Shown piece after piece: positions 1 to 64,000 of a stretch of 64,000 nucleotides of DNA (positions are counted from its first letter, which is position 1; every line of letters starts with the position of its first letter). Where the stretch lies: the NCBI GenBank assembly GCA_907165275.2, contig OU015662.1:1557501-1621500 (forward strand), given 5' to 3'. This DNA is from Zygaena filipendulae (taxonomy: Eukaryota > Arthropoda > Insecta > Lepidoptera > Zygaenidae). The position numbers were made by a program, and so were the translations under genes. The notes below the pieces were generated by a model. The model did no database searches. It had not been told where the DNA came from and saw only the letters and a program-made list of their open reading frames with translations.

Positions 1-140
1 CCGAAACTACTGAATCGATCGTGATGAAATTTCGTCCCTATGTTGTATTTAGCTCAACTTGAAAGAGAGGATAGTTTTTATCCCGGAATTCCCGCGGGAA
101 CTCCGAAATCACCGCGGATGAAATCGCGCGGGACAGCTAG
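1..140 (+). mobile_element. Helitron (Lep1-like) 3' part, cut by window start
   Basis: CCGAAACTACTGAATCG, TTTTTATCCCGGAATTCCCG, GCGGATGAAATCGCGCGGGA then CAGCTAG before T. Same subfamily as the dimer at 42063. Confidence 0.75.
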
Positions 141-1270
141 TCCTAATATAAAATAGCAAAAGGCACCTTTTTGTATATTAGATTTTTTAGAGATAGTACA
201 TATATTATTTTTAATCTGTAATTTATTTTCTCTGAAACTTTATATTGAAGTTTTCACATTTAACCAAGTTTCATCTAATAATAAAATAGTTACTAAATCA
301 GTTCTTGTATAAGTAGAAATGACGGTAAAATTTTTGGTAACCTTAAATTTCAATGAAATAACGACGCTCCAAACTAAGCTTTTATTCTACCAATAAAAAC
401 CATATGAAAATTCGTACAGTAATTTCGGAGATTAGCGTGAACAGACAGACAAAAAACTTAATAAATTCTTGTGTGCATTCTCTCAATTTTTGGTAAATAT
501 TTTCAATGTAAGTAGGTACCTAGTCTATTGTGATATGCTCTGTTTCTATTAACAAATTAATATGTAAATTAATATAAAAAAAAAAATAATAATAAATTAT
601 TCTTATTTTGACATATTATATTGTATATTGATTTTACATTTGCTGATAGATTAATTATGAAGTTTTGTATCCACTGAAGAGTTACCTTGCCGCATTGCTA
701 CTGACGTTGGTCTGCATCTATTATTAGGAATGTATCTGGGTATAAAAAAACAACATACTTACAAATTGATATGTCTTCTTTTATTTACAATATAATTACG
801 GTGATCTATTTACAGGCTGTACAAATACGTAACAAATTATAATTATTATTTTTTTGTTATTAAAAAAATGATATCATTTACTTAATCGTTTTTATTACAT
901 ACTTAATATTTTAAGTATCTAAAAACCCACCAACACTTAACCCATAAAACATTCACTTAGGTATTACAAGAGAAAGGAAAGATATCATAAACAATCTCCT
1001 GAACATATCCCGCTGCCAAACCACCATCTCTTCAAGTATTATTGTATCGAAATTTCGACCTTATACGTTGTATTATAACGTGGAAAATATAATAGACGAA
1101 TTTTCGATGTTATAGTTTAAAAGATAGTGGTTAAACCCTGTTGGTTGAATGAAATATTTATTGAATTCCTAAACAAACTGTGAGAATGATAAGTTCAAAC
1201 CCTTAAATTGGCATTTTAAAAGCTCTAGATTTCATTTATTAGGACGTCTTTCTTCTAGTTACAAATAAAA
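141..1270. other. No gene recognised
   Basis: AT-rich, with poly(A) tracts; no supported frame or complete repeat. Confidence 0.5.
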
Positions 1271-1272
1271 TA

Positions 1273-1867
1273 AAGGGTCTTTCAATAAGGACGGGTCGAT
1301 TTTGACATGAAATAAAAAAGGCCGTGTGTGAGATTTTAACGATTTTTTTTTTTTATTTGAAAGAGCTATATATGCCATTATGTGTGGAAAATCACATCGT
1401 TTAAATGTCCGCCGCGGCTTCTCACGGTGGCACGAATTCGAGTTGTCCAATGTTCAACAACTCTGCCGCATAGTTCGGGTTGAATTTCAGCGATAGCCTG
1501 AGCTATGTTGACTTTAAGGGCATCGGTCGATTGTGGCTTATTGGTATAGACCTGCGACTTAAGAAAACCCCACAAAAAAAAGTCTAAAGGTGATAAGTCG
1601 AATTTGGCCACCAAACGTTGGAGAGTCGACTTTGAAGGACCACCTCGTCTGCCGTAAAATGGGCGCAATGCACGTAACGTTTGCACTAACGAACACTCAT
1701 TTTGGTAATACATTTTTAACATTTGGACGTGTTGCTCAACCGTGTAACTTGCCATGGTGATTTGGCATTACTAACTGAATAAAAAAATATAGGTTAGAAA
1801 GACGACGTTAAAACAACATGGCCGCCACAGGCTGCCAACATCGACCCGTCCCTATTGAAAGACCCTT
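1273..1867 (-). mobile_element. Internally deleted mariner-like element (595 bp)
   Basis: Terminal inverted repeats of about 35 bp start AAGGGTCTTTCAATAAGGAC and differ at a few positions; TA is duplicated on both sides (1271-1272 and 1868-1869). The interior codes for a shortened transposase-like protein. Confidence 0.9.
1378..1755 (-). pseudogene. Truncated mariner-like transposase with an open 125-codon frame
   Basis: About 45 N-terminal residues form the helix-turn-helix typical of this insect family (SYTVEQHVQMLKMYY, then FYGRRGGPSKSTLQRLV). They fuse in frame to the C-terminal region (LSPLDFFLWGFLKSQVY to GGHLNDVIFHT). Roughly two thirds of the protein, with the first two catalytic acidic residues, is missing, so it cannot transpose. 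The frame is unbroken across the junction. A product, if made, could still bind the element's ends. Confidence 0.8.
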
Positions 1868-1869
1868 TA

Positions 1870-3204
1870 GTGCAAGATTCACCTACGGGCTAGCAAAGAG
1901 ACGATTGAACAATTTTCCACCGTAAATGTGTGCAGTGTGCAAAGGTATTATTGATGAATAAAATTATTTAAAATATCTAATATCGATTTTGTGGTGCAAA
2001 ATTGTTCAACTACTTTCTTAGTCGACACTGGTGCTTATGAAACCGATTAGTACCTAGGTAGGTACATTATGTATATAAACATTGAACACACTATGAAAAT
2101 GACAAGTTTCACTTAAAATCTAAACATTACGTCGACTAAAGCGTTATTTAATTCAATTAAGTATTAATTTATATATTTCATGTTTATATTAAAAAAGGCA
2201 TTCGCTGCGTTTTGAGAATGGTTAGTAAATTTTTTTATTGCCTGAAATGGATACCTTTAAGTACATCTAGATTCTGGATACTCAACTTTATTATATTATG
2301 CTGTTCCAATAGAAGAAATGGAGAGCTAAATTTTCAAAATATAGTGCGAATTGCCTATATGAAGTCGATGAAAATGGGTGATAATTGTGAAATGTAAGGT
2401 AGTTAGTATCTTAGAATGGGGATGAAATTTTTGCTACTGCAATAATGTCAATGTAGAATGTGAAAAAGTAGACATTTCCGGTTAGGGTTTTCTCAGCTTT
2501 CCATATATTTGGATTGGGACAGTATATATAATACAAATTACTAGAGCTGTTTACAAAAATGTCTTAAAAATATTGGTTACCATATTGAAAAAAAGCGGAA
2601 CCCGTGTGTACAATTGGCATCCAAAATACAATGTCAACACCTTTGATTATTGTTGAATTTTACTGCGATAATAATATTATAGTCATTAAGTTCAAAAACT
2701 GTCAGTAGTGTTCACTACATAATTTTGACGCTGTCTGTACAGTTAGATACCTGTGTATTTCATAGGTACGCTACGAGTACATACTCTATTACAACTCTAG
2801 TCCTTCCTAATTCATTCTAAAATACATCGAACATTCAATACCTATTGTTTCACTAATTCTAACCTTACCTACAACGAAATATGAAAATGAAATTTTAATC
2901 ATCAGTCTGTCATTTTGATATAGGGTTGGTAACTACTAAAATATTTAGGTATTATGATTTCGGTTGGGCATAAAAAAGTTAAACCTAATTTTATTTACTT
3001 ATATAAAAATCATTTACGTAAATGCGAAAAAATATAGTTTTAAATACCTATACATCTCGGAGACTAGCAGACGAAGTCTTTGGCTATGATTTACTAATTA
3101 TTATTAAAAAAAAAACTAATCTCCCTCCAAAGTCGAATAAAAAGTCAGCGACGGTAGGCTCTCCCAGTTTAGTTGACATTCTACAATCGTTAACGCATAC
3201 AAAA
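1870..3204. other. No gene recognised
   Basis: AT-rich spacer; only short, unsupported frames. Confidence 0.5.
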
Positions 3205-3415
3205 CTAGTTGTGCCCCGCGGTTTCACCCGAGTTAATTGCAGAGTTCCCGCGGGAATTCCGGGCTAAAAAGTACCCTATGTGTTAATCTGATGTATAAGC
3301 TATATTATTTTAAAGTTTCATTTAAATCCATCCAGTTGTTTTTGCGTGAAAGAGTAACAAACATCCATCCATTCATACATACTTACAAACTTTCGCGTTT
3401 ATAATATTAAGCAGG
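3205..3415 (-). mobile_element. Helitron (Lep1-like), full-length
   Basis: On the minus strand it starts TCCTGCTTAATATTATAAAC and carries the GGAT tetramer run, CCCGGAATTCCCGCGGG and CTAG at the end. Confidence 0.8.
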
Positions 3416-5242
3416 ACTAAGGAACGGCGTCGTTATGTCACGCGGTCACACTAGGACTTTTGGTTGGACGATTATACGTGATCACGTGACGATACGATTC
3501 GTTTCTTAGTTTTCTATGCGTTAGCGATTGTTAGGAGGGCTGTCGTCGCTTACAAAAACGAATACAGCAAATAGATGTATGTCACTAATCAGTAATCACT
3601 ATGATGAAACATTGTCGCTGACTGTCCTATTTTTTATTTATTCTTACGCAAAATGAAACGTCTCGTTATGCTTCTAATAAAAAAAAAAATACAAAGCGGC
3701 TGAATGTAAAAATTTAAAAAAAATACAAGTCGTTCAAAATACTTTATAAAATATCCTTTAAAAAAATAAATAAACAACAAAATAAACTGTACTCAAGTAA
3801 ACATTATAATAATACTAAATATAGTGATTAATACTATTTGGACTAATTAACGATTTTTAGAAGTAAAGATAAAGTACTTAAAAAAAAGTTGGTATTCAGA
3901 TGTCTATAGATGGGCAAACAACGCGGTGGTTAATTAAACCCGATAAAAGCCTGGCATTTTCGGGTTTAAACACAAAAATCGGGTTGATTTCCCATCTACA
4001 TAATACCAGCCGAAGTATGTGGATGCATTGTGCGAGATTTTAAGATATTTTAACAGTTAGGCCGAGCATAGTATTATACCTATTCTGTGGCCGAGCCTAG
4101 AATAAAACAGGCAATTAAAAATTGTCAAAGGTACTTTTTTGTTTTCGGGTGGCAATTTATCGTTGCATAATTTTATCGAAAATAAGGAACAGAATTACTT
4201 TCGCATTTATATAGCTCTTATAATATTAATGGATATTATTGATTGTGTCAATTTGTCAAAATCTAAAAAAAACTACTTGTCGGCTGACCTCTTCCAAATA
4301 CTTAAATATTAAATATTTTCTAATAATATTTTGTGACAATTTCACTAACACGTTCGGCTTCTACACAATTTCTAATTATATTTAACAATAATAATATAAC
4401 TTAAATAATTAATACAATAATATACATTATACTATGTACAATGTACATCCCAAACATTATTTTAATCATCATAATACCTATAAATATAAAATTATTAGGA
4501 ATAATTTATTCATTCACCCCAAGCACCGATATGTAACAATGGACTAAAATTTCTCTATATTTATTATAACTACTCATTTCATTATTTGCGTTCGCTTGTA
4601 GGTTTTTAGAATATCATTGTTATTTAATTAGATTTCTAAATGGCTGATGCCTTATAGTGGCGTTTTGTCAAAAATTGCACAGTCTCACAAGAAATAAATA
4701 TAACTCGGTTTTATATTTTGATATTATGATTCCAACGTACTTAATAAATTCATTTAACCGTTTCGAAAAATAAAAGTTGATTGTTTCACAAAATTGAAGC
4801 TCTAAAATAATCTGTAAAGACATCAATAAACAATAAAAAATTACGGATATATACCTACCTAGTGTATTTCTCCATATTTTTTTTATAACAATCACCTAAA
4901 AAAATATCGCAAACCAACTTTTTACAGATGAACAATTCTATTTCGATAAAAATATGAAATAAAAATGTGAATAGGTACACATAAAATATGTTTACGTGTT
5001 TAAATATAATAATATTTTATTTTATCCTGTACTTTTTGTAATAAAAAATTGTCTCTAACGCAATTGGGGCTGATTTACCTACTTATTACAGTAAATACAC
5101 GTACTATCATTAATTGTAGTATTATAATAGAGACCTTATTGTCGTACAAAACTAATTTTAATTACTTTTAACTTACAAATAACTTATTAACTACAGATGG
5201 GAATGGCAAGTTGTATAATTTCGCGCGCATTGCAAATCTTAT
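3416..5242. other. No gene recognised
   Basis: AT-rich; a short palindrome-like ACGTGATCACGTGACG at about 3476. Nothing else seen. Confidence 0.5.
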
Positions 5243-5680
5243 TTTTTAATACAGTTGCTCAAAAAGTGGCGTATTGCAGGGACGTTTAGCGTTCGGGATG
5301 TGGGCTATTACATACTCGAGCTTTTTGTTTACCTTTCCCGAACTCGTGCGTTCTCTTTGCCAACTGTCAAATGGCGACACGACTTTGACACACTTTTTTG
5401 CATTGCGAAACGTACGTTTCGCATTACTAATACGACTAGCGCCATCTCTTGATCACAGTTGGAACTTAGTTGAGTTTGTTGTGTTTTTGATATTTTATTA
5501 AATTTCTTCATTTTTTTCGCAACTGTATTAAAAATAGTTGTTCAGTACACGTGCGGAACCGTCATTGCAACTAGTTCCGACTGTCAACCCTCACCTTCGG
5601 CTGCGCCTCGGCTCGGGTCGACATATGTCGGAACTCTTTGCAATGACAGGCTTTCCGCACTTATAATGAAATATACTATT
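5243..5680. mobile_element. Interspersed element with AATACAGTTGC inverted ends
   Basis: TTTTTAATACAGTTGC at 5243 is matched inversely by GCAACTGTATTAAAAA at 5519-5535. A second shared part (5551-5665) forms a large hairpin: GTGCGGAACCGTCATTGCAA pairs with TTGCAATGACAGGCTTTCCG. The region recurs at 23297. Confidence 0.7.
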
Positions 5681-5689
5681 TTATTGTTC

Positions 5690-7083
5690 ATGAATAGATA
5701 TGTACGGAAAACTCAGCCATCGCTAAAGCCTTTGCCGATGCCTATTGCATAGAACTATTAAAAAAAATCGCTCAACTACTCAAGTCACATTAAAAACCTC
5801 ATCTTTAAGGGTGGGTGGCAAAAAGATTCCAAAAAAATAAATATTTACACAGTTGGCCAGTTTTTCTCTTTACACTATTACGATAATTTTCATAAACTCG
5901 TAGACACAGAATGGAAAAGTACCAGATTCTATTGCCGCTCCACATTCACGCGAGAATCTTGCGAGAACGCGAGAAAATCTCAAGAAACGGCGGAGAACAT
6001 CGGCTCCACATTCACGTGTGGAGCGGGCTTATGAAATGTTTTGTTTGTGAACTTTAATATTTTGCCTGTAATAATCATTCTAAACTCAAATGGCATAAAT
6101 TTCGACTAATACTTTGGTGCAGCCACTACAAATAGAAACTAAATTTAGTAAATGCAAAAAAGTCAATTGCATTGGCAATAAAATCAATTTTTAAAATACT
6201 TAATTGTCATGAAAAATATTAACTTTTTAGATTTCTCGTAAATCTATAAAACTTCCGAATATATTAGTTTACACCTAACCGTTACAAAAAAAAATAGACT
6301 GACTTGCTCTAATTTTATATTACTACTTATTTATTTCTCTAAATTCAAATCGGGCCTAAAATAATATTAAAACCATAGACTAAAAATCATGGCTAAGTTG
6401 AAACAGAAGTTAGTGCTTTTGAACAGAAATCCGATTCCAATTTCAAAAATTTGAATTTTAAGCGCCATTCTTTTCATATCAAACTTTATTGTTTCGTAGA
6501 TACTTTATTTCAGGAGGAATTCCAAGAACCGTCCACATTTGAACCTAAAACAATTTGTGGATGAAATAAAGAAAACAACATTCAAATAATCAAAATTCAA
6601 ATTTGATGTTAGTACTGATTTTCCGTTTAAATCTGGTAATTTCTGGTACCAATTTCAAATTCCATCTTAATTATGATGACTAATTGTCTATGGTTTAAAA
6701 TTTGCTCTGTGGAAATTATTATTGGAAACCACCGCTCGTGTTTCTGTGTGTACAGCCAAACTACGGGTGCAATAGCAGGTTTATTTTGAAAACGACTAAT
6801 TATAAAAAAATAAACGTTAAGTCTTTAACATAAATAAAAGCTGCAACACAAGAGGCATGGCGTGTTTTATGGCACAAAAATGTAACTAGCACAAAATATG
6901 TTAAAATTATTTAAATTAATAATAACATTTCACAACACTCTACACGTAGGTACCTACTTAACCCAACATCAAACTTTAAGGTTGTGTCGTGAAAACCATT
7001 GAAACTATGCGGTAGGTATATACGGATACTGCATACATTAAATGTATATTTCACTATAAATATACGATTATATACGTAAATAT
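5690..7083. other. Repeat-like spacer without genes
   Basis: Includes the perfect hairpin CTCCACATTCACGTGTGGAG (6004-6023) beside CGAGAATCTTGCGAGAACGC, a likely interspersed repeat of unknown class. Confidence 0.4.
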
Positions 7084-7160
7084 AATATGCATCCAGACTG
7101 AGAAGCGGAACCCTGTGTTGATCCCACTGGGAATCGAACCTGGAACCGCTCGATTGCGCT
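7084..7160 (-). mobile_element. tRNA-derived SINE remnant
   Basis: The reverse complement shows GGTTCCAGGTTCGATTCCCA (box B) and ACACAGGGTTCCG...CAGTCTGG, like the fuller copy at 29936. Confidence 0.65.
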
Positions 7161-7195
7161 TCATAAAAAATATTTCATAAAATAAAAACCCCTTA

Positions 7196-7432
7196 CGGCC
7201 GCACTCAGAGTCGACTTTAATGATTACTTAGTTAAGTATAGATTTTTAAAATAAAATTGCCGCAGTCAGACAAGTTTAATAAATTAATGTTAGTTGGCAT
7301 TTAATGAGATGTAAGTTAATTAGTTAAATGCCAATAAACAATAATTTATTAAACTTGTCTGACTGCGGTAATTTTGTTATAAAAATCTATACTTAACTAA
7401 GTAATCATTAAAGTCGACTCTGAGTGCGGCCG
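7196..7432. mobile_element. Palindromic MITE, possibly PIF/Harbinger-like (237 bp)
   Basis: Nearly the whole element is one inverted repeat. Outer arms start CGGCCGCACTCAGAGTCGAC and run to GTATAGATTTTTA; inner arms carry TGCCGCAGTCAGACAAG. TTA flanks both sides (7193-7195, 7433-7435), matching a 3-bp duplication. No coding capacity. Confidence 0.85.
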
Positions 7433-7975
7433 TTAGACAATATTAGCAGCTGGACTATTTTTTTAATATAATAAAATCAGTTGAGAATGTGTGCGTTCGT
7501 TCGCAAGCGTTGGAGAAAACGTCGTAGGTATACTGTGGAAATCTCATAGCGAAGATAACAAACCGACTGGCGAACGATAACTTTTGTATGCACCGAGAAA
7601 AAAGCATTTACCACGTGTAAAATTTAAATGACACGCCCGCCTCAAGCATATAATGGCAATGTGAAGCGATCTTACCTTACCAATTTTGACATTTTAAGCA
7701 GAATGCCGCAAAATTGGCGCAAATTAATAAAGCTAGGTAACATTTTCATAAACTACAAAATGGAACAACTCAATATGCGAAAGTAAGACAATATTTTAAT
7801 CGCTACCCGGGTTCATAATATGACATAAACTGAACCACACAATCTCAAAATGGACCACTCTTTAGAAAGAGACAAAGCGATTTTGCGGTCAATACCTGTA
7901 TCTTATCTCTACGTGTCTATAATCGTATAAAGATACGCCTCTGAAAGTCACGTCAGTTTTATAACTCGTCTCGAC

Positions 7976-8202
7976 TCGAGTCGACTTTAATGATTACTTA
8001 GTTAAGTATAGATTTTTAAAACAAAACTGCCGCAATCAGACAAGTTTAATAAATTAATGTTAATTGGCATTTAACTAATTAAGTTACATCTCATTAAATG
8101 CAAACTTACATTAATTTACTGAACGTCTCTGATTGCGGCAGTTTTATTTTAAAAATCCATACTTAACTAAGTAATCATTAAAGTCGACTCTGAGTGCGGC
8201 CG
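7976..8202. mobile_element. Second copy of the palindromic MITE
   Basis: The same arms and inner palindrome; the outermost bases of the left arm are altered (GACTCGAGTCGAC). The right end is followed by TTA. Confidence 0.85.
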
Positions 8203-8205
8203 TTA

Positions 8206-10620
8206 AATGGACATAGATAAGCAATAGCGTGTTAACCCACACTGGAGAAATATTAAGTAAATCGTGTTTAAAATTATAGCGCCATTTTGTGTCAACATTT
8301 TTTTATGTTCAACATTTTGTTACATATTTAAATAATGTGTAATAAGGTAACCACATAATTAAAAAACGTTCTCTAACTCTCAATAAATCGTTCTGTATCA
8401 ATAACTCTATTTCGTGGGTTAACATGCTATTGCTTATCTGCGTCCAAATAAGCATAGCTCTCTCACGTCGGTCAAGTTAACTTCGCCATAAGAGATCACA
8501 GCCCGATACCTAGAAGTCTAAAGTGAGGACACACACCGGAGTCTAACGTTTACAAGATGCAATTTTGACAGTATACTTTAATGTAGTATACTAATATTAA
8601 TGAGGACTTTTGGCTCATCGAAGTAACACTTGTAAAGGCGTCTCGAGACAACCGAATACTTTGGACGATAAAAGCGTGACGGAAATGAATAAGCCAGCGG
8701 TTTAGGCGGCAAAATCAAAACTACACAAAGTCAAAGAAGTTGCACTTTCACCCTAGCGTTTTTTTTTTATTGAGAATGGGCCACGCATAATACAAGATTC
8801 GCCAGATAATAACTTTGTCAAAATCTTCAACAAAACAAATTTAAGAACGCGCAAAATTAGCCACATTGACGTCAAAAATAGCCACATTTGAATAAAGGAT
8901 TTGACTTTGACTTATTATAAACGCTGACTTCGGTGTGTCTATCAGGAAACTCGTCACTTATGTGGGAAGAAATGCAAATAGAAGTCTATACGTAATAATA
9001 TTTAATTCAATAAATACCCTGGTATTGGGAGGACGACATCCCTATATTTTTATTTCTATTTTCCTTATTCACTTACAGCCTTCGTTCGTTTTTTTTTTTA
9101 ATGTTATTGTCCACACCTATACGCAAATTTAATTAACAATTTAGGGCCCTCGCTGTTACATACCTGTTACGATAAGAATAGCATTGTCATGGAAGTGGCA
9201 CGATAGCGAGCCGCAGGGAACCCAACACTATGACCTTTTGCACATTATAAGAAATATTCTTGTGTCTTATAAGAAATATCTGATAAGACACCCAGTCACT
9301 TTGGTTGTTATACGGGACCGTACATATTACAAGAAATGTCGATTAAGACACGCGCATAGTAATTTTTGTCGGATGCATGTAAGACACAAGAAAATTTCTT
9401 ATAACGTTCAAAAGGCCTGTGGGTTAGTTGACGTACTGTTCACTGCGGCCCGCTCTTGTACTATGTTTCTATCGTATAACGTGAAAACGGCTATAATATG
9501 ACAGTCTTATTCTGATCTTAACCACATTGCACAAAAACTCTATCTACTTCTGTGGATAAATAAAATAGGCAATCGAGGAGAAAATTTGACAAGTTCCAGT
9601 TTTCTAAACACTACTGGCAGAGAAACCACACCCTATACTGCCAAAATTTTCTTTGAATTTTTTTATTCTTTTACGAACAATATAACGTTACACAAATCGT
9701 AACGTGTACATATCGTTACAAAAGTTAGCATCCATCGCGCGCGATGGTCATAGCTCTGATTCGTCAGAGCCTATTTAAAATATCCCGAGGGCCCAATCCG
9801 TTGTAAACGCTAAGCCTTGTACGCACCAGGAGACACGTCTAGAGCCTAATATAATATCGCAACTTATCCACCTTTGTTTCGAAACCATGCCTTAAGATCG
9901 TACTCAGAGATTAGTTTTCATACGAATTTTAAACGTGTTCAATAGATATTTTCTTATAGACACGGTCTGCTTTTAATTACTTAAATAAATTAAACAATAC
10001 CACACGTTTTTCTTATATCGCCAATACCAAAGACTATGCAAAAAATTTAAATTATCAAAAAATTAATTCATTCATAAACTACTTATTTCATAAAATTTTA
10101 GTGCTCTCGAGATATAGGTAATTAAAAAAACAAAAAATAAAAAAGCTGCCGTAGTGCGTGAAAATATCTATTTATCTATTGAAATTCTCATAAAAACTAA
10201 CCCTGAAAGTAGATGCGTCTCGCGACATTGTCTCTGAGGTCTTTGAGGTCAGTAACGGCGAAAATCGACAGTCAATGGATACGGAAAAACTTGTATCGAT
10301 ACCCAGTTTTTGTGTCGAGACGTGAAGAGATTTCATGAGATCGTGTCTCGAGACAAATGTATCCTTAGTGCCGTAGAATGTTTAACCAAACGAGACGCCA
10401 CTCTGAAGAAAATACGAGAGCCATAAAAAAATTGTACCTTCTGAGATAGGTATTTCATTTAATAAAATATTATGTACTAATTTAAAATTAATAATAAAAA
10501 AATAGTAATTTTGATGATTATTCTGCAGCACGATACCAAAAATTCTAGACAAAAAGTGCACCAAAGAATTTCCGTGTCAGAAGTTATGGTATTTAACCTA
10601 TTTTACTTGATCTCCCATAG
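8206..10620. other. Intergenic DNA downstream of sotv
   Basis: Besides the foldback at 9185-9460 I see no gene; frames are short and compositionally random. Confidence 0.45.
9185..9460. repeat. Foldback element with about 75-bp imperfect arms
   Basis: The left arm (GAGCCGCAGGG, CCTTTTG, ATTATAAGAAATATTCTTG, TGTCTTA) is mirrored on the right by TAAGACACAAGAAAATTTC, TTATAA, CAAAAGG and CTGCGGCCCGCTC. A MITE-like hairpin without visible target duplication. Confidence 0.6.
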
Positions 10621-10630
10621 ATTTATTTTT
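10620..10630 (-). terminator. Possible sotv poly(A) signal
   Basis: TTTATT on the plus strand (AATAAA in sense) is the first canonical signal downstream of the sotv stop, about 350 nt away. Unproven. Confidence 0.3.
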
Positions 10631-10764
10631 AATTAACATCTTATATGATAAAATTTCTATAACAAGTGGTATATAAAACAACAATGCTTAGTTCGCCTCC
10701 TGTGAGGGCTTCGGTATGGACCTAAGCTGGCTGCGTTCGACTGGCTTCACAACGCAGCTGCACT

Positions 10765-10985
10765 GACCTCAGAGCGCGCCTTACTGACCTCAAACAGCGC
10801 TTCCACTGACCTCAAAGCACGCCTCACTGACCGCAAACAGCGCTTCCACTGACCTCACACGCTCGCTGACCTCACATCACGCCTCGCTGACCTCACATCA
10901 CGCCTCGCTGACCTCACATCACGCCTCGCTGACCTCACACCACGCCTCGCTGACCTCGCATCACGGCTCGCTGAGCTCACAGCGC
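10765..10985 (-). repeat. 21-bp minisatellite overlapping the sotv stop codon and 3' UTR
   Basis: Eleven units of about 21-22 bp, of the form GACCTCACATCACGCCTCGCT on the plus strand. The unit nearest the gene holds the TGA stop (10979-10977). On the sense strand most units begin TGAGGTCAGCGAGG, so in-frame back-up TGA codons follow at 42 nt and 63 nt. Nine units carry an exact AGGTCA hexamer. Confidence 0.9.
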
Positions 10986-11198
10986 CCCGATGTCCGGGTA
11001 CAGCAGCGGCGCGGCCGGCGGCTCCTCGCGGTACTGCAGCGGGTCCGCGCGGAACTCGACCGCCCGCAGCGCCATGTGCCCGTACACGGAGGCGAAGCGC
11101 TCGACGCAGGCGGAGCGCTGCACCATGTGCTGCGCGTCCGCGGACAGCATCTCGGTGTTGGTGCACTCGGAGCATTTGAACTTTTTGCGCGGCGTCAC
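10977..11198 (-). CDS. sotv: sotv last coding exon 7
   Basis: Acceptor CATTCGCAG. Encodes [17 protein letters not shown] and the C-terminal [16 protein letters not shown] stretch expected of EXT2, ending YPDIGAL. The TGA stop is itself part of the first unit of a 21-bp minisatellite that runs on into the 3' UTR. Confidence 0.92.
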
Positions 11199-14100
11199 CT
11201 GCGAATGGGCATGATGACAGGGTGTAAAAATCAAAATTATATTTTGTCCGTCAGTTAGATAGTAAGAAGTTTTTGCTTTTTAGAATTATTGAAAAATACC
11301 TAGATGAAACGCATTAAAGTTTAGGAGTAGGAGGTCGCGACGTCATAACTAACTATGATGTGTACCTAGGTGTGACGCCACACAGAATGTCAACTCAATG
11401 TATCTCCGTCATTTTTTAATAATTACGTAAATAAAGGAAAAATACGTGTCCAATATTTTTTTATCTACAAGATGGAATAAAAATTAAAATAAAACCATGT
11501 GTGTGAGGTGTGAAAATCTAAATTCTAGTTAAACTAGCGTCCCACACTTGAATAAAATCAATAGATATTTCATTTAACAAAAAATTTATAATCTTCACTC
11601 ACACTATTAAAGGGATATTATCAATACATGATCTCGCACATCTAAAACTGCTAATTAAGTAGTGGGGCGCGTCATTTTAGTTTAGACAAGCTATGCGCGA
11701 TTACATTGTTCGGTCTCAAATTCTATTCCATTCCACTCCACTCCACTCCACTCCACTCCACTCCATTCCATTCCATTCCGTTCCGTTCCGTTCCGTTCCA
11801 TTCCATTCCATTCCATTCCATTCCATTCCATTCCATTCCATTCCATTCCATTCCATTCCATTCCATTCCATTCCATTCCATTCCATTCCATTCCATTCCA
11901 TTCCATTCCATTCCATTCCATTCCATTCCATTCCATTCCATTCCATTCCATTCCATTCCATTCCATTCCATTCCATTCCATTCCATTCCATTCCATTCCA
12001 TTCCATTCCATTCCATTCCATTCCATTCTATTCTATTATATTCTATTGTATTCACGACAGCGGCGTTCCTATCACCTTGATAGGCGGCTTCCTGGTGTAG
12101 TTGGCGACGAGGAAGTTCATCGCAATGTCCTCGCAGTTGAAGGAGTCGTCGACGAGCCGCCGGATCTCGGCGGGCATCTTGTACGTGTAGTACCACGACC
12201 ACACTTTGTGGTGGAACGCGGCGCCGGTCAGCACCTGCAACAACAACAACAACAACAAATACAGCGATGATAGCTCAATGGTTGGTGCGTTCGGTTCAAA
12301 CGCCGCAAGGCGTAGGTTCAAAACCCTAACAATGAGCTTGAGCTGTCGGTGAAGGAAAACATCATGGGGAAACCATAGCAAGGTGGTAGGGCACTTTCCA
12401 GTAACCGGCTGGCTAACTACCACCTTCGAGTTGTAAATCTGTCGCCGAGCACCTAACGGTGTGTTCCGGCAGCCCCACTTGATAGCCAGTTCCCATCCCC
12501 ATTCCAGGTCGGCAACGCACCGCCATGCCTTCTGGTGTTGCAGACGTCCATGGGCGACGGTAATCACTTACCATCAGGTGTACAACTTGCCCGTTTGCCC
12601 CCTATGGCATAAAAAAAAACACATGTTGCTGTGCTGGTGGTGCCGGGGCACTGTACCCTACTCACCATGGAGATCTGGTGCTGGTGCTGGTGCTGGTGCT
12701 GGTGGTGCCCGGGCACTGTACCCTACTCACCATGGAGATCTGGTGCTGGTGCTGGTGCTGGTGGTGCCCGGGCACTGTACCCTACTCACCATGGAAATCT
12801 GGTGCTGGTGCTGGTGCTGGTGGTGCCGGGGCACTGTACCCTACTCACCATGGAGATCTGGTGCTGGTGCTGGTGCTGGTGGTGCCGGGGCACTGTACCC
12901 TACTCACCATGGAGATCTGGTGCTGGTGCTGGTGCTGGTGGTGCCGGGGCACTGTACCCTACTCACCATGGAGATCTGGTGCTGGTGCTGGTGCTGGTGG
13001 TGCCGGGGCACTGTACCCTACTCACCATGGAGATCTGGTGCTGGTGCTGGTGGTGCCGGGGCACTGTACCCTACTCACCATGGAGATCTGGTGCTGGTGC
13101 TGGTGCTGGTGGTACCGGGGCACTGTACCCTACTCACCATGGAGATCTCGTGCTAGTGCTGGTGCTGGTGGTGCCGGGGCACTGTACCCTACTCACCATG
13201 GAGATCTGGTGCTGGTGCTGGTGCTGGTGGTGCCGGGGCACTGTACCCTACTCACCATGGAGATCTGGTGCTGGTGCTGGTGTTGGTGGTGCCGGGGCAC
13301 TGTACCCTACTCACCATGGAGATCTGGTGCTGGTGCTGGTGCTGGTGGTGCCGGGGCACTGTACCCTACTCACCATGGAGATCTGGTGCTGGTGCTGGTG
13401 CTGGTGGTGCCGGGGAACTGTACCCTACTCACCATGGAGATCTGGTGCTGGTGCTGGTGGTGCCGGGGCACTGTACCCTACTCACCATGGAGATCTGGTG
13501 CTGGTGCTGGTGGTGCCGGGGCACTGTACCCTACTCACCATGGAGATCTGGTGCTGGTGCTGGTGCTGGTGGTGCCGGGGCACTGTACCCTACTCACCAT
13601 GGAGATCTGGTGCTGGTGCTGGTGGTGCCGGGGCACTGTACCCTACTCACCATGGAGATCTGGTGCTGGTGCTGGTGGTGCCGGGGCACTGTACCCTACT
13701 CACCATGGAGATCTGGTGCTGGTGCTGGTGGTGCCGGGGCACTGTACCCTACTCACCATGGAGATCTGGTGCTGGTGCTGGTGGTGCCGGGGCACTGTAC
13801 CCTACTCACCATGGAGATCTGGTGCTGGTGCTGGTGGTGCCGGGGCACTGTACCCTACTCACCATGGAGATCTGGTGCTGGTGCTGGTGGTGCCGGGGCA
13901 CTGTACCCTACTCACCATGGAGATCTGGTGCTGGTGCTGGTGGTGCCGGGGCACTGTACCCTACTCACCATGGAGATCTGGTGCTGGTGCTGGTGGTGCC
14001 GGGGCACTGTACCCTACTCACCATGGAGATCTGGTGCTGGTGCTGGTGGTGCCGGGGCACTGTACCCTACTCACCATGGAGATCTGGTGCTGGTGCTGGT

Positions 14101-17100
14101 GGTGCCGGGGCACTGTACCCTACTCACCATGGAGATCTGGTGCTGGTGCTGGTGGTGCCGGGGCACTGTACCCTACTCACCATGGAGATCTGGTGCTGGT
14201 GCTGGTGGTGCCGGGGCACTGTACCCTACTCACCATGGAGATCTGGTGCTGGTGCTGGTGGTGCCGGGGCACTGTACCCTACTCACCATGGAGATCTGGT
14301 GCTGGTGCTGGTGGTGCCGGGGCACTGTACCCTACTCACCATGGAGATCTGGTTGGTCCACTCGCTCTGGTAGCGCCAGGAGCGCGTGGCGTTGTCCCAC
14401 GCGTGCAGCCGCGACGGGAACCCCACCAGCCGCTCGGGGAACTCGCGCCACACGTCGAACCTGCCGCCACAACACATTGATAATAATAATAAGTTTATTG
14501 GTACTAAAAACAATCATCAAGAAAACAGTTTTGATTTACATTTCAACAAGTTCATGGCAAATGCTACATATAGATACCTCTGATGCTTATTTATTTTATT
14601 TTCATTATTTCAACATTAACAGGTATTTAACATTGATAGGACAATACACAATTACAGTTTGACATGCACTTAGACTAATTAAATACCCTTAAACAATGCT
14701 GATCTATAAGGCAAACTTATGGGACGTTGAGAGAGAGAAGATTAAAAGAGAAAAAATACAGGTTGAAGGTAGTTTACAATTTTGAAAGTGAAGAGCGGAA
14801 AGCGGTAAATGTGTGAAATAAATCTATATTAGATGAAGTTTTGGTACAATGTCATTATATAATTGGCACATACGAGTTACAGAGTTGTTGCGCTGCCTCA
14901 AGGTATCACAAGTTTGTTTTTATTTATTTATCTATTTATTTATTTACTAATTGTGCCCCGCGGTTTCACCCGCGGTAATTTCAAAGTTTCCGCGGGAATT
15001 CCAGGATAAAAAGTACCCAATGTCCTTTTCTGTACCCCTGACAACGTGCATGCCAAATTTCATCCAAATCCGTTCAGCCGTTTCTGCGTGATTGAGTACA
15101 TCCAAACATCCATACTTTCATTTTTACACTTTCACAATAAATAAATAAGCCGTTTTAGATAAAACCCCCACCCGAACTCCAACTCGTCGGGCGTCAGCAT
15201 GACGATGTCGTCGTCGATCGTCAGCTGGCACTCCGTCTCGATCTCGTCGTACGGGTAGAACCGATTCGACAGCTTGTTCTCCCTCGTCTGGATCACTTTC
15301 AACGGCTTGTTTATAACCGGCCATTCGGACGCTGTAAGTTAAAAAAAAAATCAAAATTAATTGCTGTTCGTTTGTCTCTGTTTTTTTTTTTTAAGTTTTA
15401 GGAGTGTATAAAAAATTGGGGGCGCTGAGAAATAATTGATTTTCAAATGGGCGCTAAAAGAAATAACTTTGAGAATCTCTGGTCTACAGGGCAGAACATT
15501 GTTGCCTAAATCATCAAACGATGACTTTTGATCGATATGATAAGTTTTAGCTGGCTGTGTCATGAAATGGTTGCATTTTATGTCATGGTCGGCCACATCA
15601 TGAAATTAATCAATGGGCATGTTGACTAATTTTTATTTTTTAGTTAGTCTTGTAGATTATTAAAAAATATTGGACACGTATTTTTTCTTTTTTTACGTAA
15701 TCAAAAAATAACGGCGATATATTGAGTTGAAATTTCGCGTGACGTTACGACAGTTTGTATCGCGGTTTTAGTGGTTAGTGACGTCACGACCCCCTCACCC
15801 TAAACTTTAATGCGCTTTATCTCTGCGTATTTTTATTTATTTGAAAAAGCAAAAAATACGTGTCTATTGTTTTTTTATTTTCTAACTGACGGACTAATTA
15901 GAATTTTGATTTTCAAAAGTAGTCCACATCCCCATTCTTAGATGTGACCGCGACATATAATATACTAGTTGTGGCCCGCGGTTTCAACCACGTTAATTTC
16001 AGAGTTCCCGCGGGAATTTCGGGATAAAAAGTTCCCTATGTGTTAATCTGATGTATAAGCTATATTATTGTAAAGTTTCATTTAAATCCAACCAGAAGTT
16101 TTTGCGTGAAAGAGTAACAAACATCCATCCATCCATCCATCCATACTCACAAACTTTCACGTTCATAATATTGGAAATATACATATGTATATATTAAATT
16201 ATTTACAATTGGAATAACAAACGTAACGTAAACGCAAGTATTCACGTATTCTCTAACAATCGGTTAATCGCTACGATATCCAATGTCTGTACTTAGCTAT
16301 TTATACCCAATTAAAATGCACGTTGGATTTTTAAGTGCCATTTGTAAAATACACCTCATTCGGCGAGTGTTTAGAGTCCAAAATAGCTTGTTACACATAG
16401 AATTGCGTGATCGCTTATACGACGCGGCGGCGTTGGAAAAAAAACACGTGTTAAATGGAAGAGACTTTTTATTTATGAAAAAAAAAATTGATTTCTTCGG
16501 TATTTTGCTTGTTGACTTATCGGGCTACTGTTTGCCGAGCGGGTTTGTTCGTGGTTTTGTACAATAGGCTTGTATCCGGGGTATGAAAATCAAAATTATA
16601 TTTAGTCCGTCTTGTAGGTTAATAAAAATAATAGACCCGTATTATTTTTTTATCAAATTATTGAAAAAATACACTCGAGAGCAATGAATCCGGGTCACTT
16701 AAAGAATCCTAAAAATCTCGGAAACTAAAAATGCTAGGTTAATGCAATAAATCGTATTTAATAGACAATGTAATACTCCTTAAATGAAGGTATTAAAACT
16801 TCTTAGTTATTGTAAAGTTATATCATAAAAAAATCAAACTTGAAAAAGGGCCACTTTCGAAGATGGAGCTACGAAATTACAGCATTTGGTTTTGCTTTTG
16901 TTTGTAATCTGTCATTTATGTGGGTACATAAACCATGTTGATAGTGCTCTATATTCATTATTCAAGCTGAAATTATGTCGCTTACGCCTGAAGAATGCAC
17001 CAGAATACTTACAATGCTGGAAACCGGCCGGAGTCAGCGCGATACAGCCAGGACTGTCGGTGTGTCGCTGTCAACAGTACAAAGAGTTCTCCGACGTTAC

Positions 17101-20100
17101 GAAGAAACTGGTTCTAACCTACGCAGACCAGGAACGGGCAGAATTAGGTGTACCACAGCACGAGAAGACCGATACTTGGTGAACACCATGCTTCGAAATC
17201 GCTTTCTCACAGGAACTGAACTCACAAATCAGTTTCGACGCCTCGGAGGAAGTAACCCAAGTGCATGGACAGTAAGACGTCGGCTTGCTGAATCTAACTT
17301 AAAACCCCTTAGACCTGCAAACGGCCCTAAACTGGAGCGTGCGCATCGTATTTCAAGACTAAGATATGCCCAGATCCACGTAAATTGGAGTATTGAAGAT
17401 TGGTCAAAAGTTATGTTCTCCGACGAATCAAAATTTATGCTCTACAAGCACGATGGAAGACACAGAGTGTATCGAAGACCAGGGGAAAGATTCAAGCAAG
17501 CATGCATCGAAGAAAAAGTAGCCTACGGTGGTGGGTCTGTACTTGTGTGGGCCGGAATTTCTTCTGAAAGTCGCACAGAGCTGGTGATCATAGAAAACGG
17601 CTCTTTAACTAGCGTAAGATATGTGGAAGAAATCCTCAATGATCACGTTGGTCCATTTATGGTCAATTTAGGTGAGGATGCTATATTTATGCATGACAAT
17701 GCCCGACCTCATACAGGTAGGATTGTGAATGACTACCTTCAAGAGATGAACATTACTCGTATGGAGTGGCCAGCGCGCAGCCCGGATATCAACCCGATCG
17801 AGCATGCTTGGGACGAGCTAGGCAGATGCGTAAAACAACGAAACCCTCCCCCAATCACGCTTCGTGAGCTCAAAATTGCTCTCACAGAGGAATGGGAGAA
17901 TATTCCCCAAAATCGTATAAGGAACTTGGTGTACAGCATGCCAAACCGCGTAAACGCAGTAATGGAAGCACGAGGAGGCAATACGAAGTATTAAAATTCA
18001 AGAAAATCGTAATAAAGTTCAAAAATTTCATGTTTCCTATTTTTGTTTTAAGGAGAGATCAGCAGTTTTTTTCTTTATGTAATTTTGTGTTAATAAAATG
18101 TATGGTGACTCATATTTTTTTTACTTTCATTTAAGGAGTATTACATTGTCTATTAAATACAATTTATTGCATTAACCTATCATTTTTAGTTTCCGAGATT
18201 TTTAACATTCTTTAAGTGACCCGGATTCATTGCTCTCGAGTGTACTAAGATAAAACGCAGTAGTAAAGTTTAGGAGTGGGGGCTCTTGACGTCATAACGT
18301 GCCATAAACTGTATCACGGCGTGACGTCACGCGATATTTCAACTAAATATATCTCCGTTATTTTTTGATCACGTAAAAAAATACGTTGGATGATACCTAC
18401 TAGCAAATAATAGAGAACACTAGTGTGTGTTTCAATGCAAAAAAATCTATATTAACAGGTACGCCTATAATATATTTGTTATCAGTCGATTTTTTAAAAT
18501 TCATTTGATAATCACTAAAAATAAAAATCATGCCAAATCTATTTAGCACGTTACTTATTTTTATCACACTTTTCAAGGTTTCTTCGGAATCAGGTTTTAA
18601 TTAGTTTTCAATCATACTGTATCAGATAATGTGACTTAATACGTAGGTAAGGTACATATATTAAATTCTAAGACTTGGATTTTTGTGATAATAAATCAAA
18701 CAGATAACATTATTATGTGTGTTATGGTAATACATTTTTCATTTTTATCATTTCCAGGGTCGTCGTATGACACATGTTTACATTCTGTTAATGTAAAATC
18801 GAAAGTATTTTATATACAACGTGTTAATGAATTAACTGAAAACCTGATACACCCTATTTAAAAAAATAAACAATAATATGGTTAAAATATATTTTATGTC
18901 GAAAAAATTTATACTTTAAAAGTTATTCAACATTAGTTTGAAGGTGGCCTTTCTACGAAATTCCAAGCACTACGCCTGCGCCTACCATTTCGTTTTTTTT
19001 TGCTGCGGGCGGCGTACGCGCCAAATATTGTATTATAAATAATTTAGACATGGGCTGATAAAAATGAAAAAATATAACCTATATTAAAACATAGTGCGAT
19101 CGATTCGATGCTCGATTCTGAGCAAACTACTTTCTAGTTTTCAATTAATTCATTAACACGTATACGAATTTTAATGGCGTATCATAGTGAATCAGGGCCT
19201 AGGGTACCTACCTGTGAGATTATTTATACTAAATTGTAATAGTTTATACTTTATAGATCGATATCGCAAAGTTTTAAATAAAAACAAGAACCAGGGAAAT
19301 ATAAATAGAAACGTTGAACCGAGTTTTTAACCGACTTCAAAAAGAAAGAGGTTGTGGGTGTGTTCGGGCGTAACATTTGTTCGAAAGGGGTTTATTCCGA
19401 CATGGTCCTATTTAAATTTCATATAGATCTCATAATAAGTTTCGAAGACAGACAACGGAACTCTTGAAGTCGGTTTAATTATTTTTGTTAAAATTTTGCT
19501 TATTTTAACTCGGTTAATACCTACTAAACCTGAATACACAGACATAGACATATCTTTATTCGGCATCACAGAAATAATTAAAATTCAAAAAATATGTAAC
19601 AAAATATAGTACGAAAACTCTTAAGAGTAAATCTGCATAACAATTGAACGAAGGTCAGACATATTTATACCGACCGACAAGAGTTAAAGTTCAAAGCAAT
19701 GGGGAACATTCTGTTTAATAGGAATGTTATTTTGGTCCTAACTAGGAAATGGAACGATTTATTTTGGTCACAATTGTATTATGCATAAAATTTGGAAGGA
19801 CGAAACACATATTTTGAAATTTACATAATTACATGAATAAAATTGGCTACTTGACAAATTTTTTTTTTAGTCCGTCGCGTCGTGTAGATTAGTAAAAAAT
19901 ATTGGACAAGTATTTTTTTTCTTTTTTTACGTACTTAATCAAAAAATGATGGCGATACATTGAGTTGAAATTTCGCGTGACGTCACAACCCGGTGTCGTT
20001 TGTACGGGGCTTATACTGAAAAATGACGTCACGTGTCCCCCACCCTAAACTTTAATGCGCTTTATCTATGTTTATTTTCATTAATTTGAAAAAACAAAAA

Positions 20101-23100
20101 ATACGTGTCTATTGTTTTTTTTATTTTATAACTGACGAACTATAATTAGAATTTTGATTTTCATACCCTGGAGAATACCCAATTTTTAAAGAATGGGCTT
20201 GTCAACTAAATTTTAGTTTTTAGTCCGTCTAAAAAATATTAAAAATATTAAACACGTATTTTTCTCATTTTTTGGGTAGGTACCTAATCCAAAAATAACG
20301 AAGATGCATTAAGAGTTTAAGACGTAGGTATTCTTACTTAATGATAGCATTTTTTTTAAATAATTCGACTAGCAAAGCCAACCTAAAGAAAAAGCACGCG
20401 TGTTTAATAAGCTGCATTATGAAACTAAAAGTCGTGCAACAGAAACCATTTAATTTCGCTCGTATATCAAGTGAGTTGAAAAAAAAACTTAATCTTATAA
20501 AGGCGAATGTGAGTTTGTTTATGTGTTACGCTTTCACGCGTTAACTACTCAACCGATCATAGTGATTGCAAAATAAAACACTATGTCAGGGATACAGCAA
20601 AGGACACATGGTACTTTTCATCCCACAAATAATTGGCTACTTGGCTAATTATTTTTTAGTCCGTCGCGCGTCGTGTAGATTAGTAAAAAATATTGGACAC
20701 ATATTTTTTTCTTTTTTTACGTAATCAAAAAATAACGGCGATACATTGAGTTGAAATTTTGCGTGACGTCACAACCCGGTGCAGTTTGTACGGGGCTTAT
20801 TCTGAATAATGACGTCACGAGTCCTCCACCCTAAACTTTAATGCGTTTTATCTATGTTTGTTTTCATTAATTTGAAAAAACAAAAAATAAGTGTACTGCT
20901 TGACTAAATAGAATTTTGATTTTCATGAAATTTCCCATATACACTGTTGGAGACTGTCTCTCCCTGGAGAGAGGGTACTTTTTGCTGGCAAACCCGCTGG
21001 AACTCCGAAATTAACGCGGGCGAAACCGCGGGGAGCAGCTAATCATAGAATACTACTAGTATAATACATAAGTCCATTAATTAATAAGTTAAAAAAAGAA
21101 AATGAGTTTATCGGTCCCCATCAAAAGGAAACTTACAAAAAATATTATACTAATTTAACAAATAATGTGAAGGAGAACGGAAGGTGTGCGGTGTGGGGCT
21201 TGGGGACCAAATGGGTTGGTACCACAGCTACAGAGCAAATAAATTAATAGAGAGTGCATGTAGGCGGGGCAGACGCGCTACCGTTGCAAAGGGAGTTAGA
21301 GCAAATGCTCCAACTTGCCCAAAACTTCTTTTGCTACCATCCCAAGTATATTTACCACAATAGTCCCAAAACTGTAAATTTTGAAAACAGTGACTATGTG
21401 AAAACATAACCATGAAGCGTTTAATACATTTCTTTGCGTTAATGAATGTTTTTGTGCGTGATGAATAGTTTTGTGCGCGAAAATCACTCGGCGACACTGG
21501 CTTTCATCTGTTTTCATATGGTTTTCATACTAAACTAAGTTGACGTCCCTTTTTTTTCTTTTTTGTATGGGAACAATTTTATTTTCGAAGTTGCGTTTTC
21601 TATCTGTTATTTTCTGTTGTGCGGTTGGTACTCACGGGGCGGCGGCGGCTTCCTCTGGTTGTTCCACACGACCAGCACCTTGGCGAGGCTGGGCACGCGC
21701 GCCAGGTTCCTGACGAGCGTGAACAGGCTGTCGACGCGGTCGTACGTGAGCACCACGGCCGTGAAGCCGGGCGCCTTGGGCGCGGTCACCGGCAGGAACA
21801 GCGGGCTCACCGGCCCGTACTGCGCGCAACATAGCCGGTCAGGGTACGGTCGCCGACTTATTATTTATACTACTAGCTGTTACCCGCGGTCTTACCAGCG
21901 GAAATTCCAGACCTCCTGCGGGAATTCCGGGATAGAAAGTACCCTATGCCTTTCCCTGTACCTCTGATAACGTGTATACAAAATTTCATGATGATCGGTT
22001 GAGCCGTTAAGGCGTGAAAGCGTAACAGACAGACAGACAGACAGAGTTACTTTCGCATTTTCGCTTACTAAGTGAAAAAAATTTCAAAATCGGTTTGTAA
22101 ATCCAGAGATTACCCCTACAATCTCAGAATCTCACAAGCTTTACCTCTTTATAATATTAGTATAGATAAACATCAGTTTCTTTAAAAAAATCTGAATATT
22201 ATATTTTTAATTTTGCTTGATCATTTCATGCTCATTATTTCTACAAAATCCATGTTTCACCTCTGCCAGACGACCCGCGACGCGCGACTTCTCATGTTTT
22301 TTTTTTAATATAAATAATATACTGAATAGTGCATTTTAGATTCAGAACCACAAACGGTAGTAATTAATTAAGTAAAGTTTGTTTTCACAAACACTACTCC
22401 GTTTTTTTGAGCACGCACGAATCTAATGACCTTTTCATTTTACTAATTACAACATCACACGAACAGTAGTTATTTTTGCAATTCACAGAATTTATATGGT
22501 GATTCAATCAAGTATGACGATCACTCTATGCCGTTTATAGCTATGGAGTATGTTTGTTTTTGCCTTTCGCGAAACTAGGTATACCCCGCGGTTTTACCCG
22601 CGATAATTTCAGAGTTCCCGCGGCAATTTAAATTTTTAAGCCCGTCTTGCAGATTAATAAAAAATGTGGGACACGTATTTTTTCATTTTTTACGTAAACA
22701 AAAAATAACGGAGATACATACCTACATTAAGTTGAAATGTCGCGAGCCCCCACTTCTAAACTTCAATGCGTTTTATCTTAGTATTTTTTCAATAATTTGA
22801 AAAAGCAATAAATACGGGTCTGTTATTTTTTATTAATCTACAAGACGGACTAAATAGAATTTTGATTTTCATACTCCGGAAACAAGCCTATTCCAGGACA
22901 AACTATAGATACGTATAAACCTTTCTCTTCCTCCATTTTCATACAAAAGCTGACTAAAATATCTATACTATAATAAAAGAGTAGAATCCGCGATTCTGTA
23001 CATTGAATATTTTAACCTAAAATTGAGAGGGGTGATAAAAGACGAGTAACCAACCCAAAAAAAGTATTTAACATTATTTTCGGTCTGTCTGTCTGTTCGC

Positions 23101-26100
23101 GATAATCTCCGCATCTACTGAACGGGTTGTCATGCAGTTTTCAGTAGTAGATTAAGCTAAGTCTGGAGCAACATATAGGCTTTGTTTCATCGAAATAGGA
23201 CATAGGAGAAAAAAGTTATCATCAGTTAAAGACTTAAGCGCAATGCAATGGTCGAAAACTTCGATATAATATTGCATAACGAACATGATAAAACCTTTTT
23301 AATACAGTTGCTCAAAAAGTGGCGTATTGCAGGGACGTTTAGCGTTCGGGATGTGGGCTATTACATACTCGAGCTTGTTGTTTACCTTTCCCGAACTCGT
23401 GCGTTCTCTTTGCCAACTGTCAAAAATGGCGACACGACTTTGACACACTTTTTGCATTGCGAAACGTAGGTTTCGCATTACTAATACGACTAGCGCCATC
23501 TCTTGATCACAGTTGGAACTTAGTTGAGTTTGTTGTGTTTTTGATATTTTATTAAATTGCTTAATTTTTTCGTAAAAAAAATTGCTGCGCCTCGGCTCGG
23601 GTAGACATTTGTCGGAACTCTTTGCAATGACAGGCTTTCCGCACTTATAATGAAATATACTATTTTAGAAATTATGCATTTTCTTTCTTTTGAACTGATT
23701 TTTCGCGAAGTGACAGTTTTAAGGCTTGGAGAGACAAATGATGTGATTATATTATTTTCTTTGAAACCAAAGAGTATATAACCACTAAGTTTTCAAAGCG
23801 TGAGAAACTCTAACGTAATTACTGTCATTGCAAGGGTCGAAAATTCACGCGGGTGAAACCGCGGGCACCAGCTAGTTATAAATATAAATAATATACCTTA
23901 ATATAACTTCTTATAATATAACCCAAAAATTTCAGATCGCTTTACAATAGGGTAATTTCCGTGGTGTGAAAATCAAAATTCTATTTAGTACCATGGACCA
24001 ATTAAACTAGATTTAATTAAAAATGTTAGTACGAACTGTAATAGATAGCTAATAAAAAATAATAGACACGTATTTTTTGGTTTTTCAAATTATAAAAAAT
24101 ACAAAAAAAGCATTAAAGTTTAGGACTGCGGGGGGGGGGGGGGGGCTTTTGACGTCATAACGTGCATTAAACAGTAGCACAGCGTGACGTCACGCGACAT
24201 TTCGACTTATAGCGTCTCCGTTATTTTTTCATTAGGTAAAATATTAAAAAATACGTGTCCATTATTTTTTATTAATCTACAAGACGGACTAAAACTAAAA
24301 TTTGGTTGACAAGCCCATTACAACGGAATCGTGGTACGCTTGGTTTCATGTCTTATCTCGCTTGCTCTAATCTGTCTCTGATTGGAGTGGTACAATTAAG
24401 CCCGCACCACTTCGGCCGTTCGACCGTTCAATTATTTCTATACATACTAGCTTTTCCCCGCGGTGACGCCCGCCCGAATACTGGATCCCCTCGGGAACGC
24501 CTCACGTAGGCAAAATGTATGAACTATCTCGTCTCGTCTCGACTACAATTAGGTGTAATTTTAAACGAGGGACTTTGCTCAAACCCTCGTTAATTTATGC
24601 CTGACATGTGAATAATCCTTACTATTATAAATGCAAATGTGAGTTTGTTTGTTACGCTTTCACGCCTTAACTACTCAACTGATCATTATCAAATTTTGCA
24701 TACTCGTTGGCAAGGATACAGGGAAGACGTAGGGCACTTGTTGTCCTGAGATTCCCGAGGGAACTCCGAAATTAACGCGGGGAACAGCTAGTAAACGATA
24801 AATAAAAACCACTCACCAAATGTTCAGGCATATTCCATTCCTCGTACATCCTGGCCGCCAACGGGAAAACCCGCTCGTTGATGATCTCTAAAGCGGTCAG
24901 CGTGATCCTCTCTATACTCCCGAAGTACTTGTCGTACGCCCATCTTGTCTGCCAGTACAACTCCGCTCGCCGCTCTTTGCTCGTCGAATGCACAATCCTG
25001 AGGAGATTACCCAAATTCTCCTCCGGTATAAACATGGCGAGCTGGTGCCAGTCGACGTGCGAACTGAACGGCATCACCACAGAATCGGCGACGATGATGG
25101 GAATGCACTGCGACGCTAACGCATCCATTAGCACCGCTTGCATCAACCTAGCGCTGCGCACCACCAGACAGAAAACGGCTTCCTTCAGCACCTCTGGATA
25201 GCTCATGACTCTATCGGTTTTGTATTCGCATCGCCGGTCGTGATCGGTCGTGCCGCTTTTCGTCTGACATCTTTCGAACAACAGCAGATCGTTGGACGAC
25301 GACGCTATGCTCTGCAGTACGGCCAGATAGTCCGTCGGTATGTTGGTCTGGGTGGATATGATAAGATAGTTTTTCTCCTTGGGTTGGGTGCTGTCGACGC
25401 GCTCGGCCGTCCGGCTCGGGACCGGTATGGACACGTCGAACCCGTATCTGAACGTCCACGTATCGAAACCGGCGCCGGCTATGATCGCTTTACCAGTGTT
25501 GAGATCCACGACCGTGTTATAATTCGGTGCCGAACCGGGTATAAAGTTGAATATGATATGATTCTCGCCATCGTTCCAACTGTTGAAAAAGCAAAAATTA
25601 ATAATAATAACGTATCTACTGTAAATTAATGTTACGTACTTTTTTACGCTGTACCTAGATTCACAGTTATAGTTATACAAAATATATCCTAACAATATTA
25701 ATGTAATAATGGTGTTGATCGATGAAAACGCAAAATAAAACCAATGGTACGAAAAATGGACTGAATAAGTAAAATTCGTACTTATGCATACAACAAGTAT
25801 CATAAGTAGTAGTTGCAAATCTGTCGCCAAGCACCTAACGGTGTGTTCCGGCAGCCCCACTTGAAAGCCAGTTCGCATCCCCATTCCAGGTTGGCAACGC
25901 ATCTGCATCTTCTGGTGTTGCAGATGTCTATGGGCGGCGGTAATCACTAACCATCAGGTGTACCACTTGCCCGTTTGCCTCCTATGACATAAAAAAAACA
26001 CAACACTCACACGCCAAACTGAATTAAGTAATCAAAAAACTTGTAAATTTCTAATTTTTCATAATATTTTGTATGGACATTTTTATGTCTCTGTGTAAAT

Positions 26101-28248
26101 TGGGTATTTAGTTTATACTAGTTGTGCCCCGTGGTTTCATCTGCGTTAATTTCAGAGTCCCGCGGGAATTCCGGGATAAAAATTATCCTATGTGTTAATC
26201 TGATATATAAGCTATATTATTGTAAAGTTTCATTTAAATCCATCCAGTAGTTTTTGCGTGAAAGGGGGTAACATCCATCCATCCATCCATCCATACATAC
26301 TTACAAACTTTCGCATTTATAATATTAGTAGGATTAACCAAAGGTAACTAGATTTAAAGTGACTAACATTTTTTGTAGTATGTATTTCTCTTCAAGTATA
26401 GTGTAAGCCAGGCCATTTTCTTAAATAAACATAATTATAACATATAATAATATTATAATGTTCACCAGAATTGAATTATTACGTATATTGCTTGCAATAA
26501 TGCTTTCCCATAACAAATAATGCTTGGATATTATCAGACATCACCCTGTGATCCGAAACTATGTAGAGCTTGTGTGTATTATGAGTAGCAGACAAATGAT
26601 ATAAATTATAATAGTTATATACACAGTACATGACATGTAGCATAGCAATGAAGTTTATTTGCCACTACAGCAATGGAACAGTCAATATACATTTATTCCT
26701 TAAAAATTGAACCCTGGACCTTTTGGTTTAAAAATCATTATGATGACCACTTGCACTAATTCAGTAGCCAATTTATTTTGATGATAAATAATCTAACAAT
26801 CTATATTTTATCACACAAATTTTTGCTATTCTATAATCAATTCTGCTCATTTTAATTAATTGTGAAAAGCACAATTTTCTAATTTACTGCAAATAATAAA
26901 ATTAAGCAACATTATGTTACTAGCTATTGCTTACGGTTTCACCCACACAAATTTAAAAATTCCCCCAAAAAATTAATGTATTGACATAAAAATTCTATTT
27001 ACAGCTCTCTATCACATTAAGGTTGCCTTGAAAAGATGGCCTCTGGCGAAAAGGCCGCCTTTTACTCTGTATTTACTTTATATCTGTCTTAGTTTTTATT
27101 TTCTCTTCTAGGGCAATAAAGCATATTTGATTTGATTTGATTAACAAATGCAATTTAAACAGGAACCGTTTTTTAGGCATGACACATACATAGTTTAGAA
27201 ACCAATCCCAAAAATCAATGTAGATAAAAAATGAAATGAAAATTATTTATTTATACATATATAAAATAGTCAAATACTTGCAAATTGGATAATAGTAACT
27301 TTGAATATTAATTGGTTTAGCCTTGATCCTTGTCTTACCAAAAACTTATCAGTTTACTGTATGTTTTATGTACTGACTAGATGTCCCCTGCAATTTCACT
27401 TGTGGTAATTTCAAAGTTCCCACAGGAATTCCAGGATAAAATATAGTTATAAACCTTCCTCATGAATCACTCTATCTATTGGTGAAAACCGCATCAAAAT
27501 CCGTTGCGTAGTTTTAGAGATTTAAGCATACATAGGGATATAGGGGCAGAGAAAGCGATTTTGTTTTATACTATGTAGTGATAATAATGTAATCAACCAA
27601 TATTTGAAACAGAGTTTACTCAGTACTTCAAGAGAAAGGTGTTAATCAAATTAATTCTACTCCTACCTGTGTGTTATGATAATGAAAGAAAAATATTTGC
27701 ACATGTACTTACTGTGGAAGAGATCGCAATGCTTGTGCCACATGTTTGCTTGAGAAACTGTATTGATTCAACAAATCCAAACTAGGCACCAACAAGCAAG
27801 CTTCCTCCGGATCAGATGTGTAATATTTACTATGTTTTATTGCATTTAATATCTCATAAAACTCCTTAGAAAAATGAGCGATAGGACTCCCATCTTCAGT
27901 CAGGAAGTCAGTCAGTGGGTATATGTATATGGTCAACTTATCGTGTCCACCTCTACCACACTTATAAACGTTGAAGCAGTCCCAAAATGTGCAGTTCGCA
28001 TCGCGAGGCAACGATTGGGACGCATCACTCGATAACTTCGTAATACTAGCACTCCTCCTGTCCAAGATCACTGGTTTATGGCGGTCTGTCCGACGCGTAC
28101 TCACGGCAAAAACATTAAAATACACTGTCAACACTAACGATATCAATATAAACAACAGCAGACCGACGAAAAATCTATAGTAATAAAAGATTTTATGGTA
28201 AGATATCTTCGAATGCTTGCTCTTTTTTATAAGCGAATCCGCAGCCAT
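10977..28248 (-). CDS. sotv: Exostosin-2 homolog (EXT2 / sister of tout-velu), complete seven-exon gene
   Basis: Joined coding exons (minus): 28248-27713, 25579-24817, 21819-21636, 15331-15172, 14460-14340, 12234-12076, 11198-10977; 2145 nt, 714 codons plus TGA, close to the roughly 718 aa of animal EXT2. Every intron is GT-AG and all phases fit. The protein has a short basic cytosolic tail, one membrane anchor (residues about 26-49, type II Golgi topology), an exostosin/GT47 domain (about 100-390, starting after the Cys-rich [13 protein letters not shown] stretch at 86-98) and a C-terminal GT64 domain (about 455-690) with the DDD metal/UDP-sugar motif at 534-536. By family knowledge EXT2 pairs with EXT1/ttv to polymerise heparan sulfate. 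EXT2 rather than EXT1 is chosen from the N-terminal Cys cluster, the overall length and the KPPIKV-type end. The start is the first ATG ahead of the anchor. Introns 3-6 are loaded with repeats. Confidence 0.93.
11219..11496. mobile_element. TAGTCCGTC-family MITE in sotv intron 6
   Basis: One of a family of about 300-bp elements with imperfect inverted ends (GGGTATGAAAATCAAAATT...TTAGTCCGTC / GACGGACTAAAACTAAAATT) and a conserved interior (GTGACGTCAC, CTAAACTTTAATGCG). This copy is diverged. Confidence 0.6.
11721..12050. repeat. (ATTCC/GGAAT)n pentanucleotide array in sotv intron 6
   Basis: About 66 pentamers: a CTCCA run, a short TTCCG run, then about 50 perfect TTCCA units and a TTCTA tail. 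On the sotv sense strand it reads GGAAT, beginning about 25 nt after the exon 6 donor. Confidence 0.97.
12076..12234 (-). CDS. sotv: sotv coding exon 6
   Basis: Starts [10 protein letters not shown] after a TTGTTG...CAG acceptor, contains the conserved [11 protein letters not shown] segment of GT64, and ends TRKPPIK before the weak donor GTGATA. 53 codons, phase 0 on both sides. A pentanucleotide satellite array starts about 25 nt into the next intron. Confidence 0.92.
12262..12620 (+). mobile_element. tRNA-derived SINE in sotv intron 5
   Basis: The head has a box A-like TAGCTCAATGG (12271) and box B GGTTCAAAACC (12315); the body ends GGTAATCACTTACCATCAGG and ATAAAAAAAAA. A CAA microsatellite joins it to the exon 6 acceptor. 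It is in antisense orientation to sotv. A 5'-truncated relative lies in intron 1. Confidence 0.75.
12631..14353. repeat. Splice-donor minisatellite, 31 copies, filling sotv intron 5
   Basis: A tandem array with period 53 or 59 bp (one step of 65), differing by the number of GCTGGT hexamers. Each unit holds CCTACTCACCATGGAGATCT, which on the minus strand is the sotv exon 5 end plus donor (AGATCTCCATG|GTGAGTAGGG). Counting the motif gives 31 copies, of which the one at 14340 is the genuine exon boundary. Units between 12667 and 13434 are mostly 59 bp; from 13434 to the exon they are almost all 53 bp and nearly identical. Long open frames through the array are a consequence of its composition. 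Confidence 0.97.
14340..14460 (-). CDS. sotv: sotv coding exon 5 (source of the minisatellite unit)
   Basis: Encodes [23 protein letters not shown] and then EWTNQISM. The 121-nt length is not a multiple of three, so skipping would shift the frame. The donor is ATG|GTGAGT; the last 14 exonic bases and about 39 intronic bases are the template of the tandem array that follows. The acceptor GGCGGCAG has a poor pyrimidine tract because a LINE tail sits just upstream. Confidence 0.92.
14472..14670 (-). mobile_element. LINE 3' end abutting the sotv exon 5 acceptor
   Basis: On the minus strand the sequence ends in AATAAACTTATTATTATTAT, a poly(A) signal followed by a TTA-type tail, the usual end of a non-LTR retrotransposon. 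It is in sense with sotv and stops about 12 bp before the exon 5 acceptor AG. The 5' limit is uncertain. Confidence 0.55.
14947..15140 (-). mobile_element. Helitron (Lep1-like) in sotv intron 4
   Basis: CCCCGCGGTTTCACCCGCGG at the 3' end, CTGACAACGTGCATGCC inside; the 5' end is eroded. It ends about 30 bp from the exon 4 donor. Confidence 0.7.
15172..15331 (-). CDS. sotv: sotv coding exon 4 (DDD motif)
   Basis: Acceptor after a long T tract (TTAACTTACAG), donor GTGGGG. Encodes [12 protein letters not shown] and the catalytic-site IDDDIVM of GT64. It joins exon 5 through a split Gly codon. Confidence 0.92.
15393..15481 (-). mobile_element. hAT element left-end fragment
   Basis: The reverse complement begins CAGAGATTCTCAAAGTTATT and runs on through TTTTTTATACACTCC like the 453-bp hAT copy. 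The right end is absent. Confidence 0.75.
15612..15920. mobile_element. TAGTCCGTC-family MITE in sotv intron 3
   Basis: Shows ATTGGACACGTATTTTTT, ACGGCGATATATTGAGTTG, GTGACGTCACGACC, ACTTTAATGCGCTTTATC and the terminal TAGAATTTTGATTTTC shared by the family. Confidence 0.7.
15965..16175 (-). mobile_element. Helitron (Lep1-like) in sotv intron 3
   Basis: CTAG then TTGTGGCCCGCGGTTTCA; ATCC microsatellite and ATAATATTGGA at the 5' side. Confidence 0.8.
16672..18242 (+). mobile_element. Complete Tc1-type DNA transposon (1571 bp)
   Basis: Inverted repeats of about 117 bp (16672-16788 and 18126-18242) match at all but a few positions and begin CACTCGAGAGCAATGAATCC. The target TA is duplicated at 16670-16671 and 18243-18244. 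It holds one intact transposase gene. It lies in sotv intron 3, in antisense. Confidence 0.95.
16975..17994 (+). CDS. Tc1-like transposase, DD34E, apparently intact
   Basis: A single 339-codon frame, a normal length for Tc1 transposases. An N-terminal helix-turn-helix (about residues 5-50, with [14 protein letters not shown]) precedes a second DNA-binding helix set and the DDE domain: first Asp in VMFSDESKF, second in FMHDNARPH, Glu in [12 protein letters not shown], with 34 residues between the last two, the Tc1 spacing. No stop or frameshift. It would cut and paste its own element at TA sites. The start is the first Met downstream of the left inverted repeat. Confidence 0.93.
   Translation: MSLTPEECTRILTMLETGRSQRDTARTVGVSLSTVQRVLRRYEETGSNLRRPGTGRIRCTTAREDRYLVNTMLRNRFLTGTELTNQFRRLGGSNPSAWTVRRRLAESNLKPLRPANGPKLERAHRISRLRYAQIHVNWSIEDWSKVMFSDESKFMLYKHDGRHRVYRRPGERFKQACIEEKVAYGGGSVLVWAGISSESRTELVIIENGSLTSVRYVEEILNDHVGPFMVNLGEDAIFMHDNARPHTGRIVNDYLQEMNITRMEWPARSPDINPIEHAWDELGRCVKQRNPPPITLRELKIALTEEWENIPQNRIRNLVYSMPNRVNAVMEARGGNTKY
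18816..19165. mobile_element. Foldback/MITE with CGTGTTAATGAATTAACTG ends
   Basis: Inverted terminal repeats of about 24 bp, CGTGTTAATGAATTAACTGA and its complement on the right. Interior has CGCGTACGCCGCCCGCAGC (complement strand). A longer copy is at 61385. Confidence 0.8.
19329..19475. mobile_element. Small MITE with AACCGACTTC ends
   Basis: AACCGACTTCAAAAAG on the left and CTTGAAGTCGGTT on the right, 147 bp. A single end of the same kind (GGAAGTCGGTT) is at about 41464-41474. Confidence 0.65.
19842..20172. mobile_element. TAGTCCGTC-family MITE (sotv intron 3)
   Basis: A nearly full copy: TAGTCCGTCGCGTC, TTTCGCGTGACGTCACAACC, CCCTAAACTTTAATGCG, and a terminal TTTTGATTTTCATACCC. A partial copy follows at 20192-20330. 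Confidence 0.75.
20192..20330. mobile_element. Partial TAGTCCGTC-family MITE
   Basis: Starts AATGGGCTTGTCAACTAA, then TAGTCCGTC and a run matching the left half of the family. The right half is missing. Confidence 0.6.
20633..20928. mobile_element. TAGTCCGTC-family MITE
   Basis: Near-duplicate of the copy at 19842 (shared GGCTACTTG, TAGTCCGTCGCG, CAACCCGGTG). Helitron-like pieces lie on both sides (20487-20630 and 20935-21043), so it may have landed in one. Confidence 0.75.
20935..21043 (+). mobile_element. Helitron (Lep1-like) 3' fragment
   Basis: AACTCCGAAATTAACGCGGG, GCGAAACCGCGG then CAGCTAA before T. A matching 5' fragment (CTTATAAAGGCGAATGTGAG) is at 20487-20630. Confidence 0.6.
21235..21540. 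repeat. Interspersed repeat, GGCGGGGCAG family, copy 1
   Basis: Shares CATGTAGGCGGGGCAG, ACCGTTGCAAAGGGAGTTAG, AACTTGCCCAAAA, GTGCGTGATGAATAGTT and GGCGACACTGG with 58540-58790, same orientation. Class unknown. Confidence 0.65.
21636..21819 (-). CDS. sotv: sotv coding exon 3
   Basis: Acceptor TTGCGCGCAG, donor GTGAGT. Starts YGPVSPLF and contains the start of the GT64 domain ([19 protein letters not shown]). It is GC-rich compared with its surroundings, as are exons 4-7. Ends with one base of codon 495. Confidence 0.92.
21872..22168 (-). mobile_element. Helitron (Lep1-like) with GACA microsatellite
   Basis: CTAGCTGTTACCCGCGG, GGGAATTCCGGGATAGAAAG, five GACA units and ATAATATTAGTATAGA. Starts about 50 bp upstream (in transcription sense) of sotv exon 3. 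Confidence 0.8.
22566..22626 (-). mobile_element. Helitron 3'-end fragment
   Basis: CTAGGTATACCCCGCGGTTTTACCCGCG, broken off by a MITE. Confidence 0.6.
22624..22890. mobile_element. TAGTCCGTC-family MITE interrupting a Helitron end
   Basis: Begins in the middle of a Helitron 3' end (22566-22625) and ends ACGGACTAAATAGAATTTTG followed by ATTTTCATACTCC. Confidence 0.65.
22963..23876 (+). mobile_element. Helitron-like copy split by another element
   Basis: The 5' part (TCTATACTATAATAAAAGAG, GTCTGTCTGTCTG) is at 22963-23240, and the 3' hairpin with ACCAGCTAG at 23838-23876; the AATACAGTTGC element lies between. Confidence 0.5.
23297..23670. mobile_element. Second copy of the AATACAGTTGC element, internally deleted
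   Basis: Nearly identical to the first copy, but about 90 bp covering the right inverted end and the first hairpin arm are missing. It sits between two Helitron-like pieces in sotv intron 2. Confidence 0.7.
23957..24318. mobile_element. TAGTCCGTC-family MITE with a 16-G run
   Basis: Ends GTGTGAAAATCAAAATTC and ACGGACTAAAACTAAAATTT then GGTTGACAAGCCC. A G16 homopolymer at 24130-24145 replaces the usual GTGGGGG stretch. Confidence 0.7.
24616..24791 (+). mobile_element. Helitron (Lep1-like) next to the sotv exon 2 donor
   Basis: CCTTACTATTATAAATGC at the start; GAACTCCGAAATTAACGCGG and CAGCTAG at the end. A fragment in the opposite orientation is at 24450-24500. Confidence 0.75.
24817..25579 (-). 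CDS. sotv: sotv coding exon 2
   Basis: Acceptor TTTTTCAACAG, donor GTGAGT; 763 nt with no stop. It carries most of the exostosin domain, including [17 protein letters not shown] and the conserved CIPIIVAD segment. It ends in phase 0 after MPEHL. A Helitron ends about 25 bp beyond the donor. Confidence 0.93.
25811..25997 (+). mobile_element. 5'-truncated SINE copy in sotv intron 1
   Basis: Closely matches the 3' body of the intron 5 SINE: AAATCTGTCGCC, CCGGCAGCCCCACTTG, the GGTAATCACT tail and terminal A run. The tRNA-like head is missing. Confidence 0.75.
26118..26333 (-). mobile_element. Helitron (Lep1-like), full-length, sotv intron 1
   Basis: CTAGTTGTGCCCCGTGG to ATAATATTAGTAGGA, with ATCC repeats. 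Confidence 0.8.
26995..27142 (+). mobile_element. LINE 3' end (RTE-like tail)
   Basis: Contains GGTTGCCTTGAAAAGATGGC, AAAAGGCCGCC and ends CAATAAAGCATATTTGATTT(GATTT)n. In Lepidoptera this block ends RTE-type LINEs. Lies in sotv intron 1. Confidence 0.6.
27377..27590 (-). mobile_element. Helitron, ACTATGTAGTGAT subfamily, sotv intron 1
   Basis: CTAGATGTCCCCTGCAATTTC at the 3' end; ATCAAAATCCGTTGCGTAG and TATACTATGTAGTGAT inside, as in the copy at 39083. Confidence 0.65.
27713..28248 (-). CDS. sotv: sotv coding exon 1
   Basis: Encodes the start codon, cytosolic tail, transmembrane anchor and the first part of the exostosin domain (LTIYIYPL onward). It ends in CTTCCACA before the donor GTAAGT and leaves two bases of codon 179 (CA), completed by T from exon 2 to give His. 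Confidence 0.92.
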
Positions 28249-28560
28249 TTGTGGTTTCGTCGGTTAAATTAATCCTTTTGATCTGCATATGGCATCCATA
28301 ATTAGATAAACATAACAACTGCTTTTCATTCAATAAATCACAAAATTGTAAAAACACTTGAAATTCACAAGACGAAACTGGGCAATCCCAATACTTTTGG
28401 ATCTGAGGCCAGCAGCGTCTGGCTGACGGCTGTCTGTCTCTTTGACATTTGTGACAAATCATCTGTGTCTCGCAAACTGTCATAAGATACGTTTCAAGTC
28501 ACGTAACAAGTGTATCGTGCGGTTCGTGCCTCATTATCATAAACCTCTACATAAATTAGC
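28249..28560 (-). promoter_or_regulatory. Presumed sotv 5' UTR / promoter region
   Basis: Single-copy-looking sequence just upstream of the sotv ATG, bounded by a palindromic MITE at about 28575. I see no convincing TATA box; the assignment is by position only. Confidence 0.35.
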
Positions 28561-28574
28561 TTTTACGGCTGGTT

Positions 28575-28772
28575 TAGTGATTACTTAAAGATTCTTAAAG
28601 CAAAACTGCCGCACTCAGACTCGTTTATCAAATTAATATTAATTGACATTTAACTGTATTCAAAGCCAATTGACATTAATTTAATGAATGTCTCTGAGTG
28701 CGGCCGTTTTGTTTTTAAAAGCTTTACTTAAAAGTAACTAATCATTAAAACGTCACTGAGTACGGTCATTAA
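28575..28772. mobile_element. Third, diverged copy of the palindromic MITE
   Basis: Shows AACTGCCGCACTCAGACTCG, the inner AATTGACATT repeats and GTCTCTGAGTGCGGCCG, in the 5' flank of sotv. It ends near GTACGGTCA then TTA. Confidence 0.7.
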
Positions 28773-29935
28773 TACATTTTTTTTAATTGGTTACATTTTT
28801 TTTTGGGCTAGCAGTGCTGCAACACCAACCTCGAAAAAAGTCCCTCCAGAGTTCAGACTAACTAGAAACTATGTTGTGCACTTCCAACAATAAACTCGGT
28901 GAAAAATATACTGTCTGACATTGGCCAATTAAATTAATAAAAGTGAAATGAAAAGGAACAAGAAAAAGAGCTGCTTGAAAATAGGCACTCATTGAACAGG
29001 CTTTGTTTTGTTAAGTTTATTTATGAGTTTTTGGTGCTTGTCTTTCCACTGACAAATGGCGTTACCAATTTACCATATCAATCTAGAGGTTACGCATTTG
29101 TGTTTTCAAAAGTTCATTATTATATTTTACAATATATGTATTATATTTATGAAATTTAAAAATGTCATAATAAAAAAAAAAATTAAAAACAGAGTTCAAA
29201 GACAGCCCGTGACATCCCACGGAATTAAATACCGCAAAACGTAGTGATTACCGCTGACCGCATGTAGGTATGAACAGAGAGAAGGTAATCACTAAGTAGT
29301 GGTATTTTATCAGTGAACAAAAACAAATTGCCTGTAACACAGATTAAAGGATAATAATATTATACTATTCTAGTAATAACGCCGTTACGTTCCTATATAT
29401 GAGATCATTGGTCAACATATTTGTTATTTAATCTATATTTTACCTAAATTGTTTTTCATATTATTTTTATTAAACACGCACACTTGTAGTGTATTCGTGT
29501 GAGCGAGTGTTGGATAGATGAATTTTAGCTATCTCAAAACAAACTGCTTTAGATTACCTATTAGATTGTACAATAAATATGGTCGCACATTATTGTCTCC
29601 TAATATCAAGACTCAAGTTCTGTTCTGAAATTATTCTTCTCAGTTCTGAAACGGTTCTGAAGAAAACTGAAAAACACCGATTTCCCATTCGTCACTTGTC
29701 ACCTCTCAACTTAGAGGTTTTCACCCTAAATTTAGGGGGTAAATGAATACGGTGGGATTTTTTTAGAGTAACATATTTTTAGGGGTTTTTTGGCTTCATA
29801 AATTTTTTTTCTAATTTTTTATTTCTTATTTTTCGGTTACTAATTATTATTAATTTATTATAAGAGGCCAGGATTTATGCCACAATTTAATAATAATTAT
29901 CAATGATGTTGAATAATATGATATTATTATAATTT
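28773..29935. other. Intergenic, no gene recognised
   Basis: AT-rich. AGTGATTACC (29244) and GGTAATCACT (29285) form a small hairpin; CAGAGAGAAGGTAATCACTA recurs in near-identical form at about 62932. Confidence 0.4.
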
Positions 29936-30125
29936 GACGACCCGATTGACGCAGAGGTCACCATGCCTACCTGCTAATCAAGGGGTTCCGGGTTCGATTC
30001 CCGATGGGGGTGGCCTTTGTGTGATGAACACAGGGTTCCATTTTCCAGTCTGGGTGTGTTTATATATCTATAGTATAATATATAAGTAATTCTATGTAGT
30101 ATATACCACGTTTGCTTGTAGTACG
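29936..30125 (+). mobile_element. tRNA-derived SINE
   Basis: Box A-like TTGACGCAGAGG and box B GGTTCGATTCC (29991), then ATGAACACAGGGTTCC and CAGTCTGGGTGTG. No anticodon arm or acceptor pairing fits a functional tRNA gene. Confidence 0.7.
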
Positions 30126-30149
30126 GACCGCCAAGAGGGGATTTGTGGA

Positions 30150-31410
30150 TTACCTAAAGCGCGTCAGATGAACATAAGGGGGGTACCTTTCACCATGTTG
30201 AGTACCTCCACCAAATATAGGCCCTCTACACTGGTGGGTGCGTCTAGAATAACCGATCAGATTAGTAAAAAAAAATTGATAACTCGAAATACTCGAGCGC
30301 GTCAGATTAAGATATGGTGGGTTAATTACATAGTGAGAAGTATGTATATGAATAATCTGACCATTTGAACGTGACGTAAGGGAGTTAGAGGATCACAAAC
30401 TTGCAAAAAAATAACGCAACTTCGACATTCTCGAGCGCAGTTGATTTATTTTTTATTTTAAAGTAAATAACTCAAGGATAGCGGGAAAAATATAATCTGC
30501 CGATTTTCATAAGCCGAAGAAACAAAAATCGTCTTCGAATCGAACGAGCAGCTGCAGTGAAACATGTACCTATTCATATCTCTGTCTTTCTTTCTCTTTT
30601 ACTTTTTCTCTATCTCTCACTCTCTCGCACCGTCCTCACACTACTTTCCGTCGCCATAATGTCATCACAGTATATCACGGCGCTAAACGTGTCAAATTAT
30701 AACTTTTTTTGGTCGGTTAAAATACATATTAAAATAAGTTAAGGTAAGTATTACATCAAACTATAGGTTCACCTATAACCTTTCACTTTAATGTAATTAT
30801 ATATATTTTATAATAAAGCTCATCACAAAACAACGCGTTCATGTTATTATATGTAAAACGCTCTGACTTGTTTGTGCTTTAAAGTTAGTTTTGTGAATAA
30901 TATTTTGTGAGCTTTTACATATTTCATAGAAATATAAAGTGTGTTTTTTGTGAACAAGAAATAGCTCATAAAGTTATTAAACTTACACGTCAGAAAGTAA
31001 AAAAATCTTAAAATTAAATCATAATTTTTGTTTCTAGCAGTCAGATTAATAATACCCCTCAAAATTATTGTCAGATTTTAAGCCAACATAACTTGGAGTG
31101 CAAGCTGAACCTTCTGTAAAATAATCTGACACGCTCGAGTATTTCAAAATTGAGATTTTTTTTTGCATTTTCAAAAATTCGCTACTACCTTGCGTCACCT
31201 CCAAATTGGCAGATTTTCGAAGGGGTGCATTTTTAGGGCTCACTTAACATCCCCTTTGAATATCTGACGCGCTCGAGTAAATGTTTTTTTTTTTCATTTT
31301 CTCCACTTCCGGATGGCCACCCCCACCACGCAAATCGGCAGATGAATATATTTTCGATATCAGAGACACCTTGGAGTATCTAAACTACAATATCTGACGC
31401 GCTCGAGTAT
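30150..31410. repeat. Repeat region with recurring TCTGACGCGCTCGAGTA motif
   Basis: The 17-mer or a close variant occurs at 31125, 31263 and 31393 (about 130 bp apart) and inverted at 30290, with shorter pieces at 30159 and 30428. An interspersed repeat is likely, class unknown. Confidence 0.6.
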
Positions 31411-31678
31411 TTCCATTTTAATATTTTTTTTTACATTTTTGAAAGCCTGTAGAAGCTAAACCCACCGGTGAATGAAAAAATATCATATGACCTTATTTTG
31501 TTTATATCTCCTAATCTTCAAAACCCAATAGGTCCCAACGACGCTCGAGTCGCTCCCGAATTAGCATCGGTATCTCCCGTACTATTGGTTTCCACGACAC
31601 AAGCTAATAATAGCTTACTGTGGGATCAAGCAGATCTGTGTGTTGTGATGTGGATTATTATTATTATATTATTATAAT

Positions 31679-32172
31679 ATACACACCGGCAGAATTAGCG
31701 GAACATAACATAGAAATAATCACGTATATATATTAAAACAAATAATAATTAGACGTGAAGTAATAAATTAATATACATCTTTTAACACTTTAAAAGTTTG
31801 TAATTAAATTATTAAATTTTATTGAAATAATAATAAAAAAACACTTTTTCTCTAATTTGTGGGCACACAAATAATGTTGCAAATTAAATATTACTGTGAT
31901 TTAACACTAAATAAATGAACGATTAATAACGTGTGTTTCCCCTTCGTGATTCAACTTTTATTTGCAACAATGTCTGTGTTCTCACAAACTAGAGATTTTT
32001 TTTTTAATTTTGATTACTTTTAATAAAATTTAACTAAAAACTTCTTAAAGTCGACGTTAAAAGATGTATATTAGTTTATTACTTCACGCCTGATAATAAT
32101 TTGTTTTAATACATATATGTTATTATTTCTATACTCTGCCTTTTTATGTTCCGCTAATTCTGCCGGTGTGTA
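31679..32172. mobile_element. Non-autonomous element with about 110-bp inverted repeats
   Basis: The left arm TACACACCGGCAGAATTAGC and on through ACTTCACG-type and CATCTTTTAAC segments is mirrored on the right, ending GCTAATTCTGCCGGTGTGTA. TA repeats flank both ends, suggesting a Tc1/mariner-type target. No coding frame. Confidence 0.8.
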
Positions 32173-32330
32173 TATATTGGCATTAAAAAATCGAGAGACA
32201 TTTTTGCTTTTGATCAAATTTTTTTTTATATAACCAATAATTTCGAAAGACAAAAATTTTGGCGCTATTTTTTTTTAAACTTTTTAGTAATATTATTTTA
32301 TTTAGGGGGATTTAGGGGTTTTTTTCTTAA

Positions 32331-32422
32331 CCTTTAGGAGTAAATGTTTTCGAGAGTTGGTAACACTGGTTAATGGCCTTTAGGAGTAAATGTTTTCGAG
32401 AGTTGGTAACACTGGTTAATGG
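32331..32422. repeat. Perfect 46-bp tandem duplication upstream of the GNB1L-like gene
   Basis: Two identical adjacent 46-bp copies starting CCTTTAGGAGTAAATG and ending CACTGGTTAATGG. They lie 195-285 bp upstream of the start codon, hence in the likely promoter region. Confidence 0.9.
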
Positions 32423-32615
32423 CCTGTGTCTGGCGCAAGTATTAGTGTTCTGTGGTCTGGCGTAAAGGACATGTATCCATGGCCGTTAAATAAATTAAAA
32501 AAAAGGCCAGTTTTGTGTTGTGCGTAGTCGGGTTTGGGTTTTAATGGCTTGATTAATTTTGAAATATTTTATTTTTATAATTTGACCTAAAATTTAGATT
32601 TGAGCTTGAACAGAG

Positions 32616-33868
32616 ATGGCACTTCTACCTCCAGATCCAGTTTACACCATTCGAAACGTGAACAATGAGCCAGTTTATTCGTTAGCGTTTAGCTTTTTGC
32701 CCGGCGGTTTGGAAAGGTTACTAGCCGGCTCTAAAAACGGTTGTGTATATGCATACGACCTTCAGGTAAGATCAAAATACGACCTGAAATCATTTTCAAA
32801 TATTATTATGTCTTTTAAATTGCATAGAAACATTGCGTAGTTGACGTGGGCGCCGTGTGCTACTTCTCTTTGTGTAGCGTAGTTCTTTGTTACCACCTAC
32901 CCTCATTTGATGGCCAGAAAAACATTTAAGCTTTAAACAGCAAAAAAACTTAACTAAGAAATAGATATTTCACACACATATATCCAATAATAGTTAAAAG
33001 TTAAAACCAAATTCGAAATAAAAATTTATTTACTTTTTTTTTTCAGACAAACCGTATGCAGCAGAAGATAAAAGTTGGTCAAGCTCCCATCCTCCACATC
33101 ATACATACTGACAGCAAATTCATCACACAAGAAAAAGGTGGAAGATACAAAATTTTTGATTTAACAAACAAAGGGTATAAAGAAATTGCTACAATTGATG
33201 TTGATTTCACTGGCTTCTGCCGCTGCGATGCCGACACAAAACTCGAGCTACTGTATGTACCTGATAAAGAATCTGCAATACACATTTACAACTTCAACGG
33301 TGAAAAGCAAGGCACCTTGAAACAGGATCCGGAAGAGACAACTAAAGTTGGTGACACAATGTGCATGAGGTTTATTGAATTTCCATCTGAAAGGCCTTGC
33401 CTTCTGGTGGGGTATGAAACAGGTTGTATTGCTCTTTGGGATCTCAAGACTAGTCAAATCATCAGCAAACTGCAAACGCTAGAATGTCCTATGTCAATTG
33501 ATTTCCATATCGAACAACAGCGCGGGGTCATTGGCAATGTGTCTAATGTGATTCAAATATTTATCATAAAAAAAGATGTATTGACCTTATCTCCGAGCAT
33601 TGATATTACAATAAAAAATGCAGGTATCAATAAAGTCCAGTGCCGTTCAGATGGCAAATTGTTTGCAACGGGTGGTTGGGATGGGCACATTCGTATAGTA
33701 TCATGGTTCTCACTGAGGCAGCTAGTTGTTCTGACAGACCATAAACAAGCTGTGCAAGATGTTGTTTACTCATCACAAAAAGTGAGCTTGTGGGATGCGA
33801 ACATCATGGCTGCTGGCGGTTTGGATGGTGCCATTACTCTTTGGAACCTTTATAACAGTAAAAAATAA
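32616..33868 (+). CDS. GNB1L: WD-repeat protein, GNB1L-like (G-protein beta subunit-like protein 1)
   Basis: Joined exons 32616-32765 and 33047-33868; donor CAG|GTAAGA, acceptor after a T tract (TTTTTTTTTCAG), phase 0; 323 codons (the human protein is 327). WD-type repeats are visible: LLAGSKNGCVYAYDLQ (about 36-50), LLVGYETGCIALWDLKTS (mid), LFATGGWDGHIRIVSW and MAAGGLDGAITLWNLY near the C-terminus, a seven-blade propeller by homology. The start PPDPVYTIRN and the GINKV/WDGHIRI region are typical of GNB1L. In other animals GNB1L supports folding or stability of PIKK kinases through the TTT pathway; applying that here is inference. Confidence 0.85.
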
Positions 33869-33899
33869 CTTTTCCCAAGTAACTTCTATTGGCCATGGA

Positions 33900-34295
33900 T
33901 GCAATAAAAAAAAATCTACCCTACATTTTTTGTTTCATAGACTCAAAACCAAGTTCTTTCTTAGCCTAGTATAGAAAAAACCATTCTTACTAAGTTTACG
34001 AGTTGTTCCAAAATATGTTCTATTAGAAATGAAAATGTATTATCTGCAGAAGTATTTTGTAGTGCATGTTTTTTTTATTTATAAAACATAATGTTCTTTA
34101 TTGTAAAATGTGCAAATATTTTATTTAAAAAAAATGGAAACTGTGATCGGATCTCATTGCTGTACAAATACTGAGGCATATTAAAAATGTTTATATTTTG
34201 TGTGGCATGACAATCTTTTAGTATGTAAGTGAGAAATATTACCTGATTTAATTCCAGGAAAGTTTAAAAAAAAAAGAGTGTAATACTATAATTAA
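33900..34295 (+). terminator. GNB1L-like 3' UTR with candidate poly(A) signals
   Basis: AATAAA at about 33903, only 35 nt after the stop, and a further ATTAATAAAAC at about 34291. Either could end the transcript. AT-rich, no other feature seen. Confidence 0.4.
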
Positions 34296-34531
34296 TAAAA
34301 CGCCTCTAATTTAGTTTATTATTTAGTTTAATTTATCATATAATATTATTCTTATTTTATTAGCTTGTTTGGTAATTTCAGGAAGTTTTTAGTTGGCACC
34401 GATATTATTAGTGACACCTATCTAAAATTATCCCAGTAGGGTTTCTCTGAAGATGTATGGGCTGTACACGGCATGCAGTTAGAAATAAAAAGTAAAGTAA
34501 TGGGGTGGTCACTACCCTACTGGTCATTTGT

Positions 34532-34733
34532 CTATACTAATATTATAAAGAGGAAAGATTTTTTTGTTTGTTTGGTTGTTACGATTTAACTATAAAACTA
34601 CTGGACCGATTTCAAAAACTCTTTCACCATTAGAAAGCTACATTTTCCCTGAGTAACATAGGCTATATTGTAACCCGGAATTCCCGCGGAAACTCCGAAA
34701 TTATCGCGGGCGAAACCGCGCGGGGGCAGCTAG
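34532..34733 (+). mobile_element. Helitron (Lep1-like), full-length
   Basis: TCTATACTAATATTATAAAG at the start; CGGGCGAAACCGCGCGGG then CAGCTAG before T. Lies between the convergent GNB1L-like and Sobp genes. Confidence 0.8.
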
Positions 34734-35029
34734 TCTTCTATAAATTGAAATACGGCAAAATTCAATGACATCTTTTTATTTTACTTAAATGATAGATATT
34801 ATAATATTATGTACATCGAAGTTAATAATTTCCTAATATCACATTTACAGTGCGCTCTAATACAATTATCTCCTATCGTAAAACACCCGTGGTAATAGGT
34901 GTTTATTATTATCTTAAACCTAGGACTAGCATTTCGAAATTATAACGACTTCTAATCGGATTATCATGCATTTGTGATATGTATTTATTTATGAAAGTTA
35001 GCTAAAGTACACGGTTTCAGATCATTCGT

Positions 35030-36298
35030 CTACACTTGAACAGTTTTCCTTTTGGGAATGAGCGGGTCATCTTCGGCGACGCTGTCGACGAGCCTCCGTC
35101 GTTTCCGCAAGGGCCTCATCGATTCTGATTGCTCTTTGTTTTTTGGGACTATCTTCGCCATTTTGTTACCTATCCTCGTAATTTTAAACTTTGGCAGAGT
35201 CTGTTCGGGATTCGCAGTCTCTTGCGTATCACATTCCGTTTTATCCTCTATTCGTTCATTAACTGTATTCTCGTCTGCAGATTCTTTACCTTCGGTCGTT
35301 TCAGAGATTCCCTCGCTGTTGACTTGCGGTGGTTCATCTTTTTTACCGTTCATCGTGAAATCTAAAGGCCCCTCGGCGTCGTCGCCTTTGGCTTCGGTTT
35401 TGACGACTTTGTTCGATAAGTGTGCTTGCAGGAATGACGTGAGAGGTATCGGTACGGGAATAGGTACCGGTATCGGGAGTATAACAGGATACGGCACTAA
35501 CACCGTCACCGGGGGAGCTTGGCCCAACGTTTGTGAAGGGAAGCTCATAGGCGGTGGGAGTCTAGGCAGGTTTTGGTGGATGGAGATACCAGGTCGGGGC
35601 ATGAAGTTGAGTCGCGGAGGGTACATATTGGGTAATCTGTAGTCGTTGGCCGGTCCGGGGCCGTTGTCCATGAAGACTGGAGGTGGCATGCCGAACATGG
35701 CGTTGGGGAAAGTGGGCGGCGGCAGAGGCGGCGGCATCGGGTGAGGAGGTGAGCGTATCGCGGTGTTGCCAGCTGTCGGTGCCGGCGACGAGCGCTCGAT
35801 CGGACTGCACATGCGCAAGTCCTGGGCTTTGGGCGTGGCCGAGTGCCGCGCGCTCTGCGACGTGACCGTGGCCGAACACTTCGACGTCCTGCGTTTGCGC
35901 AGGTTCATTTTATTAGTCTTCGTCTCTTTCTTGCTCTCGGGCGATCGCTGTGCCGCTGCCCTTTCTTCCGACGGCCGCTTCGGCCTCATCAGTTTGGCGG
36001 TGGGAGCGATCGTGATGAGCGGCAGGGGTGATTTCCTCTGGGCCTTTTCGGTTTCCGCCGTCGGTTTGACGGGCACGCTGTCGGCGTTGGGTGAAGCGGA
36101 GCGCTCGGATACAGGTGAGGCGGATCGACTCTTGCAGTTCTTGAGCCAAAGTTCCGGGGTGATGAGATTGGACGACGACGCCGCGCTCACCAAGTGCGGG
36201 TTGAGATCGAGATGCGCCTGAGTCTCGCGGCAGAATATGTGCATTTTGTATTGATTCAGGCATTTGTCCGAGCAGAATTGGAGTTGTGTAGCGCCGTC
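35030..36298 (-). CDS. Sobp: Sobp last coding exon
   Basis: Acceptor TTTGGTTCCAG; 422 codons and TGA. It completes the second zinc finger (DGATQLQFCSDKCLNQYKM) and encodes the Ser/Pro-rich and PVPIP-repeat regions. GPLDFTM resembles a CtBP-type PxDLS motif, but only weakly. NLS-like clusters: LRKRRR and IPKRK near the C-terminus. Confidence 0.88.
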   Translation of the reverse strand, partial: DGATQLQFCSDKCLNQYKMHIFCRETQAHLDLNPHLVSAASSSNLITPELWLKNCKSRSASPVSERSASPNADSVPVKPTAETEKAQRKSPLPLITIAPTAKLMRPKRPSEERAAAQRSPESKKETKTNKMNLRKRRTSKCSATVTSQSARHSATPKAQDLRMCSPIERSSPAPTAGNTAIRSPPHPMPPPLPPPTFPNAMFGMPPPVFMDNGPGPANDYRLPNMYPPRLNFMPRPGISIHQNLPRLPPPMSFPSQTLGQAPPVTVLVPYPVILPIPVPIPVPIPLTSFLQAHLSNKVVKTEAKGDDAEGPLDFTMNGKKDEPPQVNSEGISETTEGKESADENTVNERIEDKTECDTQETANPEQTLPKFKITRIGNKMAKIVPKNKEQSESMRPLRKRRRLVDSVAEDDPLIPKRKTVQV

Positions 36299-39200
36299 CT
36301 GGAACCAAAGAAAAGGTGATAGTTTAGGTGCATATCCGTATCCGTATTTAAATAGGAAATCTTTGAAAAGAGCAACGAAAGAATTTTTCGCTCGTCTCTT
36401 TTCTTGGGAAAACTGTCAGCCGGTTTTCGGTATTATACAATATAGATACAGGATGAAATTTACAATTGAGCTATGGACATGGATGGCCAAATCCTGAAGT
36501 CTATCCTATAAGGGACTAGCTTTTAAAAATTATCAAAAGAGTCAACGCCGATTTTGTCTTGTTCTACTGTTTCGTCTTCTGTTTACTTAGACTTATTAGA
36601 CTTATATTTTGCCGAAAATCGAAAATTTCGACGTACCATCGATTATAATAAAAGAAACACTTATGGTGTCAATTAAGAAAATACAATAATTTTACCTTTT
36701 CAGTCAATTAAAAAAAAAAAAACATTAATCAAACACGAATGAAATTGCGGGGATCAGACAAACCTTCTCTCGTCTCACAGGCTACTATTTTCAAAGTCAG
36801 TATTTTCATAAAATTGCATTTGGATGTTTCAAAATTATGTTGATATTTAACTATTGGTATGTAATCAAGTGAATTTAAATAAATTCAATCAGTTTTTCTT
36901 ATTTATTAAGAAAATAAACGGTAATTAAAAATTGGCCCTAATTGACATGAGATCCTTTTCTAAGCATTTTAATAGAGCTTAACCTAGGCTTCCCAAGGGA
37001 CGGTCGACTTTCTAATTAGTATACTTGCGTAATTAACAACCGATGACAGGTCTGCCTTCTTCCACGGTTGTTTTAGCACTAAAACAAAAGCTACTGAGAC
37101 GCGGGGTCGCGGCAAGCGAGGGTAGTGGTCAATTTTACGAATTTCCAAAACATGTGACGCCTGTGAGACTACACGTCACTAGTTAAAGGTTAACGTTTAT
37201 AGATTTTCAACTTGGCTAAGGGGGCTGACGTGCCTACGACTGTTGTGTAATAGATCCTTAATTCAATACCTGGAAGTCAACGTAGGCGACGGTGTGTCGC
37301 ACGTGGCGGCACCAGTCGCACGTCTTGGCCCGCTTGAAGTTGGCGCGCCGCGACTGGCTGAAGCACAGCTCGGAACAGAAGGAGGCGCCCGCCTGCTGCA
37401 GCGCGCCGCCCTCGCCGGACATGCTCTTGTTGCACCACGAACATTCGTCTGGAAACGGGACGGAAACATTGCCTTTATTACTTTGCTAGTCGATTAAATA
37501 CTCTTTTTGCACCACGAACATTCGTCTGGTAACGCAACGGAAATAATTGCCTTTAGAACAGAGATTCTCAAACTTATTTCTCTTACCGCCCCCTTTGAAA
37601 ATCAATTATCTCTCAGCGCCTCCAATTTTTTATACACTCCTAAAACTTAAAAAAAAACACGATTTCATTAAGTATATTATAGTGTGCAATATTAGCCGGT
37701 TCTGGTATAAACTAGACATTTGTGTTACCAGTGATAGCAATCAAAACACAACTTTATATTATTATGAATTTATTGTAATCAAATTAAAAGAAACAATTAG
37801 GTAATAAATATAAACTAATTATTCGATATTGAGTAATAGGTAGGTTTTAATTTTAGTGAATTTTAAAATATAAAGTACCTAAATGAAATCTCAAATCAAT
37901 CATGGCCCCTAAACCACGCCAATGCCCCCCATTTTTATCTGGGCCCCTTAACGCCCCCTGTAGGTCTCCAACGTCCACAGGGGGCGTTCTCGTCCACTTT
38001 GAGAAAAACTGCTTTAGAACATACCAGTCGATCGCCAACGCGAAGGTTATTGGCGTTAATTTCGGAGGTCACGTGGGAACTTTATTTATCCTACTAATAT
38101 TATAAACGCGAAAGTTTGTAAGAATGTATGGATGGATGGATGTTTGTTACTCTTTCACGCAAAATCTACTGAATAGATTTAAATGAAACTTTACAATAAT
38201 ATCTATAGCTTATACATCCACGCAGATTAACATATAGGGTACCTACTTTTTATCCCGGAATTCCCGCGGGAACTCTGAAATTAACGCGGGTGAAACCGCG
38301 GGGCACAACTAGTTTACCATATTTACCTAGTAGCTAGCATTTCAGTGTTACCGCGGGAATTCCGGGATAAAAAATGCCCTGTTTTTTTTACCCCTGACAA
38401 TGTGTGGGCAAAATTTTATTAAGATCGGTTTAGTAGTCAGAAGCGTGAAATTTAACAAATCGACAAACTCACCTTCGCATTTATATATTATGTTTGTACG
38501 CGTATAAAGCAAAAGCTACGGAATCAAACAGGGTTTTCGCAGTTGATTTCCTGTACATAGGTCTAGTTTCATCACAATCTGTTTATGGAAAGCGGAATTA
38601 TGACAGTTGGCCACTTTAAGTGCTCATGGGGCGCGTCAGTGATGCTATCCAACACACTCACATACATACGAGCTGGCAGTCGTCATCAAAAGTTAGTCCG
38701 TTAAAACAAAAGCGTTGACCAGCTTCGTATTCGAGCTCTCTACAGTGAACGAAAAAATAAAGAAGCAAAAAAAAAAAGAAACTGTTCGGTATTTTATTTG
38801 CGCGTATCAAGTATCATTGTACATTTATTAATTTCTGGGTGATCATTTAAATGTTATAAAAAGCTCGGAACGTAGTTGGGTAGGTATACAGTGGAAAGGC
38901 AATACGACGCGCTCATTATGTAGAGACAGGAGGAAAAACGTAGTTCATTTTTGTAATAATAGAAACACGATGATATTTGCTCGTTACGGGGGCTTACAAA
39001 AGTATTTCTCTCGCTATTAAATGTCGGATCCATTTAATTATTTCATACCCAAAGTCAACGAATCAAGCCGAATAACTATAACCAGCTGTCCCCGCGGTTT
39101 CACCCGCGGTAATTTCGGAGTTCCCGCTGGAATTTCAGGATAAACTATACGTGTAAACCTTCCTCTTAAATCACTCTATCTATTAATAAAAACGCATCAA

Positions 39201-42200
39201 AATCCGTTGCGTAGTTTAAAAGATCTAAGCACACATAGGGACAGACATACAGCGGAAAGCGACTTTAAACTGTTTTGTGCTATGTAGTGATGCTTTCGGC
39301 TTTTTATTGAGGTCAAACGTTTCTTTTTTTTAAATATTAATTATACATCATATTAAGTAGGTAATTGGTCCATGATTAATTCGATATAATATTTTAACAA
39401 GCGTTTATTAGTTTTTTTATCTGCATAGGCACAATATTGCTTGTGTAAATGAATAATCCAGATGTGGATTAAAAATCGCCGTTCAATAGATATCTTGCAA
39501 TAATTCTTTTTGTACCTACATTGATAGGTTAGATACATTTTACATATACATTGTGCAGGACGACCGACGTGCCCGAGACAACCGACGTCTTCATAGTATA
39601 AGCTAGGTATAAGTAATAATGTATAGCAACATAAGTATAGAAAGATTGTATAGGTTTAGAGGTGCACCTATAATGTTAAAATAGACTAAAACTTGTATAT
39701 TGAACCTTATTGCCAAGCCCATAAAAGCGGCCATCACTTTGGCAATAAAGGGTAAAGTTTCTAGAAGCTTTTACGGCCACTGAATCGCATCCGCCCGCTG
39801 AGTATAGCGAGCAAAAACCGTTGGCCAATAGGAGCCACGAATAGCAGTGAGCTTGATGTCCTCGACTCGTCATTTTTGATAGCCATTGACTGTGACCAAT
39901 GGGTAAGCTTACATTAATTGAGATTGTGAAAATTAAATGAACAGAAACTGCATTTATTTCCTGCGAACACTAGCAAAACGCGCACTAGAAAAAAGTTATA
40001 AATATTAGACATTGAAATAGGAACCTTACAGTTCGCCAAATATTAGAAAGACAATGCGTCATATAGTTCAGACAAGTTTAATTAGAATCAATTCGCGATA
40101 TAGTATTTCCTAGTTAAGCTCGTTGCATACGCTAGTGGTCACGGGTATAGTGCCGCTCTGATTAGATAGTAAAAGAGCGTTATCACTGGCATTCGCCGTT
40201 CTGATTCCTGTGTCTCCGTACCCAGTAATAGCTACGTACGAGTCAGGTGGACAGAGTAATCGTCATACAGTCCACTTGCCCGACAGCCCATCTGGCCCGT
40301 ACATACATTTTTGTAATAAAACACACGGTTTATGTCACTACATATTATAAAACAAAGTTCTCCGCCGCATCTGTCATGATCTGTATGTCTGTCTATTCGC
40401 AATAAACTCAATAACTACTGAACGGATTTTCATGCGGTTTTCACCAATAGCCGTGACCAATAGTTAGAGTGATTGATAAGGAAGGTTTAGGTAAGTGGGT
40501 ATATAATTTGTCAAATTTTTCTGTAAATTGGTTGAATTATAACCTCAGGATTATAACGATAAGTATCGTTATCGTTAACGTTAAGTTATCGGGGTTACAG
40601 AATTAGACATTAGGGCGTACTTTCTATCCTGGAATTCACACGGGAACTCCGAAATTAAGGTGGGTGAAACCGCGGGCGACAGTAAGTAAATAGGTTCGTA
40701 TAATTTTAAACGAGGCACAATATATTATATCTCGATATTCATGTTTTTATTTCACTAATAACAAAAAGATAGAAGAACACCTATAAATCACAGAGAAAAC
40801 ATCAACGCGGGATATGTGGGCTTTACATAACATTACCTAAGTACATAATCATAATTATTGTCGGCACATTGGCGACAATACGAAATAATTTTTTTTCTCG
40901 TTTGTATTACTATACCTATACCTAGTACCTATACTAATTATCTAATATTATAAAGAGGTAGTTTGTGAGTGTGTGGAGTTGTAGCTAGGTAGTAGGATCC
41001 TAATCCCTAATCCTAATCTGGATCTACTGAACCGATTTCGAAAATTCTTTTACCAATAGAAAGATAAATAATAATGTAAGTATACGTACCTACTATATCT
41101 GTCGTAAAAAAGTTTTTACAATAATGACTATATCCAATAGGTAACTAGCTGTTCCCCGTGGTTTCGCCCGCGTTCATTTCGGAGATCCTGCGGGAATTCG
41201 GGGTTAAAAGTGCCCTATTCCCTTCTTTGTATCGCTACGTTACTATTTGTAACATCAGCTATGTCTGCCAGTTAAATTTCCGTCAAAATCGGTCCAACCA
41301 TTTCGAAGATTAGCCGGAACAAACAGACGAAAATTTGAGGAATTGGTTTTTTGTTACCTACCTATCGTATATACTTTCACATACCTACATTTATTTGGTA
41401 AAAACTGTTGCGTCGACATTACAAAAACATAAATACAGCGAATGCCTCCTCCTCCATTTTGGAAGTCGGTTAAACAGTTGAAACAGACACTCGATTTCAT
41501 TTAATTGTAAAGAGTATAGGTATAAAGGTATCGATTACAGTGGACAACATTGTTTTATGTATTCCGTAGAATATTGATAGAAGTTATAATGTACGGACTA
41601 CGGAGGTATTATTACTTACAGGAATAGCCAAGTGCGTGAGCATTTTTAACGACCACGTGTTTGTTTCTTGGAAAAAGCAATACTTACACTGATTGTTCAG
41701 CAGAATTACACACAATCAAAGCCAAGCACCCTTCAAGAGATTTTAATATTCGATAGGGAAAATGTCTAGAATTTTTTTTACTCGGCGGCCATGTTTTACC
41801 GCCTTTTTAAACGTCAAAAAGCGCGCGTACGGACGCCGAGGGGGGCTTTCTGGTTCCGTCACGATTCAAAGAACTACAGCTGCGCAAGGGGTGTCGCTTC
41901 ATGGAAACATGAGAAACGTTTTGAAAAAAAGTTCTAGTAACATTTCTACGAAAATATATTAGTTTATTATTTTGATACTTATTGAAACAAAGTTGGTTGT
42001 TCGGTGTAAGTTACATAAGGCGTTTAAAATTAACCAAAGTGGCACCACTAATCTTATCTTAATCTAATATATATAAATCACGTGTCACGTTGTTTGTCCG
42101 CGATGGACTCCGAAACTACTGAACGGATTTTGATAAAATTTTGTAACCATTCATAACATGGGCCAACTTAAAAGATAGGATAGTTTTTATCCCGGAATTC

Positions 42201-42910
42201 CCTCGGGAACTGAAGGACATAGAGTACTTTTTCCCGAAACCTCCGCGGGGACTCCGAAATTACCGCGGATGAAATCGCGGGGGACAGCTAGTCTTATCTA
42301 TATAAATCACGTGTCACGTTGTTTGTCCGCGATGGACTCCGAAACTACTGAACGGATTTTGATAACATTTTATAACCATTTATAATATGGTCCAACTTAA
42401 AAGATAGGATAGTTTTTATCCCGGAATTCTCGCAGGAACTCCGAAATTACCGCGGATGAAATCGAGGGGGACAGCTAGTTATATTATAAATATAATTTAC
42501 TAGCTGTTCCCCGCAATTTCACTCGCGTTCATTTCGGAATTCTCGCGGGATTTCGGGAGTAAAAAGTACCCCATGTCTTTTTTGTACCCCTGACGCTTTC
42601 ACACTTTAATGACTGAGCCAACATCATGAAATTTTGCATACACGTTTTCAGGGGTACAGAAAAGGACTTAAGGTACCTACTTTTTATCCCGGAATTCCCG
42701 CGGGAACTCCGAAATGAACCCGGGTATTATCTATGTCAATGCGTATGTCTATTTGAACTTATGTAATTTACCTTTACTCTTGTGGTCAGCGCTCTGCAGC
42801 CCCTCGGGACTGGAAGCGTCTCGCGCCCTCGACGCAGCCCACCGCCTCAGCTCGAGCCTCTCGTATCCGTACCAGCCGAGGAGCTCGTTCATTGCCGTCT
42901 CCGCGAACTC
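35030..42910 (-). CDS. Sobp: Sine oculis-binding protein homolog (SOBP), 3' three coding exons
   Basis: Joined minus-strand exons 42910-42772, 37448-37270 and 36298-35030; phases agree (a Gly/Asp-type codon split G|AC, then phase 0), giving at least 528 residues. In order: the conserved EFAETAMNELLGWYGY near the start, two FCS/MYM-type zinc fingers (CSWC...FCSELCFSQ and CDWCRHVRHT...FCSDKCLNQYKM), AHLDLNPHL, a Pro-rich region with the SOBP-typical PYPVILPIPVPIPVPIP, an acidic stretch and basic C-terminal clusters. By family this is a nuclear cofactor of Six-type proteins with SUMO-binding activity. The first coding exon(s) lie upstream and were not found. Confidence 0.88.
36299..37269 (-). 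other. Sobp intron (last)
   Basis: No repeat or gene recognised apart from AT-rich tracts. Confidence 0.5.
37270..37448 (-). CDS. Sobp: Sobp zinc-finger exon
   Basis: Acceptor CGTTTCCAG, donor GTATTG; 179 nt. Encodes DECSWCNKSMSGEGG, FCSELCFSQSRRANFKRAK and TCDWCRHVRHTVAYVDFQ: the whole first FCS finger and the first half of the second. The acceptor and first bases of the exon are duplicated 76 bp further upstream. Confidence 0.9.
37431..37553. repeat. Duplicated 3' splice-site segment of the Sobp zinc-finger exon
   Basis: TTGCACCACGAACATTCGTC with about 27 further bp occurs at 37431 (true exon edge) and again at 37507, offset 76 bp, with a few mismatches. The second copy keeps the acceptor CAG and the first 18 exon bases. 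Confidence 0.85.
37559..38011. mobile_element. Non-autonomous hAT element (453 bp)
   Basis: Ends CAGAGATTCTCAAA and TTTGAGAAAAACTG, with a perfect 8-bp target duplication CTTTAGAA at 37551-37558 and 38012-38019, the hAT signature. No transposase. It lies in the Sobp intron next to the duplicated splice site. Confidence 0.92.
38089..38312 (+). mobile_element. Helitron (Lep1-like), full-length, Sobp intron
   Basis: A very clear copy: TCCTACTAATATTATAAACG, three GGAT units, GCGGGTGAAACCGCGGGGC and ACAACTAG before T. A partial opposite-strand copy follows at 38330-38490. Confidence 0.85.
39083..39292 (-). mobile_element. Helitron, ACTATGTAGTGAT subfamily
   Basis: CCAGCTGTCCCCGCGGTTTC, ATCAAAATCCGTTGCGTAG and TGCTATGTAGTGATG. 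Confidence 0.7.
39293..40334 (-). other. Part of the large Sobp intron, nothing recognised
   Basis: Contains no supported coding frame or complete element. Confidence 0.4.
40335..40690 (+). mobile_element. Helitron, ACTATGTAGTGAT subfamily, with internal extra sequence
   Basis: CACTACATATTATAAAACAAAG at the start and GGTGGGTGAAACCGCGGGCG at the end; the middle is longer than in other copies. Confidence 0.6.
41147..41345 (-). mobile_element. Helitron (Lep1-like)
   Basis: CTAGCTGTTCCCCGTGG, GGAATTCGGGGTTAAAAGTG, AACAAACAGACG. A 5'-half fragment of another copy is at 40930-41070. Confidence 0.65.
42063..42478 (+). mobile_element. Helitron dimer, two head-to-tail copies
   Basis: Copy 1 runs from TCTAATATATATAAATCACG to CAGCTAG at about 42292; copy 2 begins at once with the same TATAAATCACGTGTCACG and ends CAGCTAG at about 42478. 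Copy 1 has an extra roughly 45-bp stretch near its end. Confidence 0.75.
42499..42725. mobile_element. Helitron foldback chimera next to a Sobp exon
   Basis: A minus-orientation 3' end (CTAGCTGTTCCCCGCAATTT to TTTTTGTACCCCTGAC) runs into a plus-orientation body (TTTCAGGGGTACAGAAAAG to AACTCCGAAATGAACCCGGG). The final CTAG is lost. Confidence 0.65.
42772..42910 (-). CDS. Sobp: Sobp upstream coding exon
   Basis: Acceptor ATAAATTCCAG, donor GTAAAT; 139 nt. EFAETAMNELLGWYGYERLE is the near-invariant N-terminal signature of SOBP. It ends with the single G that completes Asp in the zinc-finger exon. A Helitron foldback ends about 45 bp beyond the donor. Confidence 0.85.
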
Positions 42911-43061
42911 CTGGAATTTATACATCAGTCTGTGTTATGTGCGAAACATTCGGTAGGTACCTACTGACAAGAAGTAATTAGGTATAGAATAGAATACTTT
43001 CAGGGACAGATTTTTTTTAATCAGATATTCTGTGTCTTCATGCAAAGTGGATAAATTTAAT

Positions 43062-43350
43062 TAATTCTAATATTATAAGTGCGAATTTAAATTTAATTGT
43101 TTGTTACTTTTTCACATACCTATTAACTATTATTTTATTTATTTTATTTTTCCTTTTTAGGAAAGCTTACAGCTAGAAATACAAAAGTAGAAACAGAATA
43201 TCAGCTTTCACACAAGAAGCGATAGTCATGAAATTTAGCATACACGTTTTCAGGGGTACAGAAAAGAACATAGGGCAGGTGCTTTTAATCTCGAAATTCT
43301 CGCGGGAAGTCCGAAATTAACGCGGGCGAAACCGCGGGAAACAGTTAGTA
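43062..43350 (+). mobile_element. Helitron (Lep1-like) with internal insertion
   Basis: TCTAATATTATAAGTGCG at the start; TTTTCAGGGGTACAGAAAAG and GGGCGAAACCGCGGG then CAGTTAG at the end. Confidence 0.65.
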
Positions 43351-43879
43351 GTAAAATCATAAAATAAGTTTAAGAACTGAATAGATACACCTATCGAATT
43401 CATGTCACAAGGCTTAATTTTAGAAATAGATAAGTACCTACCTAAATGTGTATCATAGAAAAGATATTATTTAACGTAAATAATGAGTCTATACGCGCGA
43501 CCTCTTTAGACGGACGACGAATTTTTGTAGCTTGACATTCAAGAGAATGAATAAAATAAATTCAGAGGGGGACATAAAAATAGTAGGTAGGTACAAGGTT
43601 ACTATACAGTTAGTGACTTCTTGAATGATAAAGTAATACTTATGATAATTCATGGTAATTCTATTAATGTTTCCCTGACTTCAAATTATTGATCCTAGAG
43701 TTTTGACATTTTAATTGACATTGAATTTATTATTATTTTATTTTTTAATTTTAATATAATTTAATATAATTTTAATATAATTAATATAATTCTAATGATT
43801 TTTTACATAGTTATTTTTTGGTATAATGTTAATTCTAATAATAATGTTAATTCTAATAATGTTATTCTTATAAATTAAT

Positions 43880-44010
43880 TGTATGCCCACATAGGCAGAA
43901 CATAATGGTCCTACTGCATATTAAGATATTTTAGAACTCTTATTACCTATGTTCACAATAAAAAATTTCATTTCATTTCATTTCATTTCATTTCATTTCA
44001 TTTCATTTCA
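43880..44010 (+). mobile_element. LINE-like 3' end with (ATTTC)n tail
   Basis: TGTATGCCCACATAGGCAG, TGTTCACAATAAAAAA, then about nine ATTTC units (43966-44010). Confidence 0.5.
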
Positions 44011-44076
44011 AGGTTAGAAAGGGGGTATTATGTCACGAGCTCTTTAAAGTATCTATAATTCTACAGGAATAAATAA

Positions 44077-44303
44077 TCCTTCTAAATATTATAAATGTGA
44101 AAGTGTGCAGGATGCATGGATGTTTAGATGTTTGGATGTTTGGATGTTTGTTACTCAATCACGCAAAAATGGTTGAACGGATTTGGATAAAATTTGGCAT
44201 GCACGTTGTCAGGGGTACAGAAAAGGACACCCTAGTACTTTTATCTCGAAATTCCCGCGGGAACTCTGAAATTAACGCGGGTGAAACCGCGGGCCACAAC
44301 TAG
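44077..44303 (+). mobile_element. Helitron (Lep1-like), full-length
   Basis: TCCTTCTAAATATTATAAAT, repeated GATGTTTG units, CGTTGTCAGGGGTACAG and CACAACTAG before T. Confidence 0.8.
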
Positions 44304-45227
44304 TTTACCTATATATTTTTATTAGGCATGAATTTTGTATCGAGATCTTCAATTCGACCCTCGTTTAATCTTAAATATATTTTATTTTGGTAGGTATATG
44401 CATTAAAAACATTCATTAAAGTTTATAATATGGATTCACATTGAATTATATTGATGTCAGTTCGTTGGGTAGTCAATCGGGTTTAAAACTTTAAAGTTTA
44501 AACCCGGTAGGTACTTGGTTTAAACACATAGTATTCTGAGTTTTTATGGGTGTTTATCGAGTGTTGGTCGGGTTTTAATATCCAAACACCAGGTATAAAG
44601 GTGTACCTACAATAAAGAGTATTCTATATTCTATAACTCAGTTGACAGCTGATGATGGGTCAGTTTGAGAAATGTTTTGAAGTCAACTTTATTTGTAATC
44701 ACGGATGTCCACGGATGTGTTTATTTAAGTATATCTACCTACTTGTTTTGTTTGGCATACCTACCTCCTTGCCGCCTAACATAGATTCAGACGTCCAGTT
44801 AACACAAGAGTGTAGCGGTGCCATATCGGTGCCGATGTGGATTAAAAAAAAAATATCGTTGACATTTATTATGTGATTTATGTGCATAATATTATATTAT
44901 CATTATTACACCCGATAATTCTTTCAAAAGATTGAGGGCGTGCCTCCTTCGAAACGGTTACCGGGACAAATGTATGCTATGAATAGCAGCTGTAATAGCT
45001 GGTATACCAGATACTTCCCGCAGGTTCGCCCGCGCGAATTTCGCGACTCCATCGCGAACTCTAAAAAGAAATCCTATCTCTCAAGCGGGACCAAATTACA
45101 GGCATTTGCCAAAACATTCAAATAGATAAATTCCGCAGTGGACCCAAACCTAGGGGATCCTATACAGAGGACGAAAGCTAAAATTCCTATTAAGTTCAAC
45201 TACGTTGTTTCAGACTTTGGCGTGGAC
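44304..45227. other. No gene recognised
   Basis: Upstream of Sobp exons; a degraded Helitron 3' end (CTTCCCGCAGGTTCGCCCG) is at about 45014. Could be Sobp intron. Confidence 0.35.
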
Positions 45228-45345
45228 ATAGAATAGAATAGAATAGAATACACTTTATTGTACACCAATATAATAGTGTGTTAAAACAAAAACTTATAAA
45301 AAAAGGCATACAAAAGGCGGTCTTATCGCTTTACCAGCTACATAG
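45228..45345 (-). mobile_element. LINE 3' end (RTE-like tail)
   Basis: The reverse complement shows AGCGATAAGACCGCCTTTTG, TTGGTGTACAATAAAGTG and a TATTC pentamer tail. Confidence 0.6.
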
Positions 45346-45744
45346 ATCGTGACACGGGATTTTTTATATGTATAAAAAAATTTTTTCCTATAATAATAAT
45401 ATTATTAGGACTTATGCCAACTAGACACCTACCTACGTGATAAATTTCTTCCAAATTAATCGAGCAGACTTAATGATACGAGTTTCAAAGAGATCAAAGA
45501 ATGCATCGAATAGTAACGAAAGGTAAATAATGAAAAGTAGATATATATAGGTAAATTCAGTTTACCTATATAGCCGTTGCCCGCGGTTTCATCCGTGCGA
45601 GTATCGGAATTATATTTTTTGAACTAGAAACTTTTACCATGCATCACAGTTTTATCATTATCGGATCAATGGTTTAGGAACACATAGAGTACAAACGTTT
45701 ACAAACATTCATTTTGAAATGTCGCATAAAAGTATCCAACAAGT

Positions 45745-46347
45745 ACTCGCTGTTCCTCGCGGTTTCACCCGCGGTAATTTCAGAGTTCCCGGGGGAATTC
45801 CGGGTTACAATATAAACTATGTCACTCAGGGATTATGCAGCATTCTTGTGGTAAAATAATTTTCAAAAACGGGTCAGTAGATCCAGAGATTACCCCCTAC
45901 AACCTCACAACTTTAACTTTACCTCTCTCGTACATATCCCACTAATATTATATTATGTGAAAGTGTGGATGTTTGGATGTTTGTTAGGTACTCAATCACG
46001 CAAAAACGGCTGAACGGATTTGCATGAAATTTGGCATGCACGTTGTCAGGGGTACAGAGAAGAGGGAGGTTTATACGTATATTTTATCCCGGAATTCCTG
46101 CGGGTGAAACCGCAGGGCACAGCTAGTAATTTTATAAAGAGGTAAAGTTTGTGAATTGTGAGTTTGTGATGTTGTAGGGGGTAATCTCTGGAATCTGGAT
46201 CTACTGAACTGGTTTGAAAATTCTTTCACATATAGGAAACTACTACCGTAGTAGTATATGTCCTGAGTGACATCGAGTACTTTTATCCCGAAATTCCCAC
46301 GGGAACTCCGAAATTACCGCGGGTGAAACCGCGGGAGACGGCTAGTC
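45745..46347. mobile_element. Cluster of three adjoining Helitrons
   Basis: 45745-45955 is in minus orientation (CTCGCTGTTCCTCGCGG...CACTAATATTATA), 45938-46128 in plus (ends CACAGCTAG), and 46130-46347 in plus (ends GGCTAG before T). The first two share their ACTAATATTAT ends. Confidence 0.7.
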
Positions 46348-47001
46348 ACCTATAAAATTAGTATTGATATAGTATTATATTATTTGTGATATTGATTAAT
46401 TCAACAAAGCACTTCAAAATACGTAAAAGTGCCTTTGTAAATTTTATAAAACATCTATAGAGTACCTACCAATATATCGGTAACAAGGTGACACGACTTT
46501 GACAGCAAATAAATTAGAGAAAAGCGGGAAAATTCTCCATTAACATTTACTTAATTATTATATTTATAATATAATTTCACGTGAAAACGAACATAATACA
46601 TTGTTATCTTGCGCGTTCTGAGACACCTTCATTATGGAATATGGAGTGTAATATCAGCCTTCTTTGACACTCGAGTAGGTGTTGTTGCGTACCTACCTAT
46701 GTAACTCTGGTATAATTAATCTTGACTCCACACGGGGCGCTAAGGTGTACGATGATGTCGAATTCACAGATAATATTTCACAGGCCAAGCAAGATGTCCA
46801 GCCGTGGCGGATAATTGGGCTAGTGTTACACAAAGAGTGGTTGAAGGTTTTTAAATATGTTACGAGTTATTTCAAGTTTCTAAAGTAGTCTTACGGCGCG
46901 TACAGACTATAACATGACATGTGACTAAGTTATATGTATAACATGTTTCAAATAATGTGGACACTGAATGTTTATGAACGTATCTCCGTTAGTTTTGCTT
47001 A

Positions 47002-47373
47002 TACAAGGTGTTACGGAAGTGTGTAGTCATATTTGAAGATGGTGATCTGGCAATGTTGTACAGTAATTTGATCGTAATATTTAGCTCAAAAACCTTACCT
47101 ACTTCAAAATAAAAAAAATAATACTTTTATTGACCACTTTTGCAACAAAATAAACATATCACATCACTGAGTCACAGGTGACGGATTCAAGATCATTAAA
47201 TGCTATTTAACACCATTGGGGTGCAGAGACAAGTTAATAACAACGAACGTAGCAAATTTTAAGAAAGTTTATTTCATGATACCGGTTCAGTTACTAGTGT
47301 CAAATTATTTATTGCAGACCATAACGTGAACGCAATTGTCAAATATGACTACATCTTTCTGTAACATTCTGTA
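47002..47373. mobile_element. 372-bp MITE nested in a TAGTCCGTC-family fragment
   Basis: Imperfect inverted ends ACAAGGTGTTACGGAAGTG...GTAGTCATATTTGA and the complement on the right, TA at each edge. The flanks (46965-47001 with TATCTCCGTTA; 47374-47450 with GGACGGACTAAAACC) match the older MITE. Confidence 0.7.
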
Positions 47374-48061
47374 TAAAAAAATATTTGTTAATAATAATAT
47401 TATGTTTATTTTTTATGAATCTATAGGACGGACTAAAACCAAAAATCATATAGCCTAATTGTACATTAAAATCAAGTACCTATCGAGATGTAATAAAGAT
47501 GTAATATTTTTAAACCGCGGGGGACAGCTAGTGTAAGGATACACGTACGTACGTACGTTTAATGTATATGAAACATGTAGGTGCGTATGTATTACCATTA
47601 TACAAAATGAAGTCAATATTATTAACCGAACGGGCGAGCTCGCGCGGTTAACTCGAGCTTTTCCTCGCGTTTTAGTTTACCTATATAATATCCACCTGTG
47701 TGCCAGTGGTGTAATCATTAAGACCATCGAAAACAATATTATGTTCAACACCGGTATAGTAGCTGTACCTACGCGGTATGAGAATCGACTATATTCCAAA
47801 ATAATTCGTTGAGTAGGTACATAATATTATGTAACTAAATCTGTAATTACGAGTACCCACAGCCAAATACGAGTAGTAATTTATGATTTTCCAGTAAGAT
47901 GGGTATAGCATTATAAACCGCAATTTAAAACATAAGTACATATTTAAAATATATTTATTGTATCTACTTATTTTAGAGTTTTATGCACCAAGTATAATGT
48001 GCTTTCGCTTATTAAAGAATCGTAAATAAAGTAAAGAGTGACAAAACGATTTGCATGACTT

Positions 48062-48205
48062 TAGAATAGAATAGAATAGAATACACTTTATTGTACACCA
48101 AAATAATGTTACAGTGTGTTAACAAAAACTTATAACTAAAGGCATACAAAAGGCGGTCTTATCGCTTTACTAGCGATCTCTTCCAGACAACCTTTGGGTG
48201 GATAA
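48062..48205 (-). mobile_element. LINE 3' end (RTE-like tail), second copy
   Basis: Close to the copy at 45228, extending further 5': AGGTTGTCTGGAAGAGATCG on the minus strand, AATAAAGTG and a TATTC tail. Confidence 0.65.
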
Positions 48206-48331
48206 GATAAATACAGAAAACTTATATGTTACTTTGGTATATATAGGTAGAACAGGAATCATAAAATAATACAAAATACGCACATAGAACATAAATATAC
48301 TTTACTTATCTATTTATCTATATATATATTT

Positions 48332-49435
48332 TATAATATATAAAGCTGGATTGCCACTCACTCATTGACATAATTGTTCTCCCAGAAGGAGCATCTCTAG
48401 GTCGATACAATGTATGGAACATGTAGAGGGGACGTTTCGGTGATTATGGGAAAACCTCGACATCTTCGATTCCTGCTTCTCATCAGGTAGCGAGTCGACT
48501 GCCCGCCGAAACTATCCATCGAAAGTGAAAACGTTTCTAACTAAATTTCATCCACACCTTGGGCAAATTTCAATGGTGTAACTTTTTTTTCAAAATGGCG
48601 GAAAAAAACATGGCCGCCGAACAAAATTCAAACTCGATTATCTCCGAAACTATAGGAGTCTGATGGGGGGTGCTCAAACAAATGTCATAGAGGTCAATGG
48701 GGGGCAACCGCCTGGCGTGGTAAAAATCCAAAATGGCGGATTCAAAATGGCGGCCGAAAAAAAAGTTGATCCGATCCGGGTGAGGTTCGGCGTCCGGGGG
48801 TTTTTGGGGTCGCTGATGCCGAATATCGAATCAGTTTTTCGATTGCGTCATTTTTCAAGATGGCCGCCGAACATTAGTTGTTTGTATGGGGAAATTGTTT
48901 CGGCCCTGGCTCGGAAACTATCGGCCGTGGGTATTGAAAATAAATTTGTACAGTTGGTGGTGCACTATCTTCTTCTATCGGGATATAAATAATTCCAAGA
49001 TGGCGGACGGATTCGAAATGGCTGGCGAAAAAAAGTTAAGCATAATTGTTCTCCCAGAAGGAGCATCTCTAGGTCGATATAATGTATTTAAGATGTGGAA
49101 AGGTGGTTTCTGTGATTGTGGGAAAACCTTGACAGCTTCGATTCCTGCTCCTCATCAGGTAGTGAGTTGACTGCCCGCCGAAACTATCCATCAAAAGTAA
49201 AACTGTTACTTACAAAGTTTGATCCACACCTTGGGCAAATTTCAATAGTGAAACTTTTTTTTCAAAATGGCGGAAAAAATCATGGCCGCCGAACAAAATT
49301 CAAACTCGATTATCTCCGAAACTAAAAGAGTCAGGTGGGGGGTGCTCGAACAAATAGAGGTCAATGGGGGACAACCGGGCACAGGGCGACCAAGCCCCGC
49401 GAGCTGCTCGCAGCTCGCGCACAGGGCGAATCTAG
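48332..49435 (+). mobile_element. Helitron-like element, tandem copy A
   Basis: Starts TTATAATATATAAAGCTGG. The 3' end is the perfect hairpin GCGAGCTG-CT-CGCAGCTCGC, then GCACAGGGCGAATCTAG before T, a Helitron-style terminus. Inside are one full and one partial 672-bp unit (starts 48371 and 49042). No Rep/helicase gene. Confidence 0.75.
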
Positions 49436-51212
49436 TTATAATATATAAAGCTGGATTACCACTCACTCATTGACATAATTGTTCTCCCAGAAGGAGCATC
49501 TCTAGGTTGATATAATGTATGGAACATGTAGAGGGGACGTTTCGGTGATTATGGGAAAACCTCGACATCTTCGATTCCTGCTTCTCATCAGGTAGTGAGT
49601 CGACTGCCCGCCGAAACTATCCATCGAAAGCGAAAACGTTTCTAACTAAATTTCATCCACACCTTGGGCAAATTTCAATAGTGTAACTTTTTTTTCGAAA
49701 TGGCGGAAAAAAACATGGCCGCCGAACAAAACTCAAACTCGATTATCTCCGAAACTAAAAGAGTCAGGTAGGGGGTGCTCGAACAAATGTCATAGAGGTC
49801 AATGGGGGGCAACCGCCTGGCGTGGTAAAAATCCAAAATGGCGGATTCAAAATGGCGGCCGAAAAAAAAGTTGATCCGATCCGGGTGAGGTTCGGCATCC
49901 GGGGGTTTTTGGGGTCGCTGATGCCGAATATCGAATCAGTTTTTCGATTGCGTCATTTTTCAAGATGGCCGCCGAACATTAGTTGTTTGTATGGGGAAAT
50001 TGTTTCGGCCCTGGCTCGGAAACTATCGGCCGTGGGTATTGAAAAAAAATTTGTACAGTTGGTGGTGCACTATCTTCTTCTATTGGGATATAAATAATTC
50101 CAAGATGGCGGACGGATTCGAAATGGCTGGCGAAAAAAAGTTAAGCATAATTGTTCTCCCAGAAGGAGCATCTCTAGGTCGATATAATGTATTTAAGATG
50201 TGGAAAGGAGGTTTCTGTGATTGTGGGAAAACCTTAACATCTTCGATTCCTGCTCCTCATCAGGTAGTGAGTTGACTGCCCGCCGAAACTATCCATCAAA
50301 AGTAAAACTGTTACTTACAAAGTTTGATCCACACCTTGGGCAAATTTCAATAGTGAAACTTTTTTTTCAAAATGGCGGAAAAAATCATGGCCGCCGAACA
50401 AAATTCAAACTCGATTATCTCCGAAACTAAAAGAGTCAGGTGGGGGGTGCTCAAACAAATGTCATAGAGGTTAATGGGGGGCAACAGCCTGGCGTGGTAA
50501 AAATCCAAAATGGCGGATTCAAAATGGCGGCCGAAAAAAAAGTTGATCCGATCCGGGTGAGGTTCGGCATCCGGGGGTTTTTGGGGTCGCTGATGCCGAA
50601 TATCGAATCAGTTTTTCGATTGCGTCATTTTTCAAGATGGCCGCCGAACATTAGTTGTTTGTATGGGGAAATTGTTTCGGCCCTGGCTCGGAAACTATCG
50701 GCCGTGGGTATTGAAAAAAAATTTGTACAGTTGGTGGTGCACTATCTTCTTCTATCGGGATATAAATAATTCCAAGATGGCGGACGGATTCGAAATGGCT
50801 GGCGAAAAAAAGTTAAGCATAATTGTTCTCCCAGAAGGAGCATCTCTAGGTCGATATAATGTGTTTAAGATGTGGAAAGGAGGTTTCTGTGATTGTGGGA
50901 AAACCTTGACATCTTCGATTCCTGCTCCTCATCAGGTAGTGAGTTGACTGCCCGCCGAAACTATCCATCAAAAGTAAAACTGTTACTTACAAAGTTTGAT
51001 CCACACCTTGGGCAAATTTCAATAGTGAAACTTTTTTTTCAAAATAGCGGAAAAAATCATGGCCGCCAAACAAAATTCAAACTCGATTATCTCCGAAACT
51101 AAAAGAGTCAGGTGGGGGGTGCTCGAACAAATACAGGTCAATGGGGGGCAACCGGGCACAGGGCGACCAAGCCTCGCGAGCTGCTCGCAGCTCGCGCACA
51201 GGGCGAATCTAG
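49436..51212 (+). mobile_element. Helitron-like element, tandem copy B
   Basis: Directly follows copy A's CTAGT. It has the same start and end as A but three internal units (starts 49478, 50151, 50823; period 672-673). The recurring 94- and 109-codon frames inside are not supported as genes. Confidence 0.75.
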
Positions 51213-52507
51213 TTATTATAATATATAAAGCTGGATTGCCACTCACTCATTGACATAATTGTTCTCCCAGAAGGAGCATCTCTAGGTTGATACAATGTAT
51301 GGAACATGTAGAGGGGACGTTTCGGTGATTATGGGAAAACCTCGACATCTTCGATTCCTGCTTCTCATCAGGTAGCGAGTCGACTGCCCGCCGAAACTAT
51401 CCATCGAAAGTGAAAACGTTTCTAACTAAATTTCATCCACACCTTGGGCAAATTTCAATAGTGTAACTTTTTTTTCAAAATGGCGGAAAAAAACATGGCC
51501 GCCGAACAAAATTCAAACTCGATTATCTCCGAAACTATAGGAGTCTGATGGGGGGTGCTCAAACAAATGTCATAGAGGTCGATGGGGGGCAACCGCCTGG
51601 CGTGGTAAAAATCCAAAATGGCGGATTCAAAATGGCGGCCGAAAAAAAAGTTGATCCGATCCGGGTGAGGTTCGGCGTCCGGGGGTTTTTGGGGTCGCTG
51701 ATGCCGAATATCGAATCGGTTTTTCGATTGCGTCATTTTTCAAGATGGCCGCCGAACATTAGTTGTTTGTATGGGGAAATTGTTTCGGCCCTGGCTCGGA
51801 AACTATCGGCCGTGGGTATTGAAAAAAAATTTGTACAGTTGGTGGTGCACTATCTTCTTCTATCGGGATATAAATGATTCCAAGATGGCGGACGGATTCG
51901 AAATGGCTGGCGAAAAAAAGTTAAGCATAATTGTTCTCCCAGAAGGAGCATCTCTAGGTCGATATAATGTATTTAAGATGTGGAAAGGAGGTTTCTGTGA
52001 TTGTGGGAAAACCTTGACATCTTCGATTCCTGCTCCTCATCAGGTAGTGAGTTGACTGCCCGCCGAAACTATCCATCAAAAGTAAAACTGTTACTTACAA
52101 AGTTTGATCCACACCTTGGGCAAATTTCAATAGTGAAACTTTTTTTTCAAAATGGCGGAAAAAATCATGGCCGCCGAACAAAATTCAAACTCGATTATCT
52201 CCGAAACTAAAAGAGTCAGGTGGGGGGTGCTCGAACAAATAGAGGTCAATGGGGGGCAACCGCCTGGCGTAGTAAAAATCCAAAATGGCGGATTCAAAAT
52301 AGCGGCCGAAAAAAAAGTTGATCCGATCCGGGTGAGGTTCGGCATCCGGGGGTTTTTGGGGTCGCTGATGCCGAATATCGAATCAGTTTTTCGATTGCGT
52401 CATTTTTCAAGATGGCCGCCGAACATTAGTTGTTTGTATGGGGAAATTGTTTCGGCCCTGGCTCGGAAACGCGAGCTGCTCGCAGCTCGCGCACAGGGCG
52501 AATCTAG
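51213..52507 (+). mobile_element. Helitron-like element, tandem copy C
   Basis: Directly follows copy B. Two units (starts 51259, 51931); the last is cut after GGCTCGGAAAC and joined straight to the terminal hairpin and CTAG. Confidence 0.75.
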
Positions 52508-52959
52508 TTATATTATAAAAATGAATGCCTATTTCCCTTGATCACGGCATCCCATGAACGGCTGGACCAATTTCGCTAATTCTTGTGTTTGTTATTGTAA
52601 CTGTAAGGATTATGAAAAGGTTTGGAGTTCTTGCGGGGATTCCGAAACTCGCGCGAGTGAATCTCCGAAACGATTGGACCTATTTTGATGGGACTTTCAT
52701 TGCTAATTAGCTAATGTTACAAGAAGTTTAGGCTAGTTGACAAAATTTGGAAATTAGTTTAAAACTATAGCTTAGCATCTATTTTACCCCAAAAATATGT
52801 TATTTTAAGAAAAATAGGTCTTTTATATCAGTATTTTGGGTTTTTAGAAATGAAATTAACCGCGAAAAAGGCCAAGACTGTCATGGCGTCTTGAATGACG
52901 TCACGTCTCACCAAACAGCCGTGTTTGTTTATGACAGTCAATTGTGTTTTTAATAAATA

Positions 52960-53154
52960 ATGAATTACTCGTATCATAAATACTGTATGGGCCCTCAATG
53001 TAAAAGTACAACGATAAAAACGCCAAACAAATTATTCATATACGTTCCGAACTATAAAAAAATACGAAGAAAGTGGTTAAAAATGGCAAGGAGGCAAGAT
53101 ACTCTTACTTTATCATATGATTCCACAATTTATTTCTGTGAAGATCATTTTGAT
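52960..53154 (+). CDS. THAP zinc-finger domain exon (partial gene)
   Basis: 65 codons before the donor GAT|GTAAGT. The C2CH signature is visible: YHKYCMGPQCKS (two Cys), TPNKLFIYVPNYKK, a conserved Trp in RRKWLKMARR and CEDHF (Cys and His). THAP domains bind DNA and occur in chromatin factors and P-type transposases. No downstream exon was recognised before a Helitron end at 53475. It could be a gene's first exon or a transposon-borne copy; the 5' flank (TGACGTCACG...GTGTTTGTTTATGACAG) looks like repeat sequence. Confidence 0.6.
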
Positions 53155-53414
53155 GTAAGTATTAAACACAACTTGATGTATCTATTTATAAATGTATATA
53201 GTAAAAGACATGAATTTGGCAAAATCTACCATAAGGTAGGTACATCTATACATATAAAATGCTTTGTCCAGAATGACTGGTGGATCAACGCACAGCCTAA
53301 ACCGTTGATCGTAGAGACCTGGGAGGGTGTGTTCTTTTTAAGACGTAGGCATCCGATAAGAAAGAATTTTTGAAAATTTAACCCCTAAGGGGATGAAAAG
53401 GGGTTGCAAAGTTT

Positions 53415-53475
53415 GTGAAACAATTCCGCGGGAACTTCGAAATTATCGCTGGTGAAACCACGCGGGACAGCTAGT
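53415..53475 (+). mobile_element. Helitron 3'-end fragment
   Basis: GCGGGAACTTCGAAATTATC and CACGCGGGACAGCTAG before T. Confidence 0.6.
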
Positions 53476-53760
53476 AACCTATAAAATGTTATGACTTGAG
53501 TAGGGTTTTATGATTTATTTGAATTAAAATATTATTTTCGTTTTATAAAATGTAATACATAATTCATACTCTTCTTATTATTTTTTTAGTTGCCAAACGA
53601 TATGATTAATTATAATTAAATAAGACATTGTGTGTTCTTCACACAATACTTACATAGAAGTTTTAACGTTGCGGAGTTCCGATAAACAACGGCCGGTGTT
53701 CATTATGTGTTCATTGCAAAAAGTTGCCAAGCATAAAGGCGTCAATTTAGGGCAAATTAC

Positions 53761-53960
53761 TGAAGAAGAAGAAGAAGAAGAAGAAAATACATTTATTTCA
53801 GCACCACAGTAAAAGAAACAAACATCAACAGTGCCTAATCTAAAGAGACATAGATAATATCTCTTGCATGCTCTGCCGAAAGGGTCACCAACTCAGCATT
53901 AGCTAGGTGCGGGAACACCTAGCGCTGGTTTTCAGTTGGCAGCCCGCTGTCGCGCACGGA
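53761..53960 (-). mobile_element. LINE-like 3' end with (TTC)n tail
   Basis: The reverse complement ends CTGAAATAAATGTATTTTC(TTC)n. The body includes CCAACTGAAAACCAGCGCTA. Family not recognised. Confidence 0.4.
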
Positions 53961-54290
53961 CGGGGGTAACAAAAGAAGAGGCAAAGAAGAAATTATACTA
54001 TACATATAAATACAAGTACACCAACTAAACATAAAAAATATATAAGATGAATAATATAAAAAAATACAAGTATATAATTCTTACTGAAATAAACATTCCA
54101 TACAAAGTACTTAAACAGTATAAACACTGTAAGTAATACACTACTTATAATACTGCTGTTTGCTTTGTTAAATCCTGATTCCATCGCAAATTATACCTAT
54201 CTCTCAAGATTAAACTAAAAGCGAACTGTATTAATTTAACAATAATTGCTGAAAACTGGAAATTTATACGAAAATGACAGCTGCAACATA

Positions 54291-55881
54291 CACACATCAA
54301 CAAAATCTAGGGATATTTTATATTTTTCAAATATCTAAAAATCTAAGAAGAATTTTCTGACATAGTAAATGGAAGAATGATAGGTTATTTTAAGGTCTTT
54401 AATAAAAAATAAAAAACATTTCGTAATTTTTTTGTTTTAAATAAAAATGTTAATTTTTATAATTGCCGTAGAAAATTGTTATGATAAAAAATTTCATTTC
54501 TTCTCATAAAAGTTTAAATTTTAAATAAAAATGAAAGAATCTAATAAAATCTAATTATTAATAATCAGTATTGCCACCTCTTATATTAATTACACATCGA
54601 CATCGATTGTTCATACTTAAAATTAAATTGTCAATGTCTAGCTGCGGTATGAGGTCCCATGTTCTTTGCAAGTGTTCGTAAAGTTGTTGTTCCGTTGTCA
54701 AATTTGGCGGGAAATCTTCCAAAGACTTCCGTTGTAACATGTCCCAGGCATGCTCGATAGGATTTAAGTCGGGCGACTGTGCAGGCCAATCCAAAACTTG
54801 AATATCGTGGTCTCGGAGAGCGGCCGCCACCAGCCGCGCCGTATGGGAAGGAGCATTATCGTGCATGAGTAGAAATTCCTGGCCCATTTGGATTCTGTGC
54901 GGGACAATAACAGGCTCTACTACCTCCTCGTGGTATTTTTGTGCAGTCATGCTGCCTTGGATCCAAACGAGCTGGGTTCGTCCGCCAAGACGAGTTCCTG
55001 CCCACACCATGATTGTCCCGCCTTGGTATGAGTGGACTTCTTGAGGGTGCCATAAACGGCTAACTCTTCCTGGCGTTCTCCAAACGCGTGTTCTTCGTGA
55101 ATCCGGATGAAACCCAAACCGGGACTCATCGGTGAACAGCACCAAAGACCATTGTTCGTCACTCCATGGTAAATGCTCCCGAGCCCACGAAAGCCGCCGA
55201 CCGCGATTGCCACGTCGCAATGCTGGAACACGTAGTGGTCTTCTAGCATGAAGACCAACTTCATGCAACCTTCTTCGCACGGTTTGGCCGCTTACCATCA
55301 GCTGGTGGTCCTCCTGGAGCCTTCGGACTAGTTGCATCGCTGTGACATTGGGTTGTCTTCTGGCGGTCATTTGGAGAAATCGATCCTGTCTTTGCGTAGT
55401 AACACGATACCTACCGGTGTGCTGTTCAGCCACATCCCCAGCACTGCGATAACGTGACCACAACCTTGATATCACGTTTTGGCTGGTGTGTAGGGCCTCA
55501 GCAACGACGCGTTGAATAGCACCATTTTCTAACATGCCCACGGCTCGTAACATTTCATCTCGACTCAAATGACGACGTGACATGACTCTTAAAGCTCACT
55601 CGGCCCGATTAATTAAAAAATAAATACAATCTAATCTCTTTTCATTAATTAATATCAATAAAACAATCTAAATTTTCCTTATTGTAACAAGTAGTAATAA
55701 CAATTTTGCCGCCGTATAGTTTTTCTTTTGTTTTTTTTTTATTTAGGTTTTTAAATTTCGAAAATAGAATAAAAGAGGTTTCAATCTGTATATAAACTTT
55801 TTATGGAAACTAAAAAGATTTTAAACTATAAAGTCGTAAATAATTTAGGATTAAGGTATCCCTAGATTCTGTTGATGTGTG
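54291..55881 (-). mobile_element. Complete Tc1-type DNA transposon (1591 bp), second family
   Basis: Ends CACACATCAACAAAATCTAG (left) and the matching inverse on the right, with one mismatch in the first 20 bp; TA is duplicated at 54289-54290 and 55882-55883. The terminal repeats are imperfect beyond about 26 bp. It holds an intact transposase gene unlike that of the other Tc1 element. Confidence 0.88.
54558..55583 (-). CDS. Tc1-like transposase, DD34E, apparently intact
   Basis: 341 codons without interruption. The N-terminus has a helix-turn-helix with an Arg-rich stretch (SRLWSRYRSAG); the catalytic domain shows VLFTDESRFGF, LLMHDNAPSHTAR and [11 protein letters not shown], again 34 residues between the second Asp and Glu. 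It ends in the Tc1-typical NIRGGNTDY. It is G+C-rich relative to the flanking AT-rich DNA, suggesting recent arrival. Confidence 0.93.
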   Translation of the reverse strand: MSRRHLSRDEMLRAVGMLENGAIQRVVAEALHTSQNVISRLWSRYRSAGDVAEQHTGRYRVTTQRQDRFLQMTARRQPNVTAMQLVRRLQEDHQLMVSGQTVRRRLHEVGLHARRPLRVPALRRGNRGRRLSWAREHLPWSDEQWSLVLFTDESRFGFHPDSRRTRVWRTPGRVSRLWHPQEVHSYQGGTIMVWAGTRLGGRTQLVWIQGSMTAQKYHEEVVEPVIVPHRIQMGQEFLLMHDNAPSHTARLVAAALRDHDIQVLDWPAQSPDLNPIEHAWDMLQRKSLEDFPPNLTTEQQLYEHLQRTWDLIPQLDIDNLILSMNNRCRCVINIRGGNTDY

Positions 55882-55883
55882 TA

Positions 55884-57051
55884 GTGTTTCGCGCTCGTTC
55901 CGAGGGGCGTGACGTCACGCTTCCACGCGCTTCTCTGATTGGTGTTTAATGTTTTTTTGGAGTTCCTGCGAAAATTCCGAAATCTTTTTAAATATAAAAA
56001 GTGGTATAGGAATTGGGGCACCGGTTTTGGAGACACGAGCGCGGTACCTACCTAGTAATTTGAAACTCGTCTTCTATTATTTACCTAACGTGGATTTTAC
56101 GTCGTTACCTCATCGAATCTATTCGATGAATGTTTAGCAACGGCTTTTGGCCGCAGTTTCGCGCGTTAATCTTGGAATTAATCGATTCTCTATAGATTAA
56201 AAGTTAACCCAGTTTTAGTTAAATCCATCTACCTAGTAAAAAGATATAAAATATTATATTTATGTATACAGAACACCGTCTCTATGATTATGTGTGTACG
56301 GTCACCAGCACCAATATGTGGGCGTCCAAGCTGAATATTTCACGATATAGTGAACTGGTATTCAGCTTTTTTTAGTTTCAGAGATATAAGCAGTTTTGTA
56401 AAGTTCGGTGAAATAATTGCTTCCACGATTTTGATTGATCTTATTAATAAATGCTCAATTTTCTACAATTTCATGTATCTTAATCTACAATCTTTCTTTA
56501 TTCTTTTGTTAAGTGTTAAGTGAAATACATAAGATCACTATAACAATAAGAAAAATACCATTGTTTTGTATGTATGGCGCGTGTGTGAAGTAATTTTTTT
56601 CAATGCAAGATTATTTTGAGGAGAGACTAAACAACTCATCATAACTATGTACTATTATGTTTGTTTCTTCATAATATTAATATTGAAATATAACTAACAA
56701 AGAAATTAACATTTATCATGATTATTGCTATAGAGACACGGATGTTGCCAACAATAGCCGGTTTTAATGTAGAATGTGAGTTGTGAGTTGTGACCCCATG
56801 TTAAGATATCGCAGTAACTTAATACGCGTTCTGTCGATAATATTGTGATATACGGTATAACATAAATGCTTTTAATGCCAGTAGCTCGGCTAAGGTAAAT
56901 TTAGGAGCGTTCGTAACACGACACCGCAACGCGTCCTACGAGCTTTATAGTGTTGCCGGTAAGAAAACCAACACCACGGTAATTGTGCTATACCTACATA
57001 CCTATGGAAAAATGCTATAACTATGGAAAATTACTTTGCTATTTATGAGAC
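55884..57051. other. No gene recognised
   Basis: AT-rich with weak Helitron-like scraps at about 55960 and 56140. Confidence 0.4.
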
Positions 57052-57450
57052 TACTAGCTGACCCCCGCGATTTCACCCGTGGTCATTTCGGTGTTCCCGC
57101 GGGAATTCCGGGATATAAAGTACCTCACGTCACTCAGGATCCCCTTCAATCTCACATACTCACAAATTCCGGAGTTTCCGCGGGAATTCCGGGATAAAAA
57201 GTATCCTATGTCACTCCGAATCACTGTATAGCTTCCTATAAGTGAATGAACTTTCAAAATCGGTTCAGTAGATAGCTGTTCCCCCGTTGTTTTACCCGCG
57301 GGAAATTCGGAGTTCCCGCGGGAATTCCAGCTTCCTATAAGTCAAAGAATTTACAAAATTGGTTCAGTAGATCTAGAGATTACCCCCTACAACGCGCAAC
57401 GTCACAAACTCACAAACTTTTACTCTTTATAATATTAGTATAGATAATAT
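57052..57450 (-). mobile_element. Compound Helitron with three 3' modules
   Basis: The CCCGCGGGAATTCC block occurs three times (about 57097, 57175, 57317) before one shared 5' part (AGATTACCCCCTACAAC...ATAATATTAGTATAGA). It looks like internal duplication or nested insertion. Confidence 0.65.
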
Positions 57451-58539
57451 GCGCACATTTTTACGTTAAGTGGGAACCACCATCACCCTATATCGGATAT
57501 GGAATATTGTATATAACAAGCTATTATATAAAAATCAAACTAGCTACCTCATAACAATTATAAAATAAAGGGCCTCCGTTCGTTAGGATCCCCCGTTTGA
57601 CTCCAATTTATAAGGGGATTCATTTAGATTTTTGTCCACATGGACATGGTGCTAATATAAAAATGGTTCAAATGACTTTTTTTTTAAATATCCGTACCTA
57701 ATACATATATATTATGGAGTTTATTTTTTCTATCAAACTTCATATCGCAAAGGGAGCAAATAAAATACAAAAAAAAACGAATCAAAGACCAAGCGATTCG
57801 TGAGGGCGATTCCTGAGACTTGCGAACTGCAAACATATCAGGTGTCGGAGGCTAGTGGAGCTTGTAATTCACCTAATGCCGTGTAAAACGATCCAGCGGC
57901 TAATGTACGCGGGAATGAATAACATATTTTCCACTTACTTAATACATATTACTACATCTTATCTTCTTAATATTACAAGAATTGCTCGTTTAAAGATAGT
58001 AGATAACTGCATGTAAGTAATTCGCAAGTCGCAACCGGGTCTCCAACAACGTGCGGCAAGTCAGCAACGCGTCTGCAATAAAATAATTATAGCGCCGTCG
58101 CGTGCGTGGGTCCCGAGTTTATAATTGGATGAGCGTGTTTATATCAACAATCAACTCATCACTTACAAGTATTTTATACTTTTACTTCAAAACTAACTGT
58201 AATTTCATTTAACCGAATCACTGTTATGAAAAAAACTTGAAGTTTTAAAGGACCTGAAAAAATTATAACAGTAGGTAGGTATGTTTAAACTTGCTGAGCT
58301 TAAGTAAATGTTTACGGTTAAATGCTCGCCGACTCGTTTCGTCAGCGGCTGAGTTGCAGCAATAACATGGACAAAAGTCAAAATTTGCCTAACTTCAGTC
58401 AGTAGTAAATTAGTAGTCGATGTGCCGCTCAGGCACTGCCGAGTGTAGTGTTAACGGTTAGATAGTGCAGACTCAGCCACCAGTAAATAGGTAATTAGGC
58501 AGCATGGACCAATATTGATCCATGTTAGGCAGAGAAAAT
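57451..58539. other. No gene recognised
   Basis: No supported coding frame or element. Confidence 0.4.
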
Positions 58540-58790
58540 AAATTAACTAGAGAGGACATGCAGGCGGGGCAGGTGCGCCACTGCACCGTTGCAAAGGAAG
58601 TTAGACCTAACTTGCCCAAAATTTGTTTTGCTCCCATCACAAGTATATTTATCACAATATTCCCAAAACAACCATAAAGCGTTTATTACGTTTCATTACG
58701 GTAATGAACGTTTTAGTGCGTGATGAATAGTTATGTGTGCGAAAATCACCCGGCGACACTGGTTTTCATAGTTCATACTTAGCTAAGGGG
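58540..58790. repeat. Interspersed repeat, GGCGGGGCAG family, copy 2
   Basis: Same ordered motifs as the copy at 21235. No open frame shared by both copies. Confidence 0.65.
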
Positions 58791-58799
58791 GGTTGTAAT

Positions 58800-59706
58800 G
58801 CACTTGTATTTACTACAAAATAAACTCGCGCAATTAAACTAGATGTCGCTGTAATTAAAAATGTAATTTGCAGGCACCGGATGTTGCGCTCATTGTCAAC
58901 TTCATGCAGAGCGCGTCATTTCCGTTGCGTTCTAAAATTTCACCCTCAACATGCTAAAAAAAAAGTAGATAAACTTCTCAAATAGTTGACAAATAAATCA
59001 AGAAAATATAAATTCTCAAAACAAAACACATTAAACGCAATAGAAAACAAAAGGCGCGCAAACAAACCCCGCGACGGCGTAATATTACGTCTCGGATAGC
59101 AGACGATCGATTATGTTTCACATGTTTCTCATTATAACGTCTGTGTGCGAAACAAAGAGGGTGTCCGGTTACCGCTGCATTACTCCATGAGCAACCGGAG
59201 AGTGCAGCGCAGCGGCCGACTGTTTTGGTCATGCGAGAACACGGCACGGCGGCAGTGGAAACTGGAAACTGAACGAGTGAACACTGAACACCACACTTTT
59301 CGGGGAGCACCCGTTTTGGATAACACGGCAACACCGACTGACGTAGTCCTGCCCGTACGCTGGTGCTTTGTGAAATATATCGCTTGAAACTCTATCTACG
59401 TAGAGTCAAGATGGGAATGCCTGCAATCTACATCTATGTACACAAAAGTAGGCTTGTTGGTTGGACAGCAGAAAAGGAGGATGTAGTCCGATACGTTCGA
59501 GGACGTCCTTACGTAAACTAAGCTGAATATCAAATGTTTTTAAAGCAATTTTTCTCTGATAAATAAATAATTATTAGGTATATCTAATCTAGTAGAATAA
59601 AGAGGTAGAGTTTGTAAGTTTTTTCCAATCTCTTGAGTGCCACAGGACTTTCTAGAGTTAACGAAAGAAACCCGAAATTCACACTGCAGTAATTTATAGG
59701 TACTTA
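58800..59706. other. GC-richer island of unknown role
   Basis: 59040-59340 is clearly richer in CpG than its surroundings (CGCGACGGCG, AGCGGCCGAC, CACGGCACGGCGG). It might be a promoter or first exon, for instance of Sobp, but no SOBP-like N-terminus can be read. Confidence 0.25.
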
Positions 59707-59911
59707 TACTAATATTATAAAGAGCTTAAGTTTGTGAGTTTGTGACGTTGCACGTTGTAGGTGGTAATCTCTGGATCTACTGAACTGATTTTGAAAATTC
59801 TTTCACTTGTAGGAAGCTACAGTGATCTTGAGTGAGATAGGGCACTTTTATCCCGGAATTCCCGAGGGAACTCCAAAATTACCGCGGGTGAAACCGCGGG
59901 GGATAGCTAGT
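59707..59911 (+). mobile_element. Helitron (Lep1-like), full-length
   Basis: ACTAATATTATAAAGAGC at the start; CCGCGGGTGAAACCGCGGGG then ATAGCTAG before T. Confidence 0.8.
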
Positions 59912-61384
59912 TGTTGATAAAATTGTCACAACTTCGTATGATTCTATCTCTAATCTCTATATTACCTTGATTTTAGCAAGTTCGTCACTATACGAGTAAC
60001 TATGACCTCGTTATTATAATAATAATTTCATACCTACTCCATAGATGTTAGATATAAAGCTTACTAAACAAACTAAGTTAAAAACAATGACTCACGATCA
60101 CATAATACATATTATATGAAAGCAAAATTTTACAATATTAACAACCTCATTTAAAAATCCCGAGTAAACAAATTTAATTCGTTTAACTTCTTGCTGTCGT
60201 ATCGAATAACAATGCAAATGACATTACTTATGCAGATGTGTTTTATTATGTAGGTACATATGGCAGCATGCTCCGATGGCTCGACGAAACCAAAATGACA
60301 CAGGGTGGTTGGCTCAATGACAATTTTTGCTTTTCCACTTTTCACCCAAAGTTACGGTCATTATGTCTTGTTTGTAGTTAGTTAAGTTTGTCTTTGATCA
60401 CAGTAAAGAAAAAAAATGTATTACAAGTTACGCGTTTCGGTCTGTATGTAAGATTGCAAGACTCTTCTTGCACAGGCACAGTATCTTACCTGCAACGCAA
60501 CGAAAACGGCAACGAAATCTTACCTTTTAAACAAAAAGTTCATACCTCAACTATGTGCCGTGACATAGAACATGGTACATGGATGTAAGCAAGCAAAACT
60601 AAATGACTCCAGCCCTGCAATGCCCCAAAAATATGTTCATCTGAAACCCCCTGTATCTATCCTAAGAATTATGATATTCGTGCGAACTGGTAGGTGTCTA
60701 ATAATAAATTATTTTGGCATTTACCGTGTTATGTCGATTAGTCACCGCCAGAGAAGATTGACTCATAAATAATAATTTATGCATTTCTCAAACTATCAAC
60801 GACGCTGAAAGTGCAGTTATTAAAATGTTACGCTTAGGTATTTACTACAATTTACAATGCATGGCACATATATACATACATACGTATATACAATAATATA
60901 TAGATGTAATATAATAATAATAATAATAAAGAAATTTTTATTTACCAGCACACAATTACAGTAAAAGTTACAGAATAGTATGATACTGAATATATAATAT
61001 TTTATTCTTTATTTAAATAAGAATTAACATTAATTAACATTTAAATAAGAATAAATATTTTTTTTATTGACACGAAAATAAATGGCCGAATCGCCATCTT
61101 TGATTCCCGCCAAAAAACTCTACAAACATCCTTGGCGGGTAAAAATAAGAATAAAGGCGTGCACGTGTCCGATTACGCCACGTTTGGTGCGTAATGTGAT
61201 GGTTTTGGATAACCACCCAAGGATCGCATTACAACGACACAATCGGCGAGTGACGGCACAGGGTTGGGCCGCGAGGGCCACTGTTTGTTTGTTTATTAAT
61301 CACACACACGTAACCTTTAATAAATATAAAATGACATGCCCGGACAGACTGAATAATTAACCCACTGTCCATATCGCTATACAA
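59912..61384. other. No gene recognised
   Basis: AT-rich apart from a LINE tail at 60913; 61080-61270 is GC-richer but has no recognisable product. Confidence 0.4.
60913..60990 (-). mobile_element. LINE-like 3' end with (TTA)n tail
   Basis: The reverse complement gives GTAATTGTGTGCTGGTAAAT, AAAAATTTC and a TTA-repeat tail. Short fragment. Confidence 0.4.
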
Positions 61385-62324
61385 CGTGTCAATGAATTAA
61401 CTGAAAACTAGAAAGCAGTTTGCTCAGAATCAACTAGCGAATCGATCGCACGATGTTTTAATATAGGTTATATTTTTTCATTTTTACTAGCCCATGTCTA
61501 AATTATTTATGATACAATATTTGGCGCGTACGCCGCCCGCAGCAAAAAAAAATCGAACCGGTAGGTGCGGGCGTAGCGCTTGGAATTTTGTAGATAGGTC
61601 ACCTCCAAACTAATGTTGAATAACTTTGAAAGTATACATTTTTTCGACATAATAGTAGATTATACACCAAGGGGATAAAGCACTGTTTTATGTCACGGGC
61701 GCTACATTGAATCCTGAACATAACGAAGGACTCCAAATTTAACTCCCGAGCGCAGCGAGGGTGTTATAAGTTAATTCCCGACCAAAGGGAGGGAATTAAG
61801 ATTGAGTCCTGAGTGCAGTGAGGGATTCAAGCGCCCAAGAAAAAAACAGTTTTATCCCTGTGGTGTATACTCTACTTTTCTCACATAATGCGAGACAATA
61901 AAAAACCAGGCTTAGTAGATCCTATATAGCCACTTCTTTCAGCTGGCGTGGCCTACTCGATTTGACAAACAAATGAAGTTCGTCTCACTGCGAATCTAGT
62001 GGGCCACGGCTTCGGTCTTCGAAAATCGAGTTGGCCGCGCCCGCTGAGAACACATTCTGTTTAGCGAAATGAGACGTTATGGACATAGCAATAAGAATTA
62101 TGAAAGTGAAAATCACATTATTGACCAGCGGGTTATAATGAAATTCAATAGAACATTATAACCCGGCTAAAGCCAAGAGATATAATGTCTTGCTTTCGGT
62201 AAGGTTTACATGACATATAATTCGGCATTGTCGAGCATGTGGTGTGAAAAATATATTTTAATCATATTATTGTGTATTATTTTTAAATGGGGTGTATCAG
62301 GTTTTCAGTTAATTCATTAACACG
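61385..62324. mobile_element. Same foldback family, inverted and split by a ~595-bp insertion
   Basis: Outer parts match the 350-bp copy in reverse orientation. The block at about 61652-62246 is extra; it has its own hairpins (TATACACCAAGGGGATAAA with TTTATCCCTGTGGTGTATA; CGGGTTATAATG with CATTATAACCCG) and GAGCGCAGCGAGGG-type motifs. Confidence 0.75.
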
Positions 62325-63429
62325 CTGTATATAGTATATCTAGAGGTTTTCTTTTATAATAATTTAGAGAAGCGGTTTTTGAAATGGAAAAGGCGGAACG
62401 GACGAAAACGAAGTTGTTCTGAGACAAAAATTACCCTAAATGTAGGTAGGTACATAGACTTGGGAGATAACTTACAGCCGTGCTAAGTTTTATTCCTCAA
62501 ATCAGTTGTATTTGGGTGATGCGCGTTAAAACGTTCACATATCTACCTCCACAATACAAACAGATTTCAAAAGTGTATATTGTATTCGGTTAGAAAATAT
62601 TGATAGTAAAAGATAAATAAATGAATGTTTTTTTTTTTGGAAAATCTGGTAACACCAAAGCCAGACGTGTTGGGTTACACTAAAATTAACGTCAGCCCAA
62701 CGAGGCTGGCTGACGCGAACAGTGTCGGGTGACGCCGCGCGCCGGGCCGGGCCGGGCCGGTTGAGACGAGCATTAATTATACCGGTATCATGTTGAACAA
62801 CCGACTGGCAACACAGCACGTACTATCAGAATTCAAATATTAAATTGGGCTGAAAGAGCTAGATAGATTTAAGAGAAATATTAAAAAAATATACATCGGT
62901 ACCTTCAAACCGCACGGATTCTAGCGGTGACCAGAGAGAAGGTAATCACTACGTGACTATTTGAGCGGGAAGTGGAAAGAGGAGGGGGAAGGAGCGGATG
63001 AAAAATCCTTTATCCACTCTAGAAATAATTATTCTAAACCAGAGAGTGCAGGATAAAGTGCATTATTATACAATTTTTAACAATAATTATTTAAACTGGC
63101 GACTTAGTACCTATGTACCTATGCATGCATTAATTAATAGGTATCTCGAGCTACTCCTTCGGTTCCGGTGGAGGCAGGCGGCAGGAGTTTCAAGAAAGAT
63201 TTTACAGTCAAATGTCAATAATTGCAGTTTTACACCGTACAAATGAGACTACTAAAAAAACGTTTATGACGTAACAATTGACACTGGCTAAATGTGCGTA
63301 AATAAATCATTGTAAAAATAAGAAAAAAAAAACCAGCGTATAAGCAAGAGTTTCGCCGGGAATCTATTAGCGGTTGTTTGTCATCCTAATTCCTAACTAC
63401 ATACTATTTTATTACAAATTGCATTAGGT
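62325..63429. other. No gene recognised
   Basis: A GC-rich stretch with three GGGCC-type units (62735-62761) amid AT-rich DNA; no supported frame. Confidence 0.4.
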
Positions 63430-63543
63430 ATATACGTACGTTGTCAGGGGTACAGAAAAGGACATAGGGTACTTTTTATTCCTGAATTCCCACGGGAACT
63501 TAAAAATTAACGCGGATGAATCCGCATAGAACAACTGCTAGTC
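63430..63543 (+). mobile_element. Helitron 3' part
   Basis: CGTTGTCAGGGGTACAGAAA, AATTAACGCGGATGAATCCGC and CTGCTAG. A related diverged copy follows to about 63690. Confidence 0.6.
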
Positions 63544-63799
63544 TATACACATGAAAATGAATCCCTAATTCCCTTGGTCACGACTAGTCACGAGTCATGC
63601 CATAACTTGACCGATCACCATTAAAATTTTCATTACGTTTTCAGTGGTATAGAGAAGGACATAGGGTAAAACCGCTGGGAACAGCCAGTAAGATATAAAT
63701 GAACTGCCTACCTGACTATAATATATGACTATATGAAATGCTTCATTGTGTTGTTTTTCCTGAATAAATATTTTCTGCTAGAAATTTCACTTGCTTTTA

Positions 63800-64000
63800 T
63801 TTCTGAGTTCGCACGGGAATTCCGAGATAAAAAGTACCCTATATCTTTTTCTGAACTCTTGGGAACGTATATGCAAAATTTCGAGCGGTTTCATTCCGGA
63901 TTTTCCACGTGGATTTCGGGATGAAAAGTACCCTATGTGAGTACTGAGTACCCTTTCGTACTCCTGACAACGTGTACGCGAAATTTCATGATGATCAGTT
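63800..64000 (-). mobile_element. Helitron-like copies running off the window end
   Basis: Two partial blocks with GGGAATTCCGAGATAAAAAG and ATTTCGGGATGAAAAGTACC, then TCCTGACAACGTGTACGCG. Confidence 0.55.

Follow-up and report, generated by a model that had tools for sequence, protein, structure and literature searches.

How can a conserved gene be spliced correctly when one of its donors stands at the head of some thirty copies of itself? The question arises from a 64,000-nucleotide stretch of the genome of the moth Zygaena filipendulae (the window), for which an earlier note had proposed that a donor inside sotv, the EXT2 gene, was amplified about 30-fold in tandem. The note left two readings, namely that the exon-proximal site always wins or that the array is a length-variable switch on heparan sulfate polymerase output. 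We put the probability at roughly two in three that the array is a locally expanded minisatellite at an exon boundary that splicing mostly tolerates, with a low-level leak, rather than a switch.

The analysis shows the array, the gene model, the reading frames and the stops. The sotv model was built by homology, with exon numbers that count coding exons, and comprises seven coding exons separated by introns that all have GT-AG sites. Its predicted protein carries the Exostosin GT47 domain (PF03016, 8.1e-49) and the GT64 domain (PF09258, 5.1e-85) in the order found in EXT2, and human Exostosin-2 (PDB 7scj) aligns to residues 66-714 (E 9.9e-222). Domain order and this near full-length alignment identify the gene as sotv/EXT2; the gene name and the exon number (5, among coding exons) given in the earlier note are right. 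The best match among the homologues listed is exostosin-2 of Galleria mellonella (87% over residues 440-714), with further moths and butterflies next. Because the human EXT2 alignment is unbroken across the exon 5/6 junction (sewtnqism/vltgaaf, the slash marking the junction), we placed the true donor at + coordinate 14339, and the putative function of this first array donor rests on the same unbroken alignment. The junction (...ISM/VLTGAAF...) is uninterrupted in 113 of the 120 homologues listed (1145 matches; one pattern); in two more it is present with a variant residue nearby, and the other five are without the string VLTGAA.

TRF delimits the array at 12627-14353 (period 53, 31.0 copies, 93% matches, score 2663), and a direct count on the minus strand gives 31 exact copies of GTGAGTAGGG, from + coordinate 14339 (the real donor) to 12665, which upholds the claim of an approximately 30-fold amplification. 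The unit is indeed the exon 5/intron 5 junction, as had been described, with 14 exon and 39 intron bases adding up to 53. Its exon bases are exact in 29 of the 31 copies (a single change in each of copies 23 and 29 spares the final three bases), and its intron part measures at least 39 bases and ends in ACCAGC hexamers, whose differing number accounts for the length variants. The 30 spacings between donors are 53 (17 cases), 59 (12) or 65 (1), each of them 2 modulo 3; thus, unit lengths are never multiples of three, as the note had said, and its range of 53-59 nt holds for 29 spacings but not for the one of 65. All donors are as strong as was claimed (GTGAGT), the 31 being identical over the 10 nt of GTGAGTAGGG. 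On the minus strand of the window GTGAGT occurs 46 times, 15 of them outside the array, and the resulting densities (0.24 per kb outside vs 18 per kb inside) put chance out of the question. By a criterion in our own wording, a boundary minisatellite is an array of at least 10 units of 10-100 bp that starts from an exon's functional donor; the sotv array fits this type, starting in the terminal 14 bases of exon 5 and holding 31 donors.

Table 1. Coordinates in the window of the sotv gene, its exons around the array, and the array and its donors.
Feature	Position	Strand	Basis
sotv/EXT2, whole coding gene, 7 coding exons, 714 aa	10977..28248	-	Gene model, PF03016/PF09258, human EXT2 alignment
sotv coding exon 5, 121 nt; the repeat unit is seeded by its final 14 nt (14340-14353)	14340..14460	-	Gene model and translation; aligned to human EXT2
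Minisatellite of 31 units (53/59/65 bp), each with the final 14 bases of the exon, the donor and the start of the intron	12627..14353	-	TRF and direct count
True exon 5 donor, ATG/GTGAGTAGGG	14330..14339	-	Direct count, gene model
30 decoy donors, each identical to the true donor over 10 nt	12656..14286	-	Direct count and translation
Intron 5 remainder between array and exon 6	12235..12626	-	blastn within the window
GGTGCTG spanning the exon 6 acceptor (one intron base, six exon bases)	12229..12235	-	Antisense to CAGCACC
sotv coding exon 6, 159 nt, phase 0 on both sides	12076..12234	-	Gene model
sotv coding exon 7 (last)	10977..11198	-	Gene model

Translation predicts a premature stop for every one of the 30 decoys, giving products of 606-607 aa vs 714. 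Use of donor 2 leads to a TGA at the start of exon 6 (607 aa), and use of donors 3-31, or retention of the intron, leads to a TGA within the second donor (606 aa). The TGG TGA stop that had been located in the second donor is therefore correct for donors 3-31 but not for donor 2, which stops one codon later, in exon 6. For donors 2, 3, 4 and 31 we computed how far the stop precedes the exon 6/7 junction, and the distances range from 152 to 1776 nt. Full-length EXT2 would come from no decoy, and for all 30 the translations agree with the expectation that a decoy would yield a frameshifted or truncated EXT2. Since all of them end in a premature stop, a conserved gene would hardly be workable unless the first donor dominates. 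The uninterrupted junction in most of the listed homologues speaks for the same reading.

The properties of the donors themselves offer little by which the first could be told apart. Of the six sotv donors, the true one is computed to form the strongest, lowest-energy duplex with the U1 5' tail (-10.8 kcal/mol, the others ranging from -6.7 to -10.3), and the decoys equal it in sequence. In one setting, donor 1 is predicted to be about threefold more open than donors 2-13, with donors 28-31 more open still; in another, every predicted value is close to zero, with donor 15 above donor 1. Structural shielding of the decoys was thus rejected, since local accessibility across the 31 donors gives the true one no consistent advantage. 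Equality by sequence, together with a predicted accessibility that expresses no clear preference, is a point against a tolerated array. Two other roles for the array were set aside by inspection rather than by a computed score: its units do not resemble exons, having a CAG but no pyrimidine tract, and ATG/GTGAGT is not the AG/GT ratchet point of a recursive splice site.

The true donor is, however, the only one that adjoins the exon body. We infer donor use and tolerance from this position and from precedent, and propose that splicing would almost always take the first donor, since exon definition prefers the site closest to the exon 5 acceptor; the array copies would then leave with the intron. 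The next donor may be taken in a few per cent of transcripts, with a frameshift and an early stop, and these would be destroyed or would give a truncated EXT2.

The earlier note knew of no described system of this kind. This does not hold, as the human ABCA7 intron 18 VNTR is reported with the same architecture (PMC5954066) and IFI6 (6-16) is an older case; the sotv array belongs, as a striking case, to a rare class of repeat for which there is precedent, the donor-embedding boundary minisatellite of the ABCA7 / IFI6 type. In ABCA7, units of 25 bp start at the exon 18 donor, with 23.7 copies in the reference genome (PMC5954066). Like that of sotv, the ABCA7 array starts at the donor of a conserved exon and has a unit length that is not a multiple of three; the ABCA7 unit starts with the donor GT, and one retained unit causes a frameshift subject to NMD. 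The ABCA7 unit is described as 25 bp without exon bases, whereas that of sotv is 53-65 bp with 14 exon bases, and length variation has been shown for ABCA7, with exon 19 skipping and expression changing along with it, whereas sotv is known here from the sequence of one assembly.

Splicing to the next donor in ABCA7 retains one frameshifting unit in about 2% of transcripts, independently of VNTR length (PMC5954066). By analogy, this supports a first donor that wins with a small nonsense leak, and exon-proximal choice seems better supported than a length-variable switch; "nearly always" would be the apt wording and "always" goes too far, given the share of about 2% that the next donor takes there. 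The same gene also supplies a point against tolerance. Longer ABCA7 VNTRs are associated with more exon 19 skipping and lower expression (PMC5954066), so that the array is not neutral there, and a similar effect in sotv is possible.

Other described repeats are more distant. In the human IFI6 (6-16, G1P3) minisatellite, two downstream repeat units serve as donors, giving three mRNAs (PMC4526556), and the title of Turri, Cuin and Porter (1995) reports a minisatellite giving multiple donors in this gene. The 38-bp VNTR6-1 in intron 6 of TERT changes the splicing of downstream exons, with RNA pairing or a G-quadruplex proposed as its action (PMC3948165; PMC11830802). Like the sotv array it is an intronic minisatellite in a conserved enzyme gene, but it is over 1 kb away from exon junctions, and a donor array is not part of its description in these sources. 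Tandem duplication of AGGT segments, a described route of intron gain that includes a fission yeast 24-bp multiple duplication spliced across several copies (PMC4974935), likewise produces head-to-tail copies of splice-site-bearing sequence. In that account, however, exonic segments contribute a GT as well as an AG and new introns result, whereas in sotv an existing donor was copied and no acceptor. Among the matches listed in the open-licence literature there was no insect donor-embedding minisatellite. The IFI6 unit is reportedly about 12 nt long and its alternatives in frame; unlike these, every sotv alternative is nonsense.

If the ABCA7 effect on the following exon extended to the moth, longer arrays would cause more skipping of exon 6, perhaps with CAGCACC:GGUGCUG pairing masking its acceptor, and would yield EXT2 without part of the GT64 domain. 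We regard this as unlikely, although several observations fit it. Exon 6 (159 nt, phase 0 on both sides) can be skipped in frame, with 53 aa lost (VLTGAAF...PPIK) and an open frame of 661 aa left by translation; exon 19 skipping in ABCA7 increases with VNTR length (PMC5954066), and the TERT repeats are described as acting through RNA:RNA pairing (PMC3948165). The array contains 41 instances of CAGCACC; the antisense GGTGCTG appears three times on the minus strand between 10900 and 28300. Acceptor 6, alone of the six, falls in the tail of its shuffle controls, its pairing energy being reached in 7 of 200 trials when the unit is shuffled and in 25 of 200 when the target is; the other five (90-188 and 75-190 of 200, respectively) show nothing beyond chance. 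However, because six acceptors were tested, 7/200 is not significant after correction, and 25/200 is not significant at all. In a scan of the end of intron 5 and exon 6, the strongest stretch (-42.4 kcal/mol, from 12426) lies upstream in intron 5, beside an interspersed repeat, and not at the acceptor (-38.3 kcal/mol, from 12251), where the value is inside the range of ten shuffled units (mean best -34.3, minimum -39.9 kcal/mol); in the other four of the five regions scanned, array-unit pairing stayed within the shuffled range. Furthermore, NCEDIAMN or a close form is kept in 119 of the 120 listed homologues (the remaining one, P0022, has 710 aa), a listing that includes no protein known to be from the source species and is biased to proteins that keep the exon 6 region.

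It is also improbable, in our view, that array donors divert U1 and splicing to such an extent that the frameshifted share grows with array length and the EXT2 dose falls. The ingredients are present, in that the 31 donors are identical, the decoys have in common with the true donor the bases that form the strongest computed U1 duplex of the six, and every decoy gives a nonsense product. Against this, the next-donor share in ABCA7 is about 2% at all VNTR lengths (PMC5954066).

The order of the units bears on how a tolerated array could have arisen and on whether its copy number is real. Counted from the exon, units 1-14 are identical, and substitutions and longer units appear only from 15 on (unit order from the exon outward, AAAAAAAAAAAAAABAACBDBEFABBBBGH); none of 100,000 shuffles of this order reached an identical run of 14. 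Because the identical units are exon-proximal and the variants distal, we infer that the array last grew at its exon end, a polarity as expected of recent local expansion. The exon end ACCAACCAG and the intron sequence ACCACCAGC share short homology, a possible aid to the first duplication. The first step may have been the duplication of a short segment spanning the exon 5/intron 5 junction, with probable help from ACCAG-like microhomology between exon end and intron; unequal exchange or replication slippage would then have enlarged the array, most recently beside the exon. That all 31 donors are identical might suggest selection. We set this explanation aside, since there are too few substitutions to judge it by (about eight in 30 units) and, by hand arithmetic, zero in the 10 donor bases would be expected about one time in five without it.

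Fourteen identical 53-bp units are the type of run that assemblers can misjudge, by inflating a few real copies or collapsing many. We consider an artefact in copy number very improbable, however, since the substitutions in copies 15-30 are distinct and, like the length variants there, follow no regular order, a pattern that an artefact would hardly produce. A long shot, in our estimate, is the idea of an antisense brake on the exon 6 acceptor that is tuned by array length, in which CAGCACC:GGUGCUG pairing would let array length set the share of EXT2 without 53 GT64 residues, and heparan sulfate output with it, while the identical donors would keep exon 5 spliced at any length.

The sotv array amounts to a natural experiment on how the spliceosome chooses among identical donors that differ mainly in their distance from the exon, and it is sharpened by 30 decoys, each with the same 10 nt as the true donor and each leading to a premature stop. 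By analogy, the exon 19 skipping and expression results in ABCA7 warn that a donor array need not be neutral. If that pattern were true in the moth, the influence of donor arrays on the exon that follows would be a general matter and not a human curiosity.

The end of sotv is repeat-prone in general, as two other tandem arrays lie within 2 kb, which also favours a tolerated local expansion. One, of 21-bp units (about 10.6 copies, 10761-10983), overlaps the sotv stop codon and extends into the 3' UTR; it is a second array seeded at a sotv coding boundary. The other consists of about 64 copies of ATTCC in intron 6 (11720-12037), so that the pre-mRNA would carry (UGGAA)n from 38 nt past the exon 6 donor. 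The UGGAA pentamer is the same as in SCA31 expansions and human satellite III.

Elsewhere in the gene, an interspersed repeat in intron 5 (12429-12623) has a copy in intron 1 (25811-26002; 91% over 195 bp, blastn within the window) and looks SINE-like by eye, with a tRNA-like B-box sequence and an A-run. No Rfam family reached its gathering score in the 64-kb window, and a search with bacterial settings found no tRNA in 10000-30000. Long, open Tc1-like transposase frames with HTH_Tnp_Tc3_2 and DDE_3 domains lie at 16945-17994 (+), inside sotv intron 3 and antisense to the gene, and at 54558-55595 (-). An exon of a homologue of sine oculis-binding protein (SOBP) is found at 35030-36415 (-; E 1.1e-54). 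Three further open frames (48582-48992, 51467-51877 and 52137-52541), of which two are nearly identical (FFQNGGKKHGRR...NGGQPPGVVKIQNGG...) and the third shares their middle, are apparently copies of one repeat.
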